Origin: Siphonodentalium dalli
Taxonomy: Eukaryota; Mollusca; Scaphopoda; Gadilida; Siphonodentaliidae
NCBI GenBank assembly: GCA_032622095.1
Contig: CP136064.1
Coordinates: forward strand, 48,118,073-48,182,072
Length of the DNA stretch: 64,000 nucleotides
Reading direction: 5' to 3'
Made by a program: the position numbers and the translations under genes. The notes under the pieces are model-generated. The model searched no databases and was not told where the DNA came from. It was given only the letters and a program-made list of their open reading frames with translations. Shown here in pieces: positions 1 through 64,000 of the stretch. Within the stretch, counting starts at the first letter, position 1; each line of letters starts with the position of its first letter.

Positions 1-19
1 AACAATCGTGTAATAAATA

Positions 20-175
20 GAGGATCTACAACGAGTCCCCAGTTTATAGCGGAATTTACAAAACGAGTCCAGTAAATTAGGTCCGGACCGAGCCTTTGTC
101 GAGGTCCAGACTTAATTTACTGGACGAGTTTTGTAAATTCCGCTATAAACTTGGGACGAGCTGTAGATTATATTT
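20..175. repeat. Hairpin repeat (imperfect palindrome)
   Basis: GAGGATCTACAACGAGTCC pairs with GGACGAGCTGTAGATT, continuing through AATTTACAAAACGAGTCCAG and its complement. A second copy is at 6665-6820 and a diverged one at 4745-4880. It is a foldback or MITE-like element. Confidence 0.8.
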
Positions 176-995
176 ATTACATGATCCAAAACATACTTAA
201 ATTAACAAATTGGACGCGAAACTAACATCAGCTTCTATAAGGCATGCGATGACGTTTCATGTAACTATGCGTTGTTTGCCCGCGTAAAGAAATAGTCCCA
301 GATAAATAAAGACTCCTTGGCGTATTTAGTGGCATATATTTAATAACATAACTGTTCAAACTCTTCATTCATTAAGAGTTTGTTGGAAAAATATTGCAAG
401 CGATAGTATTTTGAGACGTAGCGTACGGAATATATACAGACGACAAACCGGAAGTCAAAGGTCACCTGGCACTATTTCCTGTTATTAAACGAACGTTTAA
501 TATCACAATTTATAGAATGGGATAAGGGGAAGATCATGTAATAAATAATCATATAACACCAAGCAAGAACACTGCAGCCTTGGACATGTTTCAAATCGGA
601 TCTTGAACAGTTACAGTTAAATTTTTGCAACTTTTTCCAAAACTTTAGCGGAGCCCACAGAGTGTTATTTTCGTATGGAGTATTGGAGTTAATAATCATA
701 GAGTCGACAGTAATGTCCGAATATTTACATGTTGGGCGAAAATGTCTACACGTGTAAAAAAAAAACAAGACAGTAAAAGGCCCAGTGCTATAATCGACAA
801 CACTTCACATAGGATGTGTTTTTTCTGCTTAGCTATAAATGGATTCTTATTAGTAATGCTGTATACTGTATCTATATTAGTCTGTGGACAGGACCCACTC
901 GTCGGTACCCCCCCCCCCCCCACCTATATATTTTGAAGGACGTTACAATAGCATGTTTAAACATGCATGATAGCAATTTCAGATTCACAGCTTAA

Positions 996-1491
996 AGGCA
1001 CGTGAGGCCTTAATTGTCGAAAATATTCATATTTGTTCCAAACACCGTAAACAGAAAAACATTAAAACGCATACAGTTTCGTTCATATATACCATGACCA
1101 TGGCGTAAACAGCATGTTATCATAAATACCTACTATATTGTACCTATAAGCAAGAGCCTGATTGGGTTACAGAGGACAGCACAATGCTACTGGCTAATCA
1201 CACACAAATGGCATAAACGCTCTTTATTAGTTCCATATCAGGAATTCACCAACAAAGAACGCTCTTTATGTTTACCATCATAATATAAACAAACACAAGA
1301 AAAGTAACTTTTTATGCTTTTGTTTACATAACAATGGTTAAACATATGAGAATAACATACTGTTTATGCGATATTTCTTATTTATATACGGACAAAGTCT
1401 GTCTACATTTTGATGTTCTTTCTGTTTGTGGCGGTCTTTGACGGGTGGAAATATTTTCACAGGATACCCACCGCCAAGGCCAACCGTACCT
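996..1491. mobile_element. TTAA-flanked MITE, copy in block 1
   Basis: Begins AGGCACGTGAGGCC after TTAA (992-995) and ends GGCCAACCGTACCT before TTGA (1492-1495, a one-base decay). A TTAA target duplication with short AGG...CCT ends suggests a piggyBac-mobilised MITE. Paralogues are at 7643, 12852 and 51599. Confidence 0.75.
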
Positions 1492-3269
1492 TTGATATGG
1501 AAAACACGAAAAGATCAATAACATGTTACCTGTTGCTGCTTTGTGTATTCGAAACGAACGCGCCATTGTACTCGTGTCACGTTTGGATTCTTATTAGTAA
1601 TAATGTGTCAGTGAACATGTATCTCCATCGGATAGTATATTTTCCTGTTCGATATTAAATTCAATCATAAAGACGCCTGCATGTTCACATAATAAAGCAT
1701 CATTGTGAAGTCAATCTACTACTTGATTGTTATTGATTTGTATGTTACATGTGTGATTCTGAATAAAACACATCGATTACTGGGACTCGGGACATAAATC
1801 AAAAAGTAAAATGATTATGTTTATTCAGTAAATAAGAATAAAATGATTTATAAAAAATATACTTGTGAAATCTTGTGATAACACCAATTATGATAATAGG
1901 AACGAAATGTAAAACTTTCAAAATATGGTTGATGAAGGTACTGTTCATGACTGAACACTATCAACAGTCGGATACACACATGAGCGGTATATATGTCATA
2001 CACAGACACAGGTTTTACGTATATACACTCAAATCAGCATAACGACAATCAAGTCCTTTTGTTAGCTTTGTTGCCACAACATTTCTTTTAAAAGAACATT
2101 GAGAATTCAGATGAACAATTGAAGCAATGTTCATTTTTTGACTCTCAAAAGTGGCAAGCGCTTTCAAGGTGATGTTCACGAAACACTCCGATCAGGTGTT
2201 TCGAACGGAATAACAAATAATTATGCCAAAATAAGTTATTTTCCTAAATTTGATATCCAAGTAGTCAGAAAACATCGTCAATGTTATAAACTAATTGCAC
2301 ACAGCGACTATATTATTGGCGAAACCATTGCCGTAATGTTTATGTCCAATAATGAGTCCCGAATAAATTAGTAAATATTTACATTTGTTCGTAGTTCAAC
2401 CGTTGTGTTAAAATAGTACAGTTGATGTGGTTTGAATTTTCGACAATCTTAGTTCATTGCTACATTCTTCCAATGGGGATAATGAAATAGGTCCACAATA
2501 TGCCTTTAAATGTTACAAACAATTTCGTAAATCTCACAAATGTTTGAGTAAAATTACATATAACCTTCAAATCTCTAACTGAGCCTAGTAACTGCTCACT
2601 GTGTGTCCTGCTCATGAGAACAATTATGTTGATATCAAATATGTATACACGAATATACTTGTATATGGACAGATTACAACGCGCATCTTGGTCGATTATC
2701 TTTTATCAAATGAGTTGCGGGATGGTGTAAGGATCTATTTCACGTAAGCGGCGCTTTGAGTGAAATGTGATTATGCGCCGTCCGCATCGAGTTTGATAAA
2801 ATATTCTAGATTATGATGCAAGTTGTGTTCTGTATTTATTCCACTCCCGTGTGTCGGTTAAGTTTAATCCATGACTGTAACTACCATTGATACTAAAACT
2901 AACGTTATTGTGATTTAAATTTGATGAAAACCGGCAATTATCTGCATCGCCCGAAGCGTATTGTTGACGATAGAGGAGTAATGTCGCAAGAGCTATACAC
3001 GCCTTTGACATCGTTTAACGGTATACTCGTAGGGTGCTCATCTTTAATCTCAAATCGACTCCACCCGCCTCGCATGTGCAATTTGACATATATCAAGATG
3101 TTCCACCCACTTTGGAATGTTTAAAACAACCCGAAAGAGATCCGTTATTTAGTTGAATATAACGTGACTGCCAATACTGGGGTGAAGGTCGAGTATAGCT
3201 CCTGCGACTTTACCCCTCTGCCATTGTTGACGTTATGTTCGTCATCGCTCTTTGGAAACAACGTCAACT

Positions 3270-3540
3270 CGAAGTGGTTCCGGTTTGTATTCTTTTGTGG
3301 TATACAATAATATGTATCCAATGACTTGTATATTCCACTGAATACATGTGTCCCACGCCATCGGTGTGAAATAAAAATATAAAACTCCATCACTTAATAA
3401 ACACCAAGTATTCACCATTCCACAAAACTCTTTTGCTCCAAAAGTACATTTCCAGTTCTCATCCTTGTGAATGGAGTTATCTCTCTTGCACTGTTCACCT
3501 ACTTTATGTCTGTTCGTTGCACTGCACAACTTGTCTAATT
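3270..3540 (-). pseudogene. Possible Cys-rich metalloprotease-type exon, copy 1
   Basis: The minus frame reads CSATNRHKVGEQC...NWKCTFGAKEFCGMVNTWCLLS and then FTPMAWDTC. The cysteine spacing and EQC...C..FG...CGM....C pattern resemble the disintegrin/Cys-rich region of ADAMTS-type proteases, but the match is weak and by eye. A possible acceptor (ACAATTAG) precedes it. No catalytic HExxH exon was found nearby, so it is at best a gene fragment. Confidence 0.28.
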
Positions 3541-4030
3541 GTCAATAATTTTATTTTACATCTGTCAGCTGAACAACGAACACATTACTAAAAAATATTG
3601 AAAATAATATTCAGAAGTTATAGATCATTAGCAGCTGTTTCTGCACCAAGTTGAGACAAATACTTTGTATTTTCGCCATATCAGGCCATATTAGAAATAT
3701 AGGCATATATAGTGACAACGAACACTATTATTTCACGCTGAATGAAAACAAATTGAGTCCATTTTTTAGTTTTTGACGGGTATAAGTGATAAAAGTATTT
3801 CAGAAATTTGCCTACATATCATGGTCCCCGGAACTGGACAGCAATGTGATAAAGGTAAGAATATAATTTGAGGCGTCAAACCTCCAAAATGTTTGAAAAT
3901 GGCTATAATGGCCATTTGGGACTTGATAATAAACATACATCACATAAATATCACGCATTAATAAATACAGTATTTAAGTCACTATGGGTCCTCGAACATA
4001 GTCTTTGTTCAATTCAAATTGAATTCATAT

Positions 4031-4488
4031 GTGACCCGCCATATCAAATCCAGTCGTAAGTCGGGATTTTTTTTACCCTGTGCCAATGCATTCTCTTATA
4101 TATGCGAGTCGACCATAGGTCGCCTCGCATATATAAGAGAATGCATTGGCCTAACAATTTTTTACAATTTTAATAATTTTTTCTTGTATTCTTTAACAAT
4201 TTTATAATTTCACCCATACAGAGCCCCAGACAAACATGAGCAGACGACACTCTTCTATATGCTTCTATATATGTGTGGTGCTCCCTGCAGGGTAATGGAT
4301 GTTTTTTATTTTATGTCCTAAAAATTGTAAGAAACATTTATTTTTAAAAAATGATAAAAAATTGTTAGGCCAATGCATTCTCTTATATATGCGAGGCGAC
4401 GTATGGTCGACTCGCATATATAAGAGAATGCATTGGCATAGGGTAAAAAAAATCCCGACTTACGACTGGATTTGATATGGCGGGTCCC
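4031..4488. mobile_element. MITE copy 1 (terminal repeats with two internal palindromes)
   Basis: A 458-bp element. Its inverted termini start GTGACCCGCCATATC, and next to each lies a palindrome of about 66 bp, CCAATGCATTCTCTTATATA...TATAAGAGAATGCATTGG, around a TCGACC/GGTCGC centre. It has no coding capacity. The right end is slightly degraded (GGGTCCC). It marks the right limit of the first copy of the duplicated left block. Confidence 0.88.
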
Positions 4489-4744
4489 ATTTTCGAAACC
4501 GTTCATGGTTGGATTATTATCTGATTGGATTATTTTGAAGCCGTCTAGTCGGAGTGCGTATCATCCTTATTCTGAGTGACAGAGACCAACGAAACCGCGA
4601 AAATCGTCAAAACTGAAATCTCAGTACAATCTCAAAGATTTAGATTTTTTCCTTCTGCAGTGTCGTAAAAATAATAAAATCGTTTGTTCTCATCAACTGG
4701 AAGATATTTGAATATGAAAGTATATCTATTATAACAACTGTGAT

Positions 4745-4880
4745 ATATAGAGGATCTCACATGAGTTTCTATTTTATACGGAATTTATCAACCGAGTTCA
4801 CTAAATTCGATTTGAGCCGAGGTTTAGAGGACGAGGTTGATAAATTACGTATAAAATAGGACGAGTGTGAGATATACCTT
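4745..4880. repeat. Diverged copy of the hairpin repeat
   Basis: The same organisation as 20-175 (GAGGATCTCACATGAGT ... GGACGAGTGTGAGATATA), but the inner sequence is substantially changed. Confidence 0.7.
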
Positions 4881-5259
4881 TTATCACATGATCAAATAAA
4901 CCCGAAGCAACGCGAAATATTCATCGAAAACAACAATCATAAACTACAGCGATCGCAAGTTATTTGAAGAACGCCGTGACGTCATCGCACGCGCTGATAT
5001 TAAACGTGTCTATTACCGATAATTATGAAACTGCTTTTATGGCCAAATTATGTGATAAAACGTGTTATTTGTTAAGTTATTGATAAATATCAATTATATA
5101 GTTCCAGAGATAAATATGTTTTTGTGTCTCCTGAACACTTTGATTTTCCTGAGGTACGACCTTATAGACATTGTAGTCAATAGAGCGATTAGGAATGGGG
5201 AAAGTTGAAATGTCTAAGTATACTAGATGTCAACAAGAGATATATTTAAATTAAAATCT

Positions 5260-5830
5260 AAAATTCTGAGAGAAAAATTTTGGCTCCAATCTAGGGGTGA
5301 CCCCGAAGTTCCATATATATTAAGTCTGGTGATGATCAGATGAGGGATGTCGTCTGTATGTGTGCCGAAGGCTTTAGTCGTGCTAAGAGTAAACGCCAAG
5401 ATGCCCGCTGTCGGCCAATTTTATCAACGAATTCGGAAAAGAAATTGATGGCTCTCATCTAGAGGTCACCCAGAAGATCCATGCGAAGTTTGATCATTAT
5501 CGGATGAGGGATGCGGTCTGTAGGATGTGCCAAATTATTTAGCCATGTAGAGAGTAAAATCCAAGATGGCCATGTTTTTCATCGAAAAAATTTGATAGCT
5601 CGCATGGAGAGGTGATTCTAAACATGTCTGTAAATTTTCAAAATAATTCCCTAATAAATGCGGACTGCATGATGTGCCGATGGATTAAAACATGAAATCC
5701 AAGATGGCTGTTGGTGGCTATGTTTTTAACGAATTCCGAAAATTATGGCTCCATCTAAAGGACAATCCTAAGACTGAAATTTGGTATGGTCATGTATTTC
5801 GACCTTCCGGGTAACATGGACTGGATCATG
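5260..5830. repeat. Degenerate tandem repeat, about 150-bp period
   Basis: Four diverged units start near 5278, 5447, 5589 and 5744, each with a TGGCTC-ATCTAGAGGT-type core and three of them with CCAAGATGGC-like stretches. No coding signal. Confidence 0.65.
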
Positions 5831-5885
5831 ACTTCAAAATCAATGCAGAACATGGATATGTACATCTATACAATGGGGTCACTTA

Positions 5886-5978
5886 CAACATCATCGTCAT
5901 CATCACCATCATCAACATCCTCATGACCTCATCGTCATTGTTGACATCATCATCATCATCATCACCCAGCAATGTCAC
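5886..5978. repeat. CAT/ATC trinucleotide microsatellite
   Basis: Interrupted ATC repeats (CATCATCGTCATCATCACC and similar). Confidence 0.85.
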
Positions 5979-6375
5979 ATGTTGACGTTATGACGTCATA
6001 TCCTCACGGGCATCGCCGTTCTCAGTAACTACTGGGTGGATCTCATTGAAATTATATAGATTTGAATGTATGGTAGGAATATTAAATATCAGATAATAAA
6101 GGTCAAGGTTGAATATGGGTGGTGTCGTACTATTTTATTTGCCATTTGTTATTGTCAATTATGGAGTTAGCCAACGTTTCCCGAGCAAAGCCGTGTATGC
6201 ATATAAGAGAATGCATTGGCACTGGGTTTTCTTTAAATTTCAGGAAGCTCCAGTCATGGAAGGGTTAAATTAACGTGCTGTATAAGGTATATATTCAATC
6301 AAAAAATAATGAAATGCTCTTGAACGTAATAACACAGCCTCGAGTTTTATACTTCCGCGATGACACAAGTGCCGT

Positions 6376-6645
6376 ATAAACAATCCCATTAAAACACATG
6401 ACGTTATGTGTTTATTACACGGCATGTACCCATCCTAGAATCCGTGGATTAAAAATACAGACTTAAAAGGTTTATTTAGGCACATACAGAGCTTCTTTTG
6501 TCATGTGTGATGATGCTTTTATTTTTAACTTCCGGTTTCATGGTTGAGGCGAACGTCGCGTGCGCGTCATTTGATGTCAGCGAGATGCGTATGGAACGTA
6601 CACGGATTTGTAAATATGGAACAACAATAACACTGTACTTCTAGG
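6376..6645 (-). repeat. Interspersed repeat related to 62395-62640
   Basis: Shares TGTTTATTACACG, CCTAGAATCCGTG, TCATGTGTGATGATGCTTTTA and the GTATGGAACGTAC segment with 62395-62640 in opposite orientation. A fragment also lies at 33530-33690. It abuts the start of duplicated block 2. Confidence 0.68.
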
Positions 6646-7642
6646 AACAATCGTGTAATAAATAGAGGATCTACAACGAGTCCCCAGTTTATAGCGAAAT
6701 TTACAAAACGAGTCCAGTAAATTAGGTCCGGACCGAGCCTTTGTCGAGGTCCAGACTTAATTTACTGGACGAGTTTTGTAAATTCCGCTATAAACTTGGG
6801 ACGAGCTGTAGATTATATCTATTACATGATCCAAAACATACTTAAATTAACAAATTGGACGCGAAACTAACATCAGCTTCTATAAGGCATGCGATGACGT
6901 TTCATGTAACTATGCGTTTTTTGCCCGCGTAAAGAAATAGTCCCAGATAAATAAAGACTCCTTGGCGTATTTAGTGGCATATATTTAATAACATACCTGT
7001 TCAAACTCTTCATTCATTAATATATTGGAAGCGATAGTATTTTGAGACGTAACGTACGGAATATATACAGACGACAAACCGGAAGTCAAAGGTCATCTGG
7101 CACTATTTCCTGTTATTAAACGAACGTTTAATATCACAATTTATAGAATGGGATAAGGGGAAGATCATGTAATAAATAATCATATAACACCAAGCAAGAA
7201 CACTGCAGCCTTGGACATGTTTCAAATCGGATCTTGAACAGTTACAGTTAAATTTTTGCAACTTTTTCCAAAACTTTAGCGGAGCCCACAGAGTGTTATT
7301 TTCGTATGGAGTATTGGAGTTAATAATCATAGAGTCGACAGTAGTGTCCGAATATTTACATGTTGGGCGAAAATGTCTACACGTGTAAAAAAAAAAACAA
7401 GACAGTAAAAGGCCCAGTGCTATAATCGACAACACTTCACATAGGATGTGTTTTTTCTGCTTAGCTATAATTGGATTCTTATTAGTAATGCTGTATACTG
7501 TATCTATATTAGTCTGTGGACAGGACCCAGTCGTCGGTACCAAATGTCCTGGCAACTCCCCCCCCGCCACCTATATATTTTGAAGGACGTTACAATAGCA
7601 TGTTTAAACATGCATGATAGCAATTTCAGATTCACAGCTTAA

Positions 7643-8136
7643 AGGCACGTGAGGCCTTAATTGTCGAAAATACTCATATTTGTTCCAAACACCGTAAACA
7701 GAAAAACATTAAAACGCATACAGTTTCGTTCATATATACCATGACCATCGCGTAAACAGCATGTTATCATAAATACCTACTATATTTTACCTAAGCAAGA
7801 GCCTGATTGGGTTACAGAGGACAGCACAATGCTACTGGCCAATCACACACAAATGGCATAAACGCTCTTTATTAGTTCCATATCAGGAATTCACCAACAA
7901 AGAACGCTCTTTATGCTTACCATCATAATATAAACAAACACAAGAAAAGTAACTTTTTATGCTTTTGTTTACATAACAATGGTTAAACATATGAGAATAA
8001 CATACTGTTTATGCGATATTTCTTATTTATATACGGACAAAGTCTGTCTACATTTTGATGTTCTTTCTGTTTGTGGCGGTCTTTGACGGGTGGAAATATT
8101 TTCACAGGATACCCACCGCCAAGGCCAATCGTACCT
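7643..8136. mobile_element. TTAA-flanked MITE, copy in block 2
   Basis: TTAA at 7639-7642 and 8137-8140 with the same ends; duplicated together with its host block. Confidence 0.78.
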
Positions 8137-9919
8137 TTAATATGGAAAACACGAAAAAATCAATAACATGTTACCTGTTGCTGCTTTGTGTATTCGAAAC
8201 GAACGCGCCATTGCATTCATGTCACGTTTGGATTCTTATTAGTAATAATGTGTCAGTGAACATGTATCTCTATCGGATGGTATATTTTTCTGTTCGATAT
8301 TAAATTCAATCATAAAGACGCCTGCATGTTCACATAATAAAGCATCAATGTGAAGTCAATCTACTACTTGATTGTTATTGATTTGTATGTTACATGTGTG
8401 ATTCTGAATAAAACACATCGATTACTGGGACTCGGGACATAAATCAAAAAGTAAAATGATTATGTTTATTCAGTAAAGAAGAATAAAATGATTTATAAAA
8501 AATATACTTGTGAAATCTTGTGATAACACCAATTATGATAATAGGAACGAAATGTAAAACTTTCAAAATATGGTTGATGAAGGTACTGTTCATGACTGAA
8601 CACTATCAACAGTCGGATACACACATGAGCGGTATATATGTCATACACAGACACACGTTTTACGTATATACACTCAAATCAGCATAACGACAATCAAGTC
8701 CTTTCGTTAGCTTTGTTGCCACAACATTTCTTTTCAAAGAACATTGATAATTCAGATGAACAATTGAAGCAATGTTCATTTTTTGACTCTCAAAAGTGGC
8801 AAGCGCTTTCAAGTGATGTTCACGAAACACTCCGATCAGGTGTTTCGAACGGAATAACAAATAATTATGCCAAAATAAGTTATTTTCCTAAATTTGAGAT
8901 CCAAGTAGTCAGAAAACATCGTCAATGTTATAAACTAATTGCACACAGCGACTATATTATTGGCGAAACCATTTCCGTAATGTTTATGTCCAATAATGAG
9001 TCCCGAATAAATTAGTAAATATTTACATTTGTTCGTAGTTCAACCGTTGTTAAAATAGTTGATGTGGTTTGAATTTTCGACAATCTTAGTTCATTGCTAC
9101 ATTCTTCCAATGGGGATAATGAAATAGGTCCACAATATGCCTTTAAATGTTACAAACAATTTAGTAAATCTCACAAATGTTTGAGTAAAATTACATATAA
9201 CCTTCAAATCTCTAACTGAGCCTAGTAACTGCTCACTGTGTGTCATGCTCATGAGAACAATTATGTTGATATCAAATATGTATACACGAATATACTTGTA
9301 TATGGACAGATGACAACGCGCATCTTTGTCGAGAATCTTTTATCGAATGAGTTGCGGGATGGTGTAAGGATCTATTTCACGTAAGCGGCGCTTTGAGTGA
9401 AATGTGATTATGCGCCGTCCGCATCGAGTTTGATAAAATATTCTAGATTATGATGCAAGTTGTGTTCTGTATTTATTCCACTCCCGTGTGTCGGGTAAGT
9501 TTAATCCATGACTGTAACTACCATTGATACTAAAACTAACGTTATCGTGATTTAAATCTGATGAAAACCGGCAATTATCTGCATCGCCCGAAGCGTATTG
9601 TTCATGATAGAGGAGTAATGTCGCAAGAGCTATACTCGCCTTTGACATCGTTTAACGGTATACTCGTAGGGTGCTCATCTTTAATCTCAAATCGACTCCA
9701 CCCGCCTCGCATGTGCAATTTGACATATATCAAGATGTTCCACCCACTTTGGAATGTTTAAAACAACCCGAAAGAGATCCATTATTTAGTTGAATATAAC
9801 GTGACTGCCAATACTGGGGTGAAGGTCGAGTATAGCTCCTGCGACTTTACCCCTCTACCATTCTTGACGTTATGTTCGTCATCGCTCTTTGTAAACAACG
9901 TCAACTCGAAGTGGTTCCG

Positions 9920-10180
9920 GTTTGTATTTCTCTTGTGGTATACAATAATATGTATCCAATGACTTGTATATTCCACTGAATACATGTGTCCCACGCCATC
10001 GGTGTGAAATAAAAATATAAAACTCCACCACTTAATAAACACCAAGTATTCACCATTCCACAAGACTCTTTTGCTCCAAAAGTACATTTCCAGTTCTCAT
10101 CCTTGTGAATGGAGTTATCTCTCTTGCATTGTTCACCTACTTTATGTCTGTTCGTTGCACTGCACAACTTGTCTAATTGT
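9920..10180 (-). pseudogene. Possible Cys-rich metalloprotease-type exon, copy 2
   Basis: Copy of 3270-3540 in the second large block. The cysteines are conserved and the differences are few (GAKESCGM for GAKEFCGM). The same reservations apply. Confidence 0.28.
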
Positions 10181-10675
10181 CAATAATTTTATTTTACATC
10201 TGTCAGCTGAACAACGAACACATTACTAAAAAATATTGAAAATAATATTCAGAAGTTATAGATCATTAGCAGCTGTTTCTGCACCAAGTTGAGACAAATA
10301 CTTTTTTATTTTCGCCATATCAGTATCAGGCCATATTAGAAATATAGGCCTATATAATGACAACGAACACTATTATTTAAAGCTGAATGAAAACAAATTG
10401 AGTCCATTTTTTAGTTTTTGACGGGTATAAGTGATAAAAGTATTTCAGAAATTTGCCTACATATCATGGTCCCCGGAACTGGACAACAATGTGATAAAGG
10501 TAAGAATATAATTTGAGGCGTCAAACCTCCAAAATGTTTGAAAATGGCTATAATGGCCATTTGGGACTTGATAATAAACATACATCACATAAATATCACG
10601 CATTAATAATTACAGTATTTAAGTCACTATGGGTCCTCGAACATAGTCTTTGTTCAATTCAAATTGAATTCATAT

Positions 10676-11106
10676 GTGACCGGCCATATCAAAAACCCTG
10701 TGCCAATGCATTCTCTTATATATGCGAGTCGACCATAGGTCGCCTCGCATATATAAGAGAATGCATTGGCCTAACAATTTTTTACAATTTTAATAATTTT
10801 TCTTGAATTCTTTAACAATTTTATAATTTTACCCATACAGAGCCCCAGACAAACATGAGCAGACGACACTCTTATATATGCTTCTATATATGTGTGGGGC
10901 TCCCTGCAGGGTCATGGATGTTTTTAATTTTATGTCCTAAAAATTGTAAGAAACATTTATTTAAAAAAAATGATAAAAAATTGTTAGGCCAATGCATTCT
11001 CTTATATATGCGAGGCGACGTATGGTCGACTCGCATATATAAGAGAATGCATTGGCACAGGGTAAAAATATCCCGTCGTACGACTGGATTTGATATGGCG
11101 GGTCAC
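10676..11106. mobile_element. MITE copy 2
   Basis: Same structure as 4031-4488, lacking about 25 bp next to the left terminus. The homology between the two large left-hand blocks ends exactly at its right terminus. Confidence 0.85.
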
Positions 11107-11568
11107 ATATAGGGATTCCACACCATTACGCTCGACTGAATTGAATTCATATAGTTCATAATTCATATAGTTCATAATTCATATAGTTCATTCGCGTATA
11201 CTACAGCTCTGGCAGAGGTGGCAGACATGAGCATAGTTAAAAACAAAACAGTTAGCGACGTCCATACACGACATGGGATTAAATTATAGGTTGGTTGTGA
11301 CTTGTGAGTCAATGAGTAATACACAAATTATTCTGCAGGAAAAAAATTCAAGTTATCTATTATAAATATATCGATAGCCACCGGCCATGTACCGACGTCC
11401 TGGATGAACGAAGAATATTACAATTCGTCAAAAAACTATTGTTAATATTTCATATCTCACAGTTGTAACTTACAAACTCGGATGTAAACCATTAGCGACA
11501 CACTATTAATTAACAGGTAACCCACAATGTATTGCCTTGTCCTTCTGGAACACGAGTCCAGACCAACT
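11107..11568. other. 3' flank of the oxidase gene
   Basis: AT-rich sequence downstream of the oxidase stop codon. There are three short ATTCATATAGTTC repeats at about 11145-11185. I see no gene and no canonical AATAAA on the minus strand. Confidence 0.5.
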
Positions 11569-11775
11569 TCAACACCATGATCTTCCGAATATCTGCTCCA
11601 GGTAACTGTTGACAAACATTCCGCATGGATCCACTCTCGCCTTCCTAATTGCGTCATTGAATGATCGTATATTGCTTCCATATACCTCCTTAATGACGTC
11701 AGTAATTCCTTCTATGTTGTCGTGACGTTTGGCCCAATGTGGACGAACTTGTTGAGATCGGAAGTTGTTTACGAA
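11569..11775 (-). CDS. Oxidase exon 10 (HWAK motif, stop)
   Basis: Residues 523-590 and a TGA stop at 11571-11569. The acceptor is CCATTGCAG. RPHWAK at 533-538 is the most conserved C-terminal motif of sugar-lactone oxidases, and phase 0 joins directly to exon 9. The assignment rests on motif, phase and strand across a very long intron; I found no other candidate last exon between 11.8 and 34.8 kb. No clear AATAAA was seen in the 450 bp downstream. Confidence 0.85.
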   Translation of the reverse strand, partial: FVNNFRSQQVRPHWAKRHDNIEGITDVIKEVYGSNIRSFNDAIRKARVDPCGMFVNSYLEQIFGRSWC

Positions 11776-14700
11776 CTGCAATGGAAATAAACGTTTAGAA
11801 GCTAGCTCTTCCATTTAGTGTAGACACTATTTGATGTATCCAAATAGCCACCAAAAAGCATGATAATAAGTATCATTGTACAAGGATAAGGGATCTGACA
11901 TATAACATACACATGATACAAATACTTATTCTATGGGTCATCTCCCGAGTTATTACAGTTTCCATTTCGTAGGAGTATAAATTGTTAACATATCCTCGCG
12001 CAAATAGGTTCACAATCGACCTAAAATATTCACATATTTGGGGTCATGTCTCCATTCGGAAGGTTCTCTATTCCGAAGGTTCCCTATTCCGAAGGTTCGC
12101 TATTCCGAAAGTTCGCTATTCCATTTTTTTTAATTCTATTATAAACACAGACATTTCCTCCTCGATGGTCTGCGTTACGAACATACGTCACCTTACTACC
12201 ATACCTGTAGGTGTACTAGCGTGTATGACTCGCGTGTTGGCTGACGTAAATAGGTATTGAGAAATAACATCATACGTATGATGACATTAAACATGTTATG
12301 GGAATCAACGAAGATTGAACGACCACCACGGCGGCGTAAAAATTCGAGGATTTTTGAGGTAATAAGTTATTATTATACAATTACCGCATTGTTTCGAGGT
12401 TGACACGAGAAGTTGTCAACTCGAGGAAGTCAATATTCACCAAGGCCGTAGGCCGAGGTGAATATTGAAGGATTGTCCACTTATAAACGGACAATCCTTA
12501 CCTAAAATGGTCATTAATAAATAAATGGACAATCCAACCACGCGTGGCACGCGAGCATGGGATTGTCCACTAAATGAAGACATGTATAGCTAATCCTGCA
12601 TGTTAGCTTCATATTTAATATGAAGGGCAATAACTCTATATAGAATGTTAATTTACTAAATAACGGTGATTTGTATGAGAAGAAGTGTTTTTGACGAAAT
12701 AACGGAGATATTTGAAGAAGAGTTTTTGACGAAATAACGGAAATATTCGAAGAAGTGTTTTAAAGAGCGTTTGATTGGACAAGACGTTGTGACGTTTAAC
12801 GTCGCTGGGAAAACCTGACCCATTTTCAGGTCTGATAATAAGTTATGTTAAAGGCACGTGAGGCCTTAATTGTCGAAAATATTCATATTTGTTCCAAACA
12901 CCGTAAACAGAAAAACATTAAAACGCATACAGTTTCGTTCATATATACCATGACCATCGCGTAAACAGCATGTTATCATAAATACCTACTATATTTTACC
13001 TAAGCAAGAGCCTGATTGGGTTACAGAGGACAGCACAATGCTACTGGCTAATCACACACAAATGGCATAAACGCTCTTTATTAGTTCCATATCAGGAATT
13101 CACCAACAAAGAACGCTCTTTATGTGTACCATCATAATATAAACAAACACCAGAAAAGTAACTTTTTATGCCTTTGTTTACATAACAATGGTTAAACATA
13201 TGAGAATAACATACTGTTTATGCGATATTTCTTATTTATATACGGACAAAGTCTGTCTACATTTTGATGTTCTTTCTGTTTGTGGCGGTCTTTGACGGGT
13301 GAAAATATTTTCACAGGATACCCACCACCAAGGCCAACCGTACCTTTAACCCCTGAAGTTTTTTACGTCACACAGAACTGATATTAACCTGTTGTTTCAT
13401 TGATGAGGTGAACATCATTAGATATCTCGATTTTTTCGGTACGTTTTAACATAGGAATTGGGAAAGAAACTTATGATCATATAATAAAAGTTATTATGAG
13501 TCGATAATGGCACTAAAACTCTCTCGTTTTCAGTTCGTTGTGAACTCAAAGCGATGCGATTATACGCCGATTATGAATCTAAAACAAATTATATTATAAG
13601 CCGATAACGTGCTGATTTTGGAGAGTACATGTTGGAATTGTCGTCTTCGAATACATACTGTGGTATATACTACGGTATGCATACATTTACTTTAGAGTAA
13701 TTAGAGATAAAAGTAACACCCGTGCTGCTATTTCACATTTCAAGTGATAATGGACAGACCGTGTTTTCATTTCACTTTCGTAGAGTCCCTGTCAGGACTC
13801 CGTCCATTCGTCCGTATAGGAACATTTCAAAGTATAGATAACTTGGATGTGCATTATTCGATTTATGGTGTAACCCAACTTTAGGAAAAATTAGGCCCAC
13901 TTACTACGGTTGTTGTCCCCTTAGTCTTACGGTGGTCCCTTGATGAACTTTGTATATGTATTTTGCATTGCATGTAACTCCAATGTCAATGGCCAGGTTA
14001 ACTACTAGTTGAATTGTTAACAGATACCATAATAGATGGAAGGATACCATAATGCAGCGGATTTTGTCCTTGGAGTTAAGTCAGAGTTAATAAGCTTGTT
14101 CGACTTGGAAAATAACAAGGTTTCCCATCTCAGGCTGCAGTGTGCAACACATTTAGAATGTTGCTCAAATACCAAAAGTTCAATTTGAATAGATGTTGGC
14201 ATAGTGATGGAACAACAGATGGGAATGGGATACATCACAGAAGCTACGGGTTTCAGATAACACTAACGTCTGTTGAATGAAAAGCAGCCGCCATCAATCG
14301 CGGTATGTTAAAAACCGTTCAAGTTGAATTTTCATATTTTGAATACATTTGGAATAATAATTAAGAGTCATGGGACCCCTGAGTCACTATTTGCGCACGG
14401 AGCTAGTGTAATCTTAAACCTCTTGTGGCGGTTAAGATGCGTCCGGCTCAAGCTCTTAGTCGTTCGTCATAATATCTCAGGTTTTACGAGAAATCTTCTG
14501 ATGGGCGTTCTCGTCAATCAAATCGTTTCCTGCCGTTAAGAAGAGGACTCCAGATGGGTCGTTATAAGTGGGGTGTTCAGACCGTCTCCAAATCACTTGG
14601 CGGCAATCTGCTTTGCTATCATGATGTACCCGCTGCATGCTGCTCTGGTGGATTTTTTTTGTGGATGTCAAGTCGGTTTGTTGGATAGATCCTAGCACGC

Positions 14701-17700
14701 CATCGGTTCTTGTTTCTTAGCAAGGACGTGCTTTTCTCTTCTAGTTGTGCGCTCCATAGTAAGTCATGTCTTCACGAACCGTCATTTGAGGTTTTTTCAT
14801 CTTTTCGTTTCTTCTTTTTGTTTTGTTTTTGTTTCTTTTTTTGGTGAGCAACGATAGTTTGGCCACTCTGAAAACTGTTGCCCTACTGGAATATATTCTG
14901 TATACATGATCCGGAGAGTCAAGATTGGATTTTGTTGGACTGTTTTTTAATGATAGACGGCATGTTGTGACCGTCATGTTCAGACATGACCTTTTTGCAT
15001 TCTTTCATATCTTGTCGGGTAATTTGTTGTTATGTGTGTGTGTTGATCTATTTCAACTTTACTGATTCAGTTATGCCGTCGTCTGGTCTTGAGTTCAGTA
15101 CTTGGTCTCATTTTGGTCACTTGAATTTATGTCAACGCGTGCTCCCTTATTCATCGGTGTTGCGATGCTAAATAAGACATCACAACCTGCTTGAATGAGG
15201 GGATACGGTTGTTTTAATCAACATGCGAACGGTCAATGTCACTGGAAATCAACTGAGTACTGATGTCGCTTGTTTTTATTTGTTTTACACTGCTGCTTGC
15301 AGTGTCAGTTATGAAGTACATATTCAGTCGCTGTTGTGTGTAATTTTATGAAGGATCCATGACATATTCACGAAACACCATACATATTAACTTCTTCGTT
15401 TTGGAAAATAGCAAGGTCTTCCATCTGCAGTGTGCAACACATTTAGAATGTTGCTATATTTCAAACTGAAATTCATATATTTCCAAGCCAAACAAGAGTA
15501 GTAACTCTGGTCAGAATGAATAGACTAAAAATGTAGTTGCCCTGCGAATCGGCACTTTTCCTCAGATTCGAAATCCGGCATTGAATCGGGACTCCGATGT
15601 CGACATCGAATTTCGAATCGAATTGGCTAGCCACCAGTGCTATCAACATGCGAACGGTCAATGTCACTGGAAATCAACTGATTACTGATGTCTCTTGTTT
15701 TTATTTGTTTTACACTGCTGCTTGCAGTGTCAGTTATGAAGTACATATTCAGTCGCTGTTGTGTGTCATTTTATGAAGGATCCATGACATATTCACGAAA
15801 CACCATACATATTAACTTCTTCGTTTTGGAAAATAGCAAGGTCTTCCATCTGCAGTGTGCAACACATTTAGAATGTTGCTATATTTCAAACTGAAATTCA
15901 TATATTTCCAAGCCAAACAAGAGCAGTAACTCTGGTCAGAATGAATAGACTAAAAATGTAGTTGCCCTGCGAATCGGCACTTTTCCTCAGATTCGAAATC
16001 CGGCATTGAATCGGGACTCCGATGTCGACATCGAATTTCGAATCGAATTGGCTAGCCACCAGTGCTAAGTATGTTAAAAGAAAAATATATCGCATGTGCG
16101 ATTTTCCGGTTTTATACGTTATACGCGTTTTAATTGAGTTTTATTAATTGGAGTAAAATGTTTTATAGTACATTTATCTGCATGCGCAAAAAAAGTTATC
16201 CAGTTGCAATTAATAATTACTAGTATTTCTCGATCCGGTTTGATATCAATATACGCATACTATGCAGACAGATCCGTGGCATGATCACGTGATACTAACT
16301 AGCGATATATGTATATGTACATGTACAGCCACAATGCACTTTGCGAAAATTGGGCACATAAAAAGATATGTAACCATCCCGATAACACAAACCAATCATA
16401 ACATAGTAGCTTTTGAACAGTTCGTCCCTTATAGATCTCATACGATCTTTTCGATGGTATACCTGTGTGAATGAACCTGTGTGAACGAACCTTTATTATT
16501 ACGAAATTAGCGTATGTGGTCCTGAGAATATTCGACTCGTTATTCGATTCATCCATATATTCGATTCGAATTCGGTTCGATCAATTTAGTTTGAAAACTA
16601 ACGGAGTCAGTGTAATCTTAAACCTCTTGTGGTGGTTAAGATGCGTCCGGCTCAAGCTCTTAGTCGTTCGTCATAAGATCTCCGGTTGTTTTACGAGAAT
16701 TCTTCTGATGGGCGTTCTCGTCAATCAAATCGTTTCCTGCCGTTAAGAAGAGGACTCCAGATGGGTCGTTATAAGTGGGGTGTTCAGCCCATCTCCACAT
16801 CATTTGGCGGCAATCTGCTTTGCTATCATGATGTACCCGCTGCATGCTGCTCTGTGGATTTTTGAGTGTGGATGTCAAGTCGGTTAGTTGGATGGATCCT
16901 AACACGCCATCTGTTCTTGTTCCTTAGCAATGACGGGGTTTTCTCTGCTAGTTGTGCGCTCCATACTAAGTCATATCATCACGGACCGTCATTTGAGGTT
17001 TTTTCATCTTTTCGTTTCTTTTTGTTTTGTTTTGTTTTGTTCTTGTTCTTGTTTTGCTTTTGTTTCTATTTTGGTGGACAACGATGGTTTGGCCACTCTG
17101 AAAACTGTTGCCTTACTGGAATATTCTGTATAAATGATCCGGATAGTCGAGATTGGATTTTGTTGGACTGTTTTTAATGATAGACGACATGCTGTGACCG
17201 TCATGTTGAGACATATATTATTATGCAAGGCTGATCTTCTTGCATTCTTTCATATCTTGTCGGGTAATTTGTTGTTATGTGTGTGTGTGTGTGTTGATCT
17301 ATTTCAACTTTACTGATTCAGTGATGCCGTGGTCTGGTCTTGAGTTCAGTACTTGGTATCATTTTTGGACACTTGAATTTATGTCAACGCGTGCTCCCTT
17401 ATTCATCGGTGTTGCGATGCTAAATTAGACATCACAACCTGCTTGAATGAGGGGATACGGTTGTTTTAATCAACATGCGAACGGTAAATGTCACTTGAAA
17501 TCCACTGAGTACTGATGTCGCTTGTTTTTATTTGTTTTACACTGCTGTTTGCAGTGTCAGTTGTGAAGTACATATTCAGTCGCTTCTGTGTGTCATTTTA
17601 TGAAGGATCCTTGACATTTTCACGAAACTCCATACATATTAACTTGTTCGTTTTGGAAAATTGCAAGGTATTCCATCTGCAGTGTGCAACACATTTAGAA

Positions 17701-20700
17701 TGTTGCTACATTTCAAACTGGAATTCACATATTTCCAAGTCCAACAAGAGCAGTAACTCTGGTCAGAATGAATAGACTGAAAATGCCCTGCGAATCGGCA
17801 CTTTTCCTCAGATTCGAAATCCGGCATTGAATCCGGGCGCCGATGTCGACATCGAATTTCGAATCGAATTGGCTAGCCGCCAGTTCTAAGGTATGTTAAA
17901 AGAAAATTATATCGCATGTGCAATGTCCGGTTTTATACGTTATATGCGTTTCGATTGAGTTTTATTAATTGGAGTAAAATGTTTCATAGTACATTTATCT
18001 GTATGCGCAAAAAAAGTTATCCAGTTGCATGCAGTTAATAATTACTAGTAATTCTCGATCCGGTTTGATATCAATGCGCATACTATGCAGACAGATCCGT
18101 GGCATTATCACGTGATACTAACTAGCGATATATGTATATGTACGTGTACAGCCACAATGCAGTTTGCGAAAATTGCGCACATAAAGATCTGTAACCATCC
18201 CGATAACACAAACCAATCTTAACATATTAACTTTTGAACAGTTCGTCCCTTATAGATCTCATACGATCTTTTCGATGGTATACCTGTGTGAACTAACATG
18301 TGTGAACGAACCTGTGTGAACGAACCTTTATTATTACGAAATTAGCGTATATGGTCCTCAAAATATTCGACTCGTCATTCGATTCATCCAAATTCGGTTA
18401 GAACAATTCAGTTTGAAAACGTTCGATTATCACAAAGGTAAATGCCTGGCGTTATTTTATCATTGTCCACTATTATCTTACATAAATTGTGCCGATGCAG
18501 ATGGAAACATATCGCAGGATTCGTAAGACATTGTCTGATTAGTGTGGTACAGACAACATATATATGAGCTCAATGAACCACACAAAACGGCATTACTTTG
18601 ATATAAAATAGAGTTGTGTTGGCTACCGTGACGTAGAATGTAACACATCTATATTACTACATGTTGGCAATATTAGTGTGTACAATATGTACCAGAAAGC
18701 TAATTATATTGAACCAACTGAAATGTAGCAACCAAGCATCATTTGGCAACGAGATTATATTTTATCAAGGTCACTATCAAGGTCACTGTTTCCGATGCAA
18801 TCAATCATGCGTTCATTTTGCACTGTTGCCTGATGCGCGATAACGTTGAAAATTACCCTTAGCTGTGGCTTTCTGGCCTTGGCCGATCACTGATGGCGAT
18901 GTTCGATTCGATTCGCGAGTATCACTGTGTACTCGGTTCGATATTCGGTTCAATCGGAAACGAAATATTCACAGGAGCCTATCAGCGTACTATGACAAAT
19001 AACGTGGATGCATTACACCTATATTTCAGTATTACTCTAAGCAAAATGCTTAGCGCAGTGTCAATGATAGGGACAAATTGGATATTCGAAAATACTCGAA
19101 TCAGGGGTCCGAATCGTAACGGCGATATCGACATAAAATCGAAGCTCGAATATTCTCACTGCCCTACATGTAGTATACTTATGCAACCCAGAAACTTCCT
19201 TGATCTCTCCAACTATCTTTGACTCTTTCAATCACCTGATCGAATATTCGCTCAGGAGGCCACCATAGATAGAAGTGAGCTCCATATGTTCGGACTGCAA
19301 TGTATGGGTATTCTTTTCCCCACGATGCGAGGGTCATCACCACACGAAAGCCAAATTCGATAAACCACACCGGAGTTACAATGTGAAATGTTTCTACAGA
19401 CAAAAAGGTCCAACAAGGGTTGTAGCTCTAGTAGAAAATAAATGGCCGAAACCATGCAGTAGTATATGGGTATCCCCCCCCCCCCAAGATGGGCTATCAT
19501 GTTACCGAAGACAACGATATCCGACACGTAACATCCGCGTTAAAATGTGATATATTCGTACTCACGAACTGAAGGACAGACTGATGGGCGGACGCAGTCC
19601 TCGACTATATGCCTCGAACCTCCTTCGGGTGGTCGGGGGCATAACAAATCACAAGTGAATCGTAACAATGGTCGCAATATAACCTTCTATGACACAGGAG
19701 ACCCACTTAAACTGAGCGAAGGTCCATCCCAACAAGTGCATTCAATGACATTTACATTGTTATTACTACACACCGTTTCTTTATTTCAATATCGACTGTG
19801 TCTTTCTTTAAAATGAGTTATGTTATGTCGCAAGACGGGATTGGAAATGGAGTGTCGACTGTCGAGACACACCGAATAGATTCAGTATCAGTTCTGACAA
19901 AGAGAATCCGTAATAATGTATGATCAACTATGGATTTCATTTCACTACATTGTCTAAAGTGGTGTTTGTGTTGGGGTATAAATTGGAGATAATACATTCG
20001 TATATATTAGGTGTTGCTAAACCATTCCACTGACATATAAATTTCATTACCGATGGTGAGTTGTGCTTGAATGACATACCTGCATCAACTCTCATTTTGT
20101 TTTCGGTGTTACTTGTTTGTGGTTAAGCACACGTGTCGTGTTGATACAGCTATAGTTTACTTCAACGGTATTCTATGTTTATCCTATGTATGAGGAATTG
20201 GTAAATTTGGAATAAGGGCGTGACTTGTCAGTTATATCGTGTACGATTATAGGCAAGCAGCATCAGGAACGCCACATGAAAGAAACCAAAGTGATATTTC
20301 GGTACAAACTTGAAAAATAGAAGGGCCTACTGAAACGATGGAGTTGACATTCATCAGGAAATTCACGTTGATAGTGGTTATTCAGCAACTTATCTATAAC
20401 TTGTGCGATTCTTATGAAGAGTCGACATCATACAAGTTATATAATAACTTATTCTCGAATTACAGCAAATACTTAAGGCCTGGAAATGACCCAGTACAAG
20501 TAAGCATTGCCTTTATTTTGACAGAAATTTCGGAAATAAATCCAGTGTCACAAACGATAAAAGTTGGTGCTTTGATGGTGATATCGTGGCGCGACGAGAG
20601 GTTAATATGGGATGAACATGAGTTTGATGTATATTTTTTGCACTTGCCGCAATCTCTTCTGTGGAAACCGGATTTAACGGTTATCAATAATGCCGGGCTA

Positions 20701-23700
20701 ACAGAAGAATTTGGATTCGATAATCAGGTTATGGTCGTGGATCTTGATGGAACAGTAACATGGTACCCAGACTATTTCTACACCACCAGGTGTCACATTG
20801 ACGTCAAAACATTTCCTTTCGACTCACAAACGTGTACAATATACATCGGAACGTGGACCTCAGGTGCGAACGAAGTCAACATCAAAAACATGTTCGACCA
20901 TGTAATTTTTGATAATTTTAGTGAATATGGTGAATGGGATATAGTTTCCACATCGATGTATATGAGTGAGTATCTTGACCCTGAAGATGGATCTCCAATG
21001 TTGGTTTGTCGGGTGGACATATCAATCCAACGCCGTCGGTACTACTATGTTTTGTTTACTATAGTACCCCTAATTGTACTATCTCTGCTCAGCTTGGTGG
21101 CCTTCATAATTCCATACAGATCAGGAGAGAAAATGGCATTTGCCGTCATGATGTTTCTTTCGAATTCCGTTTCACTTGCATTCTTCATTGAGTGGATGCC
21201 CCGATCGTCCGATTCGATTTCAAGATTCGCCATCTTTCTCTGCGTCCAGTATGTTCAGAGTGCACTCACTGTTGGCGCAGTTGCCGTAATACAAACATTC
21301 GCCGAACGCCACAAGAGTTATCCCCCGTCCAAGATACACATAGTAGCAATGAATATCCTCGGACGTGGCATTCGGATTTTCGACGACGAAGACTTTTGCT
21401 TGACTGAAAACACCAGCATTAGCCAATCCGGCAACAATACACCAGTATTAGACATACAGCAAGATGGAACTGAATATGGGGCAACGACCTGTTCCACCCA
21501 GAACAGATTCTCCTGGAGAGCTTTCTCTGAGATGATGAATCGCTTTTTCTTTTTATTCTTTTCTATACTCTTTATCTTAGAAATTGTGATGCTTTTTACA
21601 TCTCTGTTGTCATTGTGATGCTTTTCGAGAGAAATTTACGATGGACAAACATGACAAACATATTTGACACTTTTTATACTAAACGGATTTTCCACCCAGT
21701 TATAATAGTATATATTTGAATGGTACATTATTCACCGGGATGGGTGTTCAGGAAAATTAGCAGACGACAGATAGACAAAAGAATGATACAATCACATAAG
21801 GATCCTTGTACATTGGTGGGAAATGTTCAGATAATATGTGAACTTATAATCTGAACAATTCATAAGGGAACTACTCGTCAATGATTACTTAGTATAGAAC
21901 GGGTTTATTCCCCTTTCGAGGTAGAGGTTGAAAGTAAACTTGATTAGGTACAGTGCACGTTATATGTACTGTAGATAAACATTAAATGTATATTAACCCT
22001 TTACCCAACAGAAGGGCCCTGTGCCAATGCATTCTCTTATATATGCGAGTCGACCATAGGTCGCCTCGCATATATAAGAGAATGCATTGGCTTAACACAT
22101 TAAAAATTATAAAATTGTTAAAGAATGTAAGAAAAAATGGTAAAAAGTGTTAAAAAAAGATTTTTTTTAGGCCAATGCATTCTCTTATATATGCGAGGCG
22201 ACCTATGGTCGACTCGCATATATAATAGAATGCATTGGCACAGGGCATAACTGTAACCATCACAATGTGGTCAAGGAGCCGGTTCCAATTATATCCATAT
22301 TTGTATGGTTCTATTGAGACAGACCGAAGATATTTTAGGCTGTTGAAGCTTTATTTGGCCGGTTTTGGCCAGTTTGTTGGGTAAAGGGTTAAACATGATA
22401 GTGTTGTTATATCAGAATGTTCGCGTGTAAACCAAAACACGTGATATCCATAAGGGCGAGACATGTGACCCGGTAGTTGAATGAAGATTTTTTCAGAGTT
22501 CAAAGGAATCGACCTGGCTCCAAGATGAGTAATGCGGGCAGGCAACTCTGCGTCGCGTTTGGTTCGCTGAAATGACATCGTTATGGCGCATTCAAGTGAG
22601 CCAACAAGAACATGCCATGTTCGCCCCATGTGATATATGTGACCCGCCATATCAAATCCAGTCGTAAGTCGGGATTTTTTTCACCCTGTGCCAATGCATT
22701 CTCTTATATATGCGAGTCGACCATAGGTCGCCTCGCATATATAAGAGAATGCATTGGCCTAACAATTTTTTACAATTATAATAATTTTTTCTTGTATTCT
22801 TTAACAATTTTATAATTTTACCCATACAGAGCCCCAGACAAACATGAGCAGACGACACTAGTAGTATGGGGGGCTCGTTACCTGCACATCTAAAAATAGA
22901 TGTTATGGGGGTAAAATTGTTTGTACTAAAATATTCCCAAAAAAAAATTTCAAAACCCAAAACTTCCAAAATTTCAAAAACTTCCAAAATTTCAAAAACT
23001 TTCAAATATTTCAAAAATTTCAAAAACTTCCAAAATTTCCAGAATTTCCAAAACTTCCAAAATTTCAAAAACTTCCAAAATTTCCAAAATTTCCAAAACT
23101 TACAAAATTTCCAAAACTCCAAAAATTTCCAAAATTTCCAAAACTTACAAAATTTCCAAAATTTCCAAAATTTCCAAAACTCCAAAAATTTCCAAAACTT
23201 CAAAAATTTCAAAAATTTCAAAAACTTCCAAAATTTCAAAAACTTCCAAAATTTCAATATAATGAAGATGACGAGCAACCAATTTTCGGCCTGAGGCATT
23301 ACGTTATGGAATGAATAACGACAGCGGATCAGAATGCATACATATAGTACGTCACTTGGACATTTTATCAGTTTATCACGTGATCACTAAATGTGGCAAT
23401 CGGGTATCCACCGATGCCTGCAATGTATTATTTATAATAATTGGACTCATTGATCTCACGTAAATAATACTCTTAGTTGTTCCAATAAAATAGTTATCAA
23501 ATTCGATCACCAATAGATTTGACTGTGGAATGTAATGACCTTTAACTTATTTACCGATCTAAAGGGACACTCATTATGAATGAATGTTAACAATACAAGC
23601 GCACGAATGAAGAGCGTTGAACATATACGAAATTACTACACGAATGAATTGAACCTTGAAATTTATATTTCACATCTTACCAACAACAGCTACAGACATA

Positions 23701-26700
23701 ATCATAGTATTATACTGTCTTGCATGTACACACGCTATGACATCATTAAAGGCGGACAATCCACTCACGGTGTGACAACAGATACGGACATAGGCATAGT
23801 GTTATACAGTCTTCTATGTACCCACGCTATGACACCATTAACGTACATTGGATGTTAGGTCTATGACTCTTGAGTATGCACCAATCAATGAGCAAATGAG
23901 CCAAAAAATGAGCAAATGAGCAAAAAAAATGAGCAAATGAGCAAGAAAATGAGCAAGAAAATGAGCAAATGAGCAAGAAAATGAGCAAATGAGCAATAAA
24001 AATGAGCAAATGAGCAAGAAAATGAGCAAATGAACAAGAAAATGAGCAAATGAGCAATAAAAATGAGCAAATGAGCAAGAAAATGAGCAAATGAGCAAAA
24101 AAATGAGCAAATGGGCAAGAAAATGAGCAAATGAGCAAGAAAATGAGCAAATGAGCACTAAAAATGAGCAAATGAGCAAAAAAATGAGCAAAAAAATGAG
24201 CAAATGAGCAAAAAAATGAGCAAATGAGCAAAAAAATGAGCAAATGAGCAAAAAAATGAGCAAATGAGCAAAAAAAATGAGCAAATGAGCAATAAAAATG
24301 AGCAAATGAGCAATAAAAATGAGCAAATGAGCAAAAAAATGAGCAAATGAGCAAAAAAATGAGCAAATGAGCAAAAAAATAAGCAAATGAGCAATAAAAA
24401 TGAGCAAATGAGCAATAAAAATGAGCAAATGAGCAATAAAAATGAGCAAATGAGCAATACAAATGAGCAAATGAGCAAGAGGTGAGCAAGTGATCATGTC
24501 GATAATAAAAAGCAGCATTTTTATAGATCGAAAAGAAATTTTGTCAGAATATTGTCATCAACTCAATCAAGATTTCAACGAAACGCATTATTGACATCGA
24601 TAACTATCATGGTGCATTGACATTCATGGCCAGACAAATTTAATTCGTGTGTCTACAATACAACCTACCTATCCAAATGTCAATGCAATTATGAGTGATT
24701 TCAATATGAGCACTCTATTATATAGATATGTGTAACCTGGTGACATGATGAAATCGATTGTGATACAAAGCTAAAGTACCGCCCCATAGGGCAGATACAT
24801 AGCTAAAGTACCGCTCATAGAGCAGAAGCTAAAATACCGCTCTAACGTTGTCTGAATCTACAGCCCCTCATTATTATATCCGTGTTTGGTCAGTTTGACC
24901 ATTTTCTTCATGATCATGTTATGTATGGGTGATGTTTTCATTCGATGCTGGTATTCTATTAATCGTTCGTAACTTTTGAGAAAGAGGAACAACAACAATA
25001 ACAACAACAACAACAACAACCGCCGCCGTAGCGTGACGAGCAAACTGTGATGTTTACACACTTAAGCTCTGGATAAACAATACATATCGCATCTGCAGCA
25101 GTCTACTTCATTGTGAATTAAGTCACTCTGGGTTAGTTGACTACATGCATGCACACACAACACAGCCGAGGGTTATTGTAATTTAATGAAAATGTCACAC
25201 CGAGCTACGCCAGCTTGATTGCTTTCAAAAAATAGTGCAACTTACCTGTTGGTAATTACTCATACGAATGAAGAGTGTTTAACTGATACGAAAATACTAC
25301 ACGAATGAACTGAGTCTTGACATTTATATTTCACATCTTTCTTAAATGTTCCAACACATACAGACATAGACATAGTGTTATACAGTCTTATATGTACACA
25401 CGCTACGACACCATTAAAGGTGGACAATACACTCACGATGTGACAACATATACAGACATAGACATAGTGTTATACAGTCTTCTATGTACCAACGCTATGA
25501 CATAATTAAAGGGGGGGTAATACACGCACGGTGTGGAATGTTAAAGTGACACGAGGTAAGGGATGTTATGTAATATTGGTGTGTGAATATTAAAGGAGCA
25601 CAATGCGCTCTAAAGGGACACACGGCACTCATTTTGAATGATTGTTAAAGAAACACAATACACACGCAGTGGGTGAAAGTTAAAAAGACACAGAACAATA
25701 TTTAAACTTCAAATTTTAGGGCTCGTAATATACCATTTATGTATCGTTTCTCGCTCTACAATCTCCCCTCCCCACTTATAGATATATAACGAAGACGAGA
25801 ATAACATGTTGATGAAGTTTATTGAAATTTAATCATTGTCTGAATCTTCGACCGTTAGATTTATTTCTAAGAGTTTCTTGAATTTTCTCATCGCTTCATC
25901 TGCAGCCCATTCATTATTATATCCGTGTTTGGTCAGTTTGACCATTTTCTTCATGATCATGTTATGTATGGGTGATGTTTTCAATCGATACTGGTATTCT
26001 ATTAATCGTCTATAACTTTTGAGAAACAGAGCAAACTCTGTGTCGATGGTAGCCTCTTTTCCCGACATGCTCTCATCTCCCGACATGCTCTCTTCTCCTT
26101 TCGCATCATTGGTGACGCGTTTCATCATACTTTTGAATGTGTCCATCTCGTTGACACATCGCGCAGCTTTCTTAAGACCGAATACCGTTCTACTACCGAC
26201 GACATTATCATCTTCTGAATCTGATATCGTTCCCCGTTCATCTTCATCTGAATCTAGAACCGCTTCGTCAGATTCTAGGTCATCGGTATCTTCTCCGAAG
26301 AGAGTTGTTTTTGTCTCGGACATAACTCCGTGTTTAATCTGTTTATGTCTTTGTAGATTGTAGTTCGTCGATAAAATAATTCCGCATAAATGACACCCGT
26401 GCATTATCGCGAATTATTGGAAGAACGATCACTCTTATAAGTAGCGATAAAAAGAGAGAATAAGGTGTGGTATACAACCGTCGCGTTAAGAGTACGTTCG
26501 TCCCGGGGCTAGGGTATAGATATTTGACCGCCGGTGATTCAATTAATGCCAATTTATCAGTATGGTACTCTATGTATTCATTCATGATTTGGCTAATCGT
26601 ATGACACTTTTCTTTTCATTTTCTTCTTATTATTAGACAAACTTCCAGCTAACACTCTCTTGTTGGTTTGTTTGGACGCTTTACGTGTGTTTGTCAACTT

Positions 26701-27184
26701 ATTTGCTGCAACTTCGGCCTTAGCCATTTCAATCGCTTGAGCGATGGGCGTCACTACGTTAATATGTGGTTTTAGAACGTCTTCTTCACTATCACTATTT
26801 TTAGTTCTGTCAATAAAGTAGCGACCCTCATTATCTGGCCTTAACTTCCCATTAATCATGTCTCTGAAATGTTTTCTCCACGTTTCAATATCTGCTGGAA
26901 TATACGTCATCGACATGTTTCTTCAAATGTAGGGTACAAGTCACTCTTTTTTCTGCATTTTATTTTAGAAAGTTTATCGCCTCTTATAAAAATCGATTAT
27001 CTGGATATTTATTAATCGAATCGTCGCTAGTCAGGTACAGATAATAATTAATAATGCTATAATATGACTATAGTTTCTACAAAAAAACAATTCAAAGTTT
27101 TTCTTCATGATCATGTTATGTATGGGTGATGTTTTCATTCGATGCTGTTATTCTATTAATCGTTCGTAACTTTTGAGAAAGAGG

Positions 27185-27215
<31 letters not shown>

Positions 27216-27251
27216 TTGTTGTTGTTGCGCTGCCGCCGCCGCCGGCGACGG

Positions 27252-27283
<32 letters not shown>

Positions 27284-30200
27284 CCTCTTTCTCAAAAGTT
27301 ACGAACGATTAATAGAATAACAGCATCGAATGAAAACATCACCCATACATAACATGATCATGAAGAAAACTTTGAATTGTTTTTTTGTAGAAACTATAGT
27401 CATATTATAGTCATTATTAATTATTATCTGTACCTGACTAGCGACGATTCGATTAATAAATATCCAGATAATCGATTTTTATAAGAGGCGATAAACTTTC
27501 TAAAATAAAATGCAGAAAAAAGAGTGACTTGTACCCTACATTTGAAGAAACATGTCGATGACGTATATTCCAGCAGATATTGAAACGTGGAGAAAACATT
27601 TCAGAGACATGATTAATGGGAAGTTAAGGCCAGATAATGAGGGTCGCTACTTTATTGACAGAACTAAAAATAGTGATAGTGAAGAAGACGTTCTAAAACC
27701 ACATATTAACGTAGTGACGCCCATCGCTCAAGCGATTGAAATGGCTAAGGCCGAAGTTGCAGCAAATAAGTTGACAAACACACGTAAAGCGTCCAAACAA
27801 ACCAACAAGAGAGTGTTAGCTGGAGGTTTGTCTAATAATAAGAAGAAAATGAAAAGAAAAGTGTCATACGATTAGCCAAATCATGAATGAATACATAGAG
27901 TACCATACTGATAAATTGGCATTAATTGAATCACCGGCGGTCAAATATCTATACCCTAGCCCCGGGACGAACGTACTCTTAACGCGACGGTTGTATACCA
28001 CACCTTATTCTCTCTTTTTATCGGTACTTATAAGAGTGATCGTTCTTCCAATAATTCGCGATAATGCACGGGTGTCATTTATGCGGAATTATTTTATCGA
28101 CGAACTACAATCTACAAAGACATAAACAGATTAAACACGGAGTTATGTCCGAGACAAAAACAACTCTCTTCGGAGAAGATACCGATGACCTAGAATCTGA
28201 CGAAGCGGTTCTAGATTCAGATGAAGATGAACGGGGAACGATATCAGATTCAGAAGATGATAATGTCGTCGGTAGTAGAACGGTATTCGGTATTAAGAAA
28301 GCTGCGCGATGTGTCAACGAGATGGACACATTCAAAAGTATGATGAAACGCGTCACCAATGATGCGAAAGGAGAAGAGAGCATGTCGGGAGATGCGAGCA
28401 TGTCGGGAAAAGAGGCTACCATCGACACAGAGTTTGCTCTGTTTCTCAAAAGTTATAGACGATTAATAGAATACCAGTATCGATTGAAAACATCACCCAT
28501 ACATAACATGATCATGAAGAAAATGGTCAAACTGACCAAACACGGATATAATAATGAATGGGCTGCACATGAAGCGATGAGAAAATTCAAGAAACTCTTA
28601 GAAATAAATCTAACGGTCGAAGATTCAGACAATGATTAAATTTCAATAAACTTCATCAACATGTTATTCTCGTCTTCGTTATATATCTATAAGTGGGGAG
28701 GGGAGATTGTAGAGCGAGAAACGATACATAAATGGTATATTACGAGCCCTAAAATTTGAAGTTTAAATATTGTTCTGTGTCTTTTTAACTTTCACCCACT
28801 GCGTGTGTATTGTGTTTCTTTAACAATCATTCAAAATGAGTGCCGTGTGTCCCTTTAGAGCGCATTGTGCTCCTTTAATATTCACACACCAATATTACAT
28901 AACGTCCCTTACCTCGTGTCACTTTAACATTCCACACCGTGCGTGTATTACCCCCCCCCTTTAATTATGTCATAGCGTTGGTACATAGAAGATTGTATAA
29001 CACTATGTCTATGTCTGTATATGTTGTCACATCGTGAGTGTATTGTCCACCTTTAATGGTGTCGTAGCGTGTGTACATATAAGACTGTATAACACTATGT
29101 CTATGTCTGTATGTTGGAACATTTAAGAAAGATGTGAAATATAAATGTCAAGACTCAGTTCATTCGTGTAGTATTTTCGTATCAGTTAAACACTCTTCAT
29201 TCGTATGAGTAATTACCAACAGGTAAGTTGCACTATTTTTTGAAAGCAATCAAGCTGGCGTACCTCGGTGTGACATTTTCATTAAATTACAATAACCCTC
29301 GGCTGTGTTGTGTGTGCATGCATGTAGTCAACTAACCCAGAGTGACTTAATTCACAATGAAGTAGACTGCAGATGCGATATGTATTGTTTATCCAGAGCT
29401 TAAGTGTGTAAACATCAGTTTGCTCGTCACGCTACGGCGGCGGTTGTTGTTGTTGTTGTTATTGTTGTTGTTCCTCTTTCTCAAAAGTTACGAACGATTA
29501 ATAGAATACCAGCATCGAATGAAAACATCACCCATACATAACATGATCATGAAGAAAATGGTCAAACTGACCAAACACGGATATAATGAGGGGCTGTAGA
29601 TTCAGACAACGTTAGAGCGGTATTTTAGCTTCTGCTCTATGAGCGGTACTTTAGCTATGTATCTGCCCTATGGGGCGGTACTTTAGCTTTGTATCACAAT
29701 CGATTTCATCATGTCACCAGGTTACACATATCTATATAATAGATTGCTCATATTGAAATCACTCATAATTGCATTGACATTTGGATAGGTAGGTTGTATT
29801 GTAGACACACGAATTAAATTTGTCTGGCCATGAATGTCAATGCACCATGATAGTTATCGATGTCAATAATGCGTTTCGTTGAGATCTTGATTGAGTTGAT
29901 GACAATATTCTGACAAAATTTCTTTATCGATCTATAAAAATGCTGCTTTTTATTATCGACATGATCACTTGCTCACCTCTTGCTGATTTGCTCATTTGTA
30001 TTGCTCATTTGCTCATTTTTTTGCTCATTTGCTCATTTTTATTGCTCATTTGCTCATTTTTATTGCTCATTTGCTCATTTTTTTGCTCATTTTTTTGCTC
30101 ATTTGCTCATTTTTATTGCTCATTTGCTTATTTTTATTGCTCATTTGCTCATTTTTTTTGCTCATTTGCTCATTTTTTTGCTCATTTGCTCATTTGTTTG

Positions 30201-33200
30201 CTCATTTGCTCATTTGTATTGCTCATTTTTTTGCTCATTTGCTCATTTTTTTGCTCATTTGCTCATATTTTTGCTCATTTGCTCATTTTCTTGCTCATTT
30301 GCTCATTTTTATTGCTCATTTGCTCATTTTCTTGCTCATTTGCTCATTTTCTTGCTTATTTGCTCATTTTTTGCTCATTTGCTAATTTTCTTGCTCATTT
30401 GCTCATTTTTATTGCTCATTTGCTCATTTTCTTGTTCATTTGCTCATTTTCTTGCTCATTTGCTCATTTTTATTGCTCATTTGCTCATTTTCTTGCTCAT
30501 TTGCTCATTTTCTTGCTCATTTGCTCATTTTTTTGCTCATTTGCTCATGTTTTTGCTCATTTGCTCATTTTTTTGCTCATTTGCTCATTGATTGGTGCAT
30601 ACTCAAGAGTCATAGACCTAACATCCAATGTACGTTAATGGTGTCATAGCGTGGGTACATAGAAGACTGTATAACACTATGCCTATGTCCGTATCTGTTG
30701 TCACACTGTGAGTGGATTGTCCGCCTTTAATGATGTCATAGCGTGTGTACATGCAAGACAGTATAATACTATGATTATGTCTGTAGCTGTTGTTGGTAAG
30801 ATGTGAAATATAAATTTCAAGGTTCAATTCATTCGTGTAGTAATTTCGTATATGTTCAACGCTCTTCATTCGTGCGCTTGTATTGTTAACATTCATTCAT
30901 AATGAGTGTCCCTTTAGATCGATAAATAAGTTAAAGGTCATTACATTCCACAGTCAAATCTATTGGTGATCGAATTTGATAACTATTTTATTGGAACAAC
31001 TAAGAGTATTATTTACGTGAGATCAATGAGTCCAATTATTATAAATAATACATTGCAGGCATCGGTGGATACCTGATTGCCACATTTAGTGATCACGTGA
31101 TAAACTGATAAAATGTCCAAGTGACGTACTATATGTATGCATTCTGATCCGCTGTCGTTATTCATTCCATAACGTAATGCCTCAGGCCAGTCGAAAATTG
31201 GTTGCTCGTCATCTTCAATATATTGAAATTTTGGAAGTTTTTGAAATTTTGGAAGTTTTTGAAATTTTGGAAATTTTTGAAGTTTTGGAAATTTTTGGAG
31301 TTTTGGAAATTTTGGAAGTTTTGGAAATTTTGGAAGTTTTGGAAATTTTGGAAATTTTTGGAGTTTTGGAAATTTTGTAAGTTTTGGAAATTTTGGAAAT
31401 TTTGGAAGTTTTTGAAATTTTGGAAGTTTTGGAAATTTTGGAAGTTTTTGAAATTCTGGAAATTTTGGAAGTTTTTGAAATTTTTGAAATATTTGAAAGT
31501 TTTTGAAATTTTGGAAGTTTTTGAAATTTTGGAAGTTTTGGGTTTTGAAAAAAAAAATTGGGAATATTTTAGTACAAACAATTTTACCCCCATAAAATCT
31601 ATTTTTAGATGTGCAGGTAACGAGCCCCCCATACTACTGACACTCTTCTATATGCTTCTATATATGTGTGGGGCTCCCTGCAGGGTAATGGATGTTTTTT
31701 ATTTTATGTCCTAAAAAATGTAAGAAACATTTATTTTAAAAAATGATAAAAAATTGTTAGGCCAATGCATTCTCTTATATATGCGAGGCGACCATGGTCG
31801 ACTCGCATATATAAGAGAATGCATTGGCACAGGGTAAAAAAAATCCCGACTTACGACTGGATTTCATATGGCGGGTCACATATGATTGGCAAATGAAAAA
31901 AATAATACGCAAATATATTCGACACTGCCCACAATGCGCACTGCTGTATAAAGACATATTGTGGACTTGTTCGGGTGCGTGAAAGTTATATTAAGTTAGT
32001 ACCCAAGCGCTGTGTCAACTGGGGGAATGTAGAAGTCTACTAACATCGCCGAAAATCTCAAATAAATCGACCATACAACTCCATAGAAAACATCGTCTGT
32101 ACTACTCTCAATTGTGATTATTTACATCTCGATTCGGGACGCAATTATTGACTATAATCTAACGCAAATGAGTTCGCCATCGAGACTCGTCGCATTTAAT
32201 TAATATATAAGAATGAAAGTGTGTGTTGTAAATTAGGATTAATATTCGTAAAAATAACTACTTTGAGCATGATTATTCCCCATTTCTATTTGATCACCCT
32301 GCATGTATCACCGGCGTGTTTCACATCACTTTAATCGCAAGCTGGTGATCCGCGTTCAACTTGATTGGTGGTCATCCGTTAAATATGTAAAGGGAATACG
32401 CGCTCGGGTTATAATCTATCAATGTTATTGTCTGTTCCATGGAACAAATTCACTTCCCAATTTCTAGTTGGGTTGTCAGAATCGTGGGTGCACGTGTGTG
32501 TGATCGCTAGACACGTGCTATATACCCCAGCTACCCATGAACCAAACCAAATTCCCCTGCTCGATTAAACTTCATATGGTGTCTCTATTGGGAGGGGGTC
32601 AACTGGTTCAAAAAATATAATTTTAGCCACCCCATACATGCATCTACGATTAAAATATAATACACGCGTGTATCCATACCCAAATAACATGCAGGGTTCG
32701 CGCTGCCACTTGCCAAATTTGCCAATGGCAAAAATAATTCACATCTGGCAAAAACTATTTTCATTTGGCAAAAGTTTTGGCAAGTCACTTATTAATTCTC
32801 AATAAAGTTGAAAAATATCGATTAATCAATACCATTCGTTTTAGGAAACTACTAGTATTACAATAGAATTATATCAGTGGTGTTTTATATGGTTTCGCAA
32901 AAGTTAACACCTCCATTAAGATGCATTTAGTCTGATATCATTAGTATCGATTTGGGTGGAGGTGATGGTGGTGTTTATATGGCTAATCCGCTTGTGATGT
33001 TCCCTTCTGATGAAGCGACGGTTCTACCATTTTATTGTTCGGTGATTGTTTTATTTATTGTTGTATGATAAACCACAATAGAGTTGCGAGTATAATTATT
33101 AACTAACTGCTGTCCTATCGATATCAAACGTCGTTCAAACCGCGAGTGTCGAAACATAAAACTCAATCAAGGTTGCAGAAAATTATAATATCAGTGATGA

Positions 33201-36200
33201 CATTTGGCAAATTCTAAAAGACTAAAAGAATTTGGCAAAAGTAAATTTCGTACCAACCCGGACCCTGATAACATAGCCGCATCCACCTCAATTCGCTCGG
33301 TTAGAAGACCTTATACATGAGTGCATGAACGCGGCGACCAAAGGTAGAATGTTTTCTGTATCAAGAAAATCACGTAAACACCGCAGAGCGAATGCCTTTT
33401 TGAACAAGCCCAAGAATCAATCGGCAATCATTCCACGAGCACCCATGTATACTCTTTGCAGCAATACAATGTCAGGTTGCATTTGTACCTGATATTTTAA
33501 CATATTTGTCTTACTGGTCATGTGAAGGCAGAGCCTCGAGTGCTAGTTATATCCTACCGCGATGGCAAAACAAAACAAAACAACACGCGCGTCGTTCTGT
33601 GTTTATTACACGCCACGCGTCCTAGATTCGGCGAATTAAAAAAAACAGACATACAAGGTTTGTTCAGGCAAATTGGTAATTCCGCTGGCGGTCAAATGGC
33701 GCAGTTGGTAACCCAAGATTGTCACAATTTGTGAGTGTGTATCCCTGGTAACTACGTAGCTATTCGTGTGTCATGTGGATGAGGCTAGACCTGGATAATG
33801 TTACTTGTAAATGTGTAATACGTGTGGACATTGAAACATATATAAGTGTTAGATTATTGACATAAAACCGCTCTGTATATATGCCTCGATGCTCAAATGG
33901 TGATTATAGTGCAGGCAATTCTTCAAGGATTGTCCACTTATAAATGGACAATCGGTACATAAAATGGTCATTAATAAATGGACAATCCAACCACGCGTGG
34001 CACGCGAGCTTGGGATTGTCCACTAAATGAAGACATGTTTTGCTAATCCTGCATGTTAGCTTCATATTTAATATGAAGGGCAATAACTCTAAATAACGGT
34101 GATTGTATGAGAAGAAGTGTTTTTGACGAAATAACGGAGATATTGAAGAAGAGTTGTTGACGAAATAACGGAAATATTCGAAGTAGTGTTTTTAAAGAGC
34201 GTAATTAGGCGCTGTATACATGTATACGATTTATCAATAAAGCGGACATGGTACCGGGCGGGCGGTGCTTTAGGGTCTATCACATCACACAACCCCATAT
34301 ATACCCTAGTAAAAAATAATCACATTATTTGTCAATGTCATGCCTGAAACGAGATTATTTCGAAATTTCAGACTGTAACAGAGGCTGATATATAGTTCGG
34401 TCAGTTCAATTGTATAGTCAAAATTTGGCGTAAACTATGGATCCCAAGAGTAAAATATTTACCCACATATTCAACCAATTTTCTGATGCAATGGTCATGT
34501 TGAACTATTAAATGAGGTTTTGATCAATAATCCATCTATACAGAATCATAAAGTTGGAGCAAATTTATTCAAAAATAGAAGTATATATATAATACCCCGT
34601 GTTTACAAGTAGAGATAGTCGTACTCGCACAAGTCAGTCGCTTAAAGATGCTAAGTGTGTGGAATCACGTGAGCTTTGACGTGACGTAATTATGGGAAGA
34701 CGGCCATCAGGTCACATCACCGCCCGGACTCTATTTACATCGCTATTGTTTGAATCATATATGTACATGCTTTTTTAATAAATTATTCATTTATTGAAGA
34801 ATTGAAGATTGTGTCACTGTATATATATTCAGTCAATAACTATACCTTCTGTGCCAGTTCTGTGTACCCAAGCTGTTGGGGTGGTGCCAGGAAATCGATG
34901 ACGATAGAACGGCCCGTGTAGCCAGGTTTGTCAAATGTGTCACTCGTAGGACACATGAGGCAATCGACATTCTTTATAAATCTGGGCAGCAAAGCGTTCA
35001 CGGGAGTTGATTTATTCGATCGGATCTGGTCCTCCGATGCTTGTAGGATGAACTGAAAAGATGCACAGAATTTTCATATATATTTTTGTTTTAATAATGT
35101 ATTCATATTTTATGTTGCATTATAATAATGTGATATTATTGATTTTCATGAGTTTTATACATGAATACAAAAATAAAATTTAATGTCATTCATTTTGTTC
35201 ATGTAACACTCTTCATCTTACATTGCCAATAAAGACATAATGTTGGTCTCAGTATTCGGTGATGTGTTTCATCAGCCAGTTTACACGCGTATGCCATGTT
35301 TACTTTGAAAAAATTTCAGTCGTTTTTTTAGAAACCCCCATAATCGTATTTTTTATTTTTAGATATGTTATGTCGCACAATCTACACATCATATGTTGAT
35401 ATGTGGATCATATAACATTGGTTGAATAAAATATGTGTGTGTATAAATATGACAATGCGCCTGATTTGCGTTATTGTTTTGTAAAACACATATCCGTATT
35501 TGCGAACATATTGAAGCACATAATGAATATTCAATTGGTAATAATGTGGAATTAATATAAAGTTATTATAAAATGTTGTGTACAGTATGAGTTTTCTTGT
35601 ACTCGTACAGGCTGTGGTGAAAAGTCATATTGGACGAGACGCTATGCGTCTCGTCCAATATGACTTAATTTTCACCAAACCTGAACGTGTACCACAACCT
35701 GGATTCGAGTCCAATATGACTTTCGGGAGTCCAATATGAATTTTTCCCGGTTTATCAAGTGAATAGGTATAATATAGTTTTTAGATATGATACTTCTGCA
35801 AAAAAAGTGCCGCTGAATTTTGACTCCTTTTGAAATACATAGCTTAACCCGTTCTATACCAAATACTCATTAACAATTAGTTTCCTTAGGAAATGTTCAG
35901 ATAGTAAGTTCAACATAGGCCGTTTGTTATTATCTGAACATCTCCCTCATATATGCATATGAATCATTCTGCTCTTGCATTATTACGCCACCTGTGGTGT
36001 ATCTAGCCGCTGAGATTTTGATATTGCGTGGTGGACAGAATTATTGTGGGGCTTTTATTTATAGAGTTGGAAATTCCGTTTATTTAAAAGTCGGAACTAC
36101 GCGACCAGTAGGCCAAGTCCAGTAAAACGGTTCGTTATAGGTGCTGGTTGTTATTGTTATTTTAACGGAATTCTGAGTTGGTCATTCGCGAAACCAATAT

Positions 36201-39200
36201 ATTTTATATTCTATAATTAAAACCGTGGGTATATAATATATGATCCTCTTTATGGATATTGTAGGAAGGTAAATTTAGCTAAAGCGGTGGGATATCTTGT
36301 AAGACAACACATTTCGGTTTGCGCTATAACTGCTCAATGTTTTAAGGTGTTACACAACGTCTGATAAAAAGAGTTCTATCTGGAATATTCACACTATTTT
36401 TTCAGAGAACATGCATAGAGTAAACATAGTCCTATCGGACTATCGTAAAGTAGTTCCGTTTAATTCGGGATTAATTAACCCTCAGACTGCCGAAACATGT
36501 CGACAATAAATTCGCTTGTTCATGTCCCCCGAAAATAAAACTTGCCTGTTTAGAGCTCCCATTTTCGTGGCTAATGGTGATAGAATCACAATTTTTCAGT
36601 CAAGTTCATGGATAAATTACATTACACTTAATCGGCTTATGTCCGCGGCCATAAACCTGCGTTTTGATAACAATTTATTTGAGACAAACTGTTGCGCGGG
36701 TATCAGTCGGCGCTTATCGGTTGAAGTTATTATGATCGTGCAGCCTGCACGTGCAACAAGTGTTCAAATACAACAGAAAAAAAATACTATGTCAAATAAA
36801 TAACGTGATCAATGGACAGACAAGTTTCATTTCCGTGGGACACGAAAAAGCGAATTTAATGTCGTCAGTTTCGGCAGTCTGAGGGTTTTAATTAATCTCC
36901 TTTACGATATCCCGATAGGACTATGTTTACTCTATGTTCTCTGAAAAAAATGGTGTGAATATTCCCGATAGAACTATTTTTATCAGACGTTTTGTAACAC
37001 ATTAAAACATTGAGCAGTTAGCGCAATTTTCTGAAATTTCGGACTATTTCGTCTATAAAAATACGATGAGCAACTGAAAATGTTTTTATACATTCTGGAA
37101 GGGGTATATGTCCATGGTATATATGTTTAAAATTTCACGCATAAACTATGACAGATAACAAAGTTATAATTAGTTTTATAGGCCCACCATAAATCCCCTA
37201 TAATAAACGCATGCGGCCGTAAGCACATGGCTTTGCTGTGGATACTTTCGTTCCCAGCATGCATCATTCTCGCTATCTGTAAAATGTCTATGAACAATGG
37301 CTGTGCCATGCACTCTTAGCTTTGATCCGCATTTAGAAGCATTCTGGTGTGGCGAATGAGAAACCTGCAGTAATTTATAAGCCGTATAGTTCATTGTAGT
37401 AATTTGAAGAATTACTTGTCTTAACGGAATTCGGAGGCTGTCCATTCATGTAACCAATATATTTTATATTATGATTTATATTTATGGCTAATAATATGAT
37501 CTTGGTGGCGTTACCATTTCTGACTATGGGTTTCTTGTCTGTTTTCTGTCTGTCTGCTTTTAATACCCAAAGACCGCTCCAACTGAGTAATGTAAGCCGT
37601 TCCCATGTATACTTTTATAAGTGAATGGGGGAATCCATTTAGTATATAAAGAGTTAAACAAGCGGCCCAGTTCGCTAATACATCTCTGTTCTCACCTTCA
37701 TAGCATCTTGTGCCACCCGGAAGTCTGTATCCACTGTCAGCATGTAAGCTTGACTTGTTTCTTTGCCATGGGTATGAGGAAGAATGGTTGGGAATGCATC
37801 AACTATGTGGTGGTAACTCACTGATGGCATTTTCTTGGCAATTTCAACAGCCGACTGCAACGCGAGGGATAAATTCATTATAGCAGAATACATGTATGGA
37901 CAAAATTACCAATTTGAAAATGATTGCGATGGGCTAAATTATGAAAAAGAAACAAGCAAAAACATCACAGCACAGCAGAGCATGCGATGGTTCTTCGGTC
38001 CACGGGGAAATTAACAATCTGCATGGTCTCTCCTATCTGAACAGTTGATATACATTCAGAGATGTTTTGAGTAGGAGACGTGAATCACCAGATACTTCTA
38101 TCACCAGAACCTGAGTTCATTTAACCACACTAACTAAAATTAACACACATTAAGGACATATATCTTTAAATCAATTTTTGTATAGTGACTTGATATACGC
38201 TTTTAATAACAATCTATGCCATAAAATATGATTAAAATGCTATAATTCATCACTATTTGAAACATCTGTGTCTCAGAAGATGCCCACAGAGAAATAGAAG
38301 ACTCCCAACCTCCCCCCCCCTCTGTCACCCAGAATGCAACAGAATTCAAACGTGTTCAATGGAAGGGGAAGAACTCTATCTTTAATATATAGAGTTATTC
38401 CACCTGCATTGAATATAATACTGATTTTTACTTCAATCTTGATGACAAAACACGTTGGCAACTCAGCAAAAACAACATGTCCACAGTTTATTACACCGGA
38501 TAAATTGATAATACAATGTTTTGGAGCTTCCTCTTTCAAATGGTATATAATATGGCATATATTTTATATAATGTAATCTGGGGGTTCGAAAATTAAGTGG
38601 GCCTTTTAATGAAGTTTGTTATACAAACCGAAGGAATTGATACCCTATATAATGGTATATATCAGTTGTATCGGTTATGATATCACAGCTTACAACGTGC
38701 GCATAATGTAATGACATAGTACCCCTAATAGTATGACGTAGTACCCTACACGCAGTTGTAACTTTTTGCGAAACCTCCCTATAAGTTCCGAATATAGATA
38801 AACACGTCTATTAGCTAAAACATTAGACATGTTGTACTCACGTTAGCGCGGAGAAGTCCCGTCACATTGCCGCCAGATAATGCCCCCTTTGTTGGTAAGA
38901 ACAGTGCTCCCTGCACCAAATGCATAACACTTGATGGATTTTCCACAACATCTATTGTTCTGAAAGGTAAATCAGAAAACATTCAGCAACAAATTTCTTA
39001 TTCTTTTCTTAATTTCGACTTTGATATTTCCAAAATACTCAATCAACTATATATGTAGTGTCATTTTGTCTGCTATAATTCCGTAATTATCACCATCCAA
39101 CACATGCTATACAACGATATCTTCTAAGTCCATCATTGTCCCATAACTATTTGCTCCACATCATCTCTGGATTCACCCTTGACTTTTAAATTGACCAAGA

Positions 39201-42200
39201 AGGCATATTTCCTGTGCATTACTCATCTGTATTATATGTTCTCGTCTCTGTTTATGTCATGCCTTTGTCAAACCAGTACATATAGAATTACACTCTTCAA
39301 ATTATGGAGGAATAAAAGATATATTATGTTCATCGATAAATAATCCTATCATGACATGTCCAATGTATTCCAATTTAGTCAAAACATATTGCATAGATCC
39401 ACCAAAAACATAGTATTTTTAAAGATGGATTATCTCTTTAAATAACAAAATTTAGATAGTTTCCTGGGTATGAAATAATGCGTATAAGTTGGAAATCTCT
39501 GCCCGGAAACGCTGCTATCAATTAATATTGATTTTATTTCGAATTTTTTATTATAAAATGAGATGATAAAGTGGGACACTTTATTTATCTATTTTTAGAA
39601 CAGACCATTCAGGCAATACCAGATAGCGATAGCGATCATTAGGGTGTTCCTATAGTTATGCCCCGAACGCCAAATGACTGAGATTGATAGTTTGTATTCT
39701 TGTATTACATAGTTTTAATGAGTCCAATTAACGTTTATTTGTGACAAAATTGCATAATAAAATTTCTGGTTTCTGTTAACAGTAACCAATATTGTTCGTT
39801 AGCTAAACAACCACACGTTTTTGGACCAGAACATATTCGAAATATTATTAATATTAATCGATAGAAGCATTTCCAGACAGGGGTCTTCGATCATATATAA
39901 TAGTTTATACCCCGGTAACTATATATATTCAAGATTTATATATCCCCGCTACTTTGATGACGACAAATTGTGGTACATAATGGCTAGAATGGACCTTTTT
40001 TTTTATCCCGTTTCGGTTCCCGTTCTGTTAATCTGACGCTATTGTTTACCCGTGACAGGCATTCACAGACAACCGCGCCGAAAACGGTCATCACTGTGCC
40101 GGAACATAGAGTAATATAGCTATCAGGACGTTTTCAGTTAATGTGATACAATACGCCCTGTCACTAACTCGCGGCCATATTGGATCCACCAGGTCCGGTT
40201 CCGTGGTTTTAGAGCTACATGTCAAAGTTTTGGAGTAGCATTCCATATATGGAAGTCATGAATAATTCAAAAGCTCCATATGTGTAAATGCTACTCCAAA
40301 ACTTTGACCATTGCACTAAAACCACGGAACAGGGGCTGGAAGAATCTCTGAAACAACGGAACGGAGCTGGATGAATCCAATACGGCCGCGACCCAGTGAT
40401 CTCGCTTATTTGGCAGATTACTATTGAGAAAAGTGATGAAAATAGATGGTATTGAAGTGTGAAATATATGTCCTTTATCGCATATTTTCTAAATGGTATT
40501 CGGTATTTACCCCCTCTGACAACTGGTATTCAGTATGCACCCCCGTTGTTAACTGTATGTACGGTATTAAGGATTCAGGGGTAGCGTTGAAACCCTCGGA
40601 GAACGGACAAACAAAAGTATTTTGATTTTGTTCAGGTGTTTCATATGGAATGGCAGTTAGTAAGTATCTTCAAGTATTCTAAAGGACCTTAAGTACACGT
40701 AAGAAGCGAACTCCAAACCCATTATATAACGGCACATGCTATACTCACCGTAACCATGCGACGTCCTTCTTTATTGACCATTCTGGTGCTGGTGGGACCG
40801 TCTCGTCGAGTACATACTGCTCCTCTTGTTCCGGCGTCAGTCCACTGAACGGGTACCACGTCACTTCCGTCAGGAAGTGGCTCTCGACTGTAGACTTCAG
40901 GTTCGTGCGATTATATATGATGTAACCCATCGTCGTAAACTCATTCTCGACTCGTACGATTTTTGTAGGAAACACCTGTATAAGAATGTTAGAAATATGA
41001 CGCATCTTTATTCGTTTATAATTACAACTACTTTAGCTTTCGCTTAAATACGTGCATAATTTGATTGGTCAATGCCCTTAGATACGCTTGGTAGCGACAA
41101 TATCCATCTACCGAGGGAAATGTCGTTTCCCGCATCACAACGCGCAGTGACACTTCAAGAAATTGGGCGACATGCACCAACGGTCGCCCCACATCACGGC
41201 GCCATTTCCTAAAAGCATCCATAGTTACCATACCGTGAAAATAAAATTAACGAATTAGACAGATCAGTGAAACTATGAAATGCGATAATTTAGTTGGGGA
41301 TAAAGGAATGTTTTACATAACTATTCCACCATTAGTATCAGCATTAATCCAGCTTTGTGTAATATGACATGGCAGTGGTTATGAGAGCATAGAAATATAA
41401 TGCACCTTTGTAGCGATTGTTTACTTTTCGAGTTTGTCACCGGAGACCTCAAATTCGGTGGGGAAGTTTGGGAACACCGTTTCGGAATTGCTATCAAATC
41501 GTATTGTCTTTATGACAATAGCTGTTCTAGAATTGTTTTAAATAAGTGAAATTTACACCAGCAAGTACAGTTTAATAGTTTACGGGTGTGGTGTCTTGCT
41601 TTTGTACATTTGGTAAGTTGGAATAGAGATCGATTGTTTGTGAATATATTCGGTATCAGACACTTCTATACGCCGATTCGGTATCAGACACTTCTATACG
41701 CCGATAGATGCATCGAAAATGACGTTAATTGCTTATAAATAGGGGCCATATTGATTGTATTTAACCCTTTCTGTACTAAATATTCATTGACGATTAATTC
41801 CCATAATAAATGTTCAGATAATAAGTTCAACAAACTACCATATGTCATTTGTTGAATTATTTTTGGCATACCCACCGCCCCATGCAGTGGTAGATGCTCA
41901 CTTCGCAGAATCATTCAAGGAACGTCCGATTAAATGTATGTGGTGTAGTTACCTTTCGTACGGTTTAAATCGAATGCTGATAAAATTTCCCAATATTTTA
42001 AATTGTTTGCAGTCGTATCACTTTAGTTCCAAAGATCATACACTTACGCCAAAGACGGATCTATACCACATTTATCTGAAATGTATTTCCATCTTGCATT
42101 GATTAAATATACGGGCGGCGTTGGTGGTGGGTACTATGCTGTTAAAATATTCACCTCCGTCAAAAACCGCCATAAACAGAAATAAAAGTAAAACAGACAT

Positions 42201-45200
42201 TGTTCTTATACCAATCAGAAATATGGCATAAACAGTATGTTATTGTCAAATGTTTTTCCTTTGTTATGTAAACAAAAGAACCTGGCTTTTGTTTAGATCC
42301 GAATATGGTAAACATAAACAGCGTTATTTGTTACTGTTTTCCTGATATGGAAATAATAAAGAGCGTTTATATCATTTGGGTGAGATTAACCAATAGAATT
42401 GCGCTGTGGTATGTAAACAGAAGCAAAACTTCGGTAACACGAGCAGGCTCTTGTTTACGTACACCACCGTACGTCTTGACGACAATATTCTATTTACGCG
42501 CTGATTATGTTTGGCACATCAACAAAACTATATATTTTTTAATATTCCTTCTGTTGATGGCAATTTGAACAAATATGAATATTTCTGCAACGAACGCCGC
42601 CCGTGCCTTTAAGTTTGGACACATAAGTAGAAAATGTTATATTCGCCACAGATAGAATTGTGACACAATTACCAAATCGTATAGATTGGTCAGCATGATT
42701 CCTGTTTAGATTTTATTGAAAAATGTTAGAAGCAGGAAACACATTTAGCAAACGTAACGTTGATGTCTGATGTATGCGTCTAAATGCGTGCTTTGTCTTG
42801 GTGTAGCAGCAAGTTATACTATCAATATATATAATAATAGTAATATGTTAATTTTCATAAAACCTTTTGAATACGGACCGTCGTTCAGACATCAGCCTAC
42901 CTTGAGCGTGATGTCATACATGATGCCGAACATGCCGAGGTTACACATCAGAGCCTTCATTATATCTGGATGCCGTTCCTTGTTGAATGTTCTCAGGCGA
43001 CCCCTTGAATCAACCAGGCGCATGGCAACAACGTAACCACTGAAAGCAGGATAATCCCAGCTCGAGCCCTGAAATACGAAAACTTCCGTTCTGTCAGGGT
43101 GCATACAAATAAGGATTAACTGTCATGTGGACTGTTTTTATGGAGATGTAACCGTGAGGTAAGTGGTCATAACTTGTATGTAAAATCCTTCGGGCTTTAC
43201 ATACAAGTTATGACCACTTACCTCACGGTTACATCTCCATAAAAACAGTCCACATGACAGTTAATCCTTATATTTATATACATTTAGCGAAAAAGCCACT
43301 TTTGTAAATGTATTTAAATCGAAAAGTGTAGCGTGACAAAACTAGCCCAAAATATACCATAGCACCCTTGGCAAAAGTTAATAGTAACAATTTCTCTTTA
43401 TATTGAAACCCGATGATTTATTAAGTCAATCCTGCGCGAGTCCAAATGCGCCCAAAACATTACTCGTTCGTCTTTCCAAAACCTATGACGCGTCGATGTA
43501 ATTATGAGGCTGCAGTTATGAGCTGTTGGGCGTTCACCGAGAAATAATTGCAAGTAGCCACGTGGGTGCCGACCAATCAGAATGCTGGATTTAGTGATAA
43601 TCACACTTAGTATGTAAATATTACTTAATAACTCGCATTTCAGTGTATACGTTATATTTGGAATAGGCTACATCAAGTAAATATCACAACATTCTCACAA
43701 TATAATCTAAAACGCCAGTTGCAAATTAATTTAAATTAACTCTAGCTTTACTAAGAATTAAAACGTTTGGCGACTCGAAGCATCAATTATATTCAATAAC
43801 TGGCAGGGAATCTTACCCGACGTTATCCTTTTTAAAAAGGAGCCAATTTTATTAATGATTTATTAAAAATGTTCTGTATTCTTTAATGCCAAAGATTAAG
43901 CCGTAGTTATATAGTGTCCCGACCCACATCCCTGACTCGTGCAGTACCATTGTAGACAATTGAAACAACAGCATTGTGATGTAACTCGTATCACTGGTAT
44001 ATCTTTAATACCTCCTTTGTGGAGAGTCAGCTTTTCATAGCAATGTGGATGGCTTGCCCCTGATCCATTCCTGACTTAGATGCCGTAACTACATCATTAG
44101 ATTCCTTGTATCACGGCTATATAGAGGTTTCTATGCAAATCAGTAAAGAAATTCGTTTCCACCCTCCCGTATACACTCTCCTGACTCGGACGGCGCCATG
44201 GGGTATTCAAATCATACCATTAGATCCCGTGAATCATGGGAATGACTATATATATGAGTTTGTTGGACATCATGCATATATATCGATCTTTTACAAATAT
44301 ACCGTTTGTTGAACGTATTGTCAGAACATTTCCGGCAATCAATTGAAATCCTTGCGCGTTTGCATTATCTGTCAGTCGTCTTCTTATATTTCCTTAACAT
44401 CCTTCCAAATGAATAACAGACCATTCCAATGTACACTGCTATAACTGAATGGGAGAATCAATTCAGTAAATACGGGTTAAAGATATAGCATGGACTTGTT
44501 CGGGTGCATGAAACTGATAAGTCAGTACTCAGGCCCAATACATCGCCGAAAATCTCAAAGAAATCGACCGTATAATACAACTCCATATAAAACATCGCCG
44601 GAACTACGCTCAAATGTAAATATTTACATTTCGATTCGGCACGCAACTATCGGCGATAAACTAACGCGAATGGTTTGGTTATCGAGACTCATTGCATTTA
44701 ATTAATATATAAAAATGACGGTGTGTGTTGTAAATTTGGATTAATATTCGTAAAATTAACTACTTTGGTCATCCCCACCGGAGTGTTTCACATCACTTTA
44801 AGATATATGGCACTCACGTGTGAGGACATGGCGACCATCCCACCAACAGTCCCGTTTGTCGTGATTGGTTCCGAATACACAGCTAGATTGTTTCTTACCA
44901 GAAACTTATTCAATTCGTGTTGAAAGACACCAGACATCACAGTCACTGTCTTATAAGGCCTCCTCCGGGTCTGCGAAAATAAATAACAATTATATTAATC
45001 TATGTATAGAAAACAAAGATATCCATGTTTTAGCACGCATGTTATAGTCTAGTACACTGTACAGCAATGCCCTAAGTAATCGACTCCATAACCACAGCAG
45101 AATTAAAAGTTACCCATAATTCTGCTGTGGTTATGGAGTCGATTACTTAGGGCATTACTGTGGGTGTTAAAATAAAACCAAAAACTCTATCTGCCCCCCT

Positions 45201-48200
45201 CTACATCTTTAGTTGTGTTTTTCATCGCATGAGATTTAGAAACTACATGGAGTACTTTTTTTCCCCAAATCAAACTCGGGTCCGCTAACCGAGTTATTAA
45301 GCGGACATGGCTCTTTCGAGCTTCCAAATTCTGGCTACGAAATTTTGAATATGTTGAATATGTTGATAAATTCAGGAAATATTGATATACCTGCTTCATA
45401 TGCTCCAAAAAATTCTTGCCATTTCCCAGCTTAAATTTGCCCACATAAGTGAAAGAAACGCCCTTTATTTCTTCCCTATCACGCTATTTTTTTCTGTTCC
45501 ATGATGTGCAAATTTGGGACCCAAACATCATCTTAAAATTTTTATTTTGTATTACTTAAATGCGTGTGTCTGTGACATATAGTGTTCATAGAAAGGTAGC
45601 TCAAGTATTTATCGACCTATTTCGATACCGGAAAAATTCAAAAGCGAATATTATTAGGTGTATTTTTTGTTTAAACATATTTTTATTGTTATATAATATT
45701 ACAAGAGGGATCGTGGCACAAGTTTGACAACTTTGGTGTATTTTGAAGCGGAAACCGCCAAGGGTTAGCCCTGTGCCAATGCATTCTCTTATATATGCGA
45801 GTCGACCATATAAGAGAATGCATTGGCCCAGGGCCGTTCTGTTGGGTAAATGGTTAAAAAAAAAGGCCTTATGCTAGTTCAACGTTAGCGGAAAAATACT
45901 ACTATGCGTAGGTTTTCACTTACTACGTCGTTAACTTGCATCCTCGGCCCATCGTATCGTTCAACGTCTTTGACGTCCATCATGATCTGTCCTTCGTCTA
46001 CGTACATGGGAGACCGACTCTGGAAATGTCCCAGAGCTCTGACGCGCATTCCCAGAGCCCTAGCCGCCATGATGACTCGATTGATGTGCCAAATCGTTGT
46101 TGGTTTGACGTAAAATACGTTATCGATTTCTACAGTGCTATCATAGTTCACGAAATGACGTATGTCGACGATAGGTCCGTTTGGGCCGATGAGGTACTGT
46201 AATAATCTGAGGTATGTTCGCATCAGCCTGTACATAACTGAAAATATAAGATGAACTTCACATTATGTTCAACCTCAAATGAAGCTGCATTAACGACCCC
46301 CCCCCCCCCCCCCCCGCAATCCAATTTGACATGCAGTATACCGCTATTCTTCGTTTTCTATGCCAAAAAAACTTTATCGCATTCGCGGGAAAATTTGATG
46401 ATAAGATATTAGCTTTTAAATTTTAGAGTCAGTTTTATGCGGTTTTGAATTTGTGTCTGAGAAAGACAACCTTACAGAGAGCTGGTTCGTCTGCTCGTAC
46501 GTAATCCAGCTAGAATCCGGGATAGCGAGATGTTGTTTTACGTCCAAGACCCTCCAGATACCATTTCTGTTGTTGCTGTTATGAGTTAGTGACTAGCTCA
46601 CATTAAACCACAAATAAATTTAATCAAATATCACGACAATAAAAGGGTTTATTGCGTAGAAGACATGATAGTTGTTCTGAACACCACATCAGTTGTCATT
46701 TGAAAGCAGAAATTTAATGTGAAAAAAAGACGTTTACCGCGGTGTAAAGTATGCGAACTCAATTGACATCACGAAGTGACATCGGCATTTTCCGGTGAAA
46801 ATAGTCTAGCACTCTTAAGGTAAACATAAACAACACCACGTGGTCGTAAATTGCATTAATTCTATCACGTATATCCGGTAATTTGTAAATTGAAAATTGG
46901 ATATATCGCGAGACATTCCGTGTAAGAGATGTTTAACTATAAGTAATATAGGACCACTAAGTCACCACTTACAATAAAAATAAAAACATAATAGTGATGG
47001 GATGTTGGGATATATTAACAGCACACGAACCTAAATACGTTGAGTAAGGGTGCTTTCGATTGGTTATGGGTGACTGGGTGTACTCGATTGTTGGCATAGA
47101 AGCCGAATGTTGGCGATTATACTTCGGCTTTCAACTTAAACGTAAACAACTAGTCCTAATAAACCGGAATAGTATGTGCGTAAATTAACATGAAAGTTAT
47201 TATTATACACCATTATCACCATAAGATGTCACTCATTCCCATATACATTAGCATCATGTATTGATTTATGGGGTAAAATCCAGTAAATAGACGACAATTC
47301 CAGCCACGAAGTGTGGGCATAAAAGCCGCCATTGGACGGTCTCGGGCGTAAAACAGCATATCGCTATCCCAATATCCTAGCTGGTTTACCTAGAGCAGAC
47401 TTGGAGTTCGAATATTTGAATAGAGAGCACGTTTGTCTGAATTCCGTGCGAAAATTTATCGTGCTCAGGAAACGTTTGTGGGGTGGAAATGTGCAAGTAA
47501 GTATATGCAATACTCTTATAAGATATGCGACACCAGAATGATCAAAACTCGACAGCTTCCAACTCTCCATACAAATGCTCTTTATCACAATATCAAGATA
47601 AACGCTCTAAATGTCCACATGGTGTGTAGCATTTCATTCTGTGATTGTTTTAAATATCACAGATGTGACATTTTGAATATTGAATATAGTGTCACACTGT
47701 CGGGATAAATATTTAGGATACTCACATTCACTCCTCTGATATAACTATTACGGATACTCACATTCACTCCTCTGATATTCATTAGATATCCCGGCATATC
47801 TTCGGGATAACTTGTGTAAATTAACCAGAGACCCCAATCTGCTTGTCTGTGCGCTATCGACATCCCTCTTGGCAATACGACCTGAAAAGAAGAGCACGGT
47901 TACATGTTGTATCTCTTCCTTGAACTGTATGTACATATTTAAGGTCATACTACGGAAGCTTCTGTCACTATAAAATATTTTTCCTAAAACAATTCAGCTT
48001 AATTTATAGATTATTAGTTTGTATAAAGCAAAATCCAAGAAATTAATGTAGTTTTTAGTGTTAATTGAGGGGTATAAATGTAGACTACCCCCATGGAGTT
48101 CAGTTGTGCATGTTTGAAGAACATTTGCATATGTACAATCATATATATATTGTCTTTCAACTAAACCATACCTGATATATCGTCCCCGGGAAGTTTCACT

Positions 48201-51200
48201 ATCGTTTCTTCTGTAAATAGAAACATTTCGATCACACATTAATGCACTCTTTATAACATATTTAGAAATGTTACTCGTAATAGCCAGGTTCAGATAAAAT
48301 CTCGCGTATGACTTCCGGAACTGAAGGCTATGTATTGTATTCATTACGATAAATCATCCAATGATAATACCCAAAAACCAGTGACCCCCTGTATATTGCT
48401 ATTGATCCTTATATGGACATGCGACGTCAATAGAAGGCCGATTGCGATATCAAAGACAAGCGTCTAGTATATAGATAATGCATGGCTTGGAGTTGAATAT
48501 GCCCTCAAAATATAGGTCCCAGAGGATGAACGGGCTTTCATTATTTTGCCATATACAGTCAACGACAAGTGATCCATTATTTGTAATATTATATCGAACA
48601 GTGGTGTGATTTCTCATACGATTTCTGTCATATTTTTTTTTGCTGTGAATTTTGGAAATCGGTCTCGGGTTTTACAATTTATATACGGCAATATTTTTGG
48701 CGATGGCAGGGGAGTGTAACTATATTATTTGTTACAACTAATATCATCGCTTGGTGATTCATGTATTTATTTCTATAAATTCGTCGTTATTAAAGTCATT
48801 TTGGAAAAAATAAGAATTGTTTATCTTCGATAAAAGGGAAATTAAGTTATACCGTTCAATAAAAAATTAGGACTGCCCGCTTGTCAAAATAAACGGACAG
48901 ATTATAATTAAATACGTTGGATATAATAGCTATGATTGGACACTTGTTAGATTATTACAATTAATCAATAAGTGTAATGATATAACGATATTGCAACAAG
49001 TAACGTACATTGTACAAGGTAGATCAGATTGGCCGTCTTTTCAAGTGTCAATCTGATTTCCCGGTAATGAGTCTTTTAGTATATAAATAGCAAATAATAG
49101 TAGTTGAGTAGGATTTATCGTAAAATAGTGTAGCATGCGGAGTGCAACCAATCAAAAAGCGAGAAAATCACGTGAGATATAATATACATGTACAGCAATA
49201 TAGTTATCCATGGATGAATTTTCCATTAATGACCATAATTATAGTTATTGGCTATTATTACCACTTTAGAGGGCGTTCTCTAGTAGATTAACAGTATTTT
49301 ACCCAAACGGTAAAAAGCCATAACGCCCGGCATCAAACCGGATGCGGGCCGTTAACGATATTAACGGCCCGCATCCGGTTTGCGATTTGCTAGAAATCCA
49401 ATCGAACGCAACCTTATTTCGGATTTCGGAATTTCTGTTAAAACAAGTTTATAGTACATTATTACGAATAAAACTGAAATTTTACTGTAGTAGATGTAAA
49501 TGATGTAATAACAGACCAACAACAAGTAAGTGTTGCCTAACAAATGGAATAAATTAGATTTCTGACTGAATTTTCGTTAGATATGTCCCTATTTTCGTGG
49601 TAAATAATATAATTAGTCACGTGACAATTTGTTTGACAACGAACAGACGACACATGGTTTGAATTGTGATCGTTTTGAAAAAAAAAGAGTTATTACATGT
49701 ATTTCATTTGACATATTGTTGCCTACTCACTCATCTATGTTCTAGTTGGGTTTCATTTCAGAAAGTGGTAATAATAGTAATAACTTGATTTTGTCGGGCG
49801 TTATGGTTTATTAACGGCCCTCCAGAAATGATTAACAGCCCTCGGGCCATTAAAGGCCCTCGACTTCGTCTCGGGCCTTTAATGAACCCTCGGGCTGTTA
49901 ATCATTTCTGGAGGGCCGTTAATAAACCATAACGCCCTCCAAAATCAAGTTATTGGTATATTACCCTCGAATATAAGTAACTTGACCTGGAAATTAATAC
50001 CGGTGTCTAGAATGTTTCGGGAGTTTATCGAACTTTCAATAAACAACATTTACAAGGATGTGGTCGCTGATCTAAGTACATCAACCATGACACAAATAGT
50101 ACAATTAATCTCAAGTATGGCTTGGTGAATCGTGAGAGCTTTTGTTTGTTCTGTGTAGAGTTGTTTGCCTTTAGTTGTAAACAGCCATTCTCACACCGAA
50201 GCGTTCGCACCCCTGATAATGTGGTCCTGCTTATTTGCTATGATGCTGGTGGGGCCTGATGAATTGATATGATGTTGGTGGTGCAAAGTGGTGCTCTATA
50301 TCATTCTTTTATCTGCAGTTGTTATTTTCGTGGTGGTTTTTTTGTGGCTTATTTGAGTAATTTGATAAAATACCAGTGTTCTCATTCATGAATATCCATT
50401 TTAAATAGAGAATAATCACTTGATTGAACTCGTGACGTAAAATAATCCATGAGAGGCATTACGCTCGAGTGTTTTACAAAATAGTCCCTGCATGGAATTA
50501 ATTATTTCACGTCCCCAGTTCAATCAACTGATTATTCTATTTATTATATTCCACTATAAACTTCTGATTTACCAGAAATCCGAATCATACCGCCATTATA
50601 TCCATGACGCATACATTTCGATAACGCGTATGAATACATAACGTGCGAGTTAAAGTGACAAAATTCATTAGTGAAAATATCGTTTATAATCTCTCGTTAA
50701 ATCAAGTTAAATCACACATATATAGGAATATCTATTATATATTTTGGAAGATCTGTCTGTGTGTCTGTCTGTGTGTCTGTCTGTATGTCTGTGTGTTCGC
50801 GATGGACTCGAAAACGGCCGAACCGATTTCGATGAAACTTGGTATGTGGGGGTATTTTCGGCCGAGAACTGGCATGGGCCTATTAATTTGTCCGTGCGAC
50901 GTGACCTTGACCTTGAAATCGGGTAATTTCAATGTCAAACGCCCGAATATCTCGGGATTTAGATGAAACTTGGTATGTGGGGTTATTTTCGGCCGAGGGG
51001 TGACATGAGCCTATTAATTTGCCTGTGCGACGTGACCTTGACCTTGAAATCGGGTAACTTCAAGGTCAAATCGCCAATTTTGATGGGATTTCGACGAAAT
51101 TTGATACGTGGGGTTACCTTTGTCCACTGATTGTTTTGGACGGGTCCAATCGTGACCCCGACCAGACCTTGACATTCAAAATGATCAATTCAAGGTCAAA

Positions 51201-54062
51201 TCGGGTAAAACCGGGTGGATTTCGACGGGCACATTTGTCGGGTACTTTTGTCCGGGCAGTGTTTTTGGACTGGTCAAATCGTGATCCCACTTGACCTTGA
51301 CCTTCAAAATGGACAATTCAAGGTCAAATCCCGGACGAAGTCGGGTCACCTTCTAGTAACAATATATATTTAAAGGCACGGGCGGCGTTCGTTGTAGAAA
51401 TATTCCTACTTGTTCAAATTGCCATCAACGGAAGGAATATTAAAATATATATAGTTTTGTTCATATGCCAATCATAATCATAATACAAAATAGATATTGT
51501 CGTCAAGACGTATACGATGGTGTTCGTAAACAAGAACCTTCTCGTGTTACAGAAGTTTTGCTTCTGTTTTCATAACACAGCGCAATTATATTGGTTAAAG
51601 GCACGTGAGGCCTTAGTTGTCGAAAATATTCATATTTGTTCTAATCACCGTAAACAGAAAAACATTAAAACGCATACAGTTTCGTTCATATATACCATGA
51701 CCATCACGTAAATAGCATGTTATCATAAAGAACTACTATATTTTACCTAAGCAAGAGCCTGATTGTGTTACAGAAGACAGCACAATGCTACTGGCTAATC
51801 ACACACAAATGGCATAAACGCTCTTTATTAGTTCCATATCAGGAATTCACCAACAAATAACGCTCTTTATGTTACCATCATAATATAAACAAACACCAGA
51901 AAAGTAACTTGTTATGCTTTTGTTTAAATAACAATGGTCAAACATTTGACAATAACATACTGTTTATGCGATATTTCTCATTTGTATACGGACAAAGTCT
52001 GTCTACATTTTGATGTTCTTTCTGTTTGTGGCGGTATTTGACGGGTGGAAATATTTTCACAGGATACCCACCGCCAAGGCCAACCGTACCTTTAATCACA
52101 CACAAGTGATATAAACGCTATTTTTATTTCCATATCACGAAAACAGTAACAAATAACGCTCTTTATGTTTACTATATCCGGATCTAAACAAAAGCCAGGA
52201 AAAGTAACGTTTTTTTGCTTTTGTTTCCATAACAAAGGAAAACATTTGACAATAACATACTGTTTATGCCATATTTACAACGTCTGTCTATATTGTACTA
52301 TGCTTTCTGTTTATGGCGGCTTTTGACGGATCCGGAGCTGAATAATTTAACAGCATACCCACCGCCAACATCGCCCGTATCTTTAATCATAGCTGATAGT
52401 TTGAAACACGACATGAATAACCATATGAATCGTCATTATGGTCGGTTTGCAACAACCAGCACTAACAGCCAGTATTAAAGATGAACTGTCCAATCTGACA
52501 CCATAAAAAACGCCGGTTATACGTTTTCTAAACCACAACATATATACTTACATTTGACCCATTAATGTAGTTTGAGGTTTGGATGGCCACATATCGACTT
52601 TCAAACGAGGAAGTTTCAACACAACTTTAATTTTGTCAGCCTATCCAAAATTTCAATGATCGTCTCTTATAAAGAGAAATGACGAAGAGCGTTCTGCATT
52701 AAACGATTTTGTACGCGTTTTCAACTTAAAACGGATGGATGGTTTTGTGTATTTGCGCGATGAGTCTGCAATAATATCGATTGTGTTCTTTTGCTCTGGT
52801 GAGCAGAACATTCAGTTTGGATATTTTTGAGAAATTTGGTGTTAAATCGGACAGAGCATCTTTAAAATATTTGTACAATACTATGTTTTTGAATGTCATA
52901 TACACCTAATGGCTATTCCTCGATTAGTTCATTTATTAGCCACAGGCCGCCAAACTTTTAGAATTTTTGTTGATAGGGTTGAAGATATCCTCTTCGGTCA
53001 AAGCAACCTATCCGATACTCTAAATGATACATTGTTTAGCAGCACACACACGTTCATTTCATCGTCAGGTAGATTCAATTGACGGAAAATTATCAAAATC
53101 CTAATCAGCCTATATCTTCATGTATTCTTCCATATTGCTATCAAAAGTATCGGCTTAGCTCGCCATAGGACCTACATCCCTTCCTTGATATCTGTCCACT
53201 CACAACTTTAGACCTCACCCTCAATCTCGACTCCCATTTTAGGTACTACATTCCAACTAATATAACTTTGAGCCCAAACATCGATACAATATATAAGTAT
53301 TATTATGCATTTAAATATTGTTAAGGGAGAGGAGCAATAATCTAAGTTGAATAACTTGTGCTCCCATCCCTTTTGATTAACTCATATCATTTTTCAGATT
53401 ATATTTGTCAAAGTATAAAATCTATTATGTAAACTGCATGGGTTCAAATAAACTATGTTCAAACAAACAAACTTTTAGTACATATAACGGTACTTTTATA
53501 ATACCCCCCACATCATAGCAAATTAGCAGTACCCTAACCAGGGTGGGTCGGCGTATATGTGGACATCGCTTCGGCTCAGCTGATGTAGATTCTTTTCGAA
53601 GTTGGACTAGCGATTAACTGGCGATGCGTTGTTGACATATCCGAGAATACACACGCGAAAGGTGAATAAATGCAACGCTTCGTATAGAGTAAACTCGAAC
53701 TGGTTTCCCATAACATTCCACTTCTAAAATATCGCCTGTACCTCGCCTATAGAGGGCTAACATCTACTAATTTGTGGAAGAAACTTGCTCTAGATGATTG
53801 CTATACGGTATATGGTACACTTTCTTAACAGAATCAGTTTGCCCTACCAACAGGACCCACCAGCACCATAGCCACTTAACAGGACCAGGTGTCCAGGGTG
53901 TGCTCGACTGCATCGAATCAGTACATGTGTCGTTTACCTGCTGGTATCGTGTAACCACTTACCTATGTCGAATTCGTTCTTTATATCCGTATTTAATAAT
54001 GGCGAACCGGACACCAGATAAAGGATTGCCAGCAAGAAAAATGCTTTGATTGTCGTCGACAT
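11569..54062 (-). CDS. Secreted L-gulonolactone/aldonolactone oxidase-like FAD oxidoreductase, 10 exons
   Basis: Spliced gene model read by eye: 54062-53963, 47881-47762, 46237-45924, 44970-44818, 43068-42901, 40975-40749, 38959-38842, 37854-37696, 35052-34846, 11775-11569. All introns are GT-AG and all phases agree, giving 1773 nt (590 aa plus stop). Residues 1-20 form a hydrophobic signal peptide, followed by basic pairs (KR 38-39, RR 60-61) that could mark a propeptide. An FAD-binding (PCMH-type) domain covers about 105-290, with GHFQS at 143-147 and GTVGG at 218-222. The C-terminal sugar-lactone oxidase domain ends with RPHWAK at 533-538, the signature shared by gulonolactone, galactonolactone and arabinonolactone oxidases. 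The family oxidises an aldonolactone or polyol and passes electrons to oxygen; the substrate here is not known. The signal peptide implies the secretory route. The last intron is 23,070 bp and contains the receptor gene and the palindromic element. The residue that is histidine in covalent flavoproteins aligns with Q146. UTR ends were not identified. Confidence 0.9.
12056..12123. repeat. Tandem 15-bp repeat (CTATTCCGAAGGTTC)
   Basis: Four near-identical units. An open frame across them (11982-12260, plus) looks non-coding. Confidence 0.8.
12466..12785. repeat. Interspersed repeat with GGATTGTCCACTTATAAA
   Basis: Also present at 33929-34205 in the same orientation, sharing GGACAATCC pairs, CACGCGTGGCACGCGAGC and GACGAAATAACGGA motifs. 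The GGATTGTCC...GGACAATCC parts can fold. A MITE or SINE-like repeat of unknown class. Confidence 0.7.
12852..13345. mobile_element. TTAA-flanked MITE, independent copy
   Basis: A 494-bp copy bounded by TTAA at 12848-12851 and 13346-13349. The flanks are unrelated to the other copies, which fixes the element ends. It lies in the last oxidase intron. Confidence 0.85.
13350..14399. other. Intronic sequence, no gene seen
   Basis: Part of the last oxidase intron. The end (14120-14290) shows diluted similarity to the CTGCAGTGTGCAACACATTT segment of the following duplication. Nothing else is recognisable. Confidence 0.45.
14400..16605. repeat. Segmental tandem duplication, unit 1
   Basis: Starts GTGTAATCTTAAACCTCTTG and repeats from about 16606. 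It contains an internal direct duplication of about 425 bp (15215-15640 and 15641-16065). A minus-strand frame (14477-14698) is conserved in unit 2 (16660-16905), reading QRVHHDSKADCRQ and LTAGNDLIDENAHQK; I do not recognise it, and no partner exons are visible. Confidence 0.8.
16606..18425. repeat. Segmental tandem duplication, unit 2
   Basis: Repeats 14400-16605 without the internal 425-bp duplication. Substitutions are scattered throughout, so it is older than the left-hand block duplication. It includes a CT/TTTTG-rich tract and a (TG)n run at 17278-17294. No supported gene. Confidence 0.8.
18426..20337. other. Intronic sequence upstream of the receptor, no gene seen
   Basis: Contains TTCGAATCGAA-like runs (18890-19170) and a poly-C tract at about 19473-19485. 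A GTATAAATTGG at about 19975 could be a TATA element for the receptor, 360 bp before its ATG, but nothing else supports this. Confidence 0.35.
20338..21618 (+). CDS. Intronless nicotinic-type Cys-loop receptor subunit
   Basis: A complete 426-aa pentameric ligand-gated channel subunit for the plasma membrane. A signal peptide covers about 1-24. The extracellular domain has WKPD (109-112), loop-B W173 and the Cys-loop C152...C166 with 13 residues between, including FPFD. M1 is about 237-258. M2 begins GEK at 263-265 with E264 (-1'), L274 (9') and E285 (20'), a cation-selective pattern. M3 is about 297-320 and M4 about 402-424, with a short M3-M4 loop of about 80 residues. Loop C lacks the vicinal cysteine pair, so it is not a classical alpha subunit, and the loop-A tyrosine position is Ile (VINNAG), so acetylcholine binding is doubtful. 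It lies inside the last oxidase intron on the opposite strand. Single-exon receptor genes in lophotrochozoans are usually read as retrocopies. A possible ATTAAA poly(A) signal is at 21981. Confidence 0.95.
   Translation: MELTFIRKFTLIVVIQQLIYNLCDSYEESTSYKLYNNLFSNYSKYLRPGNDPVQVSIAFILTEISEINPVSQTIKVGALMVISWRDERLIWDEHEFDVYFLHLPQSLLWKPDLTVINNAGLTEEFGFDNQVMVVDLDGTVTWYPDYFYTTRCHIDVKTFPFDSQTCTIYIGTWTSGANEVNIKNMFDHVIFDNFSEYGEWDIVSTSMYMSEYLDPEDGSPMLVCRVDISIQRRRYYYVLFTIVPLIVLSLLSLVAFIIPYRSGEKMAFAVMMFLSNSVSLAFFIEWMPRSSDSISRFAIFLCVQYVQSALTVGAVAVIQTFAERHKSYPPSKIHIVAMNILGRGIRIFDDEDFCLTENTSISQSGNNTPVLDIQQDGTEYGATTCSTQNRFSWRAFSEMMNRFFFLFFSILFILEIVMLFTSLLSL
22018..22246. mobile_element. MITE copy 3 (both palindromes, shortened)
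   Basis: Both 66-bp palindromes bracket a short AT-rich centre, but the GTGACCCGCC termini are absent. The ends read CCCTGTGCC and GGCACAGGG. It may be a shorter subfamily that uses the palindromes as ends. It lies 400 bp downstream of the receptor stop. Confidence 0.8.
22854..22859. repeat. Left target-site duplication GACACT
   Basis: It repeats at 31639-31644 on the other side of the palindromic element. Removing the element and one copy restores the uninterrupted MITE sequence seen at 4241-4260. Confidence 0.88.
22938..23262. repeat. Subterminal minisatellite, left arm (AAAATTTCC-type units)
   Basis: Degenerate units of about 9 and 18 bp (AAAACTTCCAAAATTTC). Open frames through it on both strands (repeating FQN and FWK) result from the repeat and are not genes. 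It lies just inside the left terminus. Confidence 0.9.
23680..23860. repeat. Diverged tandem 80-bp unit, repeated at 25360-25510
   Basis: Units containing ACAGACATA...GTGTTATACAGTCTT...TATGTACACACGCTA occur twice here and twice at 25360-25510, with mirror copies at 28970-29110 and 30630-30780. They are direct repeats within each arm and not obviously coding. Confidence 0.65.
23883..24482. repeat. GAGCAAAT minisatellite, left arm
   Basis: About 600 bp of variable 15-20-bp units (GAGCAAATGAGCAAAAAAAT). Two to three frames stay open on the minus strand, encoding HLLIFLL-type repeats; these are artefacts. Confidence 0.92.
24770..24848. repeat. Triple short repeat with AGCTAAAGTACCGC core
   Basis: Three variants of AGCTAAAGTACCGC, each followed by a run resembling its complement, in tandem between the minisatellite and the broken ORF C copy. 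The mirror copy is at about 29608-29690. Function unknown; it could be a protein-binding array. Confidence 0.6.
24858..25061 (-). pseudogene. Broken duplicate of ORF C C-terminal region, left arm
   Basis: It encodes LFLKSYERLIEYQHRMKTS and the following NMIMKKMVKLTKHGYNNE, clearly derived from residues about 128-166 of ORF C. It is fused to a (GTT)n-encoded leucine run and truncated after NNEG. The mirror copy lies at about 29410-29600, where the start region is shifted. This duplication predates the palindrome, since both arms carry it. Confidence 0.7.
25829..26404 (-). CDS. Element ORF C, left arm: acidic C2H2 zinc-finger protein (191 aa)
   Basis: The N-terminus carries one C2H2 zinc finger, C-x2-C-x12-H-x4-H (CHLCG...QRHKQIKH, residues about 4-25). 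An acidic, Ser/Asp-rich middle follows (about 40-70), and then a basic C-terminal helical region (FLKSYRRLIEYQYRLK... NMIMKKMVKLTKHG). The architecture suggests a DNA-binding or regulatory protein, but no family is recognised. An in-frame stop lies just upstream of the ATG. A piece of the C-terminal region is repeated in broken form at 24858-25061 and at the centre. The right-arm copy at 28064-28639 differs at three residues. Confidence 0.6.
   Translation of the reverse strand: MHGCHLCGIILSTNYNLQRHKQIKHGVMSETKTTLFGEDTDDLESDEAVLDSDEDERGTISDSEDDNVVGSRTVFGLKKAARCVNEMDTFKSMMKRVTNDAKGEESMSGDESMSGKEATIDTEFALFLKSYRRLIEYQYRLKTSPIHNMIMKKMVKLTKHGYNNEWAADEAMRKFKKLLEINLTVEDSDND
26343..26585 (-). CDS. Element ORF B, left arm (80 aa, unrecognised)
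   Basis: A short protein with a hydrophobic stretch at about 43-58 (YSLFLSLLIRVIVLPI), possibly one membrane segment, between charged ends. Its last 62 bases overlap the start of ORF C in another frame, a compact virus-like arrangement. The right-arm copy (27883-28125) has one Leu/Val change. No homologue is recognised. It could be an ORF forced by the overlap, but the frame is intact in both arms. Confidence 0.45.
   Translation of the reverse strand: MNEYIEYHTDKLALIESPAVKYLYPSPGTNVLLTRRLYTTPYSLFLSLLIRVIVLPIIRDNARVSFMRNYFIDELQSTKT
26593..26916 (-). CDS. Element ORF A, left arm (107 aa, unrecognised)
   Basis: A small hydrophilic protein: an N-terminal segment with IETWRKHFRDMING, an acidic patch (SDSEED), an alanine-rich helix and a Lys/Arg-rich tail (NNKKKMKRKVSYD) that could bind nucleic acid or act as a nuclear signal. 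It is the first of three ORFs reading from the palindrome centre towards the terminus; ORF B starts 7 bp after its stop. The right-arm copy at 27552-27875 differs by one residue (Ser/Gly). I do not recognise a family; it is presumably an accessory gene of the parent element. Confidence 0.6.
   Translation of the reverse strand: MSMTYIPADIETWRKHFRDMINGKLRPDNEGRYFIDRTKNSDSEEDVLKPHINVVTPIAQAIEMAKAEVAANKLTNTRKASKQTNKRVLAGSLSNNKKKMKRKVSYD
27097..27372. repeat. Palindrome centre with triplet-repeat hairpin junction
   Basis: Two head-to-head copies of the ORF C C-terminal piece (about 27100-27184 and 27283-27368), each followed inward by an (AAC)n/(GTT)n run, face each other across a 35-bp GC-rich asymmetric spacer (27215-27249, with GCCGCCGCCGCCGGCG). 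A similar (AAC)n-CCGCCGCCG sequence occurs at about 24990-25035, so the junction reuses a motif of the arm. The layout fits template switching or hairpin snap-back at the triplet repeat. Confidence 0.7.
27552..27875 (+). CDS. Element ORF A, right arm (107 aa)
   Basis: Mirror copy of 26593-26916, open over its full length, with one residue changed in the basic tail region (AGGLSNN instead of AGSLSNN). It reads away from the palindrome centre. The leader from about 27370 to 27551 is identical by eye to the left arm, so both copies should share the same promoter. Confidence 0.6.
   Translation: MSMTYIPADIETWRKHFRDMINGKLRPDNEGRYFIDRTKNSDSEEDVLKPHINVVTPIAQAIEMAKAEVAANKLTNTRKASKQTNKRVLAGGLSNNKKKMKRKVSYD
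27883..28125 (+). CDS. Element ORF B, right arm (80 aa)
   Basis: Mirror copy of 26343-26585 with one conservative change in the hydrophobic stretch (SVLI for SLLI). It begins 7 bp after ORF A and overlaps ORF C. Confidence 0.45.
   Translation: MNEYIEYHTDKLALIESPAVKYLYPSPGTNVLLTRRLYTTPYSLFLSVLIRVIVLPIIRDNARVSFMRNYFIDELQSTKT
28064..28639 (+). CDS. Element ORF C, right arm: acidic C2H2 zinc-finger protein (191 aa)
   Basis: Mirror copy of 25829-26404. The zinc-finger cysteines and histidines are intact. The changes are VFGI for VFGL, GDAS for GDES and NEWAAH for NEWAAD. No frameshift or stop has accumulated in either arm. Confidence 0.6.
   Translation: MHGCHLCGIILSTNYNLQRHKQIKHGVMSETKTTLFGEDTDDLESDEAVLDSDEDERGTISDSEDDNVVGSRTVFGIKKAARCVNEMDTFKSMMKRVTNDAKGEESMSGDASMSGKEATIDTEFALFLKSYRRLIEYQYRLKTSPIHNMIMKKMVKLTKHGYNNEWAAHEAMRKFKKLLEINLTVEDSDND
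29410..29600 (+). pseudogene. Broken duplicate of ORF C C-terminal region, right arm
   Basis: Mirror of 24858-25061: a (GTT)n tract, then the FLKSYERLIEYQHRMKTS coding piece, ending at the GAGGGGCTGTAG stop. Confidence 0.65.
29968..30590. repeat. GAGCAAAT minisatellite, right arm (inverted)
   Basis: Inverted counterpart of 23883-24482 with a different unit order and sporadic point variants. Overlapping open frames are again repeat artefacts. Confidence 0.92.
31216..31548. repeat. Subterminal minisatellite, right arm
   Basis: Inverted counterpart of 22938-23262, with a different number and order of units. It shows array drift between arms that are otherwise nearly identical. Confidence 0.9.
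31639..31644. repeat. Right target-site duplication GACACT
   Basis: Partner of 22854-22859; the right half of the split MITE follows it directly. Confidence 0.88.
31960..32320. repeat. Interspersed repeat shared with 44490-44800 and 56640-56920
   Basis: Shares ATCGCCGAAAATCTCAAA, TTTACATCTCGATTCGG and GGATTAATATTCGTAAAA blocks with 44490-44800 (same orientation) and with 56640-56920, 2370-2480 and 9010-9120 (inverted). Class unknown; no ORF. Confidence 0.68.
32692..33267. mobile_element. hAT-type MITE
   Basis: The termini are CAGGGTTCG and CGGACCCTG. The 8-bp flanks ATAACATG (32684-32691) and ATAACATA (33268-33275) match at seven positions. TTTGGCAAA motifs recur near both ends, as expected for transposase-binding sites. 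CAGGG ends plus an 8-bp duplication are hAT hallmarks. It is 576 bp long and non-coding. Confidence 0.72.
33929..34205. repeat. Second copy of the GGATTGTCC repeat
   Basis: Matches 12466-12785 with small deletions. It lies about 640 bp downstream of oxidase exon 9, in the last intron. Confidence 0.7.
34846..35052 (-). CDS. Oxidase exon 9
   Basis: Residues 454-522, 69 whole codons. The acceptor is CTTTTCAG and the donor AAG/GTATAG, the weakest of the set. It contains the strand GRSIVIDFLAPP, followed by the helix leading into the terminal exon. The intron after it is 23,070 bp. Confidence 0.87.
35590..35740. repeat. Foldback repeat with GTCATATTGGAC arms
   Basis: GTGGTGAAAAGTCATATTGG pairs with CCAATATGACTTAATTTTCA around GACGAGACGCTATGCGTCTC. 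Related to 61447-61606. In oxidase intron 8. Confidence 0.78.
36342..37010. repeat. Foldback element with about 200-bp inverted arms
   Basis: The left arm (36342-36545) and right arm (36828-37010) share GTCTGATAAAAA, AGAGTAAACATAGTCCTATC, CCCTCAGACTGCCGAAAC and other blocks in inverted order. The 95-aa frame between them resembles nothing I know. In oxidase intron 8. Confidence 0.75.
37696..37854 (-). CDS. Oxidase exon 8
   Basis: Residues 401-453, 53 whole codons. The acceptor is GCGTTGCAG and the donor AAG/GTGAGA. The encoded TVDTDFRVAQDAMK fits the region before the flavin-shielding strands of the C-terminal domain. Confidence 0.87.
38842..38959 (-). CDS. Oxidase exon 7
   Basis: Residues 361-400. 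It begins by completing an Arg codon split with exon 6 (CG/A) and ends in phase 0 at AAC/GTGAGT. The acceptor is CCTTTCAG. It has no individually diagnostic motif; the phase match and the absence of stops support it. Confidence 0.87.
40169..40392. repeat. Foldback repeat in oxidase intron 6
   Basis: CGCGGCCATATTGGATCC ... CCGTGGTTTTAG ... GTCAAAGTTTTGGAGTAGCA pairs with the complementary series ending GAATCCAATACGGCCGCG. The arms are about 100 bp with mismatches. Confidence 0.78.
40749..40975 (-). CDS. Oxidase exon 6 (start of substrate domain)
   Basis: Residues 286-360 plus two bases. The acceptor is TTATACAG and the donor CG/GTGAGT. It contains HFLTEVTWYPFSG, the WYP-type motif typical of the C-terminal domain of gulonolactone-like oxidases. 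Confidence 0.9.
42107..42608. mobile_element. TTAA-family element in oxidase intron 5
   Basis: A 502-bp copy bounded by TTAA at 42103-42106 and 42609-42612, with ends ATACGGGCGGCG and CGCCGCCCGTGCCT. It is inverted relative to 51374-52382. No coding capacity. Confidence 0.82.
42901..43068 (-). CDS. Oxidase exon 5 (end of FAD-binding domain)
   Basis: Residues 230-285, 56 whole codons. The acceptor is TATTTCAG and the donor AAG/GTAGGC. It encodes the V..M.LVDSRG...F strand region and NLGMFGIMYDITLK, the segment in which family members read LG..G....VTL. A 163-bp palindrome (43109-43271) lies 40 bp upstream of the acceptor. Confidence 0.92.
43109..43271. repeat. Near-perfect 163-bp palindrome, 40 bp from exon 5
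   Basis: The arms of about 75 bp are almost identical (ATAAGGATTAACTGTCATGT and its complement at the ends), with a short loop near 43185-43195 (ATCCTTCGGGC). Confidence 0.88.
44818..44970 (-). CDS. Oxidase exon 4 (FAD-binding domain, GTVGG loop)
   Basis: Residues 179-229, exactly 51 codons, phase 0 at both ends. The acceptor is TTTTCGCAG and the donor CAC/GTGAGT. It carries the NGTVGGMVAMSSH segment, equivalent to the GTIGG...THG FAD-contact loop of aldonolactone oxidases. Confidence 0.92.
45063..45162. repeat. Palindrome in oxidase intron 3
   Basis: TAATCGACTCCATAACCACA pairs with TGTGGTTATGGAGTCGATTA around ATTAAAAGTTACCC. A 100-bp foldback. Confidence 0.85.
45770..45840. mobile_element. 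MITE solo palindrome (copy 5)
   Basis: A single shortened palindrome (CCAATGCATTCTC...GAGAATGCATTGG) lies in oxidase intron 3. A half-palindrome remnant is also at about 6199-6222. Confidence 0.78.
45924..46237 (-). CDS. Oxidase exon 3 (first half of FAD-binding domain)
   Basis: Residues 74-178. The acceptor follows a TATTTTCAG tract and the donor is GTA/GTAAGT, ending in phase 0. It holds the typical start of the FAD domain: a proline-preceded helix (VKPTTIWHINRVIMAAR), then VRALGHFQSRSP and a glycine ten residues after Q146, which matches the spacing of the G-x-G-H-S motif of the family. Gln stands at the covalent-histidine position. Confidence 0.9.
47762..47881 (-). CDS. Oxidase exon 2 (basic linker or propeptide)
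   Basis: The exon encodes residues 34-73 in phase 1 to phase 1. The acceptor is TTTTCAG/GTCG and the donor GAAT/GTGAGT. Its content is hydrophilic and basic (AKRD, LSRRYAG), with no catalytic motif. Another frame is also open (reading PRGMSIAHRQAD), but only the phase-1 frame joins exons 1 and 3. A 27-bp direct repeat (47716-47742, 47752-47778) duplicates the exon end together with the splice donor. Confidence 0.75.
49334..49382. repeat. 49-bp palindrome in oxidase intron 1
   Basis: CAAACCGGATGCGGGCCGTT pairs with AACGGCCCGCATCCGGTTTG. It shares GGCCGTTAA and CATAACGCCC wording with the longer palindrome at 49780-49952. Confidence 0.83.
49780..49952. repeat. 173-bp palindrome in oxidase intron 1
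   Basis: ATAACTTGATTTTG...GGGCGTTATGGTTTATTAAC pairs with its complement ending AAAATCAAGTTAT. The GC-rich centre is built of GGCCCTCG units. Likely a foldback MITE. Confidence 0.85.
50750..51355. repeat. CTGTCTGT microsatellite plus degenerate tandem repeat
   Basis: The (CTGT/CTGTGTGT)n run at 50752-50795 leads into repeated units with GATGAAACTTGGTATGTGGG, TTTTCGGCCGAG and CGTGACCTTGACCTTGAAA. This kind of repeat is found in many invertebrate genomes. The open frames across it have no recognisable function. Confidence 0.7.
51374..52382. mobile_element. Larger TTAA-family element, host of nested copy
   Basis: TTAA at 51370-51373 and 52383-52386. The ends are AGGCACGGGCGGCG and CGCCCGTATCT. 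About 512 bp remain without the insert. It is related to 42107-42608. Confidence 0.78.
51599..52091. mobile_element. TTAA-flanked MITE nested in a related element
   Basis: TTAA at 51595-51598 and 52092-52095. The flanks rejoin as TTGGTTAATCACAC, matching the inverted continuous sequence at about 42385-42400 in a related element, so this copy jumped into an existing one. It lies in oxidase intron 1. Confidence 0.85.
53963..54062 (-). CDS. Oxidase exon 1 (signal peptide)
   Basis: The ATG is at 54062. The exon encodes residues 1-33 plus one base; the hydrophobic core is FFLLAILYLVSG. The donor reads ATAG/GTAAGT. The start is the first ATG of a sequence with a clear signal peptide, and the phase (1) matches exon 2. 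Upstream untranslated exons cannot be excluded. Confidence 0.82.
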
Positions 54063-54494
54063 GGTGGTGTACGTCCTGAAATTAATTGAAAGGTACTTCC
54101 CGATTTACGATAAATAGGACTGGATATGCATTGTGTATAGGAATTTTATTTTATTACATGGTTCACTGATTGTTTTTTTTTTTGCCTAAAGGCAGGGGAG
54201 GTGGGAGGAAAACAAAATAAAAATATAATAAGTATAATTGTTTAGGAGGGTTTCTGTTGGCGTGATTGTTGCTCCAATTTTTTCGACAGATTTCAATTTA
54301 GATAGTTTTGTTCCTTATGTATTTACATACTATTACTAGGTCTGTATAATGTATCATAACCATAGCCATGCTTCACTGTTGGATTGATTATGTTGTATAT
54401 TTTATGCAACAAATAACTTTCATTTTGTTTGTGGACAAACAGCATTGTTTTCGGTAGGGAAATCCGTAAACCAAGTAATACAAAATAAAAAAAA

Positions 54495-54572
54495 ACCATA
54501 GATACATGATATGCTTAGTAACCATAGATACATGATATGCTTAGTAACCATAGATACATGATATGCTTAGTA
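54495..54572. repeat. Three exact 26-bp tandem repeats
   Basis: ACCATAGATACATGATATGC plus TTAGTA, three times, upstream of oxidase exon 1 (about 430 bp from its ATG). Confidence 0.9.
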
Positions 54573-54589
54573 ATATTATGATGGTAGTT

Positions 54590-54910
54590 GGATCACCACC
54601 GATTGGCTGGAGACACACACATACCATAGTAGCAGTGACATAGTAGGTATGTTGTCTCACAATGGTGCAATTTAGTGACAAGTTGTCATCGTAATTACTA
54701 TGCCATAGTTAGTTAGTTATGTCGCCCGTCGATTATCTCACACAATGGGTTTACAAAGCAACACCAACGCAGATAGAGCTTGGTAGACTCATTGTACGAG
54801 ACAATCGACGAGCGACATAACTATGCCGTATTACTTACGATGAACACTTGCCACTAAATGCAGCATCGTGAGACAGCATGCTACTCTGGTACGTGTCTCC
54901 ATCCATTTTT
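54590..54910. repeat. Imperfect foldback, about 320 bp
   Basis: GATTGGCTGGAGACACAC, ATGTTGTCTCACAATGGTGC, CTATGCCATAGTTA and GTCGCCCGTCGATTATCTC recur in diverged inverted form in the second half, ending GGTACGTGTCTCCATCCA. It lies upstream of oxidase exon 1. Confidence 0.6.
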
Positions 54911-57442
54911 CACATTTAGTTTCGCAGAGTCATGAAAATGAATGGTTTCAACACGCGAATATTTGGTTTTATTAGAGAACTATCAATAATAAATATAAGA
55001 ACAAAGTCTATCTATTTCCCATGTTCTTCTTGGCAGTGATGTTTTTACTGATTTTTTGTTTGCACATTCACCACCTGCGAGTGCCTTGGGTCCCTTTAAA
55101 GGAACTCGAAACCTGGTATCAATCGCCACGTAGAACCGCGGCGTATATAATTGGTTAACTATCTTGAATAAGCCCAATTAATTAACTCGATTAAATTATT
55201 TCTCATTATAGTTATTTTACTAATCAACTTTGTGATCTTGAATAATGAACTTACTGACTTGATTAAATGACCTAAACGGACATTTGAACTCTATTGTCTA
55301 TATATTATAGTATATACTCTGAAGAAAAAAAAGCCAAATTCATAGCAGATTTCCAGCTGTTTTCAATGTTATGCACAAATATAAGGCAAACGCTCTTTAT
55401 TTTTACCATATCAGGTATAAATTAACAGGGAACGCTCTTTATAGTTCCATGCTGAACTCGAGTTTTTCTATGTTTCATGACTCGACCAAGTCCTTGTGTC
55501 GTATATAAATCACATACACGATTAATTAAGGACATGTTAGTCGGGTTTAGCCAAACACACACACATTGCACACTCACACACCTGTAACTTGTAACGTGTG
55601 TAACTTTGTTATGGAAATGCACTTGCATGGCGGGCAAGGTCACGCGAGTTTATTGCGCCAAACCTACAAGTTCATCGATATCTGCTAAACGTACATGAAA
55701 CTTGCAAACAACGGTCGGTTGTGAGGACAAGCTGCGACGACCGACACGCTTGGCTTCAATCAAAATACGCTCTTCCAACCTAGGCAAATGCCATTTTCAC
55801 ATTGGTTGCGCATCTGTTCTTATGTCTGTCGTTTCTTTTATTACCCGAACAGCCCTCTAAATGTTAAATAGACCCTTCCAATGTATAATTGTATAACTGA
55901 GAGGGAGAAATCATTTAGTATAGAACAGGTTACCAGAGAGCCATCTGCGACGAATTGCCTACAATTTGCCAAGTAAAGTTTCTAGTGTGTGTGAACGTAT
56001 CTTAATACACCGCGATGAGGATAATTGTGGAGAATGTAGAATAAATAAATTTCTAACTCACATAATTATTTCAACCATTTTGGCAATCTAAAGATGGTGA
56101 TATCGCAATATTTACGAATGGAGACAATAAGCATACTTTTGGAGAATTGAGCGATCGACTTGGAGTATAGTATTCATGGAAAACTTTTGGAACACTTTAG
56201 CGTAAGTTCACACAGTTGTCTGACAATTGTACAAACAATTCGTCGTATCGAAGGCTATATAGCGGGCCAATATGTTAATATAAACTAATTATAAAATGCA
56301 CATACCTCACTGTTTACTCCATACAAAGTGAGATTTATATAAGTTATTATCCAACTGCTATTCGCTCGAAATTACATCCATCAAATATATTGAAGGAATA
56401 ATTCGTGCCACAACTCGTGGGATTTCATCGACCAAGTAAGAATTAAAACAATCGAAGATACATGTTCTGATATCCGGAATTTATCAATCGAAAGTACGCA
56501 ATATACAGCCAACAATGAAGAATTTCATGAAAGTTTGCGTGTGAACATACATGCTCGTGTATACATATAGTAATCTTTGCGCGTGCCAATTCCAAAGCAA
56601 TAAAGTGATATAAAACACTCCGGTATAGGGTGATCAAATAGAAATTGAGAATATCTTGCTCAAAGTAGTTATTTTTACAATTATCATATTAATTAAATGC
56701 AGTGACTTTTGGTGGCGAAATCGTTTTCGTTAATTTATCACCAATAGTTGTGTCCCGAATCGAGAAGTAAATATTTACAATTGAGCGTAGTTCGGACGAT
56801 GTTTTATATGGAGTGGTACGGTCGATTTGCTTGAAATTTTCGGCGATGTTAGTAGAATGTTACATTCCTCCAGTTGGCATAGCTCCTGAATACTAACTGA
56901 GCAGTTTCACGCATCATAACAAGTCCATAATATGTCTTTAATTGTTATAATAGACGATTAAGTGTTTGTCACTACTAATATAAGTCCTGCATGTGTTATA
57001 TACATGACTCGATGTATGGCCGCGCACGAAAGTACGACACTTAGTCTCTTACCTGTGATTATATAGAACGTCTTATGTGAATATGGGTATATTGAATGAC
57101 TCGGGTACATTGTATGAATATATATATACTGATTATACCCGTGTCATATACACCCGGATGCGGATCTGGACTCTTCCTGCGTATCTGTGGTTCCTTACCG
57201 AGAACGCACCCGATATCGTGTAAATAACTTATATATGTATAGATCTTATCATTGGCGATTAAGCATCATTATGTTGTCGATAGAACAGGATGTGTAACTT
57301 TGACAATGGGAGCGATGATATATCTTATGTAAACACATGAAGCCGGACACGTAAATTCTAGTATATATTGTATAGAAGTTGGAAGTATATATTTACTAAT
57401 CGTTATTTTTAATTACCACCCGGGCTTTAGTGAGATTCCGCT
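54911..57442. other. Upstream intergenic sequence, no gene seen
   Basis: Contains a repeat fragment at 55850-55930 (CCTTCCAATGTATAATTGTATAACTG type, related to 44400-44480, 37570-37640 and 41760-41830) and the repeat at 56640-56920. No ORF here has coding character. Confidence 0.45.
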
Positions 57443-57446
57443 TTAA

Positions 57447-58689
57447 AGATACAGCCGGCGTTGGCGGTGGGTCAGTCTATGTAAACATACAGTCTGGAGT
57501 AAACTACATACCCACATATAAAAAATAGTGGGTCTGACGACCTTTCGTTCAGTTTTCATTTCCCAAACCCGGGATTCCTTGTAATTACCGCCAATCAAAA
57601 CTTAGCTCCAAGAAATGTGTGCCCCAATAAAAAACTAGTAACATGTCACGTGCTCTCGGTGTGGAAATTCCGAAGGTGTGGCTAAATGTTGTTAAAATAG
57701 TATCCATGACGTCATGTTATACCGGAAGAGAAATTCACAAATCGACAAATAAAGTAGATTGTTGACGAGCGGTCGAAAGTTTAAAATCAAGAATCACCGG
57801 AATTTGGATTGCAGGCAACTGTAATTAGGGTACAACTGGCCAATCGTTGGAGCTAATAATACGGCTGTGTAAGGTCGGGAGGGTTTCGGTGGTGTTGGTG
57901 GTAGAATTGTGTTGCTCTTCGCTCGTTTTGGCTGCGGTGGTACTACTGCCGGTACTGGGGAACTAATACTAATAATAGATCGTTTTGTTATGTCATTTAA
58001 CTTTTTTTTAGTTCTGGAGTTGTTTTAGCAAATAGTCCCGACATTCATGTATTTTTGATTCGTGGCCGTTGATTTGTGTTATTTTTTGACAACATGGTCG
58101 ACAAATCGCCTGGCCAATCTAAAAAATAATTCGTTCTGAGTCCAAGAGATCCACATAAATTGACATTTTTTTATAATTTCAAGAAGATCTGTCTTAGTTA
58201 TTGTACATATTATTTTGGATCCCGGAAGTTAGCTGTTTCCCTTTATTGTCAGTAAAACAACCGCCGAACGAAAAGTCACAAACCCTGCAACTATTAATTC
58301 CGATTCTTAGAATCGGCTTCACAGGGTTGAAGCGGCCATGACGGCACTGGCACGTGACCATGTTTACGCCTGTCAATCACAACTAATTTCAGATTTATAT
58401 TTAGTGCCGTGTGACGTAATTTGGGGGAAGCCCACTACCGTTCAGAAATGAAAAGTTGATGGGAATGCAATAGACTCAGTATCAGTATGAATCTGAGTGT
58501 ATGTTTACATAGACTGCACTATTTTTTATATGTGGGTATGTAGTTTACTCCAGACTGGCGGTGGGTATGCTGTTAAAATATTCACCTCCGTCAAAAATAT
58601 GAACAAAACTATATATATTTTAATATTCCTTCTGTTGATGGCGATTTGAACAAATATGAATATTTCTGCAACGAACGCCGCCCGTGCCT
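57447..58689. mobile_element. TTAA-family element carrying a 1.08-kb insertion
   Basis: Left end after TTAA (57443-57446), right end CGCCGCCCGTGCCT before TTCA (58690-58693). The interior is interrupted by 57473-58556. Much of the normal internal sequence is deleted. Confidence 0.7.
57473..58556. mobile_element. Nested insertion with about 40-bp inverted ends and 10-bp duplication
   Basis: Flanked by the direct repeat GGCGGTGGGT (57463-57472, 58557-58566). The terminal modules are AGTCTGGAGTAAACTACATA...AAAATAGTG and its complement. A second short module, CAGTCTATGTAAACATAC, lies outside the first at the left end but inside it at the right end. A 9-10-bp duplication suggests a Mutator-like non-autonomous element. 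No ORF of note. Confidence 0.65.
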
Positions 58690-58693
58690 TTCA

Positions 58694-61440
58694 AGCGAGT
58701 GTACGGGGTTTGTGTGCATCTACGTGCATATCATTAGTAAATGTGTACTTATACGTAGGTAGTCATGTGTATCACGTAGCTGTGACTATAGACGTCGATT
58801 ATATAACGTATACTACTTATGAATGACGAAATCGGACCAAGTTTCAATAAATCAAAATGAAAACAATACAAATGTTGAATTATTGAAACAAGATCGTTAT
58901 GAATATGTCTCCACGGTTGGTGTTAACAATATTTATTCCCAATACAAAACAAGATGAATATTTTACAAAAATGCTAATGGATGAGTATGGGTGATTGGAA
59001 TGGGATGAGACAACAAGCCTATTGTGGCTTTTTTGTAAGTCCTCTCCCAGATCGCTTAAATTTCCCGAACTACATAAGGCCGTTCGGGCGAGTCAGGCGG
59101 GATTTTGTTCTGGTTTGTACTTTAGATAACTTAGTGTCGATTTTAATATAGATTACACTCACCAACAGATAGCAAGAGATAAGATAAGAACTGGAGTGGG
59201 GTAAGATTTGGGAATTAAAGGTAACCAGTGGGATGAAAGGAGAATAGTTAGATTTAAGAAAGATTAGAAAGATAGGATGGTCATTGGGGGGGGGGGGGGG
59301 TGTAGTTAGACATTCGGCTGTTGAATTATATGTCAATTGTGTATAACTATAGGCGTACAGAGACTACACGAGTTAGCTGTTCAGTCAGGCTTTCCGAATT
59401 ATGACGTTATATATGACTTTATATATGACTCAATTGCAGAAGACATAGTATTATATTACGTTAATAAAATCGGTTTGTACTAATTATGTATCTTTGTGTG
59501 GCCTCGAAAATACTATGATTTTCCCTAATGTTGTTACTTATATAATTATAGGCAGACTCGACATTACTTTAATCCAGGACTGGATCAGATCTGGCGTACG
59601 ATGTGTTCTAGCCATGAGTATATCACAAACGTTATCAGATATAATGAATAAAACTGAGAAGTTAGTAACCAAACACTATCTCCGCGCGAAGGATATAGAA
59701 ATCAACTAAGATTATCGAAAATGCCAACCCCATGCATCGACTATGCTATTTCAGAGATCATAACGTTTGAACTTACGGCAGCGATTCCGCCAACAATAGT
59801 CACTTCAATGACTTCATATAATTAGTTTATAACAATGACGCTGATTCATGTCTATTTTGATATCAAATTTATGAAAACGACCTATTTTGGCTTGATTTTT
59901 TGCTATTCCGTTCTGAACAACTCAGTGGAGTGTTTCACATCACTTTAAGTTCAATACGGGTGATATTTGCCTGAAATTAAGGGCCAGATTTATATTTTTG
60001 TATCAATCCAGCATATATCTGTCGGCGAAAATCTTGAATTTGGAATTGCATTATATAACATCATACCCTCGTATGTACCCCATACTTACAATGAAACAGC
60101 GACAATATTTCAGCCAATGGAACAAAAATGCAGTCAGGAGTCAGTAATATGTTGAAATTGTTATTCAACAAAAGCTTGATATTCCAACCATATTTTGGGT
60201 GACTTTCAGTCCAATAGTCTATTATAACTGGCATCAGTTGGGACATTTCTAAACATGTAGGGGTGTCATGTTGGAATTTTACTACAGTGTATAACCAGTT
60301 GGAAGCCGGTGTAGAAATATTGGTCCGGTTCAGGAGAAGGGGCATTTAGAAACTCTATACAATATGAGAATAATCTCAATGGGTGTTATAGTCTGAATTT
60401 TCAAACGTCATTATTTCAAGCGTGAACTGTATACAGCTGTTCAGAATAGGGAGGGATGAGACGCCACCAAACCATATATGTCACTACGCCCCTGACAATG
60501 TTGGTGATTAATATAAAACCGACCTGTGTCAATTAGTGAATGAATTGGGGCAACAGCGCAAAGAAGCAAGACAAGACCAAGGTAAAGACAAAGCCAGACC
60601 CAAGACCCAAGTCAAGACTAGTCAAGACCATTGCACCAAACCCGTAGCCAGCCGCCTAATAATAAAAGAACGACATGTCGCAAGGGTCTACTATCGTCGT
60701 AGTGAGTACAAATTATAGCAGCCATTAGCATGCTATATGTAATTAGCATACCAGTAATCAACGATATTTCGAAGAATACTAACGGAGAGTGGACTTTGTG
60801 GGTTTCACAACTGCGAGGTGGTGAACCACGTGGTTGGTTAACATTATGAATGTTGGATGTCTCAGTTACCCGGATATACGATTGACCTAATTACCACGAA
60901 ATTACGATTAGGGTCTACTCTATCGACGAACCATTGAGTACGGAGTGTAACTAATCATAATCACCCATGCACAAGGTAGAAATTCAGTCGAGTACTATAA
61001 AACACAAATTTTGTATTATAAAATTAGTAAATCAGCAATAAACGCTATTATTATCCATCCCTTAATTAACACCATTTCCGATTGGGCAAAAGCCGCCACG
61101 TGATAGTCCTGGAAAATGTCATATTGGACTCCCGAAAGTCATATTGGACTCCCGTCTGTACAATATCTCTTTTTTATTGGGACTCCGTGACGTCACGAAT
61201 TAACTCTATTGCGAAATGAATCGGTGAAATTGTGATGCGCGCGCAACACTGATGGATTTTAGCAGACGTTTCACTTCCGCATTGAGTTTTTTTTCTCACT
61301 TCTGTGTTTACTTTTCCAAATCATGCTTTCTGATGATCAATATACATGCTTTTATAGAGAATTATGTGCCGACAAATATCAAAAATAACCACAAAAGTTT
61401 TATTCCCAAAATTTGGATAAACATACAGATGGATAATAAA
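58694..61440. other. Intergenic sequence, no gene seen
   Basis: Contains a poly-G run at about 59287-59301 and, at 61115-61145, two GTCATATTGGACTCCCG repeats related to the foldback family. The ORFs in the region are short and featureless. Confidence 0.45.
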
Positions 61441-61446
61441 AATGTC

Positions 61447-61606
61447 ATTATACAATGTTGTGTACAGTATGAGTTTTTCTTGTACTTGTCCAGGTTGTGG
61501 TGAAAAGTCATATTGGACTCGACATGGCGTGTCTCGTCCAATATGACTTTCACCACAACCTGGACTCGTACAAGAAAAACACATAATGTACACAACATTG
61601 TATAAT
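61447..61606. repeat. Foldback repeat, relative of 35590-35740
   Basis: ATACAATGTTGTGTACAGTA ... GGTTGTGGTGAAAAGTCATA pairs with its complement around GGACTCGACATGGCGTGTC. The longest clean member of this family in the window. Confidence 0.83.
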
Positions 61607-61999
61607 AACTTTATAATATTACAAGAATTGTGTTTTATAGTATAGGGCCGTGTATGTGCACATGCACACTTGGTACTTTGATGTTCCAAACACCATGTGC
61701 AGCTTTAATTGTCTACGTTAAAAAATTACTATTAACATTGGTATGACATTATATTTTCTTATACGTGCTCACCTCGTTGGGCTTATATACTCCGTTTCTC
61801 AATGTTACCAAGAAAAAAACAAGTTTTATCAACTGTAAACAAATGAGAAGAGCTTTCGTCTCTATATAAAGTATAATAGAGTTCTGCAGACCGGTCTGAG
61901 TTGACAATAATTCGAAGCTGGTCATCTCACGGTGATTATAATCTATATAAACTTATATAAGTATACTTCCGGAATATGGCGAAACGCTTATTTTAACTT

Positions 62000-62270
62000 A
62001 TCATATTTTCTTCGAAATTCACATGACACCGGCGTGCCACTCCAGAGGGTCACTCAAAGTGAATTCAGCGATTGTCGATTAACCTCTTGAGTCAAGAGAC
62101 TGCTTTACGTCCCTACTGAGTACGGACAAAAAAGCCACTCGTCGTACTGAGTAACGACGTATAAATGTAACAACACAAAAAAAGTCAAACATATCTAGCT
62201 TACCCAGCGTCTCCGATAAATTCGGGGGGGGGGGGGAATCGGGACTCGAACTTTCTAATGGCATTGCTTT
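62000..62270 (-). repeat. Possible 5'-truncated tRNA-derived SINE
   Basis: On the minus strand, GTTCGAGTCCCGATT resembles a tRNA T-arm (Pol III B box). It is followed by a poly-C run and then two short hairpins (TCGTTACTCAGTACGACGA, CCGTACTCAGTAGGGACG). No A box or acceptor stem is visible. Weak call. Confidence 0.3.
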
Positions 62271-62394
62271 AAACAGACCGAAATATATATACGAGTAACC
62301 ACAATGTATTGTTGAACGTTTTGAAATCTTTTGAGTTTTGCTGTATTTTGCACAACATAACTAGGCATTACATACATTTATTACACGCTTGTTC

Positions 62395-63230
62395 CCAGAA
62401 GTACAGTGTTATTGATGTTCCATATTTACAAATACGTATGGAACGTACGTTCCATACGCGTCTCGTTGGGCTAAAATGACGTACATGACGTTCGCCTCAA
62501 CCATGAAACCGGAACTATAAAATAAAAGCATCATCACACATGACAAAACACACCCTCTATGTGCCTAAATAAACCTTCTAAGTCTGTATTTTTAATGCAC
62601 GGATTCTAGGACGCGAATCGTGTAATAAACACAGAACGACACGATGTGCAAATGGGTTTGTCGATACGGCACTCGTGCTGTCGCGGAAGAATAGCACTCG
62701 AGGCTCAAGCGCCTCTCGTTCTATCCTTCCGCGACAGCTCTTGTGCCGTATCGACAAACCCATTTACACATCGTGTCGTTATGTGTATATATTACACGCT
62801 TGTTCCCACTGGTTCTGTGTATATATTACACGCTTGTTCCCACTTGTTCTGTGTATATATTACACGCTTGTTCCCACTGGTTCCTACACATCGTGTCGTT
62901 CTGTGTATATATTACACGCTTGTTCCCACTGGTTCCTACACATCGTGTCGTTCTGTGTATATATTACACGCTTGTTCCCACTGGTTCCTAGAAATTGCAG
63001 TTTTCCGGCTATTCCATATTTAAAAATTCTGTCACATACGCATCCCGTTAACGTCACACGACATAAATGACGTTCGCTTCAACCATGAAACCGTAAAAGC
63101 ATCACCACACATGATAAAACAAACCATGTGTGTGCCTGAATAAACCGTGTACGTCTGTTTATTTAATTCATGGATTATATGATGGGTGGCGTATAATAAA
63201 AACAGAAGCGTCACTTGCACGTGTTAATGT
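62395..63230. repeat. Compound repeat: palindrome plus tandem array
   Basis: Relative of 6376-6645. It contains a 140-bp palindrome (62641-62780: GATGTGCAAATGGGTTTGTC... and complement) and then five units of TGTGTATATATTACACGCTT plus GTTCCCACT (62781-62990), some separated by TACACATCGTGTCGTTC. Three frames stay open across the array because of the unit lengths; they are not genes. Confidence 0.75.
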
Positions 63231-64000
63231 GTGTATCGGCTGTGTCACTCGTTAAATCTACTCATGCATTATAGCACATATGTGTTGTTCTGTGTATTAA
63301 CTACCTATATACGGACTATAACGCCACCAAACACTTGTTGAATTTATACAGATTATCGGATTATTTCCACAGTATTTGACACAAAAATAAAGTGTTATTA
63401 CATGTATTGTTTTCTGAATATGGTTTAACAAAAGAGCGTTTGTGTGGAAAGATTTAAGCAGCTACATCACATTTGTGTCATTTCCATACATGGTTATATG
63501 TTGGTGACTTTATGTGGCACTCTAAACATGTATGCATTCGGGTTGAATCAGACTCATGCATATATCAATGGGTAAATGAATGTAATGATCTCCCCTAGAT
63601 GGAAACAAACAAAACAGATGGTTTTCCAAAATGTTCAATAATGTAATCAATAGTATATCACCAGGAACGAATATAGTCGTTGTCGGGTAAAGTCATTGCT
63701 GCAAAATATGTTGGCCATGCATATAGTCAGGTCATCATTTCACAACATGTGACAAATCTCATGAGTATACAGTAAGAAAAAGCTAACGAAACATCCTATA
63801 TTATGAAAGAGAGCTGTAACTGGGCACTAGATTTTCTGGAAATGGGGGGCACGCGAAATTTGGGTGGCATGCCTTTCCATTACCGACACATCAATGGTTA
63901 GCAATACAAGGGTCAAAACCACGAATGTTGATCTATCATTGACATACTAGAATAGTTTTGGAAAGATAACTACTTTTTTTTTTTGTGGTTATTTCCATGT
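63231..64000. other. Intergenic sequence, no gene seen
   Basis: AT-rich, without a credible ORF, repeat or RNA gene. Confidence 0.5.

What the first reader, a model, noticed from the sequence alone, without database searches (positions are those of the whole stretch)
22860..31638. An 8.8-kb palindrome that looks like an integrated snap-back Polinton
The whole element is one inverted duplication with an AG-starting terminus, and it carries a precise 6-bp target duplication inside a MITE whose empty site is known from two other copies here. Polintons are thought to replicate by protein-primed synthesis from their ends. Defective genomes made only of one end, duplicated head to head, are known for protein-primed DNA viruses such as adenoviruses. 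An integrated copy would mean that such defective genomes can be used as integration substrates when the parent supplies the enzymes. The combination of features is directly visible; the mechanism is inference.
Basis: partly seen in the sequence, partly recalled or inferred. Interest (0 to 1): 0.9.

Follow-up and report, generated by a model that had tools for sequence, protein, structure and literature searches.

The report
Palindromic Polinton satellite, many genomic copies
The 8.8-kb mirror-image element is real and is one copy of a repeated family of cut-down virus-like transposons that share their ends with Polintons of the same animal genome but are built as two head-to-head copies of one half, which could make a hidden step of Polinton DNA replication testable.

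Summary
Confirmed: 22860-31638 is one inverted duplication (8,779 bp, arms 97% alike) with ends AGTAGT...ACTACT and a 6-bp target duplication, GACACT, inside a MITE. The host genome (2.23 Gb) shows it is not a one-off. Of 24 places examined, 11 are palindromes reaching the inner gene region on both sides, 5 have one arm shortened, 3 are short palindromes and 5 show none. All 15 elements with both ends readable have perfect, mutually different 6-bp duplications. Among 150 listed copies of its marker gene, 45 of 45 close pairs are head to head. The genome also holds many open DNA_pol_B_2 frames; the one Polinton read (right end missing) shares the terminus, the 107-aa gene (77% identity) and the start of a putative capsid gene. 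So this is a non-autonomous, Polinton-derived family that spreads as a palindrome: nine unrelated sites share one kind of centre, so the palindrome predates insertion. I infer protein-primed replication in trans through a hairpin intermediate.

The parts
22860..31638 (.). whole palindromic element, 8,779 bp
22854..22859 (.). left copy of target duplication GACACT
31639..31644 (.). right copy of target duplication GACACT
22860..22865 (+). terminal repeat AGT AGT (Maverick end motif)
   Evidence: motif described in PMC8097293
31633..31638 (-). terminal repeat ACT ACT (AGT AGT on the minus strand)
22860..27248 (+). left arm
27250..31638 (-). right arm, inverted copy of the left
22957..23255 (.). 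subterminal tandem array, 9-bp unit, left arm (right arm 31223-31539)
23887..24478 (.). tandem array, ~20-bp unit, left arm (right arm 29980-30589)
25829..26404 (-). p191, ORF with a sub-threshold C2H2 zinc-finger match, left copy
   Evidence: Pfam on the right copy; marker of the palindromes
28064..28639 (+). p191, right copy
26593..26916 (-). p107, homologue of a Polinton gene next to the putative capsid gene, left copy
   Evidence: homology shown with the right copy
27552..27875 (+). p107, right copy
26343..26585 (-). 80-aa ORF, left copy; its start matches the start of the 421-aa Polinton ORF: truncated relic
   Evidence: match shown with the right copy
27883..28125 (+). the same relic, right copy
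27185..27283 (.). centre: AAC/GTT stem with GC-rich inner hairpin
27285..27369 (+). diverged fragment of p191 beside the centre (92% over 85 bp to 28439-28523)
22635..22859 (.). left half of the interrupted MITE
31639..31883 (.). right half of the interrupted MITE

Best explanation
The element is a copy of a non-autonomous, Polinton-derived family whose common form is a palindrome. Shown: Polinton end motif and 6-bp target duplication; terminus and p107 shared with a polymerase- and integrase-bearing Polinton of the same genome; many palindromic copies; one kind of centre shared by nine unrelated sites. Inferred: Polintons supply the protein-primed polymerase and integrase in trans; the polymerase starts at the (AGT)2 end, reaches the self-complementary centre and copies back, or the displaced strand folds on itself, so that replication passes through a hairpin that tends to keep the two ends alike; the double-ended duplex is then integrated like an ordinary Polinton. 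The first palindrome arose by a snap-back (template switch) in a rearranged Polinton deletion derivative and has since been propagated.
For: (1) 14 of 14 elements with both ends found by one pattern have identical 6-bp duplications, all different; a 15th, L016/L017, agrees by reading. Flanks of the 14 are unrelated. (2) Left termini of 14 of 14 elements match the terminus of L039 (one-against-one E 1.1e-19 or better); that Polinton encodes DNA_pol_B_2 and rve plus chromo, with sub-threshold adenovirus-protease and AAA/A32 matches. (3) p107 is 77% identical to one of its ORFs (E 2e-60), and the 80-aa ORF begins like the next ORF (20 aa, 80%, E 2e-7). (4) 45 of 45 close pairs of p191 and 40 of 42 of p107 are head to head, among 150 listed copies of each. 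(5) Centre shared by nine loci. (6) First and second terminal trinucleotides agree in 42 of 44 ends, AGT-AGT or AGA-AGA (some ends are tandem copies, so not all independent), as expected if the end is copied from the inner repeat. (7) The first 45 nt differ by 0.71 on average within elements and 6.97 between; 0 of 20,000 shuffled pairings reach this, without control for subfamily.
Against: No episome, terminal protein or replication intermediate was observed. The mate end is strictly nearest in 8 of 14 elements, tied in 3 and not nearest in 3. Arms pair by element in the trees in only 6 of 13, 2 of 5 and 3 of 3 elements for three segments; many branches are near zero. Of 38 positions unique to one element and in both its arms, 16 come from L024 and L036, sole members of their types there, and 11 from L030; 88 positions differ between arms. 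Gene conversion could give the same likeness. No Polinton with the whole arm or with p191 was found: 0 of 150 listed p191 copies lie within 25 kb of the 69 listed polymerase loci, but both lists are truncated. The right end of the Polinton read was not fetched, so its own target duplication is untested. 5 of 24 places show no palindrome. L023 and L031 each have one damaged end and were left out of the duplication count.
Confidence: 0.77

Rival explanations
1. One-off integrated snap-back genome: a defective genome made from one Polinton end was formed and integrated here.
For: End-to-end palindrome with Polinton ends and duplication; Polinton genes present in the genome.
Against: The same kind of centre and arms occur at other loci with other duplications; the arm is not a simple end of the Polinton read.
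Confidence: 0.08
2. Chromosomal origin: inserted elements with ordinary inverted ends became palindromic after insertion by inverted duplication, and arms are kept alike by gene conversion.
For: Gene conversion between palindrome arms is known elsewhere (recalled); some elements have one arm shortened; arm pairing in trees is patchy.
Against: One kind of centre is shared by nine unrelated sites, so the palindrome existed before these insertions. L020, with a type A body, has AGAAGA at both ends with identical inner blocks. Gene conversion as the cause of arm likeness alone is not excluded.
Confidence: 0.12
3. A fold-back cut-and-paste DNA transposon of another superfamily that happens to leave 6-bp duplications.
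For: Long inverted repeats with tandem arrays resemble fold-back elements (recalled); no polymerase or integrase gene seen inside.
Against: Terminus, p107 and the start of the next ORF are those of a polymerase- and integrase-bearing Polinton in the same genome; paired terminal trinucleotides are the Maverick end motif.
Confidence: 0.02
4. Assembly or read-chimera artefact.
For: Long palindromes are a known source of false fold-backs (recalled).
Against: Target duplications in 15 of 15 elements with both ends readable, unrelated flanks, arm differences, shared centre.
Confidence: 0.01

Closest known systems
Polinton/Maverick elements (PMC8097293: section 7 and passages read; PMC4028283 and PMC6431247: passages read)
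   Same: (AGT)2//(ACT)2 ends, 6-bp target duplication, terminal inverted repeats, one shared gene, Polintons present in the same genome
   Different: No polymerase, integrase or capsid gene seen; the inverted repeat covers the whole element, against 46-1,447 bp in intact vertebrate Mavericks; elements with both ends measured here are 2.6-9.5 kb, against about 17 kb
Snap-back defective genomes of adeno-associated virus (PMC8235507, passages read)
   Same: Self-complementary duplication of one end, symmetric and asymmetric forms, dependent on the parent's enzymes
   Different: Those are packaged virus genomes replicated with Rep; here Polinton-type ends and many integrated copies (at least 45 head-to-head pairs listed)
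Hairpin deletion derivative of the kalilo plasmid of Neurospora (Vierula and Bertrand 1992; title only, seen in the reference list of PMC11071308)
   Same: By its title, a deletion derivative forming hairpin and duplex DNA; kalilo as a protein-primed linear plasmid is recalled
   Different: Mitochondrial plasmid; I do not know of integrated multi-copy forms
Defective adenovirus genomes with duplicated left ends (recalled; one search found no paper)
   Same: Protein-primed parent, one end duplicated head to head
   Different: Not known to me as integrated families
Parvovirus inverted terminal repeat (recalled)
   Same: T-shaped hairpin layout predicted at many centres
   Different: No Rep-type domain in the ORFs scanned; the hairpin is internal in the integrated form; the window's own centre does not fold as a T

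Membership tests
Polinton/Maverick (autonomous) | 6-bp target duplication | tested here: met
   window GACACT; 15 of 15 elements with both ends readable; L023 and L031, with one damaged end each, not counted
Polinton/Maverick (autonomous) | conserved end motif such as (AGT)2//(ACT)2 | tested here: met
   AGTAGT...ACTACT in the window; AGT-AGT or AGA-AGA in 42 of 44 ends; motif from PMC8097293. The Polinton L039 begins AGAAGA; AGA-AGA is not among the motifs I saw in that paper
Polinton/Maverick (autonomous) | protein-primed DNA polymerase B gene | tested here: not met
   no open frame above 247 codons in the element; no such domain in the 4 ORFs scanned; present in L039/L040
Polinton/Maverick (autonomous) | retroviral-type integrase gene | tested here: not met
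   present in L040. Hence filed as Polinton-derived and non-autonomous
Polinton/Maverick (autonomous) | capsid, protease and packaging ATPase genes | tested here: not met
   only a 20-aa match to the start of a 421-aa ORF placed like a major capsid gene, itself without a domain hit
Non-autonomous Polinton derivative | ends and gene fragments shared with a Polinton of the same genome | tested here: met
Non-autonomous Polinton derivative | mobilisation in trans by Polinton enzymes | not testable with these tools
   inferred from ends and duplications
Snap-back defective genome | self-complementary genome with one parental end at both ends | tested here: met
Snap-back defective genome | arm is a colinear piece of one parental end | tested here: not met
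   only terminus, p107 region and short pieces match the one Polinton read; a closer parent may exist unread
Parvovirus-type hairpin replicon | T-shaped terminal hairpin | tested here: inconclusive
   11 of 13 centres give a three-way junction in the minimum-energy fold; the window and L022 do not, and the centroids of L015, L026 and L036 keep only one inner hairpin. Any palindrome folds well, so the z-scores do not test the T shape
Parvovirus-type hairpin replicon | Rep-type nickase | tested here: not met
   none in the 4 ORFs scanned against Pfam

The most novel reading that the evidence does not exclude
The palindromes are head-to-head dimers of a distinct kind of replicon: a monomer with one protein-primed (AGT)2 end and one T-shaped hairpin end, which copies itself round the hairpin with borrowed Polinton enzymes and integrates as the dimer. 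This would be a stable satellite lineage that combines adenovirus-type and parvovirus-type replication, with its own zinc-finger-like gene (p191), and not a chance defective genome.
Probability: 0.22. Interest if true: 0.92.

Novelty: new variant of a known kind. Interest (0 to 1): 0.82.

Why it matters
Replication of Polintons is largely inferred from gene content and end motifs (for the end motif, PMC8097293). Here a genome seems to keep the products: ends whose two trinucleotides agree, ends that tend to match within an element, and palindromes that were mobile as palindromes. That would make protein-primed jumping back, snap-back formation and the use of defective genomes as integration substrates testable by counting in a single assembly. 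It also suggests that animal Polintons have parasites of their own.

Tried and rejected
Relatives in viral contigs: p107 and p191 found none; a degenerate motif gave 5 contigs without convincing homology. Solved structures: none for p191. Pfam: only sub-threshold C2H2 matches, in p191. The protein database was switched off. That the arm equals one Polinton end was tested on L039/L040 only and rejected for that element. A new template switch at this locus was dropped after the shared centre appeared. Host species was not identified; a receptor-like frame at 20314-21618 suggests an animal.

Literature: searches (20 of 44 papers listed; 2 of 2; 12 of 47; 4 of 4), on Polinton with palindrom, non-autonomous, foldback/snapback/inverted duplication/hairpin, and parvovirus/hairpin/Bidnaviridae, listed nothing whose title or abstract start describes palindromic Polintons. 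Seven papers were opened, none read whole. Most subscription journals and repeat databases are not in the library, so novelty is provisional.

Genome searches that never got an answer: centre DNA (and repeats up to 95), Polinton terminus L039:4603-5202, centre pattern. So the share of Polintons with these ends and the number of centres are unknown.

Because arm pairing is weaker than first written, the best explanation went from 0.80 to 0.77, the gene-conversion rival from 0.10 to 0.12 and the novel case from 0.25 to 0.22.
Full report
Observation. The window holds one end-to-end inverted duplication, 22860-31638, 8,779 bp, 97.0% between arms. It starts AGTAGTATGG, ends CCATACTACT, and GACACT flanks both sides. 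The interrupted MITE matches two sibling MITEs, in each of which the two halves overlap by exactly these six bases; both siblings lie in one 4.5-kb direct duplication, so they count as one witness. Outside the tandem arrays the arms differ at 14 of 3,367 aligned positions (3 of 612, 3 of 917, 7 of 1,757, 1 of 81). Six substitutions fall in the four ORF pairs compared and all six change the amino acid.

Host genome. The window lies in an assembly of 2.227 Gb in 9 contigs. A search with the first 601 bases of the element listed 42 matches, 40 of 1,996 first-look candidates having been scored. These are 24 places (L016 and L017 are one element, L028 and L029 one stretch). By arm matches and self-alignment, 11 are palindromes that reach the inner gene region on both sides, some with internal losses (window, L015, L016/17, L018, L022, L023, L024, L030 with one cut end, L034, L036, L038); 5 have one arm shortened (L014, L020, L025, L026, L033); 3 are short palindromes of the terminal part (L027, L031, L032; the flanks of L031 and L032 read as one locus duplicated); 5 show no palindrome in the stretch read (L019, L021, L028/29, L035, L037).

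Ends and duplications. In 14 elements one pattern found both ends; in all 14 the flanking six bases are identical, and they differ between elements. A 15th, L016/L017, agrees (GTGCTC, by reading). L023 and L031 have one damaged end each and were not counted; L030 has no right end. Flanks of the 14 share no similarity except the two MITE halves of the window. First and second terminal trinucleotides agree in 38 of 38 ends found by a pattern that allowed disagreement and in four more ends; L023 left and L031 left depart: 42 of 44. Five of these ends are tandem copies in L028/29 and L033, so not all are independent; further subterminal modules seen I took not to be ends. Vertebrate Mavericks are described with the end motif (AGT)2//(ACT)2, 6-bp duplications, and end repeats expected to serve jumping back (PMC8097293, section 7 and passages).

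Link to Polintons. A search for DNA_pol_B_2 (PF03175) listed 149 matches at 69 places, 69 of 1,596 candidates having been scored, in frames of 803-1,330 codons; one listed match has an internal stop. I read one element in two separate pieces (L039, L040). Its left terminus begins AGAAGAATAGGGGGCTCGTT and matches the arm (85% over 81 bp, E 2e-18). The left termini of 14 of 14 elements match it at E 1.1e-19 or better in one-against-one comparison, over 57 to 136 aligned bases. It encodes the polymerase, rve plus chromo, TBP and PC4 domains, and has sub-threshold adenovirus-protease and AAA/A32 matches. p107 is 77% identical to its ORF L040:5873-6214 (E 2e-60), and the first 20 residues of the 80-aa ORF are 80% identical to the start of the next, 421-aa ORF. 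By position that ORF looks like the major capsid gene and p107 like PW of vertebrate Mavericks; this is inference from gene order, without a domain hit. p191 has no match there. The rest of the arm is not colinear with this Polinton. An inverted match between L039:5692-5805 and L040:9877-9990 (95.6%) indicates the other inverted repeat, but the right end was not obtained.

Palindrome as the common form. With p191 as query, 150 of 3,234 candidates were scored and listed, 142 of 150 without an internal stop; with p107, 150 of 989. Among neighbours less than 8 kb apart, 45 of 45 p191 pairs and 40 of 42 p107 pairs are head to head. None of the 150 p191 copies lies within 25 kb of the 69 listed polymerase places and 1 of 150 p107 copies does. 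All these lists are truncated.

Centre. Nine loci of the window's type (window, L014, L015, L020, L022, L023, L026, L030, L034) carry the same kind of centre: an AAC run, a GC-rich self-complementary stretch, CAACAACAACAAT and a TTG run, in either orientation and with varying repeat numbers; L025 keeps the last part. Since eight of them that were compared or read have different flanking sequence, the palindrome was formed before these insertions. Another type (L016, L018, L036, L038) has other GC-rich centres. Folded as single-stranded DNA, 11 of 13 centres give a stem with two inner hairpins in the minimum-energy structure; the window and L022 do not, and in L015, L026 and L036 the centroid keeps only one. 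All fold better than shuffles, but any palindrome would.

Likeness of ends and arms. Over the first 45 nt the two ends of an element differ by 0.71 on average and ends of different elements by 6.97; 0 of 20,000 shuffled pairings are as low, without control for subfamily; the mate is strictly nearest in 8 of 14, tied in 3, not nearest in 3. Across arm segments, 38 positions are unique to one element and present in both its arms, of which 16 come from L024 and L036 (sole members of their types in the alignment) and 11 from L030; 88 positions differ between arms. In trees, arms pair by element in 6 of 13, 2 of 5 and 3 of 3 elements for the three segments, with many branches near zero. So the ends show clear likeness within elements, and the inner arms only partial evidence. 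This fits a hairpin stage or copying from one arm; chromosomal gene conversion remains possible for this point.

Genes. An open p191 was found in 24 copies in the loci (26 rows, two read twice in overlapping stretches). Between the window type and L024 dS is about 0.31 and dN 0.15-0.16; among close copies the pooled rates are about equal (513.5 of 31,722 synonymous sites, 2,135.5 of 125,871 others). For p107 against the Polinton dS is 0.36 and dN 0.13; among close copies 39 of 5,846 against 52 of 23,326. Pairs are not independent. So there is some constraint on both over longer times, and among close copies a sign of it for p107 only.

Comparison. What it works like: a snap-back defective genome and its dimers, as in adeno-associated virus (PMC8235507, passages) and, by title only, the kalilo derivative (reference list of PMC11071308); adenovirus cases are recalled. 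What it is: a non-autonomous Polinton derivative; it fails the gene criteria for a Polinton proper. Bidnaviruses, which combine parvovirus and Polinton genes, are described as having terminal repeats that do not form parvovirus-type hairpins (PMC4061559, passages).

Verdict. Observation confirmed; interpretation partly right; the finding grows from one odd locus to a repeated family of mobile palindromes with Polinton ends. The novelty claim rests on searches in an open-access library only.

Noticed in passing
window 1-4490 and 6646-11108: 4.5-kb direct duplication, 96-97% identical, that includes the MITE serving as empty site.
   Followed up: partly
window 14397-18390: Overlapping tandem duplications of 0.4-1.3 kb, 89-99% identical.
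   Followed up: no
window 20314-21618 (+): 434-codon open frame that looks like an intronless Cys-loop (nicotinic) receptor subunit; name from reading, no domain search run.
   Followed up: no
terminal positions 9-14 and 21-26 of the elements, e.g. window 22868-22873: Two short blocks just inside the ends vary strongly between elements but mostly agree at both ends of one element, between constant blocks CTCGTT and CACATCTAAAAATAGA.
   Followed up: partly
L028:409, L028:6934 and L029:3742 (C9 near 113.97 Mb): Three direct copies of one terminus spaced about 6.5 kb, a tandem array and not a palindrome.
   Followed up: no
L018:4933-5434 and the same place in L016 and L017: Polinton subterminal sequence lies head to head around the centre, as if a second end were nested inside.
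   Followed up: partly
G000 C5:75038248-75046944 and C8:54452273-54473805: Polymerase genes in same-strand pairs about 7 and 20 kb apart.
   Followed up: no
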